NCBI GenBank assembly: GCA_903842455.1
Contig: CAIMLX010000092.1
Location: forward strand, 1 to 52,102
Reading direction: 5' to 3'
From: an uncultured Hyphomicrobiales bacterium
Lineage (GTDB): Bacteria > Pseudomonadota > Alphaproteobacteria > Rhizobiales > Devosiaceae
Length of the DNA: 52,102 nt
Part shown: positions 1-52,102 of the stretch, one piece after another
How positions within the stretch are numbered: position 1 is the first letter of the stretch
How the letters are laid out: the number at the start of each line of letters is the position of its first letter
Program-made: the position numbers and the translations under genes
The notes under the pieces: generated by a model
Told to the model about the DNA's origin: nothing
The model's input: the letters and a program-made list of their open reading frames with translations, nothing else
The model's database searches: none

Positions 1-355
1 ATTTCCCCTTCTGTAGATCGAGGTAAGCGGTGCAGGTCTCCTCGAAGGTCTTGACCGCAGCCTTGGACAGTCTCTCCTTCTTCGTAGCCTGTCGCTTATC
101 GAGCGGGTCGATCCCTTTTGCCAAAAGTCCAAGGCAATCGCGTGCGGCGTCTCTGGCATGGGCAATCGTGGTTGTCGGGAAAATCCCAAGGCTCATGTCG
201 CGACGCTTGAGAGCGGTTGGGGACACGTACCGGAAAACCCACATCCCCCGACCCACTTTGCCATTGGATTTCAGCATCAAATTTGGGACCAATCCGTCCA
301 TGAACAGGTCCCCTTTCGCCTTGATGGTTTTGGCCGTTTTCTCTGTCAGTTTCAT
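1..355 (-). CDS. Tyrosine integrase, N-terminal part, cut by the left edge
   Basis: An open frame reads leftwards from an ATG at 355 and is still open at the window edge, giving 118 residues. It begins MKLTEKTAKTIKAKG and contains WVFRYVSP, SLGIFPTTTIAHARDAARD and LLAKGIDPLDKR. This order (short N-terminal beta segment, W-x-F/L-R-Y, then LG-x-F/Y-P-x-x-x-x-x-x-AR and a G-(I/K)-DP turn) is the Arm-DNA-binding (DUF4102) domain of P4-type tyrosine recombinases. These enzymes integrate and excise genomic islands and prophages. The catalytic domain (R-H-R-Y) would lie outside the window, so activity cannot be judged. No tRNA attachment site is visible beside the start. The assignment to P4-type integrases is firm; which element it belongs to is unknown. 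Confidence 0.85.
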   Translation of the reverse strand, partial: MKLTEKTAKTIKAKGDLFMDGLVPNLMLKSNGKVGRGMWVFRYVSPTALKRRDMSLGIFPTTTIAHARDAARDCLGLLAKGIDPLDKRQATKKERLSKAAVKTFEETCTAYLDLQKGK

Positions 356-794
356 GCGGCAGACCCTCAAATTTCTCCCACATATCCTACCACAATTTTC
401 TGAAACAGCCCACAACCGTGTGAAACAGCTTTTGCCGAAAAAATCTTACAAACAGTGGCTTAGCATGATCGCAGAACACGAAAGCTCACGCCTGAAATCG
501 AATAGTGGAGGTCATCCTCTCCCCCATCGCAGCGCCTGCTGCTCCCCCCTTCCGTCGGCTTCGCCGCCACCTTCCCCCGCAAGCGGGAGAAGGCCCGCTG
601 TGGCGCGGCCGATGCAACGCGCCTTCCTTCTCCCGCCTGCGGGGGAAGGTGCCGGCAGGCGGAAGGGGGGAGCAACACACGCAAGCCCTTGACGAGTTTC
701 GCCCCTATTGTCCCCGCCCCCTGCCGCCGTCCCCACTTATCCCCGCCCTCACCGCCTGCGTCATCCTCGTGCCCCACACGCAGGAGACACACCA
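356..794. other. Intergenic region between integrase and first chromosomal gene
   Basis: There is no convincing gene here. The first 160 bases are less GC-rich than what follows and would hold the integrase promoter and possibly an attachment core, but I see no tRNA and no clear direct repeat. The rest is taken up by the nested inverted repeat at 541-680 and a short spacer. Confidence 0.5.
541..680. repeat. Nested inverted-repeat element, copy A
   Basis: The outer arms GCTCCCCCCTTCCG (541-554) and CGGAAGGGGGGAGC (660-673) are perfect reverse complements. Inside them lies a second pair: an ACCTTCCCCCGC/GCGGGAGAAG stretch facing its near-perfect complement around 627-652. A second copy with the same right end lies at 3311-3456. 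This is a REP/MITE-like intergenic palindrome able to form a long cruciform or RNA hairpin. No transposase is attached. Confidence 0.8.
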
Positions 795-1163
795 ATGCCC
801 GAACGCCTCAAGCGCCCCCGGCTCCGGAGCATTCCACCACCCTCGCAGCGGCTCTATGGGGCGCTCGTCGCGGCCGTCTGGCAGATCGGGCGGATGCTCC
901 GCAGCCTCGAGGGGGCCGATGGCCTCACCCGCGAGCAGTCGGGCGAGATCATCGCGCTGCTGGTGCTCTGCCGGCGGGTCGCGGCGCGCGAGATGCGGCC
1001 GGTGTGGTCGCGTCACATCCCGGATCGCCGCCCGCCCGGCATCCCCGAGATCGTGGCGATGCTCGGCGAGGCCCGCACCCATCTCAACCGCATCCAGGAC
1101 CTGTGGGACGTGCGCCTCGCTGCCGCCGGGCTCGATTTCGGGCAGGAAACGCGCCCGGCGTGA
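795..1163 (+). CDS. Small conserved-type hypothetical protein, 122 aa
   Basis: The start ATG at 795 follows CAGGAGA at good spacing. A longer frame upstream exists but runs through repeat-flanking sequence and lacks a ribosome site. The protein begins MPERLKRPRLRS, is basic at the N-terminus and mostly helical, with repeated Arg/Leu/Ala stretches (LYGALVAAVWQIGRMLRSLEG). It has no signal peptide or cysteine motif. I do not recognise a family. The codon use (strong G/C third positions) matches the neighbouring housekeeping genes, which supports it being real. Confidence 0.6.
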   Translation: MPERLKRPRLRSIPPPSQRLYGALVAAVWQIGRMLRSLEGADGLTREQSGEIIALLVLCRRVAAREMRPVWSRHIPDRRPPGIPEIVAMLGEARTHLNRIQDLWDVRLAAAGLDFGQETRPA

Positions 1164-1485
1164 GGCAAGTTATCCCCGCGCTGTTGCGCCGTGCGACTCT
1201 CTCGATCGTCCCCTGCAGGGCGGGCGCTGCGCAACGAACGTGCGGCAGGGGATACCGGGGGTCGGGAAGTCGTTCCCGGCGGGCCGCGGTGCGAGCAACC
1301 GGCAGTTGGGCGTCTTCAGTGACGTCCGTGTCCGCTCCCTTGCATCCCCGTCCAACTCATCCCCGGTGACCGGCGAGGTGGAAGCCTCGTTACACTGCGG
1401 ACTACCCGCGTGGGGCAACCCCCTCGCCGGTCCCCGCCCATCCCATCAACCCGAGGCCGCAAGGCCGGCGGGTGCTTCGGCACGT
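1164..1485. other. Gene-free intergenic stretch
   Basis: This spacer of about 320 bases lies between two convergent genes. It is GC-rich and contains a TTATCCCCGCG string just after the stop codon, but no frame, hairpin terminator or repeat that I can support. Confidence 0.4.
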
Positions 1486-2094
1486 CTACGCGTCGGCTTC
1501 CAGCGCCGCGATCAGTTCGGTCTCGCTGGCATAATTCCCCAACTCCGCCAGCGCCGTTTCCAGCATGGCGACGCGCCGCTTGATCGTCGCGTGCTCGCCG
1601 GTCTTGGCCGCCACCTGGGCGCCCACGCGCTCGGCAAAAATGTTGCGGTCGGCGTCGGTCCGCTTGATGCGGCTCCGCAGCCCCTGCAGCGCAACGATCT
1701 CGGCGTCGATGCGCCGCAGCTTCAGCCGCGCCTCGGCGAGCCCGGTTTCCACCGCCGCCGCCATCTGCTTGATGAAATCCACCTGCTCGAGCTTCAGCCC
1801 CGTCGCCACCGCCGTCGCCACCGCCGCATCGAACATGTCGGCGAGGATCAGCGCCACCTCGCGCCGATAGCCCGACACCGCCTCGTCGTCGATGATCCCG
1901 GTCTCGTCGAACAGTCTTCGCGCATCGGGGTCGGACAGCAGGCCGAACGCCTTCACCACCAGCACGAACGCCTCCGCATCGCCGCCGCGATCGGGGTGCG
2001 CCACCTGCACCTTGCGGCGATAGGCGAGCTTGATCTCCGTGGCGGGGGCCATCCGGCCGATCCCGAGGATCAGATAGGGGTCGAAAACACTCAT
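1486..2094 (-). CDS. J-domain (DnaJ-like) protein, 202 aa
   Basis: The N-terminus is a J domain: DPYLILGIGRMAPATEIKLAYRRKVQVAHPDRGGD, with the diagnostic HPD tripeptide in VAHPDRGG near residues 32-34. J domains stimulate the ATPase of DnaK-type chaperones. No Gly/Phe linker or zinc-finger domain follows, so this is not canonical DnaJ. The remaining 130 residues are helical, with a coiled-coil-like region rich in Ala, Leu, Glu and Arg. The start at 2094 (MSVFDPYLIL) is preferred because a longer frame to 2166 adds a non-conserved leader. The gene is divergent from the HAD gene with under 100 bases between them. The client protein is unknown. Confidence 0.8.
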   Translation of the reverse strand: MSVFDPYLILGIGRMAPATEIKLAYRRKVQVAHPDRGGDAEAFVLVVKAFGLLSDPDARRLFDETGIIDDEAVSGYRREVALILADMFDAAVATAVATGLKLEQVDFIKQMAAAVETGLAEARLKLRRIDAEIVALQGLRSRIKRTDADRNIFAERVGAQVAAKTGEHATIKRRVAMLETALAELGNYASETELIAALEADA

Positions 2095-2188
2095 CAGGCC
2101 CCCCTGATAGCAGCCACTCGCAGCGGGTTGAAGCACCCATCCGTTCGGCCGACTTTCATCCGTCACCGAATGCGCCTATATCGCAACC

Positions 2189-2869
2189 ATGCCCCACACT
2201 GCCCCGCTTGCGCCGCTAAAACCCTTCTCCGCCATCGTCTTCGATATGGATGGCACTCTGCTCGATACCGAACTGGTGTTCCGCGAGATCGTCTACGACG
2301 TCTCCCGCGACCTCGGCTTCACCATGACCGATGCCGTGCACCACGCCATGGTCGGCTCCAGCCACGAGACCACCAACCAGCTGCTGGTCGAAGCCTACGG
2401 CGTCAGCTTCCCCTACACGCTGTTCGACGAGCAGTGCCGCACCCACATGCGCGTCCGCATGGAGCAGGCGGTGCCGGTAAAGGCCGGCGTGCATGAACTG
2501 CTGGCCGAGCTCAAGGCGCGCCGCATCCCCACCGCCGTCGCCACCTCCTCGCGCGCCGCCCACGCGTTGAGCCACCTCAATGCCGCCGGCCTGCTGTCGA
2601 GCTTCCACGCCATCGTCACCCGCGACGACGTCACGAACCCCAAGCCGCACCCCGAGCCCTATCTCACGGCGACGAGCCTGCTCGGCCTCGCCCCCGCCAG
2701 CTGCCTCGCCGTCGAGGATTCGCACTCGGGGGTTCGCGCCGCCGCCGCCGCCGGGCTGCAGACCATCATGGTGCCCGACCTCGTCCACCCGTCCGACGAG
2801 ATCATCGCGCTTTGCACGGCAGTGATGAGTTCGCTGCACGACCTGCGCGCCGCAGCCTTCGCGAGCTGA
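2189..2869 (+). CDS. HAD-superfamily hydrolase, phosphoglycolate/beta-phosphoglucomutase-like, 226 aa
   Basis: All HAD motifs are present. Motif I is FDMDGTLLDTE (Asp nucleophile and acid/base near residues 19-21), motif II is the Ser/Thr of TAVATSS, motif III is the Lys in NPKPHPEPYL, and motif IV is AVEDSHSGVRAAAAAG. The insert after motif I is a four-helix C1 cap, as in GPH and beta-PGM enzymes. It probably dephosphorylates a small phosphorylated metabolite. The substrate cannot be read from sequence. The gene is convergent with the HPr gene, with only two bases between the stop codons. Confidence 0.88.
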   Translation: MPHTAPLAPLKPFSAIVFDMDGTLLDTELVFREIVYDVSRDLGFTMTDAVHHAMVGSSHETTNQLLVEAYGVSFPYTLFDEQCRTHMRVRMEQAVPVKAGVHELLAELKARRIPTAVATSSRAAHALSHLNAAGLLSSFHAIVTRDDVTNPKPHPEPYLTATSLLGLAPASCLAVEDSHSGVRAAAAAGLQTIMVPDLVHPSDEIIALCTAVMSSLHDLRAAAFAS

Positions 2870-2871
2870 GT

Positions 2872-3183
2872 TCAGGCGGGGACGCCGTCAGCGTCTTCGT
2901 CGAAGCCGTTGTTGACCAGCGTGGTGATGGCATCGAGCGCCTCGCGGGCCTGCTTGCCGGTCGCCTGTACGAGAATGGTCGAGCCTGGGCCGGCGCCCAG
3001 CATCATCAGGCCCATGATCGAGTTGCCGTTCACCGCGGTGCCATCACGCACCACCTTTATCTCGGCCTCGAAGCACTCCGCCGTCCGCACGAACCGCGCC
3101 GAGGCCCGCGCATGCAGCCCCTTGCGATTGACGATGGTCAATTGCTGCGCAAGCGCCCGATCTGATCCTGCCGCTGTATCCAT
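2872..3183 (-). CDS. ptsH: HPr, phosphocarrier protein, 103 aa
   Basis: HPr passes phosphate from enzyme I to an EIIA. The sequence contains NRKGLHARASARF, with the phospho-accepting histidine at residue 24, and NGNSIMGLMMLGAG, with the regulatory serine at residue 55 that HPr kinase modifies. The length is typical plus a short N-terminal extension. The start ATG at 3183 is favoured because the upstream frame runs into non-conserved sequence. It is the last gene of the chvI-chvG-hprK-EIIA-HPr block. No sugar-transport EIIB/C is present, which fits the incomplete regulatory PTS of alphaproteobacteria. HPr here probably reports carbon or nitrogen state rather than moving sugar. Confidence 0.93.
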   Translation of the reverse strand: MDTAAGSDRALAQQLTIVNRKGLHARASARFVRTAECFEAEIKVVRDGTAVNGNSIMGLMMLGAGPGSTILVQATGKQAREALDAITTLVNNGFDEDADGVPA

Positions 3184-3310
3184 GGTGCGATTGTAGTGCG
3201 ATTTCCGCGGGGCTGCAAAGGGCTGAACATCGGCCCCGCCGCACGAGTTATCCCCGCGGGTTTCAGCAATGGCATTGATGATCCAGAACGGAAGGATTGG
3301 CAGGTGTACG

Positions 3311-3456
3311 TTGCTCCCCCCTCCACCGCCTACGGCGGTCCCCCTCCCCCGCAAGCGGGAGAGGATGGGCGTTCAGTCCACCGCGCAGCCAACAGCGATC
3401 CTTCTCCCGCCTGCGGGGGAAGGTGCCCGGCAGGGCGGAAGGGGGGAGCAACACAC
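3311..3456. repeat. Nested inverted-repeat element, copy B
   Basis: This is the same element as at 541-680. The right halves are nearly identical, from CTTCTCCCGCCTGCGGGGG through GGAAGGGGGGAGCAACAC. The left arm begins TTGCTCCCCCCT and pairs with the right end. It fills the 310-base gap between the EIIA and HPr genes, so it is probably transcribed as part of the operon and could affect HPr mRNA processing. Confidence 0.8.
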
Positions 3457-3493
3457 ACCGGTCTTCACTTCGACGGCCGGAGCCGTCAGACGC

Positions 3494-3892
3494 TCACCCG
3501 CCCAGCGTCTCGCTCGCCACGTTGATATACTTTCGCCCGGCCTCGGCCGCTGCCGCCACGGCTTTCTTGATGTCGAAGTCGGCGCGGATGCGGGCGAGCT
3601 TCACCAGCATGGGCAGGTTCACCCCGGCGATCACCTCGACCTCGCGCTGCTGCATGATCGAGATGGCTAGGTTGGAGGGGGTGCCGCCGAACATGTCGGT
3701 GAGGATCACCACGCCCTGCCCCTGGTCGGCGGCATCGACGGCGCGCACGATGTCCTCGCGGCGCTGCTCCATGTCGTCCTCGGGGCCGATGGCGATGGTC
3801 TCGACATGGTCCTGCGGGCCGACGACATGTTCGAGGGCAGATTTGAACTCATGGGCGAGCGCACCATGCGTCACCAGAACCATGCCGATCAT
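3494..3892 (-). CDS. PTS EIIA component, mannose family, 132 aa
   Basis: This is a cytosolic phospho-acceptor domain of the mannose/fructose EIIA fold. The active histidine lies in MVLVTHG (residue 9), and the family signature TDMFGGTPSN sits at mid-protein. It begins with ATG at 3892; a TTG one codon upstream is less likely. It lies between hprK and the HPr gene, the usual arrangement in Rhizobiales, where a lone EIIA-Man is phosphorylated by HPr and acts in regulation. No EIIB, C or D partner is present in the window. Confidence 0.92.
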   Translation of the reverse strand: MIGMVLVTHGALAHEFKSALEHVVGPQDHVETIAIGPEDDMEQRREDIVRAVDAADQGQGVVILTDMFGGTPSNLAISIMQQREVEVIAGVNLPMLVKLARIRADFDIKKAVAAAAEAGRKYINVASETLGG

Positions 3893-3974
3893 CAACTATC
3901 CCCACGCACTGGTTCGGGCGGAGCGCTTCTGCGCCGCGTCAGGTGGGGGAGTTTTGCCCCCGGGGGCCCATGAT

Positions 3975-4460
3975 TCAAGTGGTTTTTTGTCGCGTCTTGC
4001 CACGTGGTGAACCCACGGCCCGGATCGCCTCGCGCACCAGCAGCAACTGGTGCCGGGCATCGACCACGCCATTGCGCGGCACCGGGGCGCGCGCCAGCGT
4101 CACGCCGAACAGTTCGGTGGTCAGTTCGGTTTCCTCCACCATCCGCTCCAGCGTCTCCACCAGGTCGATCACGAGGTGCAGCGGCGCTTCGGCAACGAAC
4201 GGCCGGCTGACGATGCCACGGCCGCGCAGTTCGGCCAGCCCCTCGATGGTTTTCGGCGCCCTGAGCGTCAGCGTACCGTCAGCGACGAGGATGTCGACCC
4301 GGTCATCCGACACCAGCTTTGCCGGTTTGCCGCGCGCTTCCCACGCATCGATCAGCTCGAGCGCCAGCAGCGACTTTCCGGCTCCCGACGGGCCGCGCAG
4401 GATCAGGCCCACCCCGTCGAGCACCAGCGCCGTGGCGTGGATATTGTGCGTCTCGCTCAT
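3975..4460 (-). CDS. hprK: HPr kinase/phosphorylase, short alphaproteobacterial form, 161 aa
   Basis: This is the kinase that phosphorylates the regulatory serine of HPr. The Walker A motif GPSGAGKS lies at residues 23-30, and SDDRVDI and LRGRGIVSRPFV correspond to the catalytic core and HprK signature. At about half the length of the Firmicutes enzyme it lacks the N-terminal domain, which is normal for alphaproteobacteria. Its start overlaps the chvG stop by four bases (ATGA), so translation is coupled to the sensor kinase. This links carbon/PTS signalling to the envelope two-component system. Confidence 0.92.
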   Translation of the reverse strand: MSETHNIHATALVLDGVGLILRGPSGAGKSLLALELIDAWEARGKPAKLVSDDRVDILVADGTLTLRAPKTIEGLAELRGRGIVSRPFVAEAPLHLVIDLVETLERMVEETELTTELFGVTLARAPVPRNGVVDARHQLLLVREAIRAVGSPRGKTRQKTT

Positions 4461-6256
4461 CTGCGGCGCTCGATGCCGGCCCGGCGGAGGGTCACGGTAA
4501 AGTGCGCGCCCGAGCGGTCGGTCCGGTTGGCAGCGACGATCTTGCCGCCATGTGCCTCGATGATCTGCCGCGAAATCGCGAGGCCCAGGCCAGAGTGGTC
4601 GCCGAACGATTCGCCCTCCGGCCGGTCGGTATAGAACCGCTGGAAGATGCGCGAGATATCGCCCCGGATCCCTGGGCCTTCGTCGGTCACGGACAGGGTC
4701 AGCGTCTCCTCCGTCGTGCCGATCACCACCGTCACCTTGCCGCCCTCGGGCGAAAAGCTGACCGCGTTGTCGATCAGGTTGTTCAGCACCTGCGCCAGCC
4801 GGCTGTCATAGCCCAGCACGATCGGCGCCAGCTTGCCGACTCGCTTCTCGAGCACGACGTCGACCGAGCGCTTCTGCGCCACGTCCTTCTGGATCGACAC
4901 CATGGCGTCGGCCAGTTGGCCCATGTCCACAGGCTCGGCGCTCTGTCGCGCCAGTTCGGCGTCGAGCCGGCTGGCGTTCGAGATGTCGGAGATCAGCCGG
5001 TCGAGCCGGCGCACGTCGTGCTGGATGATTTCGTTGAGCCGTTCGCGATCCTCGGCGCGCTTGGCGCGCGGCAGCGTCTCCACGGCGGAGCGGAGCGAGG
5101 TCAGCGGGTTCTTCAGTTCGTGCGCCACGTCCGCGGCGAACCGCTCGATCCCCTCGATGCGGCCGTAAAGGGCGGACGTCATCGATCGCAGGGCGCGGCT
5201 GAGATGGCCTACTTCATCCGAGCGGTCGGTAAAGTCCGGAATTTCGGCCCGGCTGGTTATCGTCGATTGCACCTTCTCGGCCGCCCCGGCCAGCCGGCGC
5301 AGCGGTCCGGCTATGGTGCTGGCGAGCAGCAGCGACAGGATGATCGTCACCGCTCCCGCCACCAGCGCGATCCGCAGGATACCCCAGCGCTCGGCCGTGG
5401 CGATCTGGTCGATGTCGCCCGGCTGGGTGGAGAGCAGCAGCACGCCCACCGTGGCGCGCAGGCGCTGCACCGGCACCGCGACGGAGACCACCAGCTGGTG
5501 CTTGCTGTCCACCCGCACGATGGCGGTCGCCTGGCCGGTCAGCGACGCCGCCACTTCGGGGTATTTCGTCCCCTCGTCAGCGCCGAACTCCTGATATTGC
5601 GGGTAGTCGTCGCCGGGCAGCCAATCGACGATGACGTTCCACCAGTCGTAGAGGAAAAAGCTCTGCGCCTCGGCCGGCCTGGTCACCTGCCGCAGCACCT
5701 CGCCGCGCGCATAGAGGTTCGTGCTGTCGAGGATCAGCAGCCCCTGCTGGTCGTAGATGCGGGCCCGGGTGCGGGTCGGCGTCACCAGGTTGCGCAGCAA
5801 CGGTGCGACGCGCTCGGGGTTAATCGGAAACTCGAGGCTGGGGTCGAAGAAGCTCAGCGGCGACACCGCGTTGGCGCCCTGCACGTCGAGCAGCCGGTCC
5901 GGATCGACCTGGATCACGTCGCTGTCGACCGTCGCCGACGCCGCGATCGCCGCCGCGATGATCTCGCCCTGCACGCGCAGGCTCTGCACCCGGGCCTCGA
6001 TCAGTCCGGTGCGCCACTGGTTGAGGAACAGGATGCCCACCACCAGCACGGCAAGACCGGCGAGGTTCAGCACGATGATGCGCTGGGTCAGGCTCGAAAA
6101 GATGGTCAGCTCGAGCAGGCGCTTGACCCGTGCGAGACCCAGCAGCGTGTAATGGCCGACAATTCCGGCTATCTGGTTCACGCGGCTCGGGCGCACGGAG
6201 CCCGTCTCCGGGGAAGCGGGCGCGGAACCCGGCAGCTCCTCTTCGGTGACGGCCAA
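4457..6256 (-). CDS. chvG: ChvG-type sensor histidine kinase, 599 aa
   Basis: This is an inner-membrane kinase of the ChvG/ChvI (ExoS/ChvI, BvrS/BvrR) system, which responds to acid and envelope stress. A cytosolic leader is followed by TM1 (about residues 59-79), a periplasmic sensor domain of roughly 210 residues, TM2 (WGILRIALVAGAVTIILSLLL) and a HAMP region ending in DRSDEVGHLSRAL. The H-box is FAADVAHELKNPLTS with His379 as phospho-acceptor. The N-box NLIDNAVSF and G-boxes DEGPGI and SGLGLAI follow. It starts nine bases after chvI and ends overlapping hprK, forming an operon. In S. meliloti, A. tumefaciens and Brucella the orthologue is important for envelope and host-related functions. 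Confidence 0.94.
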   Translation of the reverse strand: MAVTEEELPGSAPASPETGSVRPSRVNQIAGIVGHYTLLGLARVKRLLELTIFSSLTQRIIVLNLAGLAVLVVGILFLNQWRTGLIEARVQSLRVQGEIIAAAIAASATVDSDVIQVDPDRLLDVQGANAVSPLSFFDPSLEFPINPERVAPLLRNLVTPTRTRARIYDQQGLLILDSTNLYARGEVLRQVTRPAEAQSFFLYDWWNVIVDWLPGDDYPQYQEFGADEGTKYPEVAASLTGQATAIVRVDSKHQLVVSVAVPVQRLRATVGVLLLSTQPGDIDQIATAERWGILRIALVAGAVTIILSLLLASTIAGPLRRLAGAAEKVQSTITSRAEIPDFTDRSDEVGHLSRALRSMTSALYGRIEGIERFAADVAHELKNPLTSLRSAVETLPRAKRAEDRERLNEIIQHDVRRLDRLISDISNASRLDAELARQSAEPVDMGQLADAMVSIQKDVAQKRSVDVVLEKRVGKLAPIVLGYDSRLAQVLNNLIDNAVSFSPEGGKVTVVIGTTEETLTLSVTDEGPGIRGDISRIFQRFYTDRPEGESFGDHSGLGLAISRQIIEAHGGKIVAANRTDRSGAHFTVTLRRAGIERRR

Positions 6257-6265
6257 GAGATCCCC

Positions 6266-6985
6266 TTATTGCTCCTTGAAGCGATAGCCTACGCCATACA
6301 GGGTTTCGATCATCTCGAAATCGTCGTCAACCACCTTGAACTTCTTGCGCAGCCGCTTGATGTGGCTGTCGATGGTGCGATCGTCGACATACACCTGGTC
6401 GTCATAGGCGGCGTCCATCAGCGCATTGCGCGATTTTACCACGCCGGGCCGCAGCGCCAGGGCCTGCAGGATCAGGAATTCGGTGACCGTCAGGGTAACG
6501 CGCTGGCCTTTCCAGGTGCAGGTGTGGCGCTCCTCGTCCATCACCAGCGAGCCGCGCTCGATCAGCGCCTTGGACGGCGAGGACTCCGAGCCCGGCGCGC
6601 CGGCCGGGGCCGACGGATCACGCGGCGCGGCGCGGCGCAGTACCGATTTCACCCGCTCCACCAGCAAGCGCTGGCTGAACGGCTTGGTGATGAAATCGTC
6701 GGCACCCATCTTGAGCCCGAACAGCTCGTCGATCTCCTCGTCCTTGGAGGTGAGGAAGATCACCGGGACGTCGGATTTTTGGCGCAGGCGGCGGAGCAGT
6801 TCCATGCCGTCCATGCGCGGCATCTTGATGTCGAGGATCGCAAGGTCCGGCCGATCGGCGGTCAGGCCCTCCAGCCCGGAAGCGCCATCGGTGTAGGTGG
6901 CGACCGAGTACCCTTCCGCCTCGAGCGTCAGAGACACCGACGTCAGGATATTGCGGTCGTCGTCTACCAGGGCGATCTTGGGCAT
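6266..6985 (-). CDS. chvI: ChvI-type response regulator, OmpR family, 239 aa
   Basis: The receiver domain has the acidic pocket VDDDRN, phospho-acceptor Asp52 in [13 protein letters not shown] and the conserved lysine in [14 protein letters not shown]. It is followed by an OmpR/PhoB winged helix ([17 protein letters not shown], then [16 protein letters not shown] and YGVGYRFKE). The start at 6985 follows AAGGGAAC. It is the first gene of the minus-strand block and divergent from pckA, an arrangement shared with Agrobacterium and Sinorhizobium. Transcription from the 254-base gap is likely to serve both directions. Confidence 0.95.
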
Positions 6986-7239
6986 CTAGTTCCCTTTCAT
7001 CCGCGCCATCAGCAGCGCCCGACCACACTCATCGCAGCCGGTGAATTGTCGCAACCTTTGACTGCCACAATTGCGCAGAAATAAGGCGCGTCCGTGTTTT
7101 GTTCCGGCGGGGCGTCGCCAAACGGCCAAGAGACTTCTGTCTTACGACGAGTTTGGGGATGGGCGCGGGAGGCTTCAAGCACCTAACTCTCCCTGATCGA
7201 CGGGCCGGAGGGCGGCCCGCTAGCCGAGGACCCGCGACC

Positions 7240-8793
7240 ATGGCCGCGACTTTCCATAGCGATATCGAACTGAAGATCACCGCCCGGGCAGCATCCCTTG
7301 CCTGGGACGAATTGCCTCCCACCCTGGTCGAGGCTGCCCTGACGGCGGGCGAAGGCCGCCTCGCCACCGGCGGCGCACTCGCCGTCACCACCGGCGTCTT
7401 CACCGGCCGTTCGGTCAAGGACAAGTTCATCGTCCGCGATGGCCTGACCGAGGACAAGGTCTGGTGGGACAACAGCCAGTCGATCAGCCCGGCACAGTTC
7501 GAATTGCTGCTCGCCGACATGCTCGCTGCCACCGGCGACAAGACGCTGCACGCCCAGCACCTGCTGGCCGGAGCCGACCCCCGGCACGAGCTTGCCGTCA
7601 GCGTCTTCACCGAAACCGCCTGGCATGCGCTGTTCATCCGCAACCTGCTGATCCGCCCGGATGCACCGGCCGGTCGCACCGATGTCACCATCCTGCACCT
7701 GCCGAGCTTCGAGGCCGATCCCGCCCGCCACGGTACTCGCACCGGCACGGTGATCGCGCTCGACATGGCCCGGAAGCTGGTCCTCATCGGCGGCACCGCC
7801 TATGCCGGCGAGATCAAGAAGAGCGTGTTCTCTCTGTTCAACTTCCACGCCCCGCTCAATGACGTGCTGCCCATGCACTGCTCGGCCAATGTCGGCGACG
7901 AAGGCGACGTGGCGCTGTTCTTCGGCCTGTCGGGTACCGGCAAGACCACCCTGTCGAACGATCCCAAACGCCTGCTGATCGGCGACGACGAGCATGGCTG
8001 GACCACCGACGGTGTCTTCAACCTCGAAGGCGGGTGCTACGCCAAGACCGTGAAGCTCAGCCCATCCGCCGAGCCCGAGATCCACGCCGCCACGCAGGCC
8101 TTCGGCACCGTGCTCGAGAACCTCAAGCTCGATGACAAGCTGGTGCCGCTCTACGACGACACCTCGCTCACCGAAAACACCCGCGCCGCCTACCCGCTCG
8201 AAACCCTGCCGGTTGTCGCCGAGGGCGGCGTCGGCGGTACGCCCCGCACCGTGGTGTTCCTCACCGCCGATGCGTTCGGGGTGCTGCCGCCGATCGCCCG
8301 CCTCACGCCCCAGCAGGCGGCTTACCACTTCCTGTCGGGCTACACTGCAAAGGTGGCGGGCACCGAGCGCGGCGTGACCGAGCCGGTCGCCACCTTCTCG
8401 GCCTGCTTCGGCGCCCCATTCATGCCGCTGCATCCCACCGTCTACGGCCGTATGCTGGAAGACCGGCTCAAGGCGTCGGGCGCCCGCGTCTTCCTCATCA
8501 ACACCGGCTGGACCGGCGGCGGCTATGGCGTCGGCAAGCGTATCGACATCGCCACGACCCGCCGCCTGCTCGACGCCGCCATCTCGGGAGAACTCGATGA
8601 CGCCCAGATGCGGATCGAACCGCTGTTCGGCATGGAGGTCCCCCTCCGCGTCGAGGGCATCGTTCCTCGCGCCCTCGACCCGCGCGCCAACTGGGCCGAC
8701 GTCAGCGCATACGACGCAATGGCGGCCAGGCTGCAGTCCCTGTTCGCCGAGAACTACCGGAAGTTCGAAGATGTGCGGGTGGCTGCCGAATAG
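7240..8793 (+). CDS. pckA: Phosphoenolpyruvate carboxykinase (ATP), 517 aa
   Basis: It converts oxaloacetate plus ATP to PEP and CO2, the entry to gluconeogenesis. The kinase-1a P-loop GLSGTGKT lies at residues 229-236, the kinase-2 motif LLIGDDEHGWT follows, and the PEPCK signature region (SLFNFHAPLNDVLPMHCSANVG) precedes. The length matches the ATP-dependent family. The start ATG at 7240 follows CCGAGGA; the frame is open further upstream but non-conserved. A strong terminator follows at 8820. Its placement beside chvI suggests a conserved link between envelope signalling and C4 growth, although direct control is not visible. Confidence 0.96.
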   Translation: MAATFHSDIELKITARAASLAWDELPPTLVEAALTAGEGRLATGGALAVTTGVFTGRSVKDKFIVRDGLTEDKVWWDNSQSISPAQFELLLADMLAATGDKTLHAQHLLAGADPRHELAVSVFTETAWHALFIRNLLIRPDAPAGRTDVTILHLPSFEADPARHGTRTGTVIALDMARKLVLIGGTAYAGEIKKSVFSLFNFHAPLNDVLPMHCSANVGDEGDVALFFGLSGTGKTTLSNDPKRLLIGDDEHGWTTDGVFNLEGGCYAKTVKLSPSAEPEIHAATQAFGTVLENLKLDDKLVPLYDDTSLTENTRAAYPLETLPVVAEGGVGGTPRTVVFLTADAFGVLPPIARLTPQQAAYHFLSGYTAKVAGTERGVTEPVATFSACFGAPFMPLHPTVYGRMLEDRLKASGARVFLINTGWTGGGYGVGKRIDIATTRRLLDAAISGELDDAQMRIEPLFGMEVPLRVEGIVPRALDPRANWADVSAYDAMAARLQSLFAENYRKFEDVRVAAE

Positions 8794-8819
8794 CAGCAGG
8801 CACCACGCAACCGAAAAAC

Positions 8820-8845
8820 AAAAGGCCCGCTCCGGCGGGCCTTTT
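8820..8845 (+). terminator. Rho-independent terminator of pckA
   Basis: The arms AAAAGGCCCGC and GCGGGCCTTTT pair around a TCCG loop, with the 3' arm ending in four Ts. It sits 27 bases after the pckA stop. It could also serve the convergent wall-hydrolase gene, since the hairpin has A/T tracts on both sides. Confidence 0.85.
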
Positions 8846-8869
8846 CACGTCCGGCCGTTCAGCCTGCGT

Positions 8870-9706
8870 TCAGTTGCTCGAGTAGAAGATGTGCGAACCG
8901 ATCGTTGCGACGCGGCGGAACTTCTGGCCCCAACTGGGGGACACACCGGTGGTGTGGTAGAACAGCGCGGAGTCCGGGATCACGCCAGGCCTGTCGCCGG
9001 TCTGGAATTCGTAGAAGGCCGTTTCGGCCATCTTCACCGAACGGTTCCAGGCGGCGCGCTCGTTGCCCGCGTCCGACCGGCCGTCGCAGGCGAAGGTGAA
9101 CTGGCACTTGTAACGGCCCTTGTCGGCGTTCTGGAACACCACGCCGCAAATGGTCGAGGGATACTTCTTCGAGAAGGCCCGGTTGATGATCACGTTGGCC
9201 ACGGCCAACTGACCCTCACGGGATTCACCGCGTGCCTCGTGGTAGATCGCCTGGGCGAGGCAGGTCTTCTCGCTGTCCGCCAGCTTCACCTTCTTCATGG
9301 TGGGGACGAAGGCTTCCTCGGCATAGCTGGAGAGCACGTCGGCCGTCAGCGCCGGGCGGTCGGAGCGGTCGGCCGCCTCGATGGCGTCAAGCGCCTGGTT
9401 CTGCCGGCGGGCGATATAGCCCATCAGCACTTCCTCGGTCAGCTCGGGAGCTGCCGCAGGCACCTCGAACGCATCGAAGGACTGCAACTGCTGCTTGCGG
9501 TCCACATAGGCCTGAAGCACTGCATTGGTGAGCCTGGGCTGGCTGGCGGAGTAGAACTCCTCACGCTTTTCGGCCACCGATGCGGTGAGCGGCAGTGGAA
9601 CCACCTGGTCGCGGACCAGTTCTTCAGCAGACGACGGTGCAAAGCTGATCAGCAGCACAAAGGCTGCCGCGACGAACACCATGACGTGCGTGAAGACACG
9701 CATCAT
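8870..9706 (-). CDS. Cell-wall hydrolase, SleB-type Hydrolase_2 domain, 279 aa
   Basis: An N-terminal signal/anchor (about residues 8-27, VMVFVAAAFVLLISFAPSSA) exports the protein. A helical linker precedes the C-terminal catalytic domain beginning CLAQAIYHEARGE (Glu157 is the probable catalytic acid). That domain continues with GQLAVANVIINR, CQFTFACDG and DSALFYHTTGVSPSW, the hallmarks of SleB/CwlJ peptidoglycan hydrolases. In non-sporulating alphaproteobacteria these are lytic transglycosylase-like envelope-remodelling enzymes. The start uses the first of two tandem ATGs (9706/9703). A TTAACCAT motif lies 137 bases upstream, a possible cell-cycle (CtrA) control site. Confidence 0.88.
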   Translation of the reverse strand: MMRVFTHVMVFVAAAFVLLISFAPSSAEELVRDQVVPLPLTASVAEKREEFYSASQPRLTNAVLQAYVDRKQQLQSFDAFEVPAAAPELTEEVLMGYIARRQNQALDAIEAADRSDRPALTADVLSSYAEEAFVPTMKKVKLADSEKTCLAQAIYHEARGESREGQLAVANVIINRAFSKKYPSTICGVVFQNADKGRYKCQFTFACDGRSDAGNERAAWNRSVKMAETAFYEFQTGDRPGVIPDSALFYHTTGVSPSWGQKFRRVATIGSHIFYSSN

Positions 9707-9842
9707 TGGCGCAAACGAGCTTGCTCGCAATCTGCCTACCTTCCCCCGACACCGCCCCCTAGGCAGCACCAGCTTGGCTAGTTTCCCTGCCCGGCAAGCT
9801 AGCCGAGCGCGTGAAAGGATGGAACCCAGAATTTACCGTTAC

Positions 9843-9850
9843 TTAACCAT
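9843..9850 (+). promoter_or_regulatory. Candidate CtrA half-site
   Basis: The sequence TTAACCAT matches the half-site reported for CtrA in Rhizobiales, inside an A/T-rich patch upstream of the SleB-like hydrolase. A single 8-mer is weak evidence, but wall-remodelling genes are typical CtrA targets. Confidence 0.35.
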
Positions 9851-10079
9851 GAACGTTAGGTTCTAAAAATTACGTTAATGGCCGCCGCACCGCTGCGAAA
9901 CCCCTGAATTTGCTCGAGTTTCGGGAGGGTATCCGGAGTCTTTCCCGGATCGATAAAAGTTAATCGACCCGAATCGTTGCCGCGAGGCCACATCGGCGGC
10001 CTCCGCTCGACGATCTCACCGATGGAATCGGATGAAGGGTTTGGCGGGCGCCGACATGCCAGATCGCCGCCGCAGAAAC

Positions 10080-10105
10080 GGGATATAAAGCTTTCTTTAT
10101 GTCCC
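10080..10105. promoter_or_regulatory. Palindromic operator ahead of ahcY, SahR-like
   Basis: The arms GGGATATAAAG (10080-10090) and CTTTATGTCCC (10095-10105) are inverted with one T/G mismatch around a 4-base centre, 68 bases before the ahcY ATG. The ATAAAG...CTTTAT core resembles the binding motif of SahR, the ArsR-type regulator of S-adenosylhomocysteine recycling genes in proteobacteria. The palindrome is seen directly; the regulator's identity is inferred. Confidence 0.6.
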
Positions 10106-10173
10106 GTGTTGCCGCCGCGTCCCTCATTCTCTATAAGGCGCGTCACTAACCCCAGAACTCACGGAGCCGGCTC

Positions 10174-11571
10174 ATGGCCAACACCGATTATATCGTCACC
10201 GACATTGGCCTCGCCGATTTCGGCCGCAAGGAAATCGGCATGGCCGAGATCGAGATGCCGGGCCTGATGGCCATCCGCGAAGAATATGCGGCGGCGCAGC
10301 CGCTGAAGGGCGCCCGCATCGCCGGCTCGCTCCACATGACGATCCAGACTGCCGTGCTGATCGAGACGCTCGTCGCGCTCGGCGCCGACGTCCGCTGGGT
10401 GTCGTGCAACATCTTCTCGACCCAGGATCATGCCGCGGCCGCCATCGCCGCCGCCGGTATCCCGGTGTTCGCCAAGAAGGGCGAGAGCCTCGAAGAGTAC
10501 TGGGACTATACCGACCGCATGATGGAATGGCCGGGCGGCCAGACCCCCAACATGATCCTCGACGATGGCGGCGACGCAACCATGCTGGTGCTGACCGGCG
10601 CCAAGGCCGAGACCGACCTGTCGGTCCTCGGCAATCCGCATTCGGAGGAAGAAGAGATCTTCTACGCGCTGATCAAAAAGCGCCTCGCCAAGGACCCGAC
10701 GTTCTATTCGCGCATCAAGGCGCAGATCCGCGGCGTCTCCGAAGAGACCACCACGGGCGTGATGCGGCTCTATCAGCTGCAGCAGAAGGGCGAACTGCCC
10801 TTCCCGGCGATCAACGTCAACGACTCGGTTACCAAGTCGAAGTTCGACAACAAGTACGGCACGCGTGAATCGCTGGTCGATGCCATCCGGCGCGGCACCG
10901 ACGTGATGCTGGCCGGCAAGGTAGCCATCGTCTGTGGCTATGGCGACGTCGGCAAGGGCTCGGCCCAGTCGCTGCGCGGCGCCGGCGCCCGCGTTCTCGT
11001 CACCGAAGTCGATCCGATCTGCGCCCTGCAGGCGGCAATGGACGGCTACGAGGTGGTGACGCTGACCGACGCGGCGCACCGCGCCGACATCGTTGTCACC
11101 GCTACCGGCAACAAGGATGTCGTCACCCTCGACGACATCCGCGGCCTTAAGGACATGGCGATCGTCTGCAACATCGGCCACTTCGACAACGAGATCCAGG
11201 TTGCGGAACTGCGCAACTACAAGTGGATCAACGTGAAGCCGCAGGTCGATATCGTCGAGCTGGCTCCGGGCAGGCGCATCGTGCTGCTGAGTGAAGGCCG
11301 CCTCGTCAACCTCGGCAACGCCACCGGCCACCCGAGCTTCGTGATGAGCGCATCCTTCGCCAACCAGACGCTGGCGCAGATCGAGCTGTGGACCAACGGG
11401 GCGAACCTCGCCAACGAAGTGCACGTGCTGCCCAAGCACCTCGACGAAAAGGTCGCCGAACTCCACCTGGCCAAGCTCGGCGCCAAGCTGACCAAGCTCT
11501 CCAAGGGCCAGGCCGACTACATCGGCGTTTCTGCCGAAGGTCCGTTCAAGTCAGGCGCCTACCGCTACTGA
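10174..11571 (+). CDS. ahcY: Adenosylhomocysteinase (SAH hydrolase), 465 aa
   Basis: It hydrolyses S-adenosylhomocysteine to adenosine and homocysteine, relieving product inhibition of methyltransferases. The N-terminal region contains [16 protein letters not shown] and [15 protein letters not shown]. The NAD-binding Rossmann motif GYGDVG lies at residues 255-260. The C-terminus ends in the usual K-x-x-x-YRY (PFKSGAYRY), whose Lys-Tyr contacts the cofactor of the neighbouring subunit. The length includes the roughly 40-residue insertion typical of bacterial enzymes. A palindromic operator lies upstream and a terminator follows at 11593. The gene lies just before divL, as in other alphaproteobacteria. 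Confidence 0.97.
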
Positions 11572-11592
11572 TCGGCAACCGATCAAGCTTCC

Positions 11593-11619
11593 AAGGGGCG
11601 CCCATCGGGCGCCCTTTTT
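11593..11619 (+). terminator. Rho-independent terminator of ahcY
   Basis: A GGGCGCCC stem pairs with GGGCGCCC around an ATC loop (11596-11614), followed directly by TTTTTG. It lies 22 bases after the ahcY stop. Confidence 0.88.
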
Positions 11620-11678
11620 GTTTATGTTGCGCATCGGACTCACCGCTCGAAAATAATCCTGGCAAAACTGCCGGCACG

Positions 11679-11693
11679 TTAACGAAGCGTTCA
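11679..11693 (+). promoter_or_regulatory. Candidate CtrA site upstream of divL
   Basis: TTAA (11679-11682), seven bases, then TTCA (11690-11693): one mismatch from the TTAA-N7-TTAA CtrA consensus, about 240 bases ahead of the divL start. It is suggestive because DivL acts in the CtrA pathway, but the motif is short. Confidence 0.3.
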
Positions 11694-11934
11694 CTGTTCG
11701 GACCGGGGTCAACTCCCTATCTGGTACCGATCCCCGCTGTTCACATGCAATTTGACTCTTTTTGCGCGAATCCGAGGCCGCTATTGTCCAGTGATTCGCT
11801 GGTTACGGGTTTGGACCAGCGAGCGGCGCGGCGAATCGAGTTGAGGCTCGGCGCGTTTTCCATCGAGTGCGGAGTTTGGCACTTCCGGTCCCGCCGGGAG
11901 TCCGCAGTGGATTCATAGATTTTAGGGGCAGCGC

Positions 11935-14361
11935 ATGGCGCCGGATATACTCCGGAACGTATTCGGATTCGCGGGGCTTACCGCCAGCCTCGTCACCCTG
12001 TTCAGCGCTTCTCCGTCGCTTGCTCAAGGCATGACCGCCACGAACATCATGGGAGCCGCTCCGGTGGCGATCGCGCTGGGCGCCGGCGCCTTTGCGCTGC
12101 TCGCCGCAGCCGTGATGCGCCGCGTGCTGCGTGATGGCCGCCAGGCGAACGACAAGGCCACCGAACAGGTGGCCACGCTCCGAGCCCGGGTCGACGAGTA
12201 CGAAGCGCTGCTGAGTGGCGCCCGCGAAATGGTGGTGCTGTGGACCGATGCCGGTGCCGGCCCGCGTTTCCTCGGCCAGGCCTCCGTGCTGCTGCCGCCC
12301 GGCCGCCGTCCCGAAGCAGTGCTCGATTTCAGCTCATGGCTGCTCGATGCCGACGCCGACGCGATGGCCCGCGCCATCGAGGGTCTGCGCGTCAATGCGC
12401 GCTCTTTCGAACTGACGCTCCGTACCCGCGAGGGCAAGGTCGTGCGCGCCGCTGGCTCGCTGCTCGGCAACGGCACCGCCCTCCGCCTCCGCCCCGCCAT
12501 CACGTCGGCGCCCGAGGTGATGGCAGTGCCCGACCCGGTCGCGGCGCCCGACCGGGCCACGGCCCGCACCGTGCTGGGCAACCTTGCCCGCCCGGCCTTC
12601 CTGCGCGATGCCAAGGGTCGGCTGGTGTTCGTCAACCAGGCCTACCACGACCTCGCCCGGGCCCTGGGCAAGAAGAGCACCGACGCCGAGCCGGCCCTGC
12701 TGATCGACTTCACGGCGCTGCAGCGCAACACCGGGCGCGAGGCAGCAGCGATCACGCTGGGCGACCTCGGCCCGCACGAACTGGTGGAGTTCCCGCTCGA
12801 AGGCGGCTCAGCCGGCTACCTGCAGCCGCGGCCAGCCGGGGCACCTGCCGAAAAGGATGCCAGCCTCGCCCACATCTCTGCGATCATCGATGCGCTCGCC
12901 ACGCCGATCGCCATCTTCAATGCCGGCCGCGAACTGGTGCAGTTCAATCGCGCCTATGTCGCGCTGTGGGGCATCGATCCGGGCTGGCTGAAGCTCGGGA
13001 TGGACGAGCGCGGCATCCTCGACAAGCTGCGGACCGAAGGCAAGCTACCCAACGAGCCCGACTACCAGGGCTGGCGGGCGCGTCACCTTGCGTCCTACAC
13101 GCTCAAGGTACCGAAGGAACTTGAGCCCTGGCACTTGCCCGATGGGCGCACTGTGCAGGTCATCGCCGCGCCGGCAGGGCCCAAGGGCGGGGTGATCTAT
13201 GTGTTTGAGGACATCACCGACCAGTTGATCCTCAAAAGCCAGCACAAGGCCGTGCTCGATGTGCAGCGTTCGACCCTGAACGCCCTCACCGAAGCTGTCG
13301 CCGTGTTTGGCACCAATGGCCGGCTGACCCTCTGCAACCCGCGCCTCTCGACGATGTGGAAGCTGCCGACCAACCTCTTGGGCAGCAATCCGCACATCGA
13401 TCAGGTCAGCGAGGCTGCGGCCAAGGCGCTGCCCGAGGACGGCGCCACCATCTGGCGCGACCTCAAGAAGTCGATCATCGACCTCAACCCGACCCGTTCC
13501 GACCAGCAGGGCCGCATCACCCGCGCCGACGGCAAGCTGATCGACTACGCCACCACGCGCCTGCCCGACGGGCAGACCATGATGACCTTCCTCGATGTCA
13601 CCGAAAGCGCCAACTACCAGCGCGTGCTGAAGGAACGCAACGACGCCCTCGTAACCGCCGACCGGCTGAAGGACGCCTTCGTGCAGAACGTCTCCTACGA
13701 ACTGCGCTCGCCCCTCACCAACATCATCGGCTTCGCCGACCTGCTCGCCTCGGGCACGGCGGGCGCGCTCAACGACAAGCAGCGCACCTATACCGACTAC
13801 ATCCGCGCCTCGTCGGTCACCCTCGGCGTGCTCATCGACAACATCCTCGACCTGCAGACCGTCGATGCCGGTATCGCCGAACTGCGTCCCGAACTGCAGG
13901 ACGTGACCACCCTGGTCGAGAAGGCGCGCGCAGGTCTGATGGCGACCGATGGGGCCCAGTCGATCAACCTGTCGATCGACATCGAGCCCGACCTGCCGCC
14001 CTTCATCGCCGATGGCACCCGCATCGTGCAGGTGCTCTACAACCTGCTGTCGAACGCCGCCCGTTTCTCCGAACCGGGGAGCCGCATCCACCTCGCCGTT
14101 TCGGGCCGCAGCGGGCGTATCCAGTTCGTCGTCGAGGATGACGGCGCGCCGATGTCCGACGAAATGCGCAACGCCATGCTCGGCAACGACAATGCCTCGG
14201 CGTCCGCCCGACAGCGCGGCGCAGGGCTTGGCCTCGCCATCGTCCGGGCCTTCGTATCGCTGCATGGCGGCACCATCAGCCTCGAAAAGCGCGAGCCGCG
14301 CGGCAGCCGCATCATCGTCAGCCTGCCCAGCGACGCGGCCATGGCCGGCGCGGCGGAGTAA
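11935..14361 (+). CDS. divL: DivL-like atypical histidine kinase, 808 aa
   Basis: DivL is a pseudo-kinase that controls the CckA-ChpT-CtrA cell-cycle relay in alphaproteobacteria. The H-box reads FVQNVSYELRSPLTN: the position normally held by the phospho-acceptor His is Tyr588, the hallmark of DivL. An N-terminal signal-like segment and a TM around residues 40-62 are followed by several PAS-like domains (for example about 310-425 and 440-560). The HATPase then shows NLLSNAARFSEPG and GAGLGLAIVRAF near residues 762-773. The position between ahcY and tsaE agrees with Caulobacter and rhizobial divL. The start ATG at 11935 follows AGGGGCAGCGC. Confidence 0.9.
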   Translation: MAPDILRNVFGFAGLTASLVTLFSASPSLAQGMTATNIMGAAPVAIALGAGAFALLAAAVMRRVLRDGRQANDKATEQVATLRARVDEYEALLSGAREMVVLWTDAGAGPRFLGQASVLLPPGRRPEAVLDFSSWLLDADADAMARAIEGLRVNARSFELTLRTREGKVVRAAGSLLGNGTALRLRPAITSAPEVMAVPDPVAAPDRATARTVLGNLARPAFLRDAKGRLVFVNQAYHDLARALGKKSTDAEPALLIDFTALQRNTGREAAAITLGDLGPHELVEFPLEGGSAGYLQPRPAGAPAEKDASLAHISAIIDALATPIAIFNAGRELVQFNRAYVALWGIDPGWLKLGMDERGILDKLRTEGKLPNEPDYQGWRARHLASYTLKVPKELEPWHLPDGRTVQVIAAPAGPKGGVIYVFEDITDQLILKSQHKAVLDVQRSTLNALTEAVAVFGTNGRLTLCNPRLSTMWKLPTNLLGSNPHIDQVSEAAAKALPEDGATIWRDLKKSIIDLNPTRSDQQGRITRADGKLIDYATTRLPDGQTMMTFLDVTESANYQRVLKERNDALVTADRLKDAFVQNVSYELRSPLTNIIGFADLLASGTAGALNDKQRTYTDYIRASSVTLGVLIDNILDLQTVDAGIAELRPELQDVTTLVEKARAGLMATDGAQSINLSIDIEPDLPPFIADGTRIVQVLYNLLSNAARFSEPGSRIHLAVSGRSGRIQFVVEDDGAPMSDEMRNAMLGNDNASASARQRGAGLGLAIVRAFVSLHGGTISLEKREPRGSRIIVSLPSDAAMAGAAE

Positions 14362-14364
14362 GCA

Positions 14365-14805
14365 GTGGAGCCCCTGCTCCTCGCCGATGACGACGCGACC
14401 GCCGCCCTCGGCCGCCGCCTCGCAGCGGCGCTCAAGCCCGGCGACCTGATCCTGCTGCACGGGGATCTCGGCGCCGGCAAGACGGCACTGTCCCGAACCA
14501 TCGTCCGCACCCTGATGGGCGACGACAGGCTCGATGTCCCCTCCCCCAGCTTCGCCCTGGTGCAACCCTACGACGGCAATGGCCACAGCGTGCTCCACAC
14601 CGACCTCTACCGCATCCGCGACCCGCGCGAAGTCGACGAACTCGGCCTTTTCGACCGGCCGGAAACGATCGTGCTGTGCGAATGGCCCGAGCGCGGCGGC
14701 GAGGCGTTCACCCACAGAGCAACGGGCGAAGTCTCGCTGAGCATCCCGCCAAGCGGGGCAGGGCGGCTGGCCGAGGTCACGTTCGCTGATGGGCGGCAAT
14801 TCTAG
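14365..14805 (+). CDS. tsaE: TsaE, tRNA threonylcarbamoyladenosine biosynthesis ATPase, 146 aa
   Basis: TsaE is the ATPase of the TsaB-TsaD-TsaE complex that makes t6A37 in ANN-decoding tRNAs. The Walker A motif GDLGAGKT is at residues 33-40. SPSFALVQPY and HTDLYRIRDPREVDELGL match family motifs (the DLYR and E(L)xxLG segments), and the CEWPERGG segment follows near the C-terminus. Translation starts at GTG 14365, three bases after the divL stop, suggesting coupling. Many rhizobial relatives have a kinase and a nucleotidyltransferase next; here a palindromic repeat follows instead. Confidence 0.93.
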   Translation: MEPLLLADDDATAALGRRLAAALKPGDLILLHGDLGAGKTALSRTIVRTLMGDDRLDVPSPSFALVQPYDGNGHSVLHTDLYRIRDPREVDELGLFDRPETIVLCEWPERGGEAFTHRATGEVSLSIPPSGAGRLAEVTFADGRQF

Positions 14806-14820
14806 CAGCCGTAGCCACAT

Positions 14821-14991
14821 CGCCTCCTCCCCCTTGGCGGGGGAGGATAGCGGCGCTAGGCGCGAAGCGCCGTAGCAAAGCTGAGGAGAGGGGGTCAACG
14901 CCCCAATTCCCACGCTGCCCCCCTCTCCTCAGTTTCGCTAGGCGGCAAGCCGCCAAGCTTCACTATCTTCCCCGCCGAGGGGGAGGAGGCG
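14821..14991. repeat. Large nested inverted repeat, copy C (distinct family)
   Basis: The left arm starts CGCCTCCTCCCCCTTGGCGG at 14821 and faces its near complement ending GGGGGAGGAGGCG at 14991. Internal arms CTGAGGAGAGGGGG (about 14880) and CCCCCTCTCCTCAG (about 14921) pair as well. It resembles copies A and B in design but not in arm sequence. It fills most of the 251-base tsaE-addB gap. Confidence 0.8.
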
Positions 14992-15056
14992 CCAACGGCC
15001 GCCATCAATACCATCTCGACTGGACATCCCCCTCCCCACCCGTTCAACTCCGCGCC

Positions 15057-18032
15057 ATGCGCCGCGACTCGCTTTTCACCATCGCTCCCCATGCGCCGTT
15101 CCTCCCGACCCTTGTCGATCGGGTGCTGGACGGGACGCTGCTGCGCGACTGGCAGCGCGACGGCGCCTTCTGGCTGTCGGACGTCACCATCATCCTCCCC
15201 ACCCGCCGCTCGCGCCTGGCGCTGGCGGCGGAGTTCGCCAACAAGCTCGGCGGCACCGTGCTGCTCCCCGACATCCGCACCTTCGGCGGCGAGCAGGCGG
15301 AGGAGGAGCCGTTCCTGCCGCCCTACGACGTGCCGCCCAGCGCCCGGGCGGCCTCGCCGCTCGAGCGCCGGCTGGCGCTGAGCCGCCTCGTCCGCGCCTT
15401 CGCCGAGCAGGCCGGCAGCTTCGCCACGCCGCCGAGCGCGTCCGAAGTGTTCTGGCTCGCCGACTCGCTGGGCACCGTGTTCGACGACCTCACGATCGAG
15501 GGCGTGCCCGCCAGTGCCCTGCGCGAACTGGTGCCCGAGGAACTGGCCGGGAACTGGCAGCAGATCCTGCAGTTTCTCGAGGTCGCGCTCACCTACTGGC
15601 CGCAGCACCTCGAAGCCATCGGCAAGACCGACGCCGCGCAGGCCCGCAATGAGCGCCTCGCCCGGCAGGCCGATGCGGCGATCCACCTCTACGGCGACCG
15701 TCCGGTGATTGCCGCGGGCTCCACCGGCTCGATCCCGGCGACGGCAAGCCTGCTTGCCGCCATCGCCGACCTGCCGCGCGGCGCGGTGCTGCTGCCGGGC
15801 CTCGACGCCTCGTTCTCGCCCCAGCAGCACGACCTGATGCTGAAGGGCGAGGCAACCGAGAGCCACCCGCAATTCGTGCTGATGAAGCTGCTCCGCCGCC
15901 TTGGCGCCGCGGTCTCCGACGTCATCGAACTGGCTGGCGACCACCCACGCACCCGCCTCGTCCGCGCCGCCCTCGCCCCGGCGGCAGAGACCCCGGCCTG
16001 GGCGGCGCAGCGGGCGGCCATCGACGTCGACGCAGCGCTTCACGGCATCGGCATCCTCGCCGCGCCCAATGCCGATACCGAGGCGCGCGCCATCGCGCTC
16101 GCCGCCCGCGCCAGCCTCGCCGAGGGCCAGACGGTCGGCATCATCGCCCGCGACCAGACGCTGGCCCGCCGCATCGCCGTCGAGCTGAAGCGGTACGGCG
16201 TCAATGTCGACGACGCCGCCGGCACGCCGCTCTACCAGTCCGCCGCCGGCCGCCTCGCCCGGCAGGTCCTCGCCGTCGCCGCCGGCAACTTCGCCGCCGT
16301 CGATACCGTCGCGCTCCTCCGCAACGCAGCGATCAATCTCGGCCGCGAACGCCGGGAGGTGTGGAGATGCGCCGACGATCTCGACTGGCACCTGCGCCGC
16401 GAACGGCCGAAGGAAGCTGGGCTGCCCGGCCTGCTCGGGCTCGGCAAGTCCGAGCTCGGGCTCGGCAAATCCGAAGTCCAGCACGAACTGCTGACGGCCC
16501 TCGGCACCGCACTCGCCCCGGCGATGACGCTGATGGCAAAGCCCAGCCTCACCGCCGCCGACCTCGCCGCTGCACTGGTTGCGTCGATCGATGGGCTGAT
16601 CGGCGATACCGACCTTCCTGGCCTGCCCGAGTTCCGGCGCTGGGCCGAAGAGGTCGAGAGTCTCGGTCCGTCCGGCACGCCCTTCCCGCCGCAGTTGCTC
16701 GACTCGGTGCTCAACGCCCTGCTCGCCGGCGCCACCGCCGCCGGACGCCCGACCGAGCGCGACGACATCGCCATCTGGGGCGAACTCGAGGCCCGGCTGC
16801 AATCGCCCGACCTGATGATCCTCGCCGGCGTCAACGAGGACATCTGGCCACCCGTCGCAGATCCCGGTCCATGGCTCAGCCGCGGCATGCGGCTCGGCAT
16901 CGGGCTCGAGCCGCCCGAACGCCGACAGGGGCAGGCGGCGCACGATTTCGCCATGGCAGTCGGCAATGCCAGGGTGCTGATTGCCTACGCCAGACGCATC
17001 GGCACCTCGCCCGCCCTGCCCTCGCCACTGCTGCAGCGGCTCGATGCGTTCATGGGCGAAGAGGCGGCGAAGGCTCTCCGCCAGCAGGGCGCCCGCTGGC
17101 TCGCCGATGCCCAGGCCATCGACTATGCCGGCATCCCGCGTCCGGCACCGCGTCCGGCGCCGAACCCGCCAGCGAAGGATCGTCCGCGCCGCCTCTCGAT
17201 CACCGAGATCGAGCCGCTGATGCGCTCGCCCTACGACATCTACGCCAAGCACGTGCTGCGCCTGCGCAAGCTGGAGCCGCTCGGCACCGAACCGAGTGCC
17301 CGCGAGCGCGGCACCATGATCCACAACGTGTTCGAGCAGGCGGTAGCGGCCGATCTCGACCTCGAGTCCGGCCAGGCGCTGGGCGACATGATGGAGATGG
17401 CGCAGCGGGCCTTTGCCGGGCTCGACGCCATCAAGGAACGGCGCGACATCTGGCTCAAGCGCTTCGAGCGCGCCGCGGTGCAGTTCCTCGCCTACGAGCG
17501 GGGCCGGGATGATCAGATCGCCCAGCGCCACGCCGAACGAAAGGGCGAGTGGCCCTTCCCGACCCTCGATGGCTTCGTGCTTGTCGGCAAGGCGGACCGG
17601 ATCGACGTCCGGCGCGACGGTACGCTCGAGATCATCGACTTCAAGACCGGCGGCGTGCCCAGCCCCGGCGACATGCGCAATTTCGATGCGCCGCAGCTCC
17701 TGCTCGAAGCCGCCATGGCGAATGCCGGGAGCTTCGCCGAGATTGGCCCGCGCCAGACCTCCGAACTCACCTACATCAAGATCGGCCTCGGCCCCGCCGC
17801 CTTCCAGGTGACGCCGTTCAGGCTGCCCAAGGGCATGGTGCTGATGGACGCCGTGGACGAGATCGTCCGCCGCATGCAGCGGCATGTCGATGCGTTCCTG
17901 CTGAAGCCAGCGCCGATGATTCCGCGGGTCCGGCCGCGCGTCGAAACCGGCCGCAAATCCTACCCCGGCGACTACGACCACCTCGCCCGCACCGACGAGT
18001 GGACCCTCACGGCCGGAGTCGATGATCCATGA
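15057..18032 (+). CDS. addB: AddB, double-strand break repair nuclease subunit, 991 aa
   Basis: AddB is the partner of AddA in the AddAB helicase-nuclease, which resects double-strand breaks for RecA loading. The N-terminal region has a degenerate helicase fold without a Walker A (LPTRRSRLALAAEFANKLGG). The C-terminal PD-(D/E)XK nuclease is recognisable from SITEIEPLMRSPYDIYAKHVL, GKADRIDV and EIIDFKTG (Asp861, Lys863). Size and order match the alphaproteobacterial form. The final codons overlap the addA start by 11 bases. The start ATG at 15057 sits close to the upstream palindrome and no strong ribosome site is seen. Confidence 0.95.
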   Translation: MRRDSLFTIAPHAPFLPTLVDRVLDGTLLRDWQRDGAFWLSDVTIILPTRRSRLALAAEFANKLGGTVLLPDIRTFGGEQAEEEPFLPPYDVPPSARAASPLERRLALSRLVRAFAEQAGSFATPPSASEVFWLADSLGTVFDDLTIEGVPASALRELVPEELAGNWQQILQFLEVALTYWPQHLEAIGKTDAAQARNERLARQADAAIHLYGDRPVIAAGSTGSIPATASLLAAIADLPRGAVLLPGLDASFSPQQHDLMLKGEATESHPQFVLMKLLRRLGAAVSDVIELAGDHPRTRLVRAALAPAAETPAWAAQRAAIDVDAALHGIGILAAPNADTEARAIALAARASLAEGQTVGIIARDQTLARRIAVELKRYGVNVDDAAGTPLYQSAAGRLARQVLAVAAGNFAAVDTVALLRNAAINLGRERREVWRCADDLDWHLRRERPKEAGLPGLLGLGKSELGLGKSEVQHELLTALGTALAPAMTLMAKPSLTAADLAAALVASIDGLIGDTDLPGLPEFRRWAEEVESLGPSGTPFPPQLLDSVLNALLAGATAAGRPTERDDIAIWGELEARLQSPDLMILAGVNEDIWPPVADPGPWLSRGMRLGIGLEPPERRQGQAAHDFAMAVGNARVLIAYARRIGTSPALPSPLLQRLDAFMGEEAAKALRQQGARWLADAQAIDYAGIPRPAPRPAPNPPAKDRPRRLSITEIEPLMRSPYDIYAKHVLRLRKLEPLGTEPSARERGTMIHNVFEQAVAADLDLESGQALGDMMEMAQRAFAGLDAIKERRDIWLKRFERAAVQFLAYERGRDDQIAQRHAERKGEWPFPTLDGFVLVGKADRIDVRRDGTLEIIDFKTGGVPSPGDMRNFDAPQLLLEAAMANAGSFAEIGPRQTSELTYIKIGLGPAAFQVTPFRLPKGMVLMDAVDEIVRRMQRHVDAFLLKPAPMIPRVRPRVETGRKSYPGDYDHLARTDEWTLTAGVDDP

Positions 18033-21000
18033 GAACGCCGCAATGAGCGAACGCCGCCTTCTCGAGCCGATGCCGGAGGCAATCGGTCGCGCCCAGCGCC
18101 AGGCCTCCGACCCCAACGAGTCGGTGTGGGTGCGCGCCAATGCCGGTTCGGGCAAGACCTACGTGCTCACCGCCCGCGTGCTGCGCCTGCTGCTTTCGGG
18201 CGTGAAGCCCGAGGAAATCCTCTGCCTCACCTATACCAAGGCGGCGGCCGCCGAGATGCGCAGCCGCGTCGGCGAGCGGCTCGGCAAGTGGGCGCTGTCC
18301 GGCGACTCCCAGCTCGTCGACGACCTCACCCTGCTCGCCGGTGCGCCGCCTACTGCCGCCATGCTGCTGCGCGCTCGTTCGCTCTTCGCCCACGCGCTCG
18401 AAACCCCCGGCGGGCTGCGCATCCAGACCATCCACGCCTTCTGCGAGGCGATCCTTCATCGCTTCCCGCACGAGGCGAAGGTGCCGTTCGATTTCCAGGT
18501 GCTGGAGGAGCACGAGCGCGACGGCATGCTGCAGCAGGCGCGCGAGTCCGTGCTCGCCGCCGGCCTGCGCGGCAGCCCCGAGGCAAACGCCGTCGATACG
18601 CTGTTCGGCCTCCTCTCGGATTTCTCCATCGAGCAGGCGATCATCGAGGCGCTCAACCAGCAGCGCATTCTCCGCCGGGTGCTGACCGACGTCCCGGCGG
18701 CCAAGCGCGAGTTGCGCAAGCGGATCGGACCTGTCGGTAGCATCGACGGCATCCTTGGCGAGATGAGCCGCGGCTACACGCTCAGCCGCGACGAGCACAG
18801 CCAGATTTTCGCCATTGCCGGCTCCGGCGAATTCGTCGACCGGCTGCGCGAGGTCGATCCCGCGCATCCCGATACCGAGGCGCTGCTCGATGCCTACCTC
18901 ACCGAGAAGCGCACGCCGCGCAAGACGCTGCTGAAGAAGGCGACGGCGATGCTCATCCCGGACATCGCCCAGAAGCTTGTCGACGAGGCCGACCGCCTCG
19001 CAGCGCTCCACGGCCGCCTCGTTTCGGCCGAGCTGATCGCCCGCTCCGAGGCGATGCTCGATATCGTCGCGGCCATTTCGGCGCACTACGAGAACCAGAA
19101 GCGCGCCCGCTCGCTGCTTGATTTCGACGACCTGATCGAAAAGCTGGCCCAGCTCCTCACCGAGGAGTCGCAGGGCCCGTGGGTGCGCTACAAGCTCGAT
19201 GCCGGCATCAGCCACATCCTCGTCGACGAGGGGCAGGATACCAACCTGCAGCAATGGGACGTGATCGACGCGCTGGTCGAGGATTTCTTCGTCGGCGATA
19301 CCGCAGCCGACCGGCCGCGCACCATTTTCGCGGTGGGCGACCAGAAGCAGTCGATCTTCTCGTTCCAGGGCGCCAATCCGGAGGAGTTCGTCAACGCCGG
19401 CCACAAGTACGAGATCAGCGCGCGGGCCGTGCACGCCGCCGTGCGGCGCGTGCCACTCCGCCACTCGTTCCGGACCCTGCCGGCCGTCCTCAAGGCGGTG
19501 GACGTCGTCTTCAACAACCGTTCCGACCTCAGGCAGGGCGCGATGGAGGACGAGGGCCTGCTGCACGAGACCGCCCGCGCCGACGAAGGCGGCTCCGTCA
19601 CCCTGTGGCCACCGATCCAGGACGTGGTCGACCCCGCCGATCCCGACAACTGGCCCACCGAGCCGCCCCAGCAGGTGACGCAGACGGCGCAGCGCCAGGT
19701 GGCCGAGCGCATCGCTCGCGAGATCAAGGGCTGGATCGACTCCAGTCGTCCGCTCGGCCCCCGCGGCCGACCCGTCCGGGCCGACGACGTGCTGATCCTG
19801 GTGCAGGTGCGCAGCGTGCTGTTCCACGAGGTCATCCGCGCCCTGATCCGCGCCGGGATCCCCACACCCGGCGCCGACCGCCTCGCCGTCACCACCCATA
19901 TCGGCGTGCTCGACATGATGGCGCTCGGCGACGTGCTGAGTAACCCCAACGACGACCTGCAACTGGCCGCCCTGCTGCGCTCCCCGCTGTTCGATATCCA
20001 CGAAACGGACCTGCTGAGCGTCGCCGGCAGCCGCGAACCGAGCGTGTCGCTGTGGCGGGCGATGGAGAAATCGGAGTCCCTCCCCGTCCGGTCCGCCTAT
20101 GGCGAACTCAGGCAGTGGCGAAACCGCCTCGATTTCGAGCGGCCGTTCAACTTCTACGCCGACGCGCTCTATGCCCATGGCGGCCTCAAGCGCATGCGCG
20201 GCCGTTTCGGCAGCGAGATCGACGACGTGATGGCCGAGTTCCTCGACCTCGCACTCGCCCACGAGCAATCCGACCAGCCCTCGCTGCTGGGGTTCCTCGC
20301 CGAGCTGCGGTCCCGCGACGTGACCATCAAGCGCGAACTGGCCGAGGGTGGGTCTGGCGTGCGGGTCATGACCGTGCATGGCGCCAAGGGCCTCGAAGCG
20401 CCCATCGTCATCATGGCCGATGCGGCGACCACCGAGCGCGGCCGCGACCGGCGCGCCATCTACATGCGCACCGTGCCGCCCCTCTTCATCCACGCCTCGT
20501 CCGAAGCAACGCATGTCGAGGAGACCCGCGAGCTGAAGTCGGATGCCGAAGCCGACCAGCAGGCCGAATACTGGCGCAAGCTCTACGTCGCCATGACCCG
20601 CGCCGAGGACGAGCTCTACGTCACCGGCTACCTGACCAAGCAGGGCAAGGTCGATGGCAGCTGGTACGAAGCCATCGCGCAGGGCCTCGCGCCGCTGAGC
20701 GAAACGCTCACCGATGCCGACGGCGCCGTCACCGCGCTCGTCTACCCGGCCGAGCGTCCGGTCCCGGCGCCCCTCGCCCCCGGTGCTGCGACCGCCCCCA
20801 TAGTATCGGAGGCGCTAATTCCCGGGCCTTTGCCGGAACACCGCCCCATCCCGATCATTCGTCCCTCATCGGTCGAAACCCCGGCCAATCCGGAGCGCGT
20901 TCTGGCGACCCGGCTTGAGGATGCGCTCGATCCCGAAACCGCCCGCCTCTCGGGCACGGCGCTGCATGCCCTGCTGCAGCACCTGGGCAAGGTCGATCCG

Positions 21001-21456
21001 GCCCAGCGCGCGACCGTCGCAGCTCGCGCCCTCGAAACCCTGCTGCCCACGGCTCCGGCCCAGCATGCGCCCCTGGCGGCAAAGGCCATGTCGATCCTTG
21101 CCCGCCCTGAACTCGCGCACCTGTTCGGCCCCAACAGCCGGGCGGAAGTACCGTTCTTTGCCGACTCGCTGCGCAGGGCCGAGCGGGTCCGCCTCATCGG
21201 ACGAATTGACCGGATCGTCGTTAATCCGGATTCAGTGCTGCTGGTCGACTTCAAGTCCGATGCCGACCCCACGATGGACGCGCATCGGGTCAAACCCGCT
21301 TATCTTCAACAGCTTGGCCTCTATGCACTGGTCGCAGGTCAGCTGTTCCCAGGCAAGCAGATCGAAGCGGCGATCCTCTGGACGAGCTTGGAATCGCTGC
21401 TAAAATTGCCGCCGGCTGCGTTGGCGGATGCGGCCGGGGGCTTCACCATCCAGTGA
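18022..21456 (+). CDS. addA: AddA, double-strand break repair helicase-nuclease, 1144 aa
   Basis: AddA is a UvrD/RecB-type superfamily 1 helicase fused to a nuclease. The Walker A is ANAGSGKT (to residue 46), motif Ia TYTKAAAAEM, motif II VDEGQDTN, motif III GDQKQSIFSFQGA, motif V/VI VMTVHGAKGLE and VAMTRAEDEL. The C-terminal PD-(D/E)XK nuclease has GRIDRIVV and LLVDFKSD (Asp1076, Lys1078). The start could be ATG 18022, coupled to addB by overlap, or ATG 18043 (MSERRL). Motif II carries Gly in place of the more usual residue of DE-x-QD, as is common in this family. Confidence 0.95.
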   Translation: MIHENAAMSERRLLEPMPEAIGRAQRQASDPNESVWVRANAGSGKTYVLTARVLRLLLSGVKPEEILCLTYTKAAAAEMRSRVGERLGKWALSGDSQLVDDLTLLAGAPPTAAMLLRARSLFAHALETPGGLRIQTIHAFCEAILHRFPHEAKVPFDFQVLEEHERDGMLQQARESVLAAGLRGSPEANAVDTLFGLLSDFSIEQAIIEALNQQRILRRVLTDVPAAKRELRKRIGPVGSIDGILGEMSRGYTLSRDEHSQIFAIAGSGEFVDRLREVDPAHPDTEALLDAYLTEKRTPRKTLLKKATAMLIPDIAQKLVDEADRLAALHGRLVSAELIARSEAMLDIVAAISAHYENQKRARSLLDFDDLIEKLAQLLTEESQGPWVRYKLDAGISHILVDEGQDTNLQQWDVIDALVEDFFVGDTAADRPRTIFAVGDQKQSIFSFQGANPEEFVNAGHKYEISARAVHAAVRRVPLRHSFRTLPAVLKAVDVVFNNRSDLRQGAMEDEGLLHETARADEGGSVTLWPPIQDVVDPADPDNWPTEPPQQVTQTAQRQVAERIAREIKGWIDSSRPLGPRGRPVRADDVLILVQVRSVLFHEVIRALIRAGIPTPGADRLAVTTHIGVLDMMALGDVLSNPNDDLQLAALLRSPLFDIHETDLLSVAGSREPSVSLWRAMEKSESLPVRSAYGELRQWRNRLDFERPFNFYADALYAHGGLKRMRGRFGSEIDDVMAEFLDLALAHEQSDQPSLLGFLAELRSRDVTIKRELAEGGSGVRVMTVHGAKGLEAPIVIMADAATTERGRDRRAIYMRTVPPLFIHASSEATHVEETRELKSDAEADQQAEYWRKLYVAMTRAEDELYVTGYLTKQGKVDGSWYEAIAQGLAPLSETLTDADGAVTALVYPAERPVPAPLAPGAATAPIVSEALIPGPLPEHRPIPIIRPSSVETPANPERVLATRLEDALDPETARLSGTALHALLQHLGKVDPAQRATVAARALETLLPTAPAQHAPLAAKAMSILARPELAHLFGPNSRAEVPFFADSLRRAERVRLIGRIDRIVVNPDSVLLVDFKSDADPTMDAHRVKPAYLQQLGLYALVAGQLFPGKQIEAAILWTSLESLLKLPPAALADAAGGFTIQ

Positions 21457-21534
21457 CGTTCATTGAACGGGCGCTGGACTCTACCTAGCTTTTGGATCAC
21501 ACAGACCGCCGCTTTCAACCCAAAAGGCAATCCA

Positions 21535-21858
21535 ATGACAACCCACGTCTCCGACGCCAATTTTGGCGAGGAAGTCCTGTCCTCCAAGGAGCCAGTGCTC
21601 GTAGATTTCTGGGCCGAGTGGTGTGGCCCATGTCGCGCCATTTCGCCGGTGCTCGAAGAGCTCTCCGCTGAGCTGCAGGGCCGGGTGAAGATCGTCAAGC
21701 TGAACGTCGACGAGAACCCGAACACCACCGTCAAGTACGGCGTCCGGTCGATCCCGACCATGATCCTGTTCAAGGGCGGCGAAGCTGCCGACATGAAGAT
21801 CGGCGCAGGCACGCCCAAGGCCGGCCTCGCCAAGTGGCTCGAGTCCCACGCCGCCTGA
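21535..21858 (+). CDS. trxA: Thioredoxin 1, 107 aa
   Basis: This cytosolic disulfide reductant has the canonical active site FWAEWCGPC (Cys30, Cys33), followed by KLNVDENPNTTVKYGVRSIPT with the cis-proline loop, then LFKGGEA. The ATG at 21535 starts the conserved MTTHVSDANF. It lies 78 bases after addA, as in other rhizobia, and ends at a strong terminator at 21889. Confidence 0.95.
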   Translation: MTTHVSDANFGEEVLSSKEPVLVDFWAEWCGPCRAISPVLEELSAELQGRVKIVKLNVDENPNTTVKYGVRSIPTMILFKGGEAADMKIGAGTPKAGLAKWLESHAA

Positions 21859-21888
21859 TCCGGCGCGATCACTCGCCACGTAAGATTT

Positions 21889-21921
21889 CGCCGCTGGGTT
21901 CGCCCGGCGGCGTTTTCTTTT
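21889..21921 (+). terminator. Rho-independent terminator after trxA
   Basis: A 10-bp stem, CGCCGCTGGG with CCCGGCGGCG (one T/G pair), encloses a TTCG tetraloop and is followed by TTTTCTTTT. It separates trxA from the second thioredoxin gene, which therefore needs its own promoter. Confidence 0.93.
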
Positions 21922-22006
21922 GGGGCAATTGAAACTGGAATGCCATTCCTTCCCGTCTTGCCCGACTCTACCTAAGGTCCATCGGCAACTGACGATGGAG
22001 AGTCGC

Positions 22007-22330
22007 ATGGGACAGCGCGTTGATGATGCCAACTGGGATGTCGAGGTGCTCGGTGCCGACAGGCCGGTGCTGGTGGATTTCTGGGCCGAGTGGTGCCCAC
22101 CCTGCAAGGCGATGGACCCCATCCTCGACCAGCTGACGGTCGAGCTCGCCGACAGGGTGAAGATCGTCAAGCTCGACGTCGATTCCAACCCCTCGACCAC
22201 GGTGCGCTACAACGTCCGCGCCATGCCGACGCTGATCGTGTTCAAGAACGGCGAACCGGTCGACTACAAGGTCGGCGCCGGGCAGTCCCGCGCCCAGCTC
22301 ACTAAATGGCTCGATTCACTCGCGGCGTGA
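22007..22330 (+). CDS. Second thioredoxin with WCPPC active site, 107 aa
   Basis: It is co-linear with trxA over its whole length (VLVDFWAEWC, VKIVKLDVDSNPSTTVRYNVRAMPT), but the active site is WCPPC (Cys30, Cys33) rather than WCGPC. A proline before the second Pro changes the redox potential and partner choice in other thioredoxin-fold proteins. The ATG at 22007 is preferred because GGAGAG lies seven bases upstream. It looks like a tandem duplicate of trxA that has diverged. A role as a specialised reductase, or as a duplicate under weak constraint, cannot be decided here. Confidence 0.88.
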   Translation: MGQRVDDANWDVEVLGADRPVLVDFWAEWCPPCKAMDPILDQLTVELADRVKIVKLDVDSNPSTTVRYNVRAMPTLIVFKNGEPVDYKVGAGQSRAQLTKWLDSLAA

Positions 22331-22377
22331 CAAGCGCGCCCCGACGGCTAGATTGCCGGTCCCCGATGGAGACCGGC

Positions 22378-24033
22378 ATGACCTTCGAATTGCTCAGCGA
22401 ATTTCCCTTCAACCTCGACCACGCCCAACTCGCCTGGGTGCGTGAGCGGTTCGCGGTGCTGAGTGAAGACGACAAGCTGCGCCAGTTGTTCAACCTGCGT
22501 TCGGCCGGTACCGATCCCGAGGCGATCGCTGCGATCCGTGACTTCCGGCCCGGTGGCGTGACCCGCCACATCGGCGCCGGCATCGAAGAGGAGCGCGCCA
22601 TCATCGCCCGGCTCGGCGACGGCAATCCTGCGCCACTGCTGATTTCAGCCGATCTTGAAGGCAGCCGCATGAGCCTGCCTGGCGGCGCCGAGTTCCCCAA
22701 TCCGCTGGCGCTCGCGGCCGTCGATGACGTCGAGGCCACCGCCGAGATCAGCCGATTGATGGCCGTCGAGGCGCGCCATGTCGGCATCAACTGGAGCTTC
22801 ACGCCGGTTCTCGACATCAACGCCGCCTTCCGCTCCCCCATCGTCGCCACCCGCGGCTTCGGCTCCGATGTCGCGACCATCGAGCGGCACGCCCTCACCC
22901 AGATGCGCGTCTTCCAGGAGAACGGCGTCGCCTCGGCGATCAAGCACTGGCCGGGCGAGGGTTTCGACGACCGCGACCAGCACCTGCTCACCACCATAAA
23001 CCCGCTGTCGATCGACGACTGGGAAGCCAGTTTCGGCCGCCTCTATCGCGGCGCCATCGAAGCGGGGGCGCTTAGCGTCATGTCCGCGCATATCGCGCTG
23101 CCTGCGTTCGTGCGCTCGCTCGTCCCCGATGCCGGCGTCGAGGCCTTCCGCCCCGCCTCGATCAGCAAACTGCTCAACGAGGAGCTGCTCCGCAACCGCC
23201 TCGGCTTCAACGGCCTCATCGTCTCGGACGCCACCAGTATGGCCGGGCTCGGCAACTGGTCGAAACGCAGCGAGTACCTGCCAGAGGTGATCGAGAACGG
23301 CTGCGACGTCATCCTGTTCTCGAACGATCCGGACCTCGACCTCGACTACCTCCGGACGGCTCTCGCCGACGGCCACCTGAGCCAGGCGCGCGTCGACGCC
23401 GCCGTCATCCGCCAACTCGGCCTCAAGGCGAAGCTTGGCCTCGCCAACCCGGCGACCATGCCGGCAGGCGAGGCGCCGAGTGCTGCCGCCAGCGCATACG
23501 CCACCGAAGTCATCCGGCGGGCCCCGACGCTGGTGAAGGACGTGCAGGGTCTGCTGCCGATCGATCCGCAACGTCACAGGCGCGTCCTCATCGTGTCGGG
23601 TGGCATCGTCTTCCCGTTCACGCCCGAGCCGCTCCCCTTCGCACTTCCCGACATGCTGCGCGAACATGGTTTCCTGGCAGAAGTTTGTGGCCCAGAGACA
23701 CGCATTTCGCCCGAAAACTACGATCTGATGCTCTACATCTTCGGCGAGGAAACGCTGCTGACACGCGGCCGGATCTTCCTCGACTGGCTCCGCCTCACCG
23801 GCCATTTCGGCACGGCGATGGCCCGCCACTGGCACGACATCCCCACCGCGATGGTCTCGTTCGGCTACCCCTACATGCTCTACGATGCACCGCGGGTGCC
23901 GACCTACATCAACGCCTATTCGACCACCGAAACCATGCAGCGCGCCGTGGTCGATGCGCTTGTCGGCGCCATTCCGTTCAACGGCCGCAACCCGGTCGAT
24001 CCCTTCTGCGGCCTCGAAGACGCCCGGTACTGA
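22378..24033 (+). CDS. Glycoside hydrolase family 3 protein, 551 aa
   Basis: This is a TIM-barrel GH3 enzyme. KHWPGEGFDDRDQH near residue 189 is the substrate-binding KH(F/W)PGxG loop, and GLIVSDATSMAG contains the probable nucleophile Asp284. SADLEGSRM and the FTPVLDIN segment are further GH3 landmarks. A Rossmann-like C-terminal portion (RRVLIVSGGIVFPF) suggests the two-domain form, as in beta-N-acetylglucosaminidases related to NagZ. No signal peptide is present, so it is cytosolic, which fits recycling of wall sugars or an intracellular glycosidase. The start at 22378 follows GGAG at 6-7 bases. The substrate is not determinable. Confidence 0.85.
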   Translation: MTFELLSEFPFNLDHAQLAWVRERFAVLSEDDKLRQLFNLRSAGTDPEAIAAIRDFRPGGVTRHIGAGIEEERAIIARLGDGNPAPLLISADLEGSRMSLPGGAEFPNPLALAAVDDVEATAEISRLMAVEARHVGINWSFTPVLDINAAFRSPIVATRGFGSDVATIERHALTQMRVFQENGVASAIKHWPGEGFDDRDQHLLTTINPLSIDDWEASFGRLYRGAIEAGALSVMSAHIALPAFVRSLVPDAGVEAFRPASISKLLNEELLRNRLGFNGLIVSDATSMAGLGNWSKRSEYLPEVIENGCDVILFSNDPDLDLDYLRTALADGHLSQARVDAAVIRQLGLKAKLGLANPATMPAGEAPSAAASAYATEVIRRAPTLVKDVQGLLPIDPQRHRRVLIVSGGIVFPFTPEPLPFALPDMLREHGFLAEVCGPETRISPENYDLMLYIFGEETLLTRGRIFLDWLRLTGHFGTAMARHWHDIPTAMVSFGYPYMLYDAPRVPTYINAYSTTETMQRAVVDALVGAIPFNGRNPVDPFCGLEDARY

Positions 24034-24092
24034 GGCCGGTGTCGAAGGGTGAGGCGGCCGTTCGACCAGATGGGCAACTTGAGGAGTAACCC

Positions 24093-24467
24093 ATGCGCTT
24101 CGTCTGCCTGTTCCACATCGATGCCGAACTGATCGGCAAGCTCAGCCCTGCCGAACTCGAGAGCTTCGACCGCGCCAATCGCGACGCCGACGCGGCCCTG
24201 ATCAAGTCGGGCCACTATGTCAGTGCGCTCGCTCTCGATGACGCCGCCGGGGCGGTGACGGTACGCCGCCGTGCCGGCACCAGCACGACCACCGACGGGC
24301 CGTACGCCGAAACCAAGGAGCAGCTCGGCGGCATCCTGATCATCGAGGCAGCAGACATGGCCGAGGCCATCGAGATCGCTAAGCTCGGGCCGATGGCGGA
24401 TTTCGGCACCGTCGAGGTGCGGCCCGAACTCGATGTCGACTGGCAGAAAGCCCAGCAGAGGCGTTGA
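24093..24467 (+). CDS. YCII-related (DGPF domain) protein, 124 aa
   Basis: It begins MRFVCLFHIDAELIGKLSPAE and carries VRRRAGTSTTTDGPYAETKEQLGG, the TDGPF/Y-(A/T)E-(T/S)KE signature of the YCII/DGPF family, then EIAKLGP and VEVRPEL at the C-terminus. Family members are small dimeric proteins of unclear activity, often next to ECF sigma factors; none is present here. It is convergent with folC, with the two stop codons directly abutting. AACTTGAGGAG precedes the ATG. Confidence 0.88.
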   Translation: MRFVCLFHIDAELIGKLSPAELESFDRANRDADAALIKSGHYVSALALDDAAGAVTVRRRAGTSTTTDGPYAETKEQLGGILIIEAADMAEAIEIAKLGPMADFGTVEVRPELDVDWQKAQQRR

Positions 24468-25790
24468 TCAGGTCGGCGGCGTGCCGTTCTGGTGCAGCAC
24501 GTGGCCGGCAAGGTAGAGCGAGCCGCAATAGACCACCCGCACCGGCCTGCCGGCCGAAGTGGCGCTGGCGAGAGCGTTGAGGATGGATTTCGACGCCTCG
24601 GCCGGAAGGCCTGCGGCTTCGGCCCCGGCGACGATTGAGGCCGCCTCATGGGCGTTCGGCTCGCCGGGGATGGTGAGGCCGAAGGCCTTTTCGACCATGC
24701 CGGCAAACGGCGCGAAAAAGTCCGCGGGGCGCCGGGTGTTCATCATGCCGACGATCAGCACCATGGGGAGCGGATTGCGGGCGTTGATCTCGCGCAGCGC
24801 AACGGCCAGCGCGGCGGCGCCATGGGCATTGTGCCCGCCATCGAGCCAGATCTCGGAGCCCTTCGGGAGCAGGCTCGGCAGCGTGCCGTCGAGCCGCATC
24901 AGCCGTGCCGGCCAGTTGACGGTGCGGAGCCCCGTCGAAATATCGGCATCGCTGACCGGCAGGCCGAAATGGCGGGTGGCGGCAATGGCGAGCGCGGCGT
25001 TGTCGAACTGGTGCGGACCAAGCAGCGCCGGTGGCGGCAGGTCGAGCAGCCCGGCCTCGTCCTGATAGACCAGCCGGCCGTCTTCGGCGCGGCCGTCGAA
25101 ATCCTCACCCATGATCAGCGGCGTGATGCCGAGCCGCGCCGCGGTGCGCACCAGCACGGCCCGGCCTTCGTCGCGCTGGCGGCCATAGACGGCCTTGGCG
25201 CCGCGCTTCAGGATGCCGGCCTTTTCCGCCGCGATCAGCGTGATGGTGTTGCCGAGGAAATTCTGGTGGTCGTAGTCGACCGGCGTGATGATGACGCCGA
25301 GCGGCGCCTTCACGACGTTCGATGCATCGTGCAGCCCGCCCATGCCGGTTTCGAGCAGCAGGTAATCGGCCTTCACCTCGGCGAAAAGCTTGAAGGCGGC
25401 GGCCGTGGTGATCTCGAAGAAGGTGACCGGCGCGCCGCCATTGGCCGCCTCGCAGGCCTCGAGCGCTTGATTCAGCTTTCGCGATGACACCAGCTTGCCG
25501 GCGAGCCGGATGCGCTCGTTGAAGCGCACCAGATGCGGCGAGGTGAGGACGTGCACCTTCTTGCCGGAGGCCTCTAGAAATGCCCGGAGATAGGCAATGG
25601 TCGAGCCCTTGCCGTTGGTGCCGGCGACGTGGATCACCGGCGGCAGGTGCTCTTCTGGGTGCCCCAGTTGAGCAAGCAGCCGCTCGATGCGCACGAGGCT
25701 GAGGTCGATCAGCTTGGGGTGAAGCGCCAGCAGGCGCTTCAGGATGGCGTCGGTGCGGGACACGGGGACGAGATTCTCGAACAGGAGCAT
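24468..25790 (-). CDS. folC: Bifunctional folylpolyglutamate/dihydrofolate synthase, 440 aa
   Basis: It adds glutamate to dihydropteroate and to reduced folates. The P-loop is GTNGKGS (residues 57-63) in IHVAGTNGKGSTIAYLRA. Next come SSRKLNQALEACE, LLLETGMGGLHDASNVV and ITPVDYDHQNFLGNT, all FolC landmarks, and later WLDGGHNAHGAAAL in the C-terminal domain. The start ATG at 25790 leads directly into the conserved helix that begins RTDAILKRLLALHP. It lies downstream of accD, the normal rhizobial order, with a 46-base gap. Confidence 0.95.
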   Translation of the reverse strand: MLLFENLVPVSRTDAILKRLLALHPKLIDLSLVRIERLLAQLGHPEEHLPPVIHVAGTNGKGSTIAYLRAFLEASGKKVHVLTSPHLVRFNERIRLAGKLVSSRKLNQALEACEAANGGAPVTFFEITTAAAFKLFAEVKADYLLLETGMGGLHDASNVVKAPLGVIITPVDYDHQNFLGNTITLIAAEKAGILKRGAKAVYGRQRDEGRAVLVRTAARLGITPLIMGEDFDGRAEDGRLVYQDEAGLLDLPPPALLGPHQFDNAALAIAATRHFGLPVSDADISTGLRTVNWPARLMRLDGTLPSLLPKGSEIWLDGGHNAHGAAALAVALREINARNPLPMVLIVGMMNTRRPADFFAPFAGMVEKAFGLTIPGEPNAHEAASIVAGAEAAGLPAEASKSILNALASATSAGRPVRVVYCGSLYLAGHVLHQNGTPPT

Positions 25791-25836
25791 GGCGCGCGCC
25801 TTCTAGCACCCAGTTGTCACGCGTTGAAGCGGAAGC

Positions 25837-26796
25837 CTACTCGGCGTGCGCCGCTTCCGGTTCTCCGACCAGGTCCTCGCCCGAACTGACGGCAACCGGC
25901 GTGGCCAAACGGCCCGGAGCGGTTTCACTCAGTTCCTCGCGGACCTGGGCCTTTGTCAGGATGCCGACGATCGAGCCGATGGTCTGGCGCAGGTTGTGGC
26001 GATGCACCACCATGTCGATCATGCCGTGTTCGTAGAGGTACTCCGAACGCTGGAAGCCCTTGGGCAGCTTTTCACGAATCGTCTGCTCGATGACGCGCGG
26101 GCCGGCAAAGCCGATCAGCGCGCCGGGCTCGGCAATGTGCACATCGCCCAGCATGGCGTAGGACGCCGTGACGCCGCCGGTGGTGGGGTTGGTGAATACC
26201 ACGATGAACGGCAGCCCGGCCTCCCGCAGTCGCAGCACGCCTACGGTGGTGCGGGGCATCTGCATCAGCGACAGGATGCCCTCCTGCATGCGGGCGCCGC
26301 CCGAGGAGACAAACAGCACGAAGGGCGTCTTCCGCGCTGCAGCCGTTTCGAGGCCGGTGACGATGGCCGAGCCCGCCGCAAGACCCAGCGAGCCGCCCAT
26401 GAAGTCGAAATCCTGCACGCCAACAGTGACGGCCTGGCCGAACAGTTCGCCGGTCGCGACGGTCACCGCATCCTCGGCACCCGTCTTCAGCCGCTGTTCC
26501 TTGAGCCGGTCGCTGTAGCGCTTGGAGTCGCGGAACTTCAGCGGGTCCTGCGCCACCGAGGGCAGCGGCACCGTCTTGTACTGCCCCTCGTCGAGGAAGG
26601 TGGCGAGCCGGTCAACCGCCTTGATCTTCATGTGGTAGCCGGAATTCGGCACCACCCACATGTTGGCCTCGAGGTCGCGGTAGAACACCATCTCGCCCGA
26701 CTCCGGGTCTTTCACCCACAGGTTCTCCGAGCCGGTTTCCTTCGGTTTGAGGAAGGAGCGGATGCGCGGGCGGACGACGTTGTTGATCCAGTTCAT
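25837..26796 (-). CDS. accD: Acetyl-CoA carboxylase carboxyltransferase subunit beta, 319 aa
   Basis: This is the beta half of the carboxyltransferase that forms malonyl-CoA for fatty acid synthesis. The crotonase fold shows [31 protein letters not shown] and [11 protein letters not shown]. The ATG at 26796 starts [10 protein letters not shown]; a longer frame adds 12 non-conserved residues. The four cysteines of the N-terminal zinc ribbon found in E. coli AccD are all replaced here (Asp30, Ser33, Val49, Ser52 by alignment), although the fold around them is retained. The acidic, Ala-rich tail is variable in the family. Confidence 0.95.
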
Positions 26797-26996
26797 TGAC
26801 CTGCCTGTCAGCGGGATGCCGTGTTGGTTCACGGCCCTATATGGCGATTGTGGCGAATATTATCAGGATTTGAGCGCCCGGTTAAGGCAGCACGGCGCTA
26901 TTTTGCAGCGCTAACCCCGCATTCACCCTTACGGGACTTCCATGCCGACACGTCGCGGCCCGGATGTTCCCATGCCGCTCCGACTCGGAGAGCGGC

Positions 26997-27536
26997 ATGT
27001 CTGAGATCGTCAAGTTGCATCGCGAGGCCAGAAGGTCCCGGTTTCGCGCGCAGGGCAGACGACGCGCGCGGTTCGGCATGGCGATGCTCTGGGCGGCGGC
27101 TTTCCTCGCCGTAGCAGCGGCCGGCAGTCTGGCGCTGCCCCATATCGGACCAATCCTGCCCGCACCGACGGCCCCGGCGCCGGATATCGTCTTTGTCACG
27201 CTCGGCCTGTGCCAGGGCGGACGCGGCAGCGACTGCGTCATCGACGGCGACACCTTCCGGCTCGACGGGCAGTCGATCCGTATCGCCGACATCGACACGC
27301 CGGAGACGCGAGACTTTCAGTGCGCTGGGGAGAAGGACCTTGGAGACCGCGCCACACGACGCCTGCACGAACTGCTCAACGCGGGTCCGTTCGAACTGCT
27401 TACCTACGAGCGCGACGAGGATCGGTACGGGCGGAAGCTGAGGATAATTGGCCGCAACGGGCAGTCGCTCGGGCAGGTGCTGGTCGCCGAAGGCCTGGCG
27501 CGCACCTGGGACGGAGCGCGCCATTCGTGGTGCTGA
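26997..27536 (+). CDS. Membrane-anchored SNase-like (thermonuclease family) protein, 179 aa
   Basis: A basic cytosolic N-terminus is followed by a TM (about residues 28-48), then a staphylococcal-nuclease fold: DGDTFRLDGQSIRIADIDTPETR, with the calcium- and Arg-loop residues, then TYERDEDRYGRKLRIIG (the second Arg region) and VLVAEGLARTW. It is probably a periplasm-facing nuclease. GGAGAGCGGC precedes the ATG at 26997. It is divergent from accD and convergent with the DUF2171 gene. Key Arg, Asp and Glu positions look intact, so it may be active. Confidence 0.82.
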   Translation: MSEIVKLHREARRSRFRAQGRRRARFGMAMLWAAAFLAVAAAGSLALPHIGPILPAPTAPAPDIVFVTLGLCQGGRGSDCVIDGDTFRLDGQSIRIADIDTPETRDFQCAGEKDLGDRATRRLHELLNAGPFELLTYERDEDRYGRKLRIIGRNGQSLGQVLVAEGLARTWDGARHSWC

Positions 27537-27545
27537 TCGTCGAGG

Positions 27546-27806
27546 CTACTTCAGCGGGCCGCGATCAGCTTCCTCTTCTTCGAGCACCGCATTGGCCGCG
27601 GTCGCCGACAGTCGCACCTTGTCGCCCTCGATCTCAGCGACGAGGCTGCCCCGGATGAAGTGGTGGTGACCCTTGTGATGGCCCTCGCCGCTATCGTTCT
27701 TGGTCAGCTTGATGCGATCGCCCTCGACATGATCGACCGTGCCGATATGCACGCCGTCGGCACCGATGACTTCCATGTGCTCGCGGATGGATGAGAGGTT
27801 GGACAT
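27546..27806 (-). CDS. DUF2171 small protein, 86 aa
   Basis: It begins MSNLSSIREHMEVIGADGVHIGTVDHVEGDRIKLTKNDSGEGHHKGHHHFI, the typical PRC-barrel-like DUF2171 pattern (E-V-x-G-x-D-G-x-x-x-G-x-V-D and a His-rich loop before FI). These are stress-associated cytosolic proteins of unknown role. AAGGAGTATCC precedes the ATG. It is not obviously in an operon with trpA. Confidence 0.85.
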   Translation of the reverse strand: MSNLSSIREHMEVIGADGVHIGTVDHVEGDRIKLTKNDSGEGHHKGHHHFIRGSLVAEIEGDKVRLSATAANAVLEEEEADRGPLK

Positions 27807-27875
27807 TCCGGATACTCCTTGTTGAGTACCCGGAGTAACGCCCGAGGCCGCCGGAAGATGCGTCGCGGGCGCTGC

Positions 27876-28706
27876 CTATGCCGCCTCTTTCGCCCGCTTC
27901 ACGCCGCCGGCCAGCCCCGCCACCAGGCTGGTCACGGCGCCAACCGTGCCGGCCGTCGCCTTGCCATTGTCGAGCGAGCCGAGCACCGCATTGCAGATGG
28001 CGGTACCGACGGCGATGCCGTCCGATTCGCGGCCCATGCGGGCGGCATCTTCGGCGGTCTTGATACCAAAGCCGACCACGACGGGCAGGTCGGTGTGGGC
28101 CTTGATGCGCATCACGGCTTCGCCGACGGCCGCATGGTTCTTGATGCTGGCGCCAGTGATGCCGTTCATCGAGACGTAGTAGACGAAGCCCGAGGTGTTG
28201 TTCAGCACCGTCGGGAGGCGGGCCTCGTCCGTTGTCGGCGTCGCGAGCCGGATGAAGTTGATGTCGGCCTTGAGCGCCGGAATGCAGAGCTCTGCGTCCT
28301 CCTCGGGAGGCAGGTCGACGACGATCATCCCATCGACGCCCGCTGCCTTGGCGGCAACCAGAAACGCGTCGACGCCAAAGATGTAGATCGGGTTGTAATA
28401 CCCCATCAGCACGATCGGGGTGTCGGCATCCTTCCGGCGGAAGGCTTCGACCATGCTCAGCGTTTTGCGCATGGTCTGGCCGTTGGCCAGCGCCCGCTGG
28501 CCCGCCGCCTGCACGCCGGGGCCATCGGCCATCGGGTCGGAGAACGGCATGCCGAGCTCGATGATGTCGGCGCCAGCGGCCGGCAAGGCGTCGAGAATCG
28601 CCTGCGCGGTCGCGAGGTCCGGGTCACCGGCCATGGTGTAGGTGACGAGCGCCGGACGGCCTTCGGCAGCGCATCTGGCGAAGCGGGCAGGAATACGGGT
28701 GGTCAT
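27876..28706 (-). CDS. trpA: Tryptophan synthase alpha subunit, 276 aa
   Basis: It cleaves indole-3-glycerol phosphate to indole, which is channelled to TrpB. The signature is [16 protein letters not shown], with catalytic Glu50 and Asp61; GYYNP and the phosphate-binding VVVGFGIK follow. The start ATG at 28706 overlaps the trpB stop by four bases (ATGA), giving coupled translation. It ends with a Lys/Arg/Ala tail close to the DUF2171 gene. Confidence 0.96.
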
Positions 28707-29923
28707 TTGTTGAACCCCAGGTAACGGCCCACCGACTCGACATCCTTGTCGCCGCGGCCCGACAGGCAGAGCACGATGGTCTCGTCCTTGCGCATGGTCG
28801 GGGCGACCTTCATCACCTGGGCGAGGCCATGCGCACTTTCGAGCGCCGGGATGATGCCCTCGAGGCGGGTGCAAAGCTGGAACGCCTCGAGCGCCTCGTC
28901 GTCGGTAATCGGCGCGTAGGTGACGCGCTTGGTGTCGTGCAGGTAGGAATGCTCCGGGCCAACGCCCGGATAGTCGAGGCCGGCCGAGATCGAGTGGCCT
29001 TCGAGGATCTGGCCGTCGGCGTCCTGCAGCAGGTAGGTGCGGTTGCCGTGCAGCACGCCGGGGCGCCCGCCGGTCATCGAGGCGGCGTGGCCGTTCTCGA
29101 TGTCAACGCCGTGGCCGCCGGCTTCGGCGCCATAGATCTTCACCGAAGGATCGTCTAGGAAGGCATGGAAGGTGCCGATGGCATTCGAACCGCCGCCGAC
29201 GCAGGCGACCACGGCGTCGGGCAGCTTGCCTTCGGCCTCGAAGTGCTGCGCCTTGATCTCCTCGCCGATCACCGACTGGAAATTGCGGACCATCTCGGGA
29301 TAGGGGTGCGGGCCGGCTGCGGTGCCGATCAGGTAGTAGGTGCTCTCGACATTGGTCACCCAGTCGCGCAGCGCCTCGTTCATGGCGTCCTTGAGCGTGC
29401 CGGCACCCGCGGTGACGGCGCGAACCTCGGCGCCGAGCATCTTCATGCGCAGCACGTTGGGATACTGGCGCTCGACGTCGGTGGCGCCCATGAACACCAC
29501 GCAGGGCAGGTCGAACTTGGCGCACACCGTGGCGGTCGCGACGCCATGCTGGCCGGCACCGGTCTCGGCGATGATGCGGGTCTTGCCCATGCGCTTGGCG
29601 AGCAGGATCTGGCCCACCGTGTTGTTCAGCTTGTGGCTGCCGGTGTGGTTCAGCTCTTCGCGCTTGAAGTAGACCTTGGCGCCGCCGAGTTTTTCGGTCA
29701 GCCGCTCGGCGAAATAGAGCGGCGAGGGGCGGCCGGTATAGTGCTTGCCAAGGAATTCGACCTCGGCCTTGAAGGCCGGGTCGGCCTGGGCCTCGCGATA
29801 CGCCTTTTCGAGGTCGATGATCAGCGGCATCAGCGTTTCGGCGACGAAGCGGCCGCCGAAGATACCGAAGCGGCCCTGCTCGTCGGGGCCGTTACGCAGG
29901 GAATTGGCCCCGTGGACTGTCAT
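28703..29923 (-). CDS. trpB: Tryptophan synthase beta subunit, 406 aa
   Basis: This PLP enzyme joins indole and serine. The PLP lysine is Lys98 in [15 protein letters not shown], and the phosphate loop [10 protein letters not shown] is present. AAGGAG lies ten bases before the ATG at 29923. In related genomes trpF precedes trpB in one operon. Here the sequence upstream of trpB is a short spacer followed by the end of a giant coiled-coil gene, so trpF is absent and trpB must have its own promoter. Confidence 0.97.
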
Positions 29924-30117
29924 TCTAGTCTAGCTCCTTACTATCAAAAATCGGACCGACCGGAACATCGAATGACCAGACGCGCAGCAAGCCTCTCGCC
30001 TAAGTTCCCGCACCCTTGGGCCGCCTCTCAAATGAAAACTGGCAATAAGTTGTAGGCTCTTTGCGCTCTACGGCAGTCCACTCACGCAATTGCGGACGAC
30101 CGACCCCACGAGTGCTG

Positions 30118-33100
30118 CTACAAAATCCCACTCCCGTGAGCCAACAGGGTATAGACTTGCCCACGATTGCTGGCGAGCAGCGTCTTCACTGCGGCCTGTG
30201 CATTAGTGCCGGAGGCTTTATTCTTCACTTCCCCCTCAAATTCTGCCATAAAAATATTGGCGCTGTCTCTAAAGGCTGGTTCATTCTGCAGCCTGCTTTG
30301 GGTCAGCTTAAGGAGCGATAGCCCCAGATCAGAATAAATCCCTTCCGAGAAGCTATTCACTTCCCCGACCTGGTACTTCTTCCAAGCTTGCTCGAAAGCG
30401 CTACGCGTGAACAGCTGCTGCGCCTGCGCCTCAATCTCGGCGAGGTAAGGATGCTTGGGCGATTTGACCGACACGGCCTGAGCAGCCCCGGGACGAGTCT
30501 TGGGGGGCGGTGTTGCAGCGGCTAGCTTCTGGCCACTTTCGGGCCGTCCCGCATCACGGCTGCCGTTGGCCGGAGTGCTGACCTCAGCCTGCGCGCGAAC
30601 GAGGTTATTTAGCTCTGATAGCGCCCCAATTTGCTCGGTGACCACCTGGCGCATCCGCGCCGCCGCTGTTTTGGTCTCTTCCGGCAGCTCAAGCACGGCC
30701 CGCGTGAGCGCCGACTTCGTTTGCTCGAGTTGCATCTGGATCTCCTCTGCCACGTCCCTGAGAGAGGCAGCAGTGGACTTGATACTCTTCTGGGTCTCCG
30801 TGAACGCCGCCTGCATCTCACCAATCACCGACACATGCGACGACTTCACCACCTCTCCAGCTCGCCTGCCCTCCACCACCGCGTTCTCAACCAGATTGCC
30901 AATCTGGTTGCTCACCCGCCGTGAGGTCTGCTCAAGCGCATCCTCGAGGCTTTGTGAGTTTCGGTCAAAGGTCGCCTCGAAGGCCTCCTGATTGGTATTA
31001 AGGGTTTCAGCCAGTTTCCGTGCTACACCTGAAACCAGCGCCTGAGTCTTGTCCGCGCTTGAGACCAGCGCGAATTGGACTTTTTCATCGCTGGTTGTCA
31101 GCGCTTCGCTGATCCTCTGAGTCACCAAGCCAAGCGCTGACTGAACGTCGTCAGTCACGCTTCGGACTGCATCCTGCACTTCGTTGGCACTTACAGCTAG
31201 GGTGGTATTCATGGCTTCATGAGCGTTGGCAACAGTATCAACGATCTCGCCTTGGTTCTTCAGCAGCAGGTCTGCAATCGACCTTGTCGCGTCAGCAACA
31301 CGTTGCTCTGTGGCTGTCATACTGCCGTCGACGAGCTCGAGCAGACTCCGTATCGGCAGCGCGACTTGCTCGACACGTACACCCAGTTCCTCGACCAGTT
31401 GCCGCAGCGCCGACTTGTTGGCTTCTACCCCGGCCACAGCCGCATCGCCGCTGTTCACCAGGTGAGCATTGGCCCGCTCCAGTGCCTCCGTACGCTCGAC
31501 GAGCTGACCGGTGATTGCTGACAGATCTGCGCTGGCACCACCCATGGCACGCCGCAGTTCGGCGATATGTGTATCCATCTGCAAACCAGTGACATGCATG
31601 TTTTCCATGGCTTCACGCATGCTTGCGGCATACGCCTCAGTCTGCCTGCCGACGTCGCCCTTGAGCGCCTTGAGTCCCACTTGCGCGAACTCCACCACTT
31701 CCTGGAGGTGCTGACCTGACTCGCCCCACCGCGTAGAAAGTAGGGAAAGCTCTGCGGAAACCTTCGCCGTCGACGTCGAAAGCAATTCCTCAGCCCGAAG
31801 CGAACCGTCCGTCAGCGCCCGCTCCAGTTTCTCACAATGATCTGCGACACTTGCATCCAGTTCGGCGCTCTTAGCGGTAACCAGGGCTGAAAACTCCGAC
31901 GTCGATCTGTCGACTGACACATTCAGCTCGCTCAACTGCCGCACGATTGTATCAGTTGCCGTCAGCGCCGTGTCAGCAACGAGTTCTTCGATGGTCGTTG
32001 CAACCGTCTGCACTTTCTGGAGGGCGATACCCATCGCGTCGCCCATGTGACCGGCCACCGCCTCAACGTCGGTCAGCACTGACTTGGCAACTGAGCCGAA
32101 CCGCTGCGTTACCGTGTTGTCGAGGCGGCTAGCGAGGCCATCAAGCTCACCCATCGAGCCAATGATTGCCTCATTCACCTCCTTGTTAATCTGGAAGAGC
32201 TTGTCTGCAGCGATCTCGACGCGAGCCGAAATGGCCTCAGGAAGCGCCCCCAACCGTTGGTCAAAAATGTCGATAAGGTTCTCACGAGCAGTGTCGGACG
32301 CCTCAGCCATGACAAACGACAGCTTGTCGGCAGCGTCCCGGACTGCGGTGGTTACTTGCTCGACACGCTCGCCAACAAGAGCTTCGGCGTTACCGACATC
32401 AATTAGGGCGTGTTCTACCGCGCGACTGATGTCCTCCGAAACCTTCCCGGCAGTGTTCGAAACCATGTTGGACAGACTTTCAACCCGTCCAGTCACTACC
32501 TCAACCACGCTCGCAATGCTCTGTATCAGGCTATCGCGTACGCCTTCGGCGCTCTCCTGAACCAGACTCACCATGGCCTCGGCGTTTTCGGCGACTTGCG
32601 AGTTAAGCTTCCTGCCATGGGCGGACAGGGCGTCAATACCTCCCTCCATCGCACCACCAATACGCGTAACGGTAGTTGCGACGCTGCTTTCGAGCCGATC
32701 AGTCTCCGCAGTCAGGGTCGCCTCGATTTCCTGCCGCTGCTGTGACAAAGCAACCGTGAGAGCCTTGGAATGCGTCTCTAGCGCACCCAGCACTCCGGCG
32801 GTTTGGGTGGCAACAGTTCGTGACGTCTCCCCATAGGTCGCGGAGAATTCTTCGGTTCGCCGGCTAAGGCCGTCCACGAGATCGCGTGTCTGGCTCTCGA
32901 GGGTAGCATCCAGCATCCTAACCCCAGCCTCGATGGTAGCCCGCATCTGCTCGTGCTTGCCGACCAGCAGTTCACCCAAGGCCCCCGTTCGAGACGATAC
33001 CACGGCGTCGATCGAGACCTCGTGCTCGGTCAACAAGGCTGCCAGTTTATCTCTTAGCGCTTTGAACTTTGACTCGGCTTGTTCGGCCCCCAGCTGCGAC

Positions 33101-36021
33101 AACGCCTCCGCATCAGCCATAATGCTGTCGAGCCGCGCCAAGCTTCCCGAAAGCTGCCCCTCGATCCCGCGCTGACTCTCTGCCAAGCCGTTCTCAAGCG
33201 CTTTGGTTTGTTGGGTAAGCGCTGTGAGGAACACCTCGCTGTGTCCGGCCATCATGCGATCAATGTCGGAAGCACCAGCGCCGAGAGCCTTCCCAACGTC
33301 CTTGCTACCCTCCACGAGCACGGCAACCAGTTCCTCCCGGCGAGTGGTCATCGTCGCGCCAAGCTCGGATATGGACGTACCGACCAACTCACCGAATGTC
33401 GCTGTGGAACCTGATAGTTCGCCTTCTAGAGTGGACATCAGTGCTGCGATATCACCCTTGAGCACATCGACGCTGGCAACTATTCGGCCGTTCGTGTCCT
33501 CGAGGCCGGCGCCCAGTAGCGCCGAACGCTGTTCGATTGCCGCAATCAATGCGCCAGCCCTGTCGGAAAGAATGTCTTCAGTCGCTTGGACGCTACCCGT
33601 GATCCGAGTGGCCACAGCGTCTGCCGCAACAGAGAGTCTCCCTTGGGCTTCCGCGTTCGTTTGCTCCAGACGGGAGGTTAGCTTGTCGAGACCGGCGACC
33701 AAGGCATTTTGTATAGCTTCGCTCTGCTCTGCGAGAGCGTCGGCCAGCGACGCGGATCCGGTTTTCACCGTGTCCTTGAGCTCTTCTGACTGAGACGCAA
33801 TGGCCGACGTCAGGATATCGGCCTGAGCTGTTAGCGCTTGTGAGCTCTCAGAGAGCGCATCCGTCAGGTACCGAGTGCGGTGGGATAGGGTTTCTGTGAG
33901 CTCCCGAGTGCGCAGACCGACGACTTCGTCGAACGTCCCGAGCTTCTCCTCAAGGACGACCTCCAAGAAGGCTGCCCGCGCGGTGAAACCGGATTCGAAC
34001 TTGTCCAATGCACCAGATAGTTTGTTCGCCCGATCCGAAATGCCGTCAGAGATTCCACCTGCACGCAGAGACAGCACTTGATCAAGGCGCTCGGTACCAG
34101 TGTCAAGAGCGGCGAGAAGCTCGCTCGTTCTTGTACCGACACCTTCGACCAGGATACTCGAGCGTCGACTGAGCATTTCGTCGAGCGTATCGGCGTGCTG
34201 CGTGACGAGCGCCTCGAATCTATCTGAGCGCCTGACCAGCGCTAGTTCCAGTTCCTCGCCGCGGCTGCCGAGTGCTTCGTTCAGGCTGGCTACTCGACCA
34301 ACCAACGCTTCGAATTGGCTGGCACGGTTGTCCAATACGGCCGTAAGTTCTGTCGAACTGCCACTGACGGCCGTCAAGATGCGCTCGGCGTTTTGTTCCA
34401 GCACCTCGTTGAATTCCGTTACTCGCGTTAGCAAGGACTCAGAAATATCCTCGTTGCGCGTCTGCAGCGTCTGGTCCAGCGCCTTCATTCGCGCTTCGAT
34501 CGACAAATTCAGTCGGTCATGCTCGTTGCGAATCGCCTCACGGACGCTGGTCGCCGTTGACTGTATATCGGTCGCTATCGCGCCTAGGTTTGTGGCGACC
34601 GTGTCCGTGATCGATGCCCGCACCCCCTTGACCTGCTTTTCGATGCCTTCTGTGCTTTGAGCGATTGCCTCGATAAGCGTCTCGGTCCGCTGCAAATAGA
34701 CGTCGCGCAACTCGGATAGCTCTTGTGAAAATCTGCCGCTCGCAGCGGACAACTCGGAGACGACCGCACCGCCGCGATCACCCAGTGAACGATCCAGTGA
34801 CCCTATCCTGTCGTCAATCTGCGTCACGATCTGATCGACCCGGCCGGAAAAGGCCTGGAGCGCGCTGTTACCTGCGATATCGAAGCGCTCTCGGGAACGC
34901 TCGGAGATCTCCTCCACGCTGGAGTTGAAATCAAGGGCAGCTGATTGCAGTCGCAATTCGATCGCGCCAACCTGAGTATGAAGCTGCTCGTCCAGTTGCC
35001 GAACCAGCCCCGATAGAAGCGTCTCGGCTTCCTTCGAACGCGCCGCTATATCGCTTGAGACGCGGTTGCCGATCGTCTCGAAATTGGACGCCACCTGATT
35101 GCCGCGTTCGCGTATCTGGTCCAGCAAGGTAATACCGCCCTGCCCCAACAGTTTCGCAAGCGACTGTGTACGATAGTCTACGGCCGCGGTGAGGGCACTC
35201 GTCCGTGTCTCCAGCTCCGCCAACAGGTCTTGCGACGAACTCCGAAGGCTTTCGGTCATTGTATTGCCAGACTTTTCGAGGTCGGTCAGAGCGACGCTGA
35301 CTCCCTCCGCGATGGCAGCCCGCACCGCGTCTGTGCCATCCAAGAAGGCCTCGCGCTGCGTCATCAGCGAGGCCGCAGCCTGTTCAGCACGCGCCGCACC
35401 CACCTGATAAGCAGCCTCCACACTCGCCACCTGCTCCGACACCGACCCCCTAAGCGTCCCCAACTGGGAGACCACTCGATCGAGTTCGTCGCTTAAACTG
35501 GCAAGTTCTCGACGCGTCTCCCCAACCTTGGACTGAATCTGCTCAGCGTGAACTTTGTTCGGGTCGGCAACTCGCTCGGCCGACGGGGCCGACCTTGTTC
35601 GCATGCTTAGCCCCACGGCGATGCCGCCAAAAGTCGCCGCCGCAGTAAACAATAAAGCCTGCCAAATCCCCACCACGCTGCCCGCGTCCTCGGACACAGA
35701 ACCAACAATCAGGGCGACGACCATCAGCGCGATGGCCGCAACAACCGCAAGAATCATGCCTGGCCGCGGACCTAGCATGCTAGGACGCAATTGCCGCCTC
35801 GCTAGCGGCGCGGGGTTGTCGTCGTTGGCAACGATGAAGGGGTGGCCGCTTTTGGCGGAGGGATCGATGCGGGTCGACGCGATACGTTCAAGTGCTACCG
35901 TCAGGTCGTCCTCTGACCTTGCGTCTCCATTCAGCTCTGGCTCCAGCAGCGCTGCCTCCACAGCCTCGTAGAACTTAGTGTCTACTACTGCCGACCCTTC
36001 CGCCGCATCCAACGTCGCCAA
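30118..36021 (-). CDS. Giant membrane-anchored coiled-coil protein, GPR/RgsE-like, 1967 aa
   Basis: Translation probably starts at TTG 36021, with AGGGGG eight bases upstream that overlaps the TAG of the preceding small gene. Residues 1-85 are cytosolic, and two TM segments (about 89-108 and 118-139) form a hairpin. Roughly 1650 residues of unbroken helix follow with recurring Ala/Leu-rich 11- and 33-residue-like units (for example RTSELLAALDTGTERLDQVL). The tail after a Pro/Lys linker (about 1840) is globular and ends RGQVYTLLAHGSGIL. From memory, that tail resembles the conserved C-terminus (…GKVYTMLAHAAGRF) of the Growth Pole Ring protein, an apolipoprotein-like scaffold for polar growth in Rhizobiales. 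The GPR link is an inference and the sequence is divergent. Confidence 0.75.
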   Translation of the reverse strand: MATLDAAEGSAVVDTKFYEAVEAALLEPELNGDARSEDDLTVALERIASTRIDPSAKSGHPFIVANDDNPAPLARRQLRPSMLGPRPGMILAVVAAIALMVVALIVGSVSEDAGSVVGIWQALLFTAAATFGGIAVGLSMRTRSAPSAERVADPNKVHAEQIQSKVGETRRELASLSDELDRVVSQLGTLRGSVSEQVASVEAAYQVGAARAEQAAASLMTQREAFLDGTDAVRAAIAEGVSVALTDLEKSGNTMTESLRSSSQDLLAELETRTSALTAAVDYRTQSLAKLLGQGGITLLDQIRERGNQVASNFETIGNRVSSDIAARSKEAETLLSGLVRQLDEQLHTQVGAIELRLQSAALDFNSSVEEISERSRERFDIAGNSALQAFSGRVDQIVTQIDDRIGSLDRSLGDRGGAVVSELSAASGRFSQELSELRDVYLQRTETLIEAIAQSTEGIEKQVKGVRASITDTVATNLGAIATDIQSTATSVREAIRNEHDRLNLSIEARMKALDQTLQTRNEDISESLLTRVTEFNEVLEQNAERILTAVSGSSTELTAVLDNRASQFEALVGRVASLNEALGSRGEELELALVRRSDRFEALVTQHADTLDEMLSRRSSILVEGVGTRTSELLAALDTGTERLDQVLSLRAGGISDGISDRANKLSGALDKFESGFTARAAFLEVVLEEKLGTFDEVVGLRTRELTETLSHRTRYLTDALSESSQALTAQADILTSAIASQSEELKDTVKTGSASLADALAEQSEAIQNALVAGLDKLTSRLEQTNAEAQGRLSVAADAVATRITGSVQATEDILSDRAGALIAAIEQRSALLGAGLEDTNGRIVASVDVLKGDIAALMSTLEGELSGSTATFGELVGTSISELGATMTTRREELVAVLVEGSKDVGKALGAGASDIDRMMAGHSEVFLTALTQQTKALENGLAESQRGIEGQLSGSLARLDSIMADAEALSQLGAEQAESKFKALRDKLAALLTEHEVSIDAVVSSRTGALGELLVGKHEQMRATIEAGVRMLDATLESQTRDLVDGLSRRTEEFSATYGETSRTVATQTAGVLGALETHSKALTVALSQQRQEIEATLTAETDRLESSVATTVTRIGGAMEGGIDALSAHGRKLNSQVAENAEAMVSLVQESAEGVRDSLIQSIASVVEVVTGRVESLSNMVSNTAGKVSEDISRAVEHALIDVGNAEALVGERVEQVTTAVRDAADKLSFVMAEASDTARENLIDIFDQRLGALPEAISARVEIAADKLFQINKEVNEAIIGSMGELDGLASRLDNTVTQRFGSVAKSVLTDVEAVAGHMGDAMGIALQKVQTVATTIEELVADTALTATDTIVRQLSELNVSVDRSTSEFSALVTAKSAELDASVADHCEKLERALTDGSLRAEELLSTSTAKVSAELSLLSTRWGESGQHLQEVVEFAQVGLKALKGDVGRQTEAYAASMREAMENMHVTGLQMDTHIAELRRAMGGASADLSAITGQLVERTEALERANAHLVNSGDAAVAGVEANKSALRQLVEELGVRVEQVALPIRSLLELVDGSMTATEQRVADATRSIADLLLKNQGEIVDTVANAHEAMNTTLAVSANEVQDAVRSVTDDVQSALGLVTQRISEALTTSDEKVQFALVSSADKTQALVSGVARKLAETLNTNQEAFEATFDRNSQSLEDALEQTSRRVSNQIGNLVENAVVEGRRAGEVVKSSHVSVIGEMQAAFTETQKSIKSTAASLRDVAEEIQMQLEQTKSALTRAVLELPEETKTAAARMRQVVTEQIGALSELNNLVRAQAEVSTPANGSRDAGRPESGQKLAAATPPPKTRPGAAQAVSVKSPKHPYLAEIEAQAQQLFTRSAFEQAWKKYQVGEVNSFSEGIYSDLGLSLLKLTQSRLQNEPAFRDSANIFMAEFEGEVKNKASGTNAQAAVKTLLASNRGQVYTLLAHGSGIL

Positions 36022-36030
36022 CTCAGCCCC

Positions 36031-36327
36031 CTACGCACTGGGGGTGCTGCCTTGCTCCCCCATAAACACAGCGGGGCAGCTAGTAGGTTGGGCAGGTCGG
36101 ATGACACCTGCAATCCACACCATTTCCCATCCAGATAGTTCATATTGGATCGGTTTATCGGTTCGGAACTTCAGACAGGCGACTCTCAAAGCGTCTAGCT
36201 GCAGCGGGTCAAGTGGGGGTGCCGACTGTTGCGGCGGCTCACCCCCCGGCCGAACCAAACGCATCGTCGCCATGGCGTCGATGGTGCCGGACGGAGCTAA
36301 GGAGGCCGTTACAAGCATTTCTATCAT
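36031..36327 (-). CDS. Small unknown protein immediately upstream of the giant gene, 98 aa
   Basis: The ATG at 36327 follows AAGAAG. The stop TAG (36031-36033) forms part of the Shine-Dalgarno of the 1967-aa gene nine bases later, so the two are almost certainly co-transcribed and probably translationally coupled. The protein has no TM or cysteine pattern. A central Pro/Gln segment (GGEPPQQSAPPLDP) is followed by a compact domain with LRVACLKFRTDKPIQYELSGWEMVWIAG. I do not recognise it. A further upstream ATG at 36351 in the same frame is possible. Confidence 0.5.
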   Translation of the reverse strand: MIEMLVTASLAPSGTIDAMATMRLVRPGGEPPQQSAPPLDPLQLDALRVACLKFRTDKPIQYELSGWEMVWIAGVIRPAQPTSCPAVFMGEQGSTPSA

Positions 36328-36351
36328 GGTTCTTCTTGGTCGTCGGCCCAC

Positions 36352-36810
36352 ATAGACAGCTTATATATCATTATAGCTAGAAATTTTTTTATTGCTGTTT
36401 ACATGAGCCTAGTTACTCGACAGGTGGTCCATTACCATGTGACGCGACTGCTGGGCGGATCGACTTTACGCTTGCAACTCTTGGTACTCTCGGCTGCAAA
36501 CAGACCAGGATCACCAAACTGGGGTGCCAGATACAGCTAGTCTCAACTGTAGATCGGCTAGCGTGGTTAGGCGGCGGCAATGCAGACGTTGAGAATGCCG
36601 AAAACACCACAGACAAATTGTGATTGGGTCCGGCTGCGACTGCCACGCGTGTCAAACGGGCTCTGAAGCCCGCTGTTGCGCCGCGCACCCGTCCACGGCT
36701 TACGGCCCAGTAGGACACCGAATAACGTTCCCAATTTATCAGTCGCCCCGTCGGCTATCGACCCAGCGCCACAACGTATGGCGCCACCCGCAAAACGAGG
36801 TCGCGCAAAT
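36352..36810. other. Gene-poor spacer with an A/T-rich promoter-like patch
   Basis: Bases 36355-36410 are strikingly A/T-rich compared with everything to the left and contain a TATAAT on the minus strand. The rest has only short frames with no ribosome sites or conserved features; I see no gene in it. Confidence 0.4.
36370..36375 (-). promoter_or_regulatory. Candidate -10 box for the giant-gene operon
   Basis: TATAAT on the minus strand, about 43 bases ahead of the 98-aa gene, preceded by a run of seven A's and three T's. No good -35 is seen at 16-18 bases, so this is a suggestion only. Confidence 0.3.
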
Positions 36811-37080
36811 TCACCCTAGGCTTCTCGCATTCCGACCATCCGCAAGACCCTCTGCAGGTCGCATAGCCCCTTGGCAACCGCCGCACTGGAGGCCCGACTG
36901 CAGGTAGTTGTGAACCAGATGACCGGCTGCCGTGATTGCTTCAGCCAACGAAGTGACGAATTGGCGACGCGCCACTACCGTGCGACCGACCAACGCCTGA
37001 CGACGAGCTTCGATACGATAACCAAACAAGTCCGGCTCGACCGCAACGACTACCACTAGGCCCCTTTCTGTTGAAAACAT
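36811..37080 (-). CDS. Possible small unknown protein, 89 aa
   Basis: The ATG at 37080 follows AAGAGAT. The frame reads MFSTERGLVVVVAVEPDLFGYRIEAR and later RQFVTSLAEAITAAGHLVHNYLQ, then a CGGC cysteine pair. The alternation of hydrophobic strand and amphipathic helix and sensible codon use make it look like coding sequence, but I know no family. The ORF extends further upstream without a credible start. Confidence 0.35.
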   Translation of the reverse strand: MFSTERGLVVVVAVEPDLFGYRIEARRQALVGRTVVARRQFVTSLAEAITAAGHLVHNYLQSGLQCGGCQGAMRPAEGLADGRNARSLG

Positions 37081-37139
37081 GCATATCTCTTCGAAAACCC
37101 ACGCGTCACATGGTCCTCGCACAACAGCGCTGGCTTTCA

Positions 37140-37394
37140 CTATGAGGTGGAGTCTAGCGCGTGAGGGCCCGGATGACGGAACCACGCGCGCGTAAACGAA
37201 CCAGCCCCTTGTTCGCCGCATAGACTGCAGTGCATCCGGCGATGGACGGTGGCGACCGACTGCAAGTTCCCGAACGGCAACGACGCCGGGGTAAACAACC
37301 GAGTGCCGCCACACCGGCTGCAGCAGTACTCAAGCGCTCCACCAGAGCGTCGCAAGTCCCCAATTGTATTAACTGGCCTAGAACGCACTCTCAC
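37140..37394 (-). CDS. Small zinc-ribbon protein, about 84 aa
   Basis: The frame contains NTIGDLRRSGGALEYCCSRCG, then LFTPASLPFG, then RRMHCSLCG. This is the two-CxxC layout with an intervening PASLP segment seen in short zinc-ribbon proteins scattered through Rhizobiales accessory DNA. Translation probably starts at GTG 37394 or GTG 37388, behind AAGGTAGGG. The much longer frame upstream is not coding-like. Its function is unknown; such proteins may bind nucleic acid. It sits in a lower-GC, gene-poor stretch, consistent with acquired DNA. Confidence 0.5.
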   Translation of the reverse strand: MRVRSRPVNTIGDLRRSGGALEYCCSRCGGTRLFTPASLPFGNLQSVATVHRRMHCSLCGEQGAGSFTRAWFRHPGPHALDSTS

Positions 37395-38112
37395 CCCTAC
37401 CTTGCTTGTGCATGGACCGCGGCGTGACCATGCAGTGCGCCACTTGAGTTTGCTGCAAGCGCCCTTGTCGCATTGTCTCGGGTCGATCTGGGGTTCCGAT
37501 TTCGAAGCTACCCCCCCGCAAGACTCACCGCAGCACGAGGTTAATGCGATCAAGGAAAGTACAATTCGCGTTTCGGCGCCACGATGAATACATTTTCGTA
37601 ATTAATGCACCGTCGTGAATACAATTCCCCCCGAAACGTGCCGGAATGTGCTCGCGCATTGTGCACTCAGTCGCCCCATCAGATGGGTGGGCAAGAGTTG
37701 CAGAGCGGAACTATGCTATTCAAGGCGGAACAGACGGTCTCAACCCTCCCGCTCGTTCTAAGGGGGGCGTAAACCTGTTGTGCCGGCGAGGGGTCGCAGC
37801 GCAACGCCCCTCGGCCTGCTGCAGGGGCGCAGGTTGGTATCATGCTGCCGCAATGGCTTCGGCGCCCTAGCAACCTACGTTCATAGCACCTTGTCATTGC
37901 GGCCGATTGTCAGCTCCCCACACTTTAGGGAGACACTGACTTTGGTCAGATTTCGCCTCAACACCGCTTTGCGCGGCGATACTCAAATCGGCATTCTCGC
38001 TACACCTTTCGCCAAGAGCCTCAAGCACGCCCTCAATCCGAAGCGCCAACCTGCGAAATCTCGAGTCCGGCTACCCCGCTCTATTGGCGACGCGAAAAAA
38101 CAGTGTGCGAAC
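37395..38112. other. Gene-poor spacer
   Basis: About 720 bases with mixed composition and only unconvincing frames on either strand. A/T-rich patches near 37550-37630 could be promoters for the minus-strand zinc-ribbon gene. No repeats or RNA genes are recognised. Confidence 0.4.
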
Positions 38113-38457
38113 CTAACGCGCCCCCCCAGGCTGAGCTGCGACCTGCGGTTCCTCGCCAACCTCGCCCCGCCGATAGGGCAATAGATCCATAAGGCCATCC
38201 GGTCCTACGCGTAAAACCTTCACCACGCGAACGTTGGTTCTTAACAGCGACGGTTGTCCCGAATCTGTTGCTGTCCGACGGGGATCAACCTTGCCGCTGT
38301 TCGGCAGCTGATCCTGATCTTGCCCCGGCAACGCCTCCACCGAAATCCTTATTTCGAACCTTGGCATGACTAATTCAGCTATTGGTTTTGCAATAAATAT
38401 TGCTGCCGCAATAGCAAACAGTGCGACCACTATTACTCGTTTCACTCTCGACCGCAT
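38113..38457 (-). CDS. Small single-pass membrane protein, 114 aa
   Basis: It begins MRSRVKRVIVVALFAIAAAIFIAKPIAELVMP: a basic start and one TM (about residues 8-30), so the remaining 80 residues face the periplasm or the protein is exported. The tail contains NVRVVKVLRVGPDGLMDLLPYRRGE and a Pro/Gly/Ala-rich end. It lies 82 bases downstream of the 1097-aa coiled-coil gene in the same direction, with GGTGA near the start. No family is recognised. It could be a membrane partner of the giant proteins. Confidence 0.55.
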   Translation of the reverse strand: MRSRVKRVIVVALFAIAAAIFIAKPIAELVMPRFEIRISVEALPGQDQDQLPNSGKVDPRRTATDSGQPSLLRTNVRVVKVLRVGPDGLMDLLPYRRGEVGEEPQVAAQPGGAR

Positions 38458-38539
38458 TCACGTCACCAGCCACAATTTAAATTGCAGAGAGAAGGTGGAC
38501 CGCAACACGAACGCGCCGAATATTTTTCCACGACATCCG

Positions 38540-41500
38540 CTACTCTTGGGTCTCGGATTCCGACTTTGAATTCTTACCCCGACGCGAGCTTCCGTTCCCG
38601 ATGGATTGCGTTACCACGCCATTGAGTGCCACCAATCGATCCACGGTCACCTCGGCAGCCCGTCGTGTGCTTTCCTCAACAAGCTGCGTGGCCTGCTCGA
38701 TACGCCTCACCGCCGATTTTTCCTGACTGGCCAACCTCGACAATACAGCCTCACTGCTGCTGCTAAGGTTCTGCTGCACCTGGTCGACCGTCTGAGAAAC
38801 CTGTTTCACCAGCTTCGCCGAAACCTGCGCCAAGGTTTCCGCCGACGCTTCGGTTGAACGAGACACTGTTGTCTCGAGGTCGCGATTGGACTGGCGGAGG
38901 AAGGATCCGACCGAAGCAGTTGCTTCGCCGATCGTTTCTCGCATCTGTTTAATGCTGGACGTCAGCCCCTGATTGAGTTTTTCCGTCTCAGCGCCGAGCG
39001 CCGCCCGCAGGCTCTGCGCCCCGCCACCAATCCGCTCGAGCAGACCATCGGTTTCGCGCTCAGCCACTCGCCCGACCTCCTCGATACCACTCGATATGAC
39101 CTTGTCCAGAATTGCTACTCTTGCATCAAAAGCCGTGAGCAGCCCGGATTTCTCCCCTTCAAGCAGGCGCGCAATGTCGGCCGCGAAAGACTCCAGTTCT
39201 CCGCGCAGCATCGTCGTCTCATCTGAGATCGACCCTCTGAGTCCGACCGTACGCGCCCTCAGTTCTTCGCGCACTTTGCCAAGATGGTCTTCGGAGTCCG
39301 CCGCAAGCTTTGCAGTCCCCGCGGCAATGCCGCTGCTTATCTTTGTACCGGTATCAGCCAGCGTCTGTTCAAACTCGTGGGAAGCGGCGTGCAGTCGGTC
39401 AGTGAACTCCTGCCCGCGCGATCGAATGATCGCTTCGAGCACCTGCCCACGCGCCTCCAGCACAGTCTCGATGACATTGACCTGCCGCTCAACTTCCTGT
39501 GCGCGCTTGACATCCGCGTCCTCAGCGATGGCCTTTAGGCGCACCAAGTGCTGTTCCAGCGCCGTTTCCAGTTGTTCGTTACCCCCTACCAGGAAGAGCT
39601 CAAGGCTCGAGACCTTCTGCGTCACGACCCGCTGCATCCGGCCGGCTTGGTCCTCAATCCGATGCGTGGCGTCCGCAACCGCGTCCTCCAAGCTACGTGT
39701 CCGTCCGTCCAGTGCACTCTGGAAGGAGGCGGTACGGACGGAGAATCCATTCACCAACTCAGATATGACTCGATCCAGCGGCACAGTCGCTGCCGCCGCC
39801 GCAACGCTGAAATCGCGTTTTGCGGCCTCCATTTGCGTAGCTACGCCCGTGATGATTTCTTGTGCCGAGCTTGTAAGGTCGGCTGTCGCCGCCCGCGCGC
39901 CCTGCGCAATGTGATCGGCGGCCCGCCTTGACGATGACTCGAGCCGCGCTTCGTCCTGCTGAACCTCTTGCTGCAGCTTATCGACGGCACCTGCAAAGAC
40001 CGACCGGAGCTGCTCAGTGGCCGCTGCTATGGCAGCGGATATCGCTGAGGTATCTTGCACCAACCGCTGGCGATCGCTTTGTAGTGAAGCCTCCCGCGTG
40101 GACGCAAGCTGCTGGGAGTGCTGGCTCAGCAACGTGCCATAACGGTCCGCTCCCGCATCAAGTCCACGCTCGATAGAAGCTAACTCCGAACCGAGACGCG
40201 CCGACAGTTCCTGAATCCCGTTTTCGACAATTGCCGACAATTCATCGGCGATGCGCGAATTGAGCTGGTTATGCTCGGCCGTCGCGATGCTGAACTTGTC
40301 TGTCGACATACTGATCGTGTCACGCATCGCCTGTAGCGCTGACGTCAAATGGTTTGCACGGTCATCAACCAACTCGAGAGAGCCTTCAAGCGTATCCGCC
40401 ATCCGAACGGATAGTTCCTGGCCAGCCTGGACCAGCTGACGCTGAAAGCCCGTCAGCTCCATGGTGAGTTTATCTGCTAGTCCCAGCGCATCGACCGACA
40501 GCGTGTGATGCAACTGCCCCGCACTGTGTTGCAGGGTATCGGTGATCTGCACAGCAGCAGAAATGCGATCGCCCGCCTGATCCAGAGCCGGCATTAGGCT
40601 CCCCTGCAGCTGCCCAGTCATCTCCTCGAGCTTAGCCATGCGGCGACTGACGTCGTCGTTAATCTGTTCGATCCGCGCGACCCACGCCTCACCCGCCTTG
40701 CCCCAGGACTCCTCGACCTTCGCCGATATCTCATTGCTACCGGAAGCGACAACGCGCAGGTATTCGGCCGAACTGCTTTGCAGACGACCTTCGAGCCGCG
40801 TTGCCGCGCCGTCCAGTCCCTGGCTAATGAAGTCCTCGGCGCCCTTGAGGTGCTCCATCGCCGAATTGGACCGCGCGTCCATCACATCATTGAGCCGATC
40901 CAGCGCCGAGCTCAACGCTGCCCGCAACTCGTCTTGATGACCTTCAAGCACAGCCCTAACGCTCGTTGCGCCAGCCGACATAAGTTCGCCGGCCGACCGT
41001 AACCCTTCGTCAAGCCGGATCACAACGGGATCGATCCGTTGGGTGACAACGTCATTAACCTTCTGCGCCATGCCCTCCGCCACGCCGGCCAAGATGGCGG
41101 TGATGTCAATATTGACTTCTTCAAGTGTACCGCGAACGTAATTGCCTGACTCAATGAGCTGCCTGCTGACATCGAGCAACTCGCTGCTCATCGCCTCGCG
41201 TGACTCCTTCACCACGCTCCGTACCTGATCGGTCGCACCAACCACAGTGTCGCGCTGCAACGACAGCTCATGCACCAGAGTGCTCAGACGTAGCTCGTTG
41301 TCAGAAAAGGTTCGCTCAAGCGCCTCAACCTCTCGCCGAATCCGGCTTTCGATCTCAACTGTCTTGTCAAGGCTGCGGTTCAGCTGTTCATTCAGCGCCT
41401 TGAGCTCACTGCTGACCGCACTGCGGATTGGCAATATATTACTGCCCGCCCACGACGCTGGTTCAGAGAACCGTTCAATGCTGGCTGCGAGCCTTTCCGA

Positions 41501-41833
41501 CGCCGTTTCGAAGTCGTCCATCCGACTTCTAATGCTGCCCATGAGCCGGACAACGATGAGGGGCAAGGCTGCGATGAACACAGCTTGAGCCGATTGCATC
41601 GACGTCCAAAACTCCGCCGAAACCAGCCGATCTAAGTTCGGAAGCAGATGCGCGACAGCGATTGCGGCTGCCCAGAGTCCCGTCCCAACCAACGCCAGCA
41701 TCTCGTTAGTCGCTGGACGTGACTCCCATTCCGCCTGCGGTTCCGCCCGGTTGTACCCGCTATCATTGGCCGACGCGCGCGCCTCGCCATTGCGAGTTGG
41801 GCCACCTGCCGCCCGGACACTCTGGATCTTCAT
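38540..41833 (-). CDS. Large membrane-anchored coiled-coil protein, GPR N-terminus-like, 1097 aa
   Basis: The start ATG 41833 (MKIQSVRAAGG) follows GAGAG; the frame stays open to 41938 but the extra residues look non-coding. Two TMs (about 45-64 and 82-100) form a hairpin. Then comes a segment containing SIERFSEPAS, IRSAVSSELKALNEQLNRSL and IRREVEALERTFSDNELRL, which matches from memory the conserved region after the TMs of GPR/RgsE. Some 850 residues of continuous helix follow (units such as ALDGRTRSLEDAVADATHRIE), ending in a Lys/Ser/Glu-rich tail. It lacks the GPR-type C-terminal domain, which is present in the downstream 1967-aa protein. Confidence 0.75.
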   Translation of the reverse strand: MKIQSVRAAGGPTRNGEARASANDSGYNRAEPQAEWESRPATNEMLALVGTGLWAAAIAVAHLLPNLDRLVSAEFWTSMQSAQAVFIAALPLIVVRLMGSIRSRMDDFETASERLAASIERFSEPASWAGSNILPIRSAVSSELKALNEQLNRSLDKTVEIESRIRREVEALERTFSDNELRLSTLVHELSLQRDTVVGATDQVRSVVKESREAMSSELLDVSRQLIESGNYVRGTLEEVNIDITAILAGVAEGMAQKVNDVVTQRIDPVVIRLDEGLRSAGELMSAGATSVRAVLEGHQDELRAALSSALDRLNDVMDARSNSAMEHLKGAEDFISQGLDGAATRLEGRLQSSSAEYLRVVASGSNEISAKVEESWGKAGEAWVARIEQINDDVSRRMAKLEEMTGQLQGSLMPALDQAGDRISAAVQITDTLQHSAGQLHHTLSVDALGLADKLTMELTGFQRQLVQAGQELSVRMADTLEGSLELVDDRANHLTSALQAMRDTISMSTDKFSIATAEHNQLNSRIADELSAIVENGIQELSARLGSELASIERGLDAGADRYGTLLSQHSQQLASTREASLQSDRQRLVQDTSAISAAIAAATEQLRSVFAGAVDKLQQEVQQDEARLESSSRRAADHIAQGARAATADLTSSAQEIITGVATQMEAAKRDFSVAAAAATVPLDRVISELVNGFSVRTASFQSALDGRTRSLEDAVADATHRIEDQAGRMQRVVTQKVSSLELFLVGGNEQLETALEQHLVRLKAIAEDADVKRAQEVERQVNVIETVLEARGQVLEAIIRSRGQEFTDRLHAASHEFEQTLADTGTKISSGIAAGTAKLAADSEDHLGKVREELRARTVGLRGSISDETTMLRGELESFAADIARLLEGEKSGLLTAFDARVAILDKVISSGIEEVGRVAERETDGLLERIGGGAQSLRAALGAETEKLNQGLTSSIKQMRETIGEATASVGSFLRQSNRDLETTVSRSTEASAETLAQVSAKLVKQVSQTVDQVQQNLSSSSEAVLSRLASQEKSAVRRIEQATQLVEESTRRAAEVTVDRLVALNGVVTQSIGNGSSRRGKNSKSESETQE

Positions 41834-42137
41834 AATATCTCTCACCGTCAATGTGCCCCCATAGTTGCAGGTCCGCACGCGCATGAAAGGCTTAATCAGT
41901 CCATCTTGAACCCGTTGTAGGTCGGAGATTGCCGTCAAGCACCCAGGTCACCACCTTCGCTCCGGCACCGCATCGTCGCGGCTGCAAACCGTGCAAGCGC
42001 TCCCAGGCCCGATAGAAATCCGCCACCAATCGCTCCACTGCAATGCGATCCGCTTCATTATGGCGCAAATCTCTCAGCCATTCCGGTGCGAAACCGGCTA
42101 ATGCTGCCGGCGACAATAGGGCTCGGACAAGTATGAG
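41834..42137. other. Divergent intergenic region between the coiled-coil gene and the signalling operon
   Basis: About 300 bases from which both the minus-strand coiled-coil gene and the plus-strand signalling operon are read. A weak frame on the minus strand (41892-42116) is listed separately. No palindrome or clear promoter is recognised. Confidence 0.4.
41892..42116 (-). CDS. Possible short protein upstream of the coiled-coil gene, about 74 aa
   Basis: A frame with coding-like content, APEWLRDLRHNEADRIAVERL followed by VADFYRAWERLHG, reads into the coiled-coil gene 58 bases downstream. The only ATGs lie inside the oppositely oriented operon gene, so a start at TTG 42116 would be needed and it has no ribosome site. 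It may be a decayed or truncated gene. I cannot assign a family. Confidence 0.25.
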   Translation of the reverse strand: MSPAALAGFAPEWLRDLRHNEADRIAVERLVADFYRAWERLHGLQPRRCGAGAKVVTWVLDGNLRPTTGSRWTD

Positions 42138-42638
42138 ATGATCTGTCGTTTCGGGAATGGTTTCCGTCGGAGTGCACTGGTAGCTGCGCTCGCGCTGCTC
42201 ACTGCGCCGGGTACAAGTGCCGCGGAACTGCGGCTCACCTGGGTTGCGGACGAACGTGTGGTGCATGAGACAGTGGTCGATCTGCCGCAACTGGACGAGC
42301 TGCCGCAGACAACCCTTGTTACCAAGACGCCGTGGACGTCAGGTATGACAACATTTGTCGGCCCAGAACTCGGCACGTTGGCGAAGTTGGGCCCGGGGAA
42401 CGCCGTTTCCGCGGATCTCCACGCTTTGAACGACTACAGCGCTTCCGTCCCGGCCGAGGATTGGATCGATTATGATGTGATCCTAACGACAAGAATCAAC
42501 GGCGCGGCGCCGAGGGTCTATGAGAAAGGGCCTTACTGGCTTATGTACCCACTTGATCAGATGCCGCAGCCCACGCCACAGATTTACATCACACGAATGA
42601 TCTGGCAGGTTGATTCAATTAGGTTTTATATTGAATAA
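42138..42638 (+). CDS. Secreted molybdopterin-oxidoreductase-fold protein, 166 aa
   Basis: A signal peptide (RRSALVAALALLTAPGTSAA) precedes a small domain with LDELPQTTLVTKTPW, TTFVGPELGTLAKLGPG, ALNDYSASVPAEDW and KGPYWLMYPLDQM. This is the short form of the oxidoreductase molybdopterin-binding fold found next to membrane sensor kinases in alphaproteobacteria. The mature protein has no cysteine, so it cannot ligate molybdenum like sulfite oxidase; a ligand-binding sensor role is more likely. Its last codons overlap the histidine kinase gene. Confidence 0.8.
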   Translation: MICRFGNGFRRSALVAALALLTAPGTSAAELRLTWVADERVVHETVVDLPQLDELPQTTLVTKTPWTSGMTTFVGPELGTLAKLGPGNAVSADLHALNDYSASVPAEDWIDYDVILTTRINGAAPRVYEKGPYWLMYPLDQMPQPTPQIYITRMIWQVDSIRFYIE

Positions 42639-44295
42639 GAATTCAATTCTTTGGTATGGCGCCGCAACCGCGCTCGGCATAATGATGATTGTGTCGACTG
42701 TTTGGGTGTACCAAAGTTACGTTGCACAGAGAAATGAACTAGATACCACAGTCCGCACATCGGCCTGGATTGTGTTTCAGACTGCACTCGAGTTCAACAC
42801 ATTGGATGCAGCTCTATCTGTATGTCGCCAGAACAAGGTGTGCAATGGCGAAATGGTCCTTCTTCGTGCAGAAATATTTGCATCTCGTCTGGATGTACTG
42901 GCAAATTCGGCTGAGACCGATATGTTGAATTTTGTCGGGCCGTACAAAACTACTTTGAATGACACATACCGAAAGCTATCGGCTGTTTTTCGTCGCTATC
43001 CGCCGGAATTGGCTGAGCTTAAGGGTGGAGAAATTTTAGCGGCGGTGGCAAATGAAGTCGGCGGCTTCAGGGTTACGCTTCAGCAGATCCTGCGTGACGC
43101 CACCATCTACAACTCCGATATCGAGCAGCGGGCGGCACTGCTATCCTCGACCGATCCGGCAATTCCATTTGCCGGTTTGTGGGCGTCGGCCGTCGCCCTG
43201 ATTCTTTCGTTGGTGGTGCAGGTCAAGCGAACGCGTCGTGTCCTGAGCGAAGTTCAGAGCCTCCGCCGCGACGATTACGAGCGACAGCGAAGTACAATAA
43301 ACCTCCTTGATACCCTGCGTTCACCGATCATCGTCGTCTTGGCCGACGGAACCGTCGCTTACTGCAACACCGCCGCTAAACAAGCCTTTGGCGTCTCCCA
43401 CGGACAGCAGGAACCGTTCGCGCTTATGCCAGACCTGATGACAGTGTGCGCTCCAGGCGGTAGCGGCGTAGTTTCGATCGAGACGCTGACGAAAGGTCGA
43501 CGCTCTTTTCAATGCAGCGGCAACACGTTTGCCTGGTCTGGCGCCGCCGCAACCTTGTATGCTCTAAACGACAACTCCGTTGAGCGCGATGCGCAGCTGG
43601 CAGCCATCGAGACTGGCAGGCTGGTCGTTCTGGGTGAATTGTCATCTTCGATCGCACATGAGCTGAGTCAACCCCTGTCAACGATTAAAATGGCTTCGCT
43701 GAATGCCAGAATGCTGCTGGCCAAGGGGGCGGCGGACGCCGCTAACCAAAAGCTCAACCGCATCGACGACCAAGTAGACCGAGCCGCACGTATCATCAGC
43801 AACATCAGGAAGCTTGCCATACCAAACAAGACGGAGGGCATTTTCAACGTCCGCAAATCGATCGACACCTGCATCAGTCTGGTTGGGCAGCAGTTCGCCG
43901 TTGCCAACTTGCGCATTCACACGGACTTTCATTGCGCCATCGAGCCGTTGGTTAACGGCAATTCGACCCTGTTTGAGGTCGCGGTAACGAACCTGTTGAT
44001 CAACGCACGGGACGCCTTTGTCGGCCGTTCCCTTACCGGCGGCGATGGCGTTGTTCGAATCTCAGTCGAGTGTGGGGAGAGGCTCCTCATTGTTGTGCGC
44101 GACAATGCGGGTGGAATCGAACCGGCGATACTGCCGCGCTTGTTTGAAAGCTTTGCGACCACCAAGATGGGGGTGGGTATGGGGCTTGGGCTCTCTATCA
44201 GCCGGCGGTCGATTGAAGACATGGGCGGTTCATTGGTCGCAGCAAACGACTCGGAGGGAGCGGTGTTTACCATCGAGGTTCCGGTGGCAGCATGA
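42631..44295 (+). CDS. Membrane sensor histidine kinase with PAS domain, 554 aa
   Basis: TM1 lies at about residues 7-28. A periplasmic domain of roughly 150 residues contains Cys65 and Cys71 (VCRQNKVC). TM2 (AGLWASAVALILSLVV) leads to a coiled linker and a PAS-like domain (LRSPIIVVLADGTVAYCNTAA). The kinase core has H343 in SSSIAHELSQPLSTIK, DctB/NtrB-like, then NLLINARDAF, RDNAGGIEP and GMGLGLSISR. The start is a TTG: 42631, overlapping the preceding stop with AGG seven bases ahead, is preferred over TTG 42610. It presumably senses the secreted partner and phosphorylates one or both regulators encoded next. Confidence 0.88.
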   Translation: MNKNSILWYGAATALGIMMIVSTVWVYQSYVAQRNELDTTVRTSAWIVFQTALEFNTLDAALSVCRQNKVCNGEMVLLRAEIFASRLDVLANSAETDMLNFVGPYKTTLNDTYRKLSAVFRRYPPELAELKGGEILAAVANEVGGFRVTLQQILRDATIYNSDIEQRAALLSSTDPAIPFAGLWASAVALILSLVVQVKRTRRVLSEVQSLRRDDYERQRSTINLLDTLRSPIIVVLADGTVAYCNTAAKQAFGVSHGQQEPFALMPDLMTVCAPGGSGVVSIETLTKGRRSFQCSGNTFAWSGAAATLYALNDNSVERDAQLAAIETGRLVVLGELSSSIAHELSQPLSTIKMASLNARMLLAKGAADAANQKLNRIDDQVDRAARIISNIRKLAIPNKTEGIFNVRKSIDTCISLVGQQFAVANLRIHTDFHCAIEPLVNGNSTLFEVAVTNLLINARDAFVGRSLTGGDGVVRISVECGERLLIVVRDNAGGIEPAILPRLFESFATTKMGVGMGLGLSISRRSIEDMGGSLVAANDSEGAVFTIEVPVAA

Positions 44296-44693
44296 TTGGA
44301 GGAGAACACGCCGAGACAGTACTGATCTGTGACGACGAAATTGACCTGGTTGCTGAGCTTGGAGACTTATTCGTGGCCTTCGGCTGGGGAACAGTCACCA
44401 GCCATACGTATCCTGAGGCTATCGCCGCGTTGACGGAGGGTATTCCAGTCAGTTGCTTACTCACCGACCGAGCAATGCCGGGCGGCAGCGGCGACGACCT
44501 GATTGCTTTCGCGCTGAGCCTGCCAGTTCAACAGCGCCCCAAAGTGCTTGTCCTCATGACCGGCGTGCCAGACCTGAGGGCGAATAGTAGCGAGGCGCTA
44601 GCCGACCTCATTGTAGAAAAGCCCTTCGATCCTGCCTGGTTGCAGGAACAGATGACACGCCTCTTGCACCGTAACCACCGAGTAGACGAATGA
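44292..44693 (+). CDS. Single-domain response regulator, 133 aa
   Basis: It is receiver only, with the acidic pair ICDDE (Asp14, Asp15), phospho-acceptor Asp59 in LLTDRAMPGGSGDDL, a Thr in LVLMTGV and Lys110 in VEKPFD. There is no output domain. It overlaps the kinase gene by four bases (ATGA) and the next regulator gene by four, so the three are translationally coupled. It may be a phosphate sink or a relay between kinase and the DNA-binding regulator, or act by protein contact. Confidence 0.9.
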   Translation: MIGGEHAETVLICDDEIDLVAELGDLFVAFGWGTVTSHTYPEAIAALTEGIPVSCLLTDRAMPGGSGDDLIAFALSLPVQQRPKVLVLMTGVPDLRANSSEALADLIVEKPFDPAWLQEQMTRLLHRNHRVDE

Positions 44694-45433
44694 CCTCCAA
44701 GACCCGGGTGCTCCTCGTAGACGATGAGGAGCCATTGGCGGAAGAGCTAGCCGATTTCCTCAGGATAAGTGGCCTGACGGTAGTTGTTCGTCACAATGCA
44801 ATCGACTCCCTCCAGGCTCTCAATACCGATCCAACAATCTCACACCTCGTGACGGACATTTCGATCGGCCCCCTCAGCGGGCTCGAATTGCTGCGGAAGG
44901 TCAAGCAGACATCACACGGTGCGCGCCTGCGCTGCATCGTCTTCTCGGGACATGCAAGTGTCGACAATCTGCTCGCCGCGCTGCGCCTGGGTGTTGCCGA
45001 TTTCCTCCCAAAGCCAGTGGGGGGCCACGAACTGCTCGATGCGATACGGCGCTGCTCTGCACCAGACGTAGCGCAACGAGTTGAGGCGGCAACGCCTCTT
45101 GATACGGCATCATTGCTGTTGGCAGCGCGCAAGCGACGCGATGCCCTTTTCGGACCCGAGCTGTTTGATGATCCCGTCTGGAACATGTTGCTCGACCTGC
45201 GCGACTCTACCCTGCGCGGCAAGCCGGTCACTGTCAGCGACCTGTGTTCGGCCTCTGGTTCGTCTCAGACAACCGCACTAAGGCGCTTGAATGAACTCCA
45301 GGCTATGGGACTTATAGAACGCAGTCCGGACTCCCAAGATAGGCGACGAATATTCGTGCGGTCGACAGAACGCGGCGACCGACTTATGGAGACCTTCGCT
45401 ACTTGGTTCTCGTCAATGGTCGGAGCGGGGTAA
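44690..45433 (+). CDS. Response regulator, receiver plus MarR-like winged helix, 247 aa
   Basis: The receiver has LLVDDEEP, phospho-acceptor Asp56 in HLVTDISIGPLSG, GHAS and Lys108 in DFLPKPVGG. After a linker, residues about 155-240 form a winged-helix domain: MLLDLRDSTLRGKPVTVSDLCSASGSSQTTALRRLNELQAMGLIERSPDSQDRRRIFVRSTERG, with the DxRR wing of MarR-type regulators. REC fused to a MarR-like output is uncommon compared with OmpR or NarL outputs. It ends the four-gene operon. Confidence 0.9.
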   Translation: MTSKTRVLLVDDEEPLAEELADFLRISGLTVVVRHNAIDSLQALNTDPTISHLVTDISIGPLSGLELLRKVKQTSHGARLRCIVFSGHASVDNLLAALRLGVADFLPKPVGGHELLDAIRRCSAPDVAQRVEAATPLDTASLLLAARKRRDALFGPELFDDPVWNMLLDLRDSTLRGKPVTVSDLCSASGSSQTTALRRLNELQAMGLIERSPDSQDRRRIFVRSTERGDRLMETFATWFSSMVGAG

Positions 45434-45483
45434 GAGCCAGGCGTGTACTGGGTCGCCTCAATCGCCCGACCAGAAACGTCGGG

Positions 45484-45750
45484 CTAGCGCATGGCGATAG
45501 ACAAAAACCACCCGACAATCCCGCTGGCAACCGAAGTCCCACCGACAGCGATCGCCGACAGATAATGGCCTGATACTGCCAGCCAGACTATGCTCCACAA
45601 TATCAATGACGGAACAACCGCAAAAACGACGATCTTCTGAAATCTGCTGAGATGATCCTCAGCGACCCGGAAGTCCAACTCCGGAAAGCGAGTCGTCCGA
45701 CTTTCGTCTTCTGGCGACCGCCATTTCGATCTCGCCGACTGATTATTCAT
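45484..45750 (-). CDS. Small two-TM membrane protein, 88 aa
   Basis: The ATG at 45750 has a perfect GAGGAGGT five bases upstream, so the first in-frame ATG (45768) is not used. A charged 40-residue cytosolic part precedes two TM segments (VVFAVVPSLILWSIVWLAV and IAVGGTSVASGIVGWFLSIAM). The GG/ASG pattern in the second helix suggests helix packing or oligomerisation. It resembles the DUF2335 or phage-holin-like small membrane proteins only in size and layout; no family is assigned. Confidence 0.7.
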   Translation of the reverse strand: MNNQSARSKWRSPEDESRTTRFPELDFRVAEDHLSRFQKIVVFAVVPSLILWSIVWLAVSGHYLSAIAVGGTSVASGIVGWFLSIAMR

Positions 45751-45795
45751 TCTGACCTCCTCACACACAACCCCAGACCCAGCCGCAAAAGCATT

Positions 45796-46194
45796 TCAGC
45801 CAGCAAGCTTGAGTTCGGGAAACCGCGGTTGACCAGCAAAGTTTGGTGCCTCGGGCTCGAAACCCAGCTGCACCGTGAACAAGCGCCAATCCGGCCTCCC
45901 TTTCATCACAGACGGCCGCATGACAACGTAATAACGCGCCCCAGGAGACTCACTGAACGCGACCGCAATGTCTAAATCATCAGTCGAATTGAGCTCGTTC
46001 CGGAATTCTCGGCGCAGTGAAAGCACCACGGGAAGCAGATTTGTTTCGACGATCAGCATGTCAGCCGCGTTAATCAGCGAACGACTTCCTGCATCACCAG
46101 TCGCGTTGACGACAAATGATGCGAATCTGTATTGGGCAAGCATATCCTGTAGCTTGTCCGACCGACTAAAATCTGCATCAACGATACCGAGCAT
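45796..46194 (-). CDS. Unknown protein, 132 aa
   Basis: It begins MLGIVDADFSRSDKLQDML and has alternating strands and helices (ASFVVNATGDA, DMLIVETNLLPVVLSLRREF, GARYYVVMRPSV). The start, with Asp residues after a hydrophobic strand, recalls a receiver-like or Rossmann-like fold without the full motif set. It is 45 bases upstream of the two-TM protein gene in the same direction. I do not recognise it. Confidence 0.55.
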   Translation of the reverse strand: MLGIVDADFSRSDKLQDMLAQYRFASFVVNATGDAGSRSLINAADMLIVETNLLPVVLSLRREFRNELNSTDDLDIAVAFSESPGARYYVVMRPSVMKGRPDWRLFTVQLGFEPEAPNFAGQPRFPELKLAG

Positions 46195-46512
46195 TTCCGT
46201 GTCCCAGACACGCCGAATTCAAACCCGGCCAGTCATGGTACGAGGGCACGTACACATCATTCCACGCCAAAACACACCATTTTGGGGCGCGGCCCAGTGC
46301 TTCAACTCCACTATGACTAGGAGCACTGAGCCAGTGAGCGGCAAGTAAGGGTGTCGAGTAGTGGTGGCCTGGCGCCGAACCAGTTGATGATGGCTCAGAG
46401 GGTGAACGTCCCCGACGTTACCCTAGCATCAGGAGGGTAGCGACCTTGGCGAAACCTCTCTAACTATCGGAGCGCCAGCCTCAACCCGCCACGGCGCTTG
46501 AGCGAATTCAAA
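46195..46512. other. Gene-free spacer
   Basis: About 320 bases between the unknown protein and the broken mucR gene. No frame, hairpin or repeat is supported. Confidence 0.4.
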
Positions 46513-46936
46513 TCAGGCCGAGAGGTCACTGGCATCGGTGTCGCCGACTTTCTTGCCGAACCCAAATCGTTTCGCCAGTCGCGAACGGACCTCAGAACAG
46601 CCTGGCGCAGTCATCGGGTAGTCCACCGCAAGATCCCACTTCTCTGTATTTCTCCGGCGTAAGGCCGAATTTTCTCAAATGTCGTGTGAGGACCCTGTAC
46701 CGCTTTCCATCCTCCAGACTGAGTATGTAGTCTCTCGTCACCGTGTGGCGAATATAGACGCTGCCGGCCAACGGCGCTGGTTCGTAAGCATTAGGACGCC
46801 CCACACCGTAAAGTGCTTCGTGCACAGCAGGTATCAAAATTGAAAGGGTGGCGACATGCACGGCATTATTGCTTACATAGGCCGCTACAATCCTGGCGCT
46901 TGCGCTAATCAGGACACTAGATCGGGAATCGGTCAT
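46513..46936 (-). pseudogene. mucR/ros-family regulator gene with a frameshift
   Basis: The ATG at 46936 follows GGAGG. The first frame gives VAAYVSNNAVHVATLSILIPAVHEAL and [27 protein letters not shown], which is MucR/Ros: a DNA-binding zinc-finger-like regulator of exopolysaccharide and virulence genes in Rhizobiales. After KYRE it shifts to [15 protein letters not shown] and stops at 46592. In another frame the expected continuation appears: [20 protein letters not shown] then [11 protein letters not shown], stopping at 46513. Restoring one GA unit in AGAGAAGTGG gives an intact gene, so this is a 2-base loss in a GA repeat, or a sequencing error. The truncated product retains most of the DNA-binding region. 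Confidence 0.8.
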
Positions 46937-47083
46937 GACACACCTCCACGTAAATCGAACGAGGAAGCGGCAAGCGGGTCAACACAGAATGCATCCAGTA
47001 CGAACGTGATGTGACGCTGCCGTCTGTCGTTTTGCTACCGCCGCCATTCCGTCTCGTTGCAGGCACTGCAACTGTGACATCTG

Positions 47084-47731
47084 TCACTTTCTTATTGACG
47101 TGATCTCACGCCTTACCTGAATCCAGACTTGCCTAAATTCATGCACAGACGGTCCTTCAGGCTCGAATTCGCCCACGGATTTGCCCAACGCCACCGATTG
47201 TTCGACCGTCCCGCGATGAATGATAGCCTGGTCGGCTACCCGGCATCCAAGGCCCGCAAAGACAGCCCTGGCCTGCCGGACACTCGGCGCCTCCATGAAC
47301 AAACGAGGCGCCTGACACTGCGTCAAGACAACGGTGGTTCGCTTCGCCATGGTGGCGGCGAGCTTTAGTGTGGCCTCTGCAGCATGGAGGTCGAGTGCCG
47401 TAGCGCGCACGGGCACCAGAATGAAGTCTGCCAGCCTCATGGCGGAGGCAAGTTCGGTGTAGTTGTGTGGGGGCGTATCCACGAAGACGTAGTCATAGTC
47501 TTGCGTTCGCGCCGTCACGATCGCCTGCTCCAGCCCCGGTAGGCTCGCGGATATCGTGTCGGGCTGTGCCGCATCTCTCCTGTCGCGCCAGTAGGTGAGC
47601 GAACCCTGGGGGTCGCAATCCACCAGCAGAGTCTTTCCGTCCGCTGCGGCCAGTACGCCCAAATTCAGCGTACAACTTGTCTTCCCCGAGCCCCCCTTTT
47701 GACTGGCTACGAATACAATGGCGGTAGGCAT
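47084..47731 (-). CDS. Orphan ParA/MinD-family ATPase, 215 aa
   Basis: A deviant Walker A, KGGSGKTS (Lys12 to Ser19, signature lysine first), opens the protein. LLVDCDPQGSLTYW is the A' motif and YVFVDTPPHNY the Walker B. The short length, with no N-terminal HTH, matches ParA-type ATPases of islands and small plasmids (Type Ib/Soj-like), which position cargo or plasmids. No ParB gene or obvious parS cluster is nearby. It lies 41 bases upstream of the end of the CapK-like gene in the same direction. Confidence 0.85.
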   Translation of the reverse strand: MPTAIVFVASQKGGSGKTSCTLNLGVLAAADGKTLLVDCDPQGSLTYWRDRRDAAQPDTISASLPGLEQAIVTARTQDYDYVFVDTPPHNYTELASAMRLADFILVPVRATALDLHAAEATLKLAATMAKRTTVVLTQCQAPRLFMEAPSVRQARAVFAGLGCRVADQAIIHRGTVEQSVALGKSVGEFEPEGPSVHEFRQVWIQVRREITSIRK

Positions 47732-47771
47732 CTGCGACTAACCCTCCCAGGTCGTATACTTGTGGCGCTTT

Positions 47772-49082
47772 CTAGTGGCGAGCATTCCACTCGTTCACGT
47801 ACTCCTTGAATTTACCGCTCTTGTGCGATAATAAGTTGCAGCCGTACTCGATGGTAATCTCAGCGTCACCAAACAATACTTTCTTTGCGCGCAACAGAAA
47901 TTCAGCCCTCGCTTCCGAAGTACACTCAATTCCTATCTGTACCCGGACCGTGTACCGGTTTGGGCCCACTTGGGCGATCTGCCATCGCTTCGCCCCGATT
48001 ATCCCCCGGAGCTCCCCGAGAGGCACGCCGCCGAATACAACCCGACCATCGGGATGACGAAATGCGTCGTACATTCTCCCGACGATGCGCCGGATTACAC
48101 TCAGTCCGCGGCCGCAAGGACATTGCTGGCCGGCAACGGCGACGTCACCCTGGTCGTAGCGAATAAGCGGCAACGCGGTTGATGCGAAGGGTGTGACCAG
48201 CACGCGTCCAGCAACGCCGGGTTGGCAAGCACGTCCATCCTCATCAACTACCTCGACCAGGACGGTCTCGTCGTTGACGTGAAAGGCGCTCGGATCGAGA
48301 GGGCATGGATGCGCAATGGGCCCGGCCTCCTTGGAGCTATAGAGCTCCACGGTTGTTGCACCAAACGACGAGTGCACCGTCTCTCGATCGTGGGAATTGA
48401 TGCCGCCGCCCCTCACCAGAAAGCCCCTAAGTCTGTAAGGGCTAGCTAGGGCATCGTTGAGGAGGCTCAGTTCCAGCGGCCAGGACGCGCCAACCGCCAC
48501 ATAGCCGTGCTGATGGTCAGCAATCGCTTCGAAAAGCCCGGTAAGCGAAGTGCTCTTGGACAGGAAAACTGCGCTTCCTTGACTTGCCCGGTTGTCCCAC
48601 GGCGGCCCCCAAGGGCCTGTGCGGTCGCCCGACACGCGTCCGGGCGCATCGATATACACTCTGTTCAGCAGGGTCCGTGACCAGTCAATACGGTGCCAAC
48701 CATGTGCGCGCCAATTGCAAGCGGCAACCATATCGGCCATCCACCCCGTCGTCCGAACAGTGACAGGATCGCCAGTCGACCCCGAGCTCGATTGATCGCC
48801 GAACGGCCCGTGCGCTCGAACCGGCACTCGTGACAGCATGGTGTTGAAGTTTGCCGACAAGTCCGCCCGTGTCACGATCGGGAGGTCGTTCCAACGAGCC
48901 CACTCAATAGCGTCGTTCGGACCGAAGGCTGCGCCCAGGCGGAAGCGGTAGAACGGAGTTGTAGCCCTGGCATGATTCAGAAGGCTGGTCAGGTGTCGAC
49001 GTTGCAGCGCCTGTAGTTTGTCCGCCGACCACCACTGGCTCTCCAGCAGCCCCTCATAGAACAGGCGGAGCTGAAGTCTCAT
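47772..49082 (-). CDS. Adenylate-forming enzyme, CapK/PaaK family, 436 aa
   Basis: It has the AMP-binding motif SSSGSTGDP (residues 98-106), VELYSSKEAGPIA in the adenine-binding region, LIRYDQGDVAVAGQQCPCGRGL with the family's cysteine-rich turn, and a C-terminal SGKFKEYVNEW with the catalytic lysine. CapK relatives sit in polysaccharide gene clusters and PaaK activates phenylacetate to its CoA ester. No thioesterase, CoA pathway or glycosyltransferase is adjacent, so the substrate is open. It begins with MRLQLRLFYEGLLESQWW, typical of CapK. Confidence 0.85.
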   Translation of the reverse strand: MRLQLRLFYEGLLESQWWSADKLQALQRRHLTSLLNHARATTPFYRFRLGAAFGPNDAIEWARWNDLPIVTRADLSANFNTMLSRVPVRAHGPFGDQSSSGSTGDPVTVRTTGWMADMVAACNWRAHGWHRIDWSRTLLNRVYIDAPGRVSGDRTGPWGPPWDNRASQGSAVFLSKSTSLTGLFEAIADHQHGYVAVGASWPLELSLLNDALASPYRLRGFLVRGGGINSHDRETVHSSFGATTVELYSSKEAGPIAHPCPLDPSAFHVNDETVLVEVVDEDGRACQPGVAGRVLVTPFASTALPLIRYDQGDVAVAGQQCPCGRGLSVIRRIVGRMYDAFRHPDGRVVFGGVPLGELRGIIGAKRWQIAQVGPNRYTVRVQIGIECTSEARAEFLLRAKKVLFGDAEITIEYGCNLLSHKSGKFKEYVNEWNARH

Positions 49083-49106
49083 TGCATTTTGTCACTCATC
49101 TTTGCG

Positions 49107-49133
49107 CAAAAGGGCACCCGCAGTGGGTGCCCT
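49107..49133 (-). terminator. Rho-independent terminator of the porin-like gene
   Basis: On the minus strand AGGGCACCCA and TGCGGGTGCCCTTTT pair as a strong stem ending in four Ts, 27 bases beyond the beta-barrel gene's stop and just before the CapK-like gene starts. Confidence 0.85.
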
Positions 49134-49159
49134 CTCAATTATCGCCATTGCAGTCTCGA

Positions 49160-50218
49160 TTAGAACTTTACTGACACACCAGTCTGCAAAGCGAAGTTGG
49201 CGACGGTTTGGGTAACGGTGTACTCGGCGCCCGTCTCGTCAGACTCACCTGTCACATCGATCGTCCCGAGATCAGTCATGCTGGCCTCGAGGCGCAGAAT
49301 CATGTTGTCCGTTGCTGCGTAATCTACGCCTGCGCCCACCGTGTAGCCCCACAGGGTTTCAGTGTTCGAGCCGCTCCAGTCGTAGCTCGCGGAACCGTCC
49401 AGGTCGGCGACCGAATTGCCATCAATCGCTGGATTCGTTACGCCCACATGGCCGTCTTCATCGACCGTTGCCGAGGTGGTCGCGGTAACTTGAGCGACAG
49501 AAGGACCGGCAAGGGCGAAGAGCATGAACCGATCCGCTGCGACACCGAGCTTCGCAACCGGCGCGAAGTAGCTGTCGTAGCTGGTTCCGAAGGCGAGAGA
49601 GTTGTCTTGATCCACACCACCATGGATAGCCGCGCCGCCCGGAGCGAGCTGCTCATTGATCGCACCGTCCCCAGTCCAGCTTACTCCAACCGGCAGGCTG
49701 CCCGTGACAATCCCGCCCTCGGGATCATCCGACACGGAGCCCGAGTCAATGACGCCATCGGACCAGGCATCGCTGTAAGAATTGCCAAACTCCCCGAATA
49801 CGCCGCGCACTTCACCGCCCAGCACAAAGGCGCCCATCTGCACTTGCCCACCAGCAAAGCCCATGCCTGCCCACGCGAGTGCGGTCAAGTCCATCTCAGT
49901 AAGCCAAGGCGTTAGCCCAGCAAGGTCAAGCTCGTAGTCATCGTCGCTGCCTGGGCCGTTTGCGTCGAAATCGATGCTGGCCCCATCGACATCGTCGTAT
50001 ATCTTACCAGTGAAGTAACCGTCCGATGCCGACCAAGCGGCCGAGATACCCTCGGCGTCGGTTCCGTATGCGATATCAGCCGTGCTGTCCGACTGCACGA
50101 CGCCCACTGCGCCACCGACGTAGAAACCAGACCAGTCAAACATGTCCTGAGCCATGGCACTGCTGCCAGTCAGGCCAGCCATAATCGCCATGACGGATGG
50201 ATAGAGATACTTGCGCAC
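49160..50218 (-). CDS. Outer-membrane beta-barrel protein, Omp25/Omp31-like, 352 aa
   Basis: Translation starts at GTG 50218 with GGAG seven bases upstream. A 23-residue signal peptide (MRKYLYPSVMAIMAGLTGSSAMA) is followed by DWSGFYVGGAVGVV, the usual start of Omp25/31-type barrels. The body has many alternating short strands and Gly/Asp/Ser-rich loops (YDDVDGASIDFDANGPGSDDD, LWGYTVGAGVDYAATDNMILRLEAS) and ends VSVKF with a C-terminal aromatic, the BAM signal. It is longer than Brucella Omp25 because of extended acidic loops. It probably has an envelope-stabilising or surface role. Confidence 0.85.
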   Translation of the reverse strand: MRKYLYPSVMAIMAGLTGSSAMAQDMFDWSGFYVGGAVGVVQSDSTADIAYGTDAEGISAAWSASDGYFTGKIYDDVDGASIDFDANGPGSDDDYELDLAGLTPWLTEMDLTALAWAGMGFAGGQVQMGAFVLGGEVRGVFGEFGNSYSDAWSDGVIDSGSVSDDPEGGIVTGSLPVGVSWTGDGAINEQLAPGGAAIHGGVDQDNSLAFGTSYDSYFAPVAKLGVAADRFMLFALAGPSVAQVTATTSATVDEDGHVGVTNPAIDGNSVADLDGSASYDWSGSNTETLWGYTVGAGVDYAATDNMILRLEASMTDLGTIDVTGESDETGAEYTVTQTVANFALQTGVSVKF

Positions 50219-51187
50219 GGTTCACTCCGAAGGTTGCTTTTACGCTCCTCTGAGCCGGTACCGAATGCGGGTTTTTCGGTCTCGCAGTTTCGCAACCATT
50301 TTCGTTCGTGTTAGTCCAATTTCGAGACATCCCTAGCAGGGCCTGCTTCACCCCGACCGGCGACATGTGGAAAGTGACATAGCCCTGCAACGGCGCTGAC
50401 CGTGTTAATGCAGGTCGTCTCACATGCATCCAATGACAGGCATCTGGCGCAGATTGGGACGGAATGTACTGCTCAAGCCTCTTTGCGCGGGCAACACTGG
50501 CACCATCCGTCGCACAGTGGCAGTCGCACGTTTGTAACGACGCTGGCGCACAGGTCTCGCGACCATGACCGACGCCCGAGGCCATGGCATTCCAACCAAG
50601 CGCTAGTGCGCCCCACGATCTCCATCAACTGTCGGTGTTCGGCGGTACAGAAGTGCGGAGTGGTGCCCAAGCAGTCACTTATGTGGTGGCGAATGCACTC
50701 GTAGAACCCCATCTGTTCATGCAGCCCGGCGTGAAGCCGGCGAACGCCGGCCAGCTTAGCAGGCTTGCGTCCTGCAGGCCGGCAGCGGTTGGTGGTGGTT
50801 GCACATACGTTGCATTTCGTCCCGATATTCTGCTGATCGTGCTGTCGTAGCCATTTATGTGGTATGGTCGACGGAAGCGGCTAGGGCGGCTGCAGAAACA
50901 GCATCCAAGCCATCCATCCGTACCTTAAGCGTCAACAATCGGGCCAACTGCCCGCTAGCGGATGTTGCCCAGTGATTGAAACCCAGCGGTTCACGACCAC
51001 TGCGCAGTTATGTTGCCGTGCCCAAGACAATATGAAACGTCACTTTATTGCCCCACGATGGCCAGTTGAAGCCTCCTCAACCTTGGTCCCTTCATGGTGG
51101 CAACAATTTCACTTGTGCCAAATCTACAGAAGCCTGATCAGAAAGCGGCTCCTGGTGGGTCTGGGCAGTAGCTCGCCGGGTAGCTGA

Positions 51188-51226
51188 CGATGGGGGTGCT
51201 GACTGCGCATTTCGGCACCCCCATCG
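51188..51226. repeat. Tail hairpin 1
   Basis: A perfect 12-bp stem, CGATGGGGGTGC (51188-51199) and GCACCCCCATCG (51215-51226), closes a 15-base loop. It shares its stem core with the two hairpins downstream. Confidence 0.85.
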
Positions 51227-51394
51227 CGAACTGGCTTGTTCTGCGTTGTGTTGACGGCGCCAATCGGGGCCGGGAAAGACCCTAACGCCCGATCTCCTCG
51301 GCACTTCATTCAGACGTAGCACCCCCGTCAGACGCAGGGTGACGATCGCGACCGCCTCGGCGCTAGGCGCAGGGGACCCGAGTCTGCTGGCCAA

Positions 51395-51427
51395 ATGGGG
51401 TGCTGAACGCAGATTGCAGCACCCCAT
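51395..51427. repeat. Tail hairpin 2
   Basis: A perfect 11-bp stem, ATGGGGTGCTG (51395-51405) and CAGCACCCCAT (51417-51427), closes an 11-base loop. One G of the run is missing relative to hairpins 1 and 3, on both arms, so the pairing is preserved. Confidence 0.85.
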
Positions 51428-51572
51428 CGGCGCGAGGCGATCCTCGTACGGCCGACCAGCAAGCGCTTTGTACTCTAGATGATCGAACAAGCACTGGCTC
51501 AACGAATTACCGGTAGCAGCTCCGCAGTGTGACGCTCGACTAAAGCGCTGAGGAGAGCTCGATGAAACTGAA

Positions 51573-51608
51573 GATGGGGGTGCTGGATGCGGCAACAGCA
51601 CCCCCATC
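51573..51608. repeat. Tail hairpin 3
   Basis: A perfect 13-bp stem, GATGGGGGTGCTG (51573-51585) and CAGCACCCCCATC (51596-51608), closes a 10-base loop. Confidence 0.85.
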
Positions 51609-52084
51609 ATGCTTACCGTCGGTGTACAGTCGACGGACCAGCTGGTTGACGAGACGCTTATATTGGAGCGCAGCAAGTCTCAATCAACACATTGGCCATT
51701 ACCACATATGTGACTAGATTGCTGCTGATGATTGCAACAGGTCTAGGGATTTAAGCTTTATACTGGTGTAGTCTGCTTCAACATACGTCCGAAATGGACG
51801 CGATCTACTTCGGCGGCGCCAACGACTTTTAGTGTCTGTTAACCATAGGGACACGACTTTAATTCCGGCACACCCCGAACCAGAAGGGCACCCTTCAAGC
51901 CTCCAACTTCCGTGTGCTCTTTACTAGGGCGAGCAAGGTTGTAGCTCGTGTTGCTCGCCCGAGCTTGGCTTGACGAACAGTGCCGGTTTTGCAGAACTAA
52001 GAGGTGGCTCGGTAAATCTGGACAGCGGGTTAAGTGGAGTTTCTGCCTGAAGGCGGCCAAGATGGCTGCCGAACAGGAGATCAG

Positions 52085-52102
52085 ATGACGAAGCGTATAC
52101 GC
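52085..52102 (+). CDS. Possible start of a transposase gene, cut by the right edge
   Basis: The ATG at 52085 with CAGGAG eight bases ahead opens MTKRIR and runs off the window. The leader upstream (TGGACAGCGGGTTAAGTGG at 52019) and the MTKRxR start resemble the left end and OrfA start of IS3-family elements. Only six codons are visible, so this is a suggestion. Confidence 0.3.

Follow-up and report, generated by a model that had tools for sequence, protein, structure and literature searches.

Do the two very long open reading frames that follow one another on the minus strand of this 52,102-nucleotide stretch of DNA (hereafter the window) encode a growth-pole-ring protein cut into two chains, or something else? 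The downstream gene (30118..36021, minus strand) starts with TTG and encodes a protein of 1967 aa, called long here, and the upstream gene (38540..41833, minus strand) encodes a protein of 1097 aa, called short, from an ATG at 41833, the mechanical ORF start lying at 41938. On the minus strand the order is short, then long, with a gap of 2.5 kb that contains a 114-aa ORF (38113..38457, minus strand) with an N-terminal hydrophobic segment recognised by eye and without relatives in the libraries and loci searched. At a hydropathy limit of 1.5 each protein has two transmembrane (TM) segments, at residues 88-106 and 122-140 of long and residues 46-64 and about 77-101 of short, the next-best windows reaching 1.41 and 1.18, respectively. 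These form the TM hairpins at residues 88-140 (35602..35760, minus strand) and 46 to about 101 (41531..41698, minus strand). Both rods are almost free of proline and have a hydrophobic period of 3.65-3.66 (11/3, a hendecad) rather than the 3.5 of the classical coiled coil, as do canonical GPR and RgsE, and Pfam PF01442 (gathering score 90) matched long at 166.9 bits and short at 101.9 bits, in 11 and 7 stretches over most of each chain. By coordinates, hydropathy and near proline-free rods, the two ORFs, their hairpins, helical rods and order are as the original prediction described them.

That prediction proposed a resemblance to GPR (Atu1348) of Agrobacterium tumefaciens and RgsE (SMc00190) of Sinorhizobium meliloti, and sequence and HMM comparisons bore it out. 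A full-length canonical GPR of 1994 aa was found elsewhere in the same assembly, on contig C79, and both window proteins are homologous to it; both also have significant homology to S. meliloti RgsE, represented by strain Ak57, and the likeness to Agrobacterium GPR rests on that relative. The peptides named at the outset, IRREVEALERTFSDNELRL and VYTLLAHGSGIL, align with IHNEVTALERTYSDNESRM and VYTMLAHASGRLG of canonical GPR, respectively. Identity to canonical GPR is 49% over one block of 158 residues in the long rod; elsewhere the rods mostly share 20-31% of their residues with the canonical rod. On these comparisons, long and short are both GPR/RgsE homologues, sharing the TM hairpin and the apolipoprotein-like hendecad rod (PF01442).

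The other parts of GPR are distributed over the pair, the head being found mainly in short and long having the rod end and the C-terminal domain. The membrane-proximal head of short (residues 102-198; 41240..41530, minus strand) scored 67.1 bits against the headA HMM, compared with 29.0 bits for the corresponding half of the long head, 207 bits for the same-assembly canonical protein and 169 bits for RgsE; the G009 short and long scored 75.8 and 6.2 bits. The divergent head of long (residues 147-307; 35101..35583, minus strand) gave 74.1 bits with the head HMM. The rod-end block of long (residues 1682-1806; 30604..30978, minus strand) scored 115.8 bits, with RgsE at 113.0 bits, the G009 long at 40.6 bits and the shorts at background. 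Its C-terminal globular domain (residues 1853-1966; 30124..30465, minus strand) scored 78.1 bits with the tail HMM, against at most 6.6 bits in 100 shuffles of the long protein and -0.3 bits in the window short (57.6 and 1.4 bits for the G009 long and short), and was predicted with a mean pLDDT of 84; the PDB held neither a sequence match (E up to 0.1) nor a fold match (E <= 0.001) to it. A GPR rod end at the C-terminus of short had been suspected from a few shared residues and was rejected, the HMM scores of 14.2 (window short), 13.6, 11.4 and 11.0 bits being at background. The short protein keeps a membrane-anchored hendecad rod and the GPR head and is without rod end, proline-rich linker and C-terminal domain.

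The original proposal of one GPR gene cut into two chains was therefore abandoned, since each chain has its own hairpin and rod and long by itself spans nearly the whole architecture, with a diverged head. Against the canonical range of about 1400-2100 residues, defined by the 24 canonical proteins used in the analysis, long falls inside and short below. As judged from its domains, long is a divergent GPR that is close to complete, having the TM hairpin, rod, rod end and C-terminal domain but a weak membrane-proximal head, and the two proteins are best described, on the same comparisons, as paralogues with complementary losses. In a tree of the head region the four shorts lay on one side of a branch (100/100) and the three accessory longs on another (100/99), both apart from the canonical genes, with their exact position not fixed. 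The C79 canonical gene adjoins an Hpt gene, whose product shares 45% identity over 42 aa with that of S. meliloti, and the window pair does not lie at this Hpt-adjacent position. Because the pair is neither Hpt-adjacent nor grouped with the canonical genes, we regard it as paralogous to GPR and not as GPR itself. It differs from GPR/RgsE in comprising two chains whose losses are complementary, in its neighbouring two-component block and in being accessory, additional to the canonical gene and away from the canonical Hpt-linked position. Two other long paralogues in G016 retain both head and tail, and the complementarity is therefore not universal.

Divergent from short lies the two-component block. 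Its first gene (42138..42638, plus strand) encodes a small protein with an N-terminal signal-like hydrophobic stretch, noted by eye, that shares 54% identity with its G009 counterpart over 138 aa and 49% with that of G016, and that had no match in Pfam or NCBIfam; a single-sequence fold prediction of this 166-aa protein (pLDDT 47) was discarded. It is followed on the plus strand by a histidine kinase with PAS, HisKA and HATPase_c domains (42610..44295; 37.5% over 552 aa in G009), a single-domain response regulator (44292..44693; Response_reg 29.1 bits, just below the gathering score of 30.2; 48% in G009) and a response regulator with a MarR-like winged helix (44690..45433; 52% in G009). A 94-aa protein with hydrophobic segments seen by eye (45484..45768, minus strand; 39% over 69 aa in G009) is encoded convergently with the regulator gene in the window and in G009 alike, and was not found in the G016 block. 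Further along the arm is a ParA-like gene (47084-47731). Full-length shorts occur in 3 of 136 genomes of the family, and the larger response regulator has close relatives (51-53%) in the same three genomes and a weaker one (35%) in G031. In G009 the pair and a related block lie together, arranged differently from the window, and the pair and block (small protein, kinase and two regulators) are thus linked in two species, both with canonical GPR in the assembly; this linkage comprises two loci, and G009 and G016 are metagenome assemblies whose content is subject to binning. No GPR gene was found within 20 kb around either regulator copy of G016. A search for a common DNA dyad upstream of GPR and block genes found none that stands out: the best pattern was present in 2 of the 7 stretches compared, and all 15 shuffled sets reached the same count.

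What might such a pair do? A specialised polar scaffold role is plausible, and the reading we consider likeliest is an accessory scaffold of the pole that would be used conditionally and may form a mixed ring. Stated fully, long and short would be accessory GPR/RgsE paralogues that assemble as a membrane scaffold at the growth zone and are switched by the two-component system, a reading to which we give a probability of roughly 0.45. The two-component system would turn the pair on under some condition, and short and long, possibly with canonical GPR, would together build a membrane scaffold at a growth zone, joined by their TM hairpins and rods, with short supplying head contacts and long the effector end. 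Polar growth might then be slowed, branched or moved, with the normal ring retained. In favour of this reading are the homology of both chains to canonical GPR and RgsE, their complementary modules, the separate branches of shorts and accessory longs, the linkage of pair and block in G009, the co-occurrence of full-length shorts with close relatives of the larger regulator, and the purifying selection on long. Counting against it are the 2.5-kb gap between the two genes in the window, the G016 regulator copies with no GPR gene found around them, the G016 long paralogues that retain head and tail, the lack of an outstanding common dyad, a linkage known from two loci, and the doubtful junction of the arm with the trp operon. 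In its architecture of hairpin, head and rod with no end, short is comparable to the C-terminal deletion constructs of Agrobacterium GPR described in PMC8262873, from which it differs in being natural, diverged, shorter in its rod and partnered by a long paralogue. According to that paper, GPR lacking 332 C-terminal residues still formed paired foci and, alongside wild-type GPR, gave broader cells with branched poles, and a tail-less chain can thus enter a ring; GPR lacking 221 C-terminal residues lost its polar foci in depleted cells, so that tail-less chains do not behave uniformly.

A stronger version of the preferred scaffold reading, which we think doubtful, makes the pair a horizontally exchanged two-subunit growth-pole machine, with head and effector end divided, an obligate mixed ring and its own two-component switch, which would add, when needed, a second zone or mode of growth to that of the normal ring. 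Should the two chains work as a pair, they would be an example of a core growth scaffold duplicated, placed under signal control and exchanged among species. How GPR organises polar growth is unknown, according to PMC8262873, and its size hampers dissection. The head chain and effector-end chain seem to have been kept together across large divergence, and if they work together the roles of head and tail would be separately testable, evolution having seemingly done the dissection. No earlier report of GPR paralogue pairs was found in the literature searched, which lay mostly outside subscription papers and bioRxiv preprints.

An alternative that we also hold to be rather unlikely is interference, in which the pair would act against canonical GPR: the tail-less short would enter the canonical ring and halt or redirect polar growth, with long as a modulator and no separate ring. 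Short does resemble a natural C-terminal deletion, the 332-residue deletion described in PMC8262873 enters the Agrobacterium ring and disturbs shape, and G000, G009 and G016 each have a canonical gene; the 49%-identical block of the long rod could permit mixing. However, long retains a rod end and tail that an inhibitor would not need, and the low identity of the rods to the canonical rod elsewhere may block mixing.

Unlikely, too, is a membrane scaffold whose task is not wall growth but, for instance, anchoring a replicon or an envelope structure at the pole, the name GPR then being apt by ancestry alone. Consistent with this are the ParA-like gene of the same arm, the apolipoprotein-like GPR rods, which may bind lipid (PMC8262873), and one long/short pair of G016 that adjoins OmpA-domain and transglycosylase genes. 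The ParA-like gene, however, has no counterpart within the 34 kb of G009 searched, and Agrobacterium GPR was barely enriched at replication origins by ChIP according to PMC9239152.

That the pair are decaying, functionless paralogues carried as passengers on exchanged DNA is improbable. The genes are accessory, of lower G+C and carried by few species, the long gene in G012 has flanks different from those of the window, and long is less constrained than canonical GPR (dN/dS 0.20 against the G012 copy versus 0.057). Against decay, both frames are intact, the chance of a stop-free frame, computed with the base frequencies of the short gene, being about 2e-18 for 1097 codons and 2e-32 for 1967 codons, and three species carry an intact short, with identities of 45% and 27% to the window copy. 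With 81.5 synonymous and 49.5 nonsynonymous changes between the window and G012 copies, long is, by this codon comparison, under purifying selection, and it looks recently exchanged. A frame beside the G012 long gene, suspected from a motif seen by eye to encode an IS21-like insertion-sequence transposase, had no match in Pfam.

A ZorA-like subunit of a Zorya-type anti-phage motor, suggested by a long, membrane-anchored helical rod in the cytoplasm, by PADLOC ZorA matches (E down to 5.7e-27 for long and 1.1e-15 for short) and by an OmpA-domain protein of G016 with matches to ZorB models (E 2.9e-14) beside one long/short pair, is very improbable, since the matches are in the rod only, the best stretch begins at profile position 219 at the least among the ZorA matches listed, the same models match canonical GPR about equally (3.7e-25) and RgsE better (7.1e-31), the NCBIfam ZorA scores of 28.8 and 20.4 bits fall far short of the 190-bit cut-off, each protein has just two TM segments, and a MotA/ExbB/TolQ motor domain was looked for and not seen. 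No OmpA/MotB-type (ZorB-like) match occurred among the ten window neighbours scanned. An unrelated phage or plasmid coiled-coil family, the outcome that would have undone the original prediction, did not emerge; a phage tape measure or rod protein was rejected, the PHROG matches being modest and confined to the rods (at most 34.3 bits with E about 1e-8 for long, 19.9 bits for short), and no phage record matched short at E 1e-5.

The pair lies in a 22-kb arm whose junction with the trp operon (29790..29923) includes a 133-bp sequence that recurs unchanged at the end of contig C195. We are unsure that arm and operon are really contiguous, and because this junction is doubtful the host of the window copy is not secure. 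Megablast returned no close plasmid relative of the arm, and no RNA family was found in it at gathering scores. The G+C content is 0.58 from 29923 onward and 0.665 leftward, in agreement with the accessory, lower-GC character first attributed to this DNA.

Both open reading frames were confirmed in the window, which is the complete contig C92 (52,102 bases) of a 4.56 Mb assembly in 280 contigs: a long protein of 1967 aa (30118..36021, minus strand) and a short protein of 1097 aa (38540..41833, minus strand), each with two transmembrane (TM) segments and a long helical rod. Pfam PF01442 (Apolipoprotein A1/A4/E), the family recorded for the Agrobacterium growth pole ring protein GPR in PMC8262873, was matched above its gathering score by long (166.9 bits) and short (101.9 bits), as by the canonical GPR of the same assembly (218.2 bits) and by RgsE, the Sinorhizobium meliloti counterpart (257.8 bits). 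The rods had been described as coiled coils; they are helical, but not of the classical type, since a hydrophobic period of 3.65-3.66 (11/3), alike in long, short, canonical GPR, and RgsE, is that of a hendecad, apolipoprotein-like helix.

Searching the genome with long or short (E ≤ 0.001) returned a single further locus, on contig C79, and this was the full-length GPR sought elsewhere in the genome (frame of 2037 codons, 1994 aa from the first ATG). An Hpt-like gene lies upstream of it, and RgsE likewise has an upstream Hpt gene, the two matching at 45% over 42 aa. Our reference RgsE (2089 aa, the length published in PMC7327166) came from S. meliloti strain Ak57 (CP090106.1), where it is annotated as 'kinesin'; that 3.7 Mb record is titled pSymB and, with its folP and cytochrome bc1 genes, looks like a chromosome. 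Further complete canonical loci were supplied by 20 relatives. RgsE and canonical GPR (L014:5515-11784 and L015:6693-12677) also matched PADLOC ZorA models through their rods, with E down to 7.1e-31, so GPR proteins may receive a wrong defence-system annotation. A GPR-like protein of 3155 aa was seen in an Enterovirga metagenome assembly (L094:1683-11150).

HMMs for the N-terminus, head, and tail were built from 24 canonical GPRs (the 20 relatives, the window assembly, the related genomes G009 and G016, and S. meliloti) and controlled against four proteins, each shuffled 100 times. The tail was recognized in the long proteins of the window (78.1 bits), the related genome G012 (79.5), and G009 (57.6), and the four short proteins scored -0.3, 1.4, 2.0, and 0.3 bits, with shuffles reaching at most 7.1. 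For the membrane-proximal half of the head, canonical GPR of the window assembly scored 207 bits and RgsE 169, the shorts of the window and G009 67.1 and 75.8, the two G016 shorts 52.5 and 28.4, and the longs of the window and G009 29.0 and 6.2. The full head HMM matched long in register at 74.1 bits, and no other part of its rod exceeded 27.4; long therefore has a head, though a diverged one. The distal head half was also in register in long (28.3 and 24.3 bits), and the three top matches listed per short protein included none in register. The N-terminus preceding the TM segments was not recognized in the shorts or in the longs of the window, G012, and G009 (at most -0.8 bits). A further HMM for the rod end, the block just before the proline-rich linker, drew on at most 27 canonical sequences (the 24 plus three from other families, excluding rows sparse in the block) and gave 115.8 bits for long, 113.0 for RgsE, and 40.6 for the G009 long, with shorts at background (≤ 14.2). 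Two further long paralogues in G016 retained the head (126.4 and 96.7 bits with the HMM of its membrane-proximal half) as well as the tail (97.7 and 40.0), which places head loss in long within the window/G009 lineage; their rod ends scored just 8.5 and 26.2 bits. The C-terminal domain of long was predicted as a six-helix fold (mean pLDDT 84, pTM 0.76), and comparison with solved structures returned nothing by sequence and nothing by fold at E ≤ 0.001.

According to PMC8262873, Agrobacterium GPR lacking 332 C-terminal residues still forms ring-like foci with function lost, and removal of 221 residues abolishes foci in depleted cells. The short protein amounts to a natural version of such truncated chains, and long bears the end that they lack. 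On this ground our most likely reading, with a probability of 0.45, is one in which short and long would co-assemble as an accessory scaffold that the adjacent two-component system would control. Ranked second, and rather unlikely, is interference of the pair with the canonical ring; in the same source, the 332-residue deletion expressed alongside wild type gave broader cells and branched poles. A clean split of one GPR in two is contradicted, as the full head still matches long in register. GPR and RgsE themselves are already known, and no description of a complementary-loss pair, its two-component link, or its interspecies exchange was found in the literature searched, including the available portions of PMC8262873, PMC7327166, PMC9239152, and PMC10259793. 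The first of these has a table with 237 PF01442 proteins from 225 Rhizobiales species, which already implies that a few species have more than one copy.

Full-length matches to an HMM built from three short proteins, of the window genome, G009, and G016, occurred in 3/19 genus genomes, the very sources of the HMM; at E ≤ 1e-40 eight matched, the other five through the canonical head only. Shorts were found in 3/136 genomes of the family (E ≤ 1e-55, up to five candidates scored per genome) and in 1/397 of an even sample of the order (up to two per genome), the window's own. Because so few candidates were scored, diverged shorts can escape these searches, as did the 733-aa short of G016. Among the matches listed for 61 genomes, near full-length relatives of long came from G012 and G009. 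Canonical GPR is also present in the window assembly, G009, and G016, its presence in the latter two depending on how these metagenome assemblies were binned; the G012 copy is cut by a contig end. G016 (3.0 Mb) holds five GPR-like proteins (canonical 1612, short 1081, 1219, 1513, and short 733 aa), the 1513-aa gene being followed by a 143-aa gene and then the 733-aa short. That last pair adjoins OmpA-domain and lytic transglycosylase genes (G016 GPR loci: L056+L057, L058, L059).

A tree was built on 189 columns of the head region from 37 rows, 32 of them distinct. In it the four shorts formed one side of a branch (support 100/100) and the three accessory longs, two of them near copies, one side of another (100/99). 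Because 19 of its 29 inner branches are left open and several terminal branches are long, the tree does not place either group with respect to canonical GPRs. Between the window assembly and G012, the long gene had dS 0.056 and dN/dS 0.20, and canonical GPR (1848 codons) dS 0.50 and dN/dS 0.057. With a dS nine times lower than that of canonical GPR, the long gene, or the DNA carrying it, seems to have been exchanged recently. Similarity to G012 spans 30017 to 36299; the flanks in G012 do not match the window there and are in part inverted copies of one another. No short protein was detected in G012, which means little because that genome is 87% complete and a contig ends near that place.

Divergent from short in the window is a block (42138-45433, plus strand) of a small protein, a histidine kinase, and two response regulators with overlapping ends. 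Next to the pair in G009, the counterparts share 54% (small protein), 37.5% (kinase), and 48 and 52% (regulators) identity, and a 94-aa gene beyond the block (45484..45768, minus strand) shares 39%. The pair faces the small-protein end in the window and the regulator end in G009; gene content kept despite this rearrangement is the best evidence, from two loci only, for a probable functional link. The larger regulator occurred in 4/136 family genomes (E ≤ 1e-25), the three with short GPRs and, more weakly (35%), G031, which has a weaker version of the block. Of two copies in G016, one lies in a four-gene block, where a search of 20 kb revealed neither a GPR gene nor the 94-aa gene, and for the second no other block gene was found. 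No shared upstream dyad stood out.

The assembly has a second contig, C195 (L100), whose last 133 bases are the same as those at window 29790-29922, where trpB begins, and the arm from 29923 to the end of the window is thus one of two continuations there. Gene order around trpB in C195 follows that of G012, with a trpF-like and further genes, read by eye, beyond. The arm (22 kb, G+C 0.58) may have arisen by insertion in some members of the population or by duplication, or it may have been misjoined; AAGGAG, resembling a ribosome site by eye, before the trpB ATG speaks in favour of a genuine junction. The pair is real whatever the junction, because G009 carries it on a 395 kb contig. Coding third-position G+C was about 0.66 in the pair, whereas trpB, the helicase gene, and canonical GPR had 0.85-0.89. 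A MucR/Ros-type regulator, a ParA/VirC1-like ATPase, and an acyl-CoA-ligase-like gene lie in the low-G+C arm (46592-49082), and about 14805-14993 the window holds a dispersed repeat of ~180 bases, present on both strands at dozens of places in its own genome and G012.
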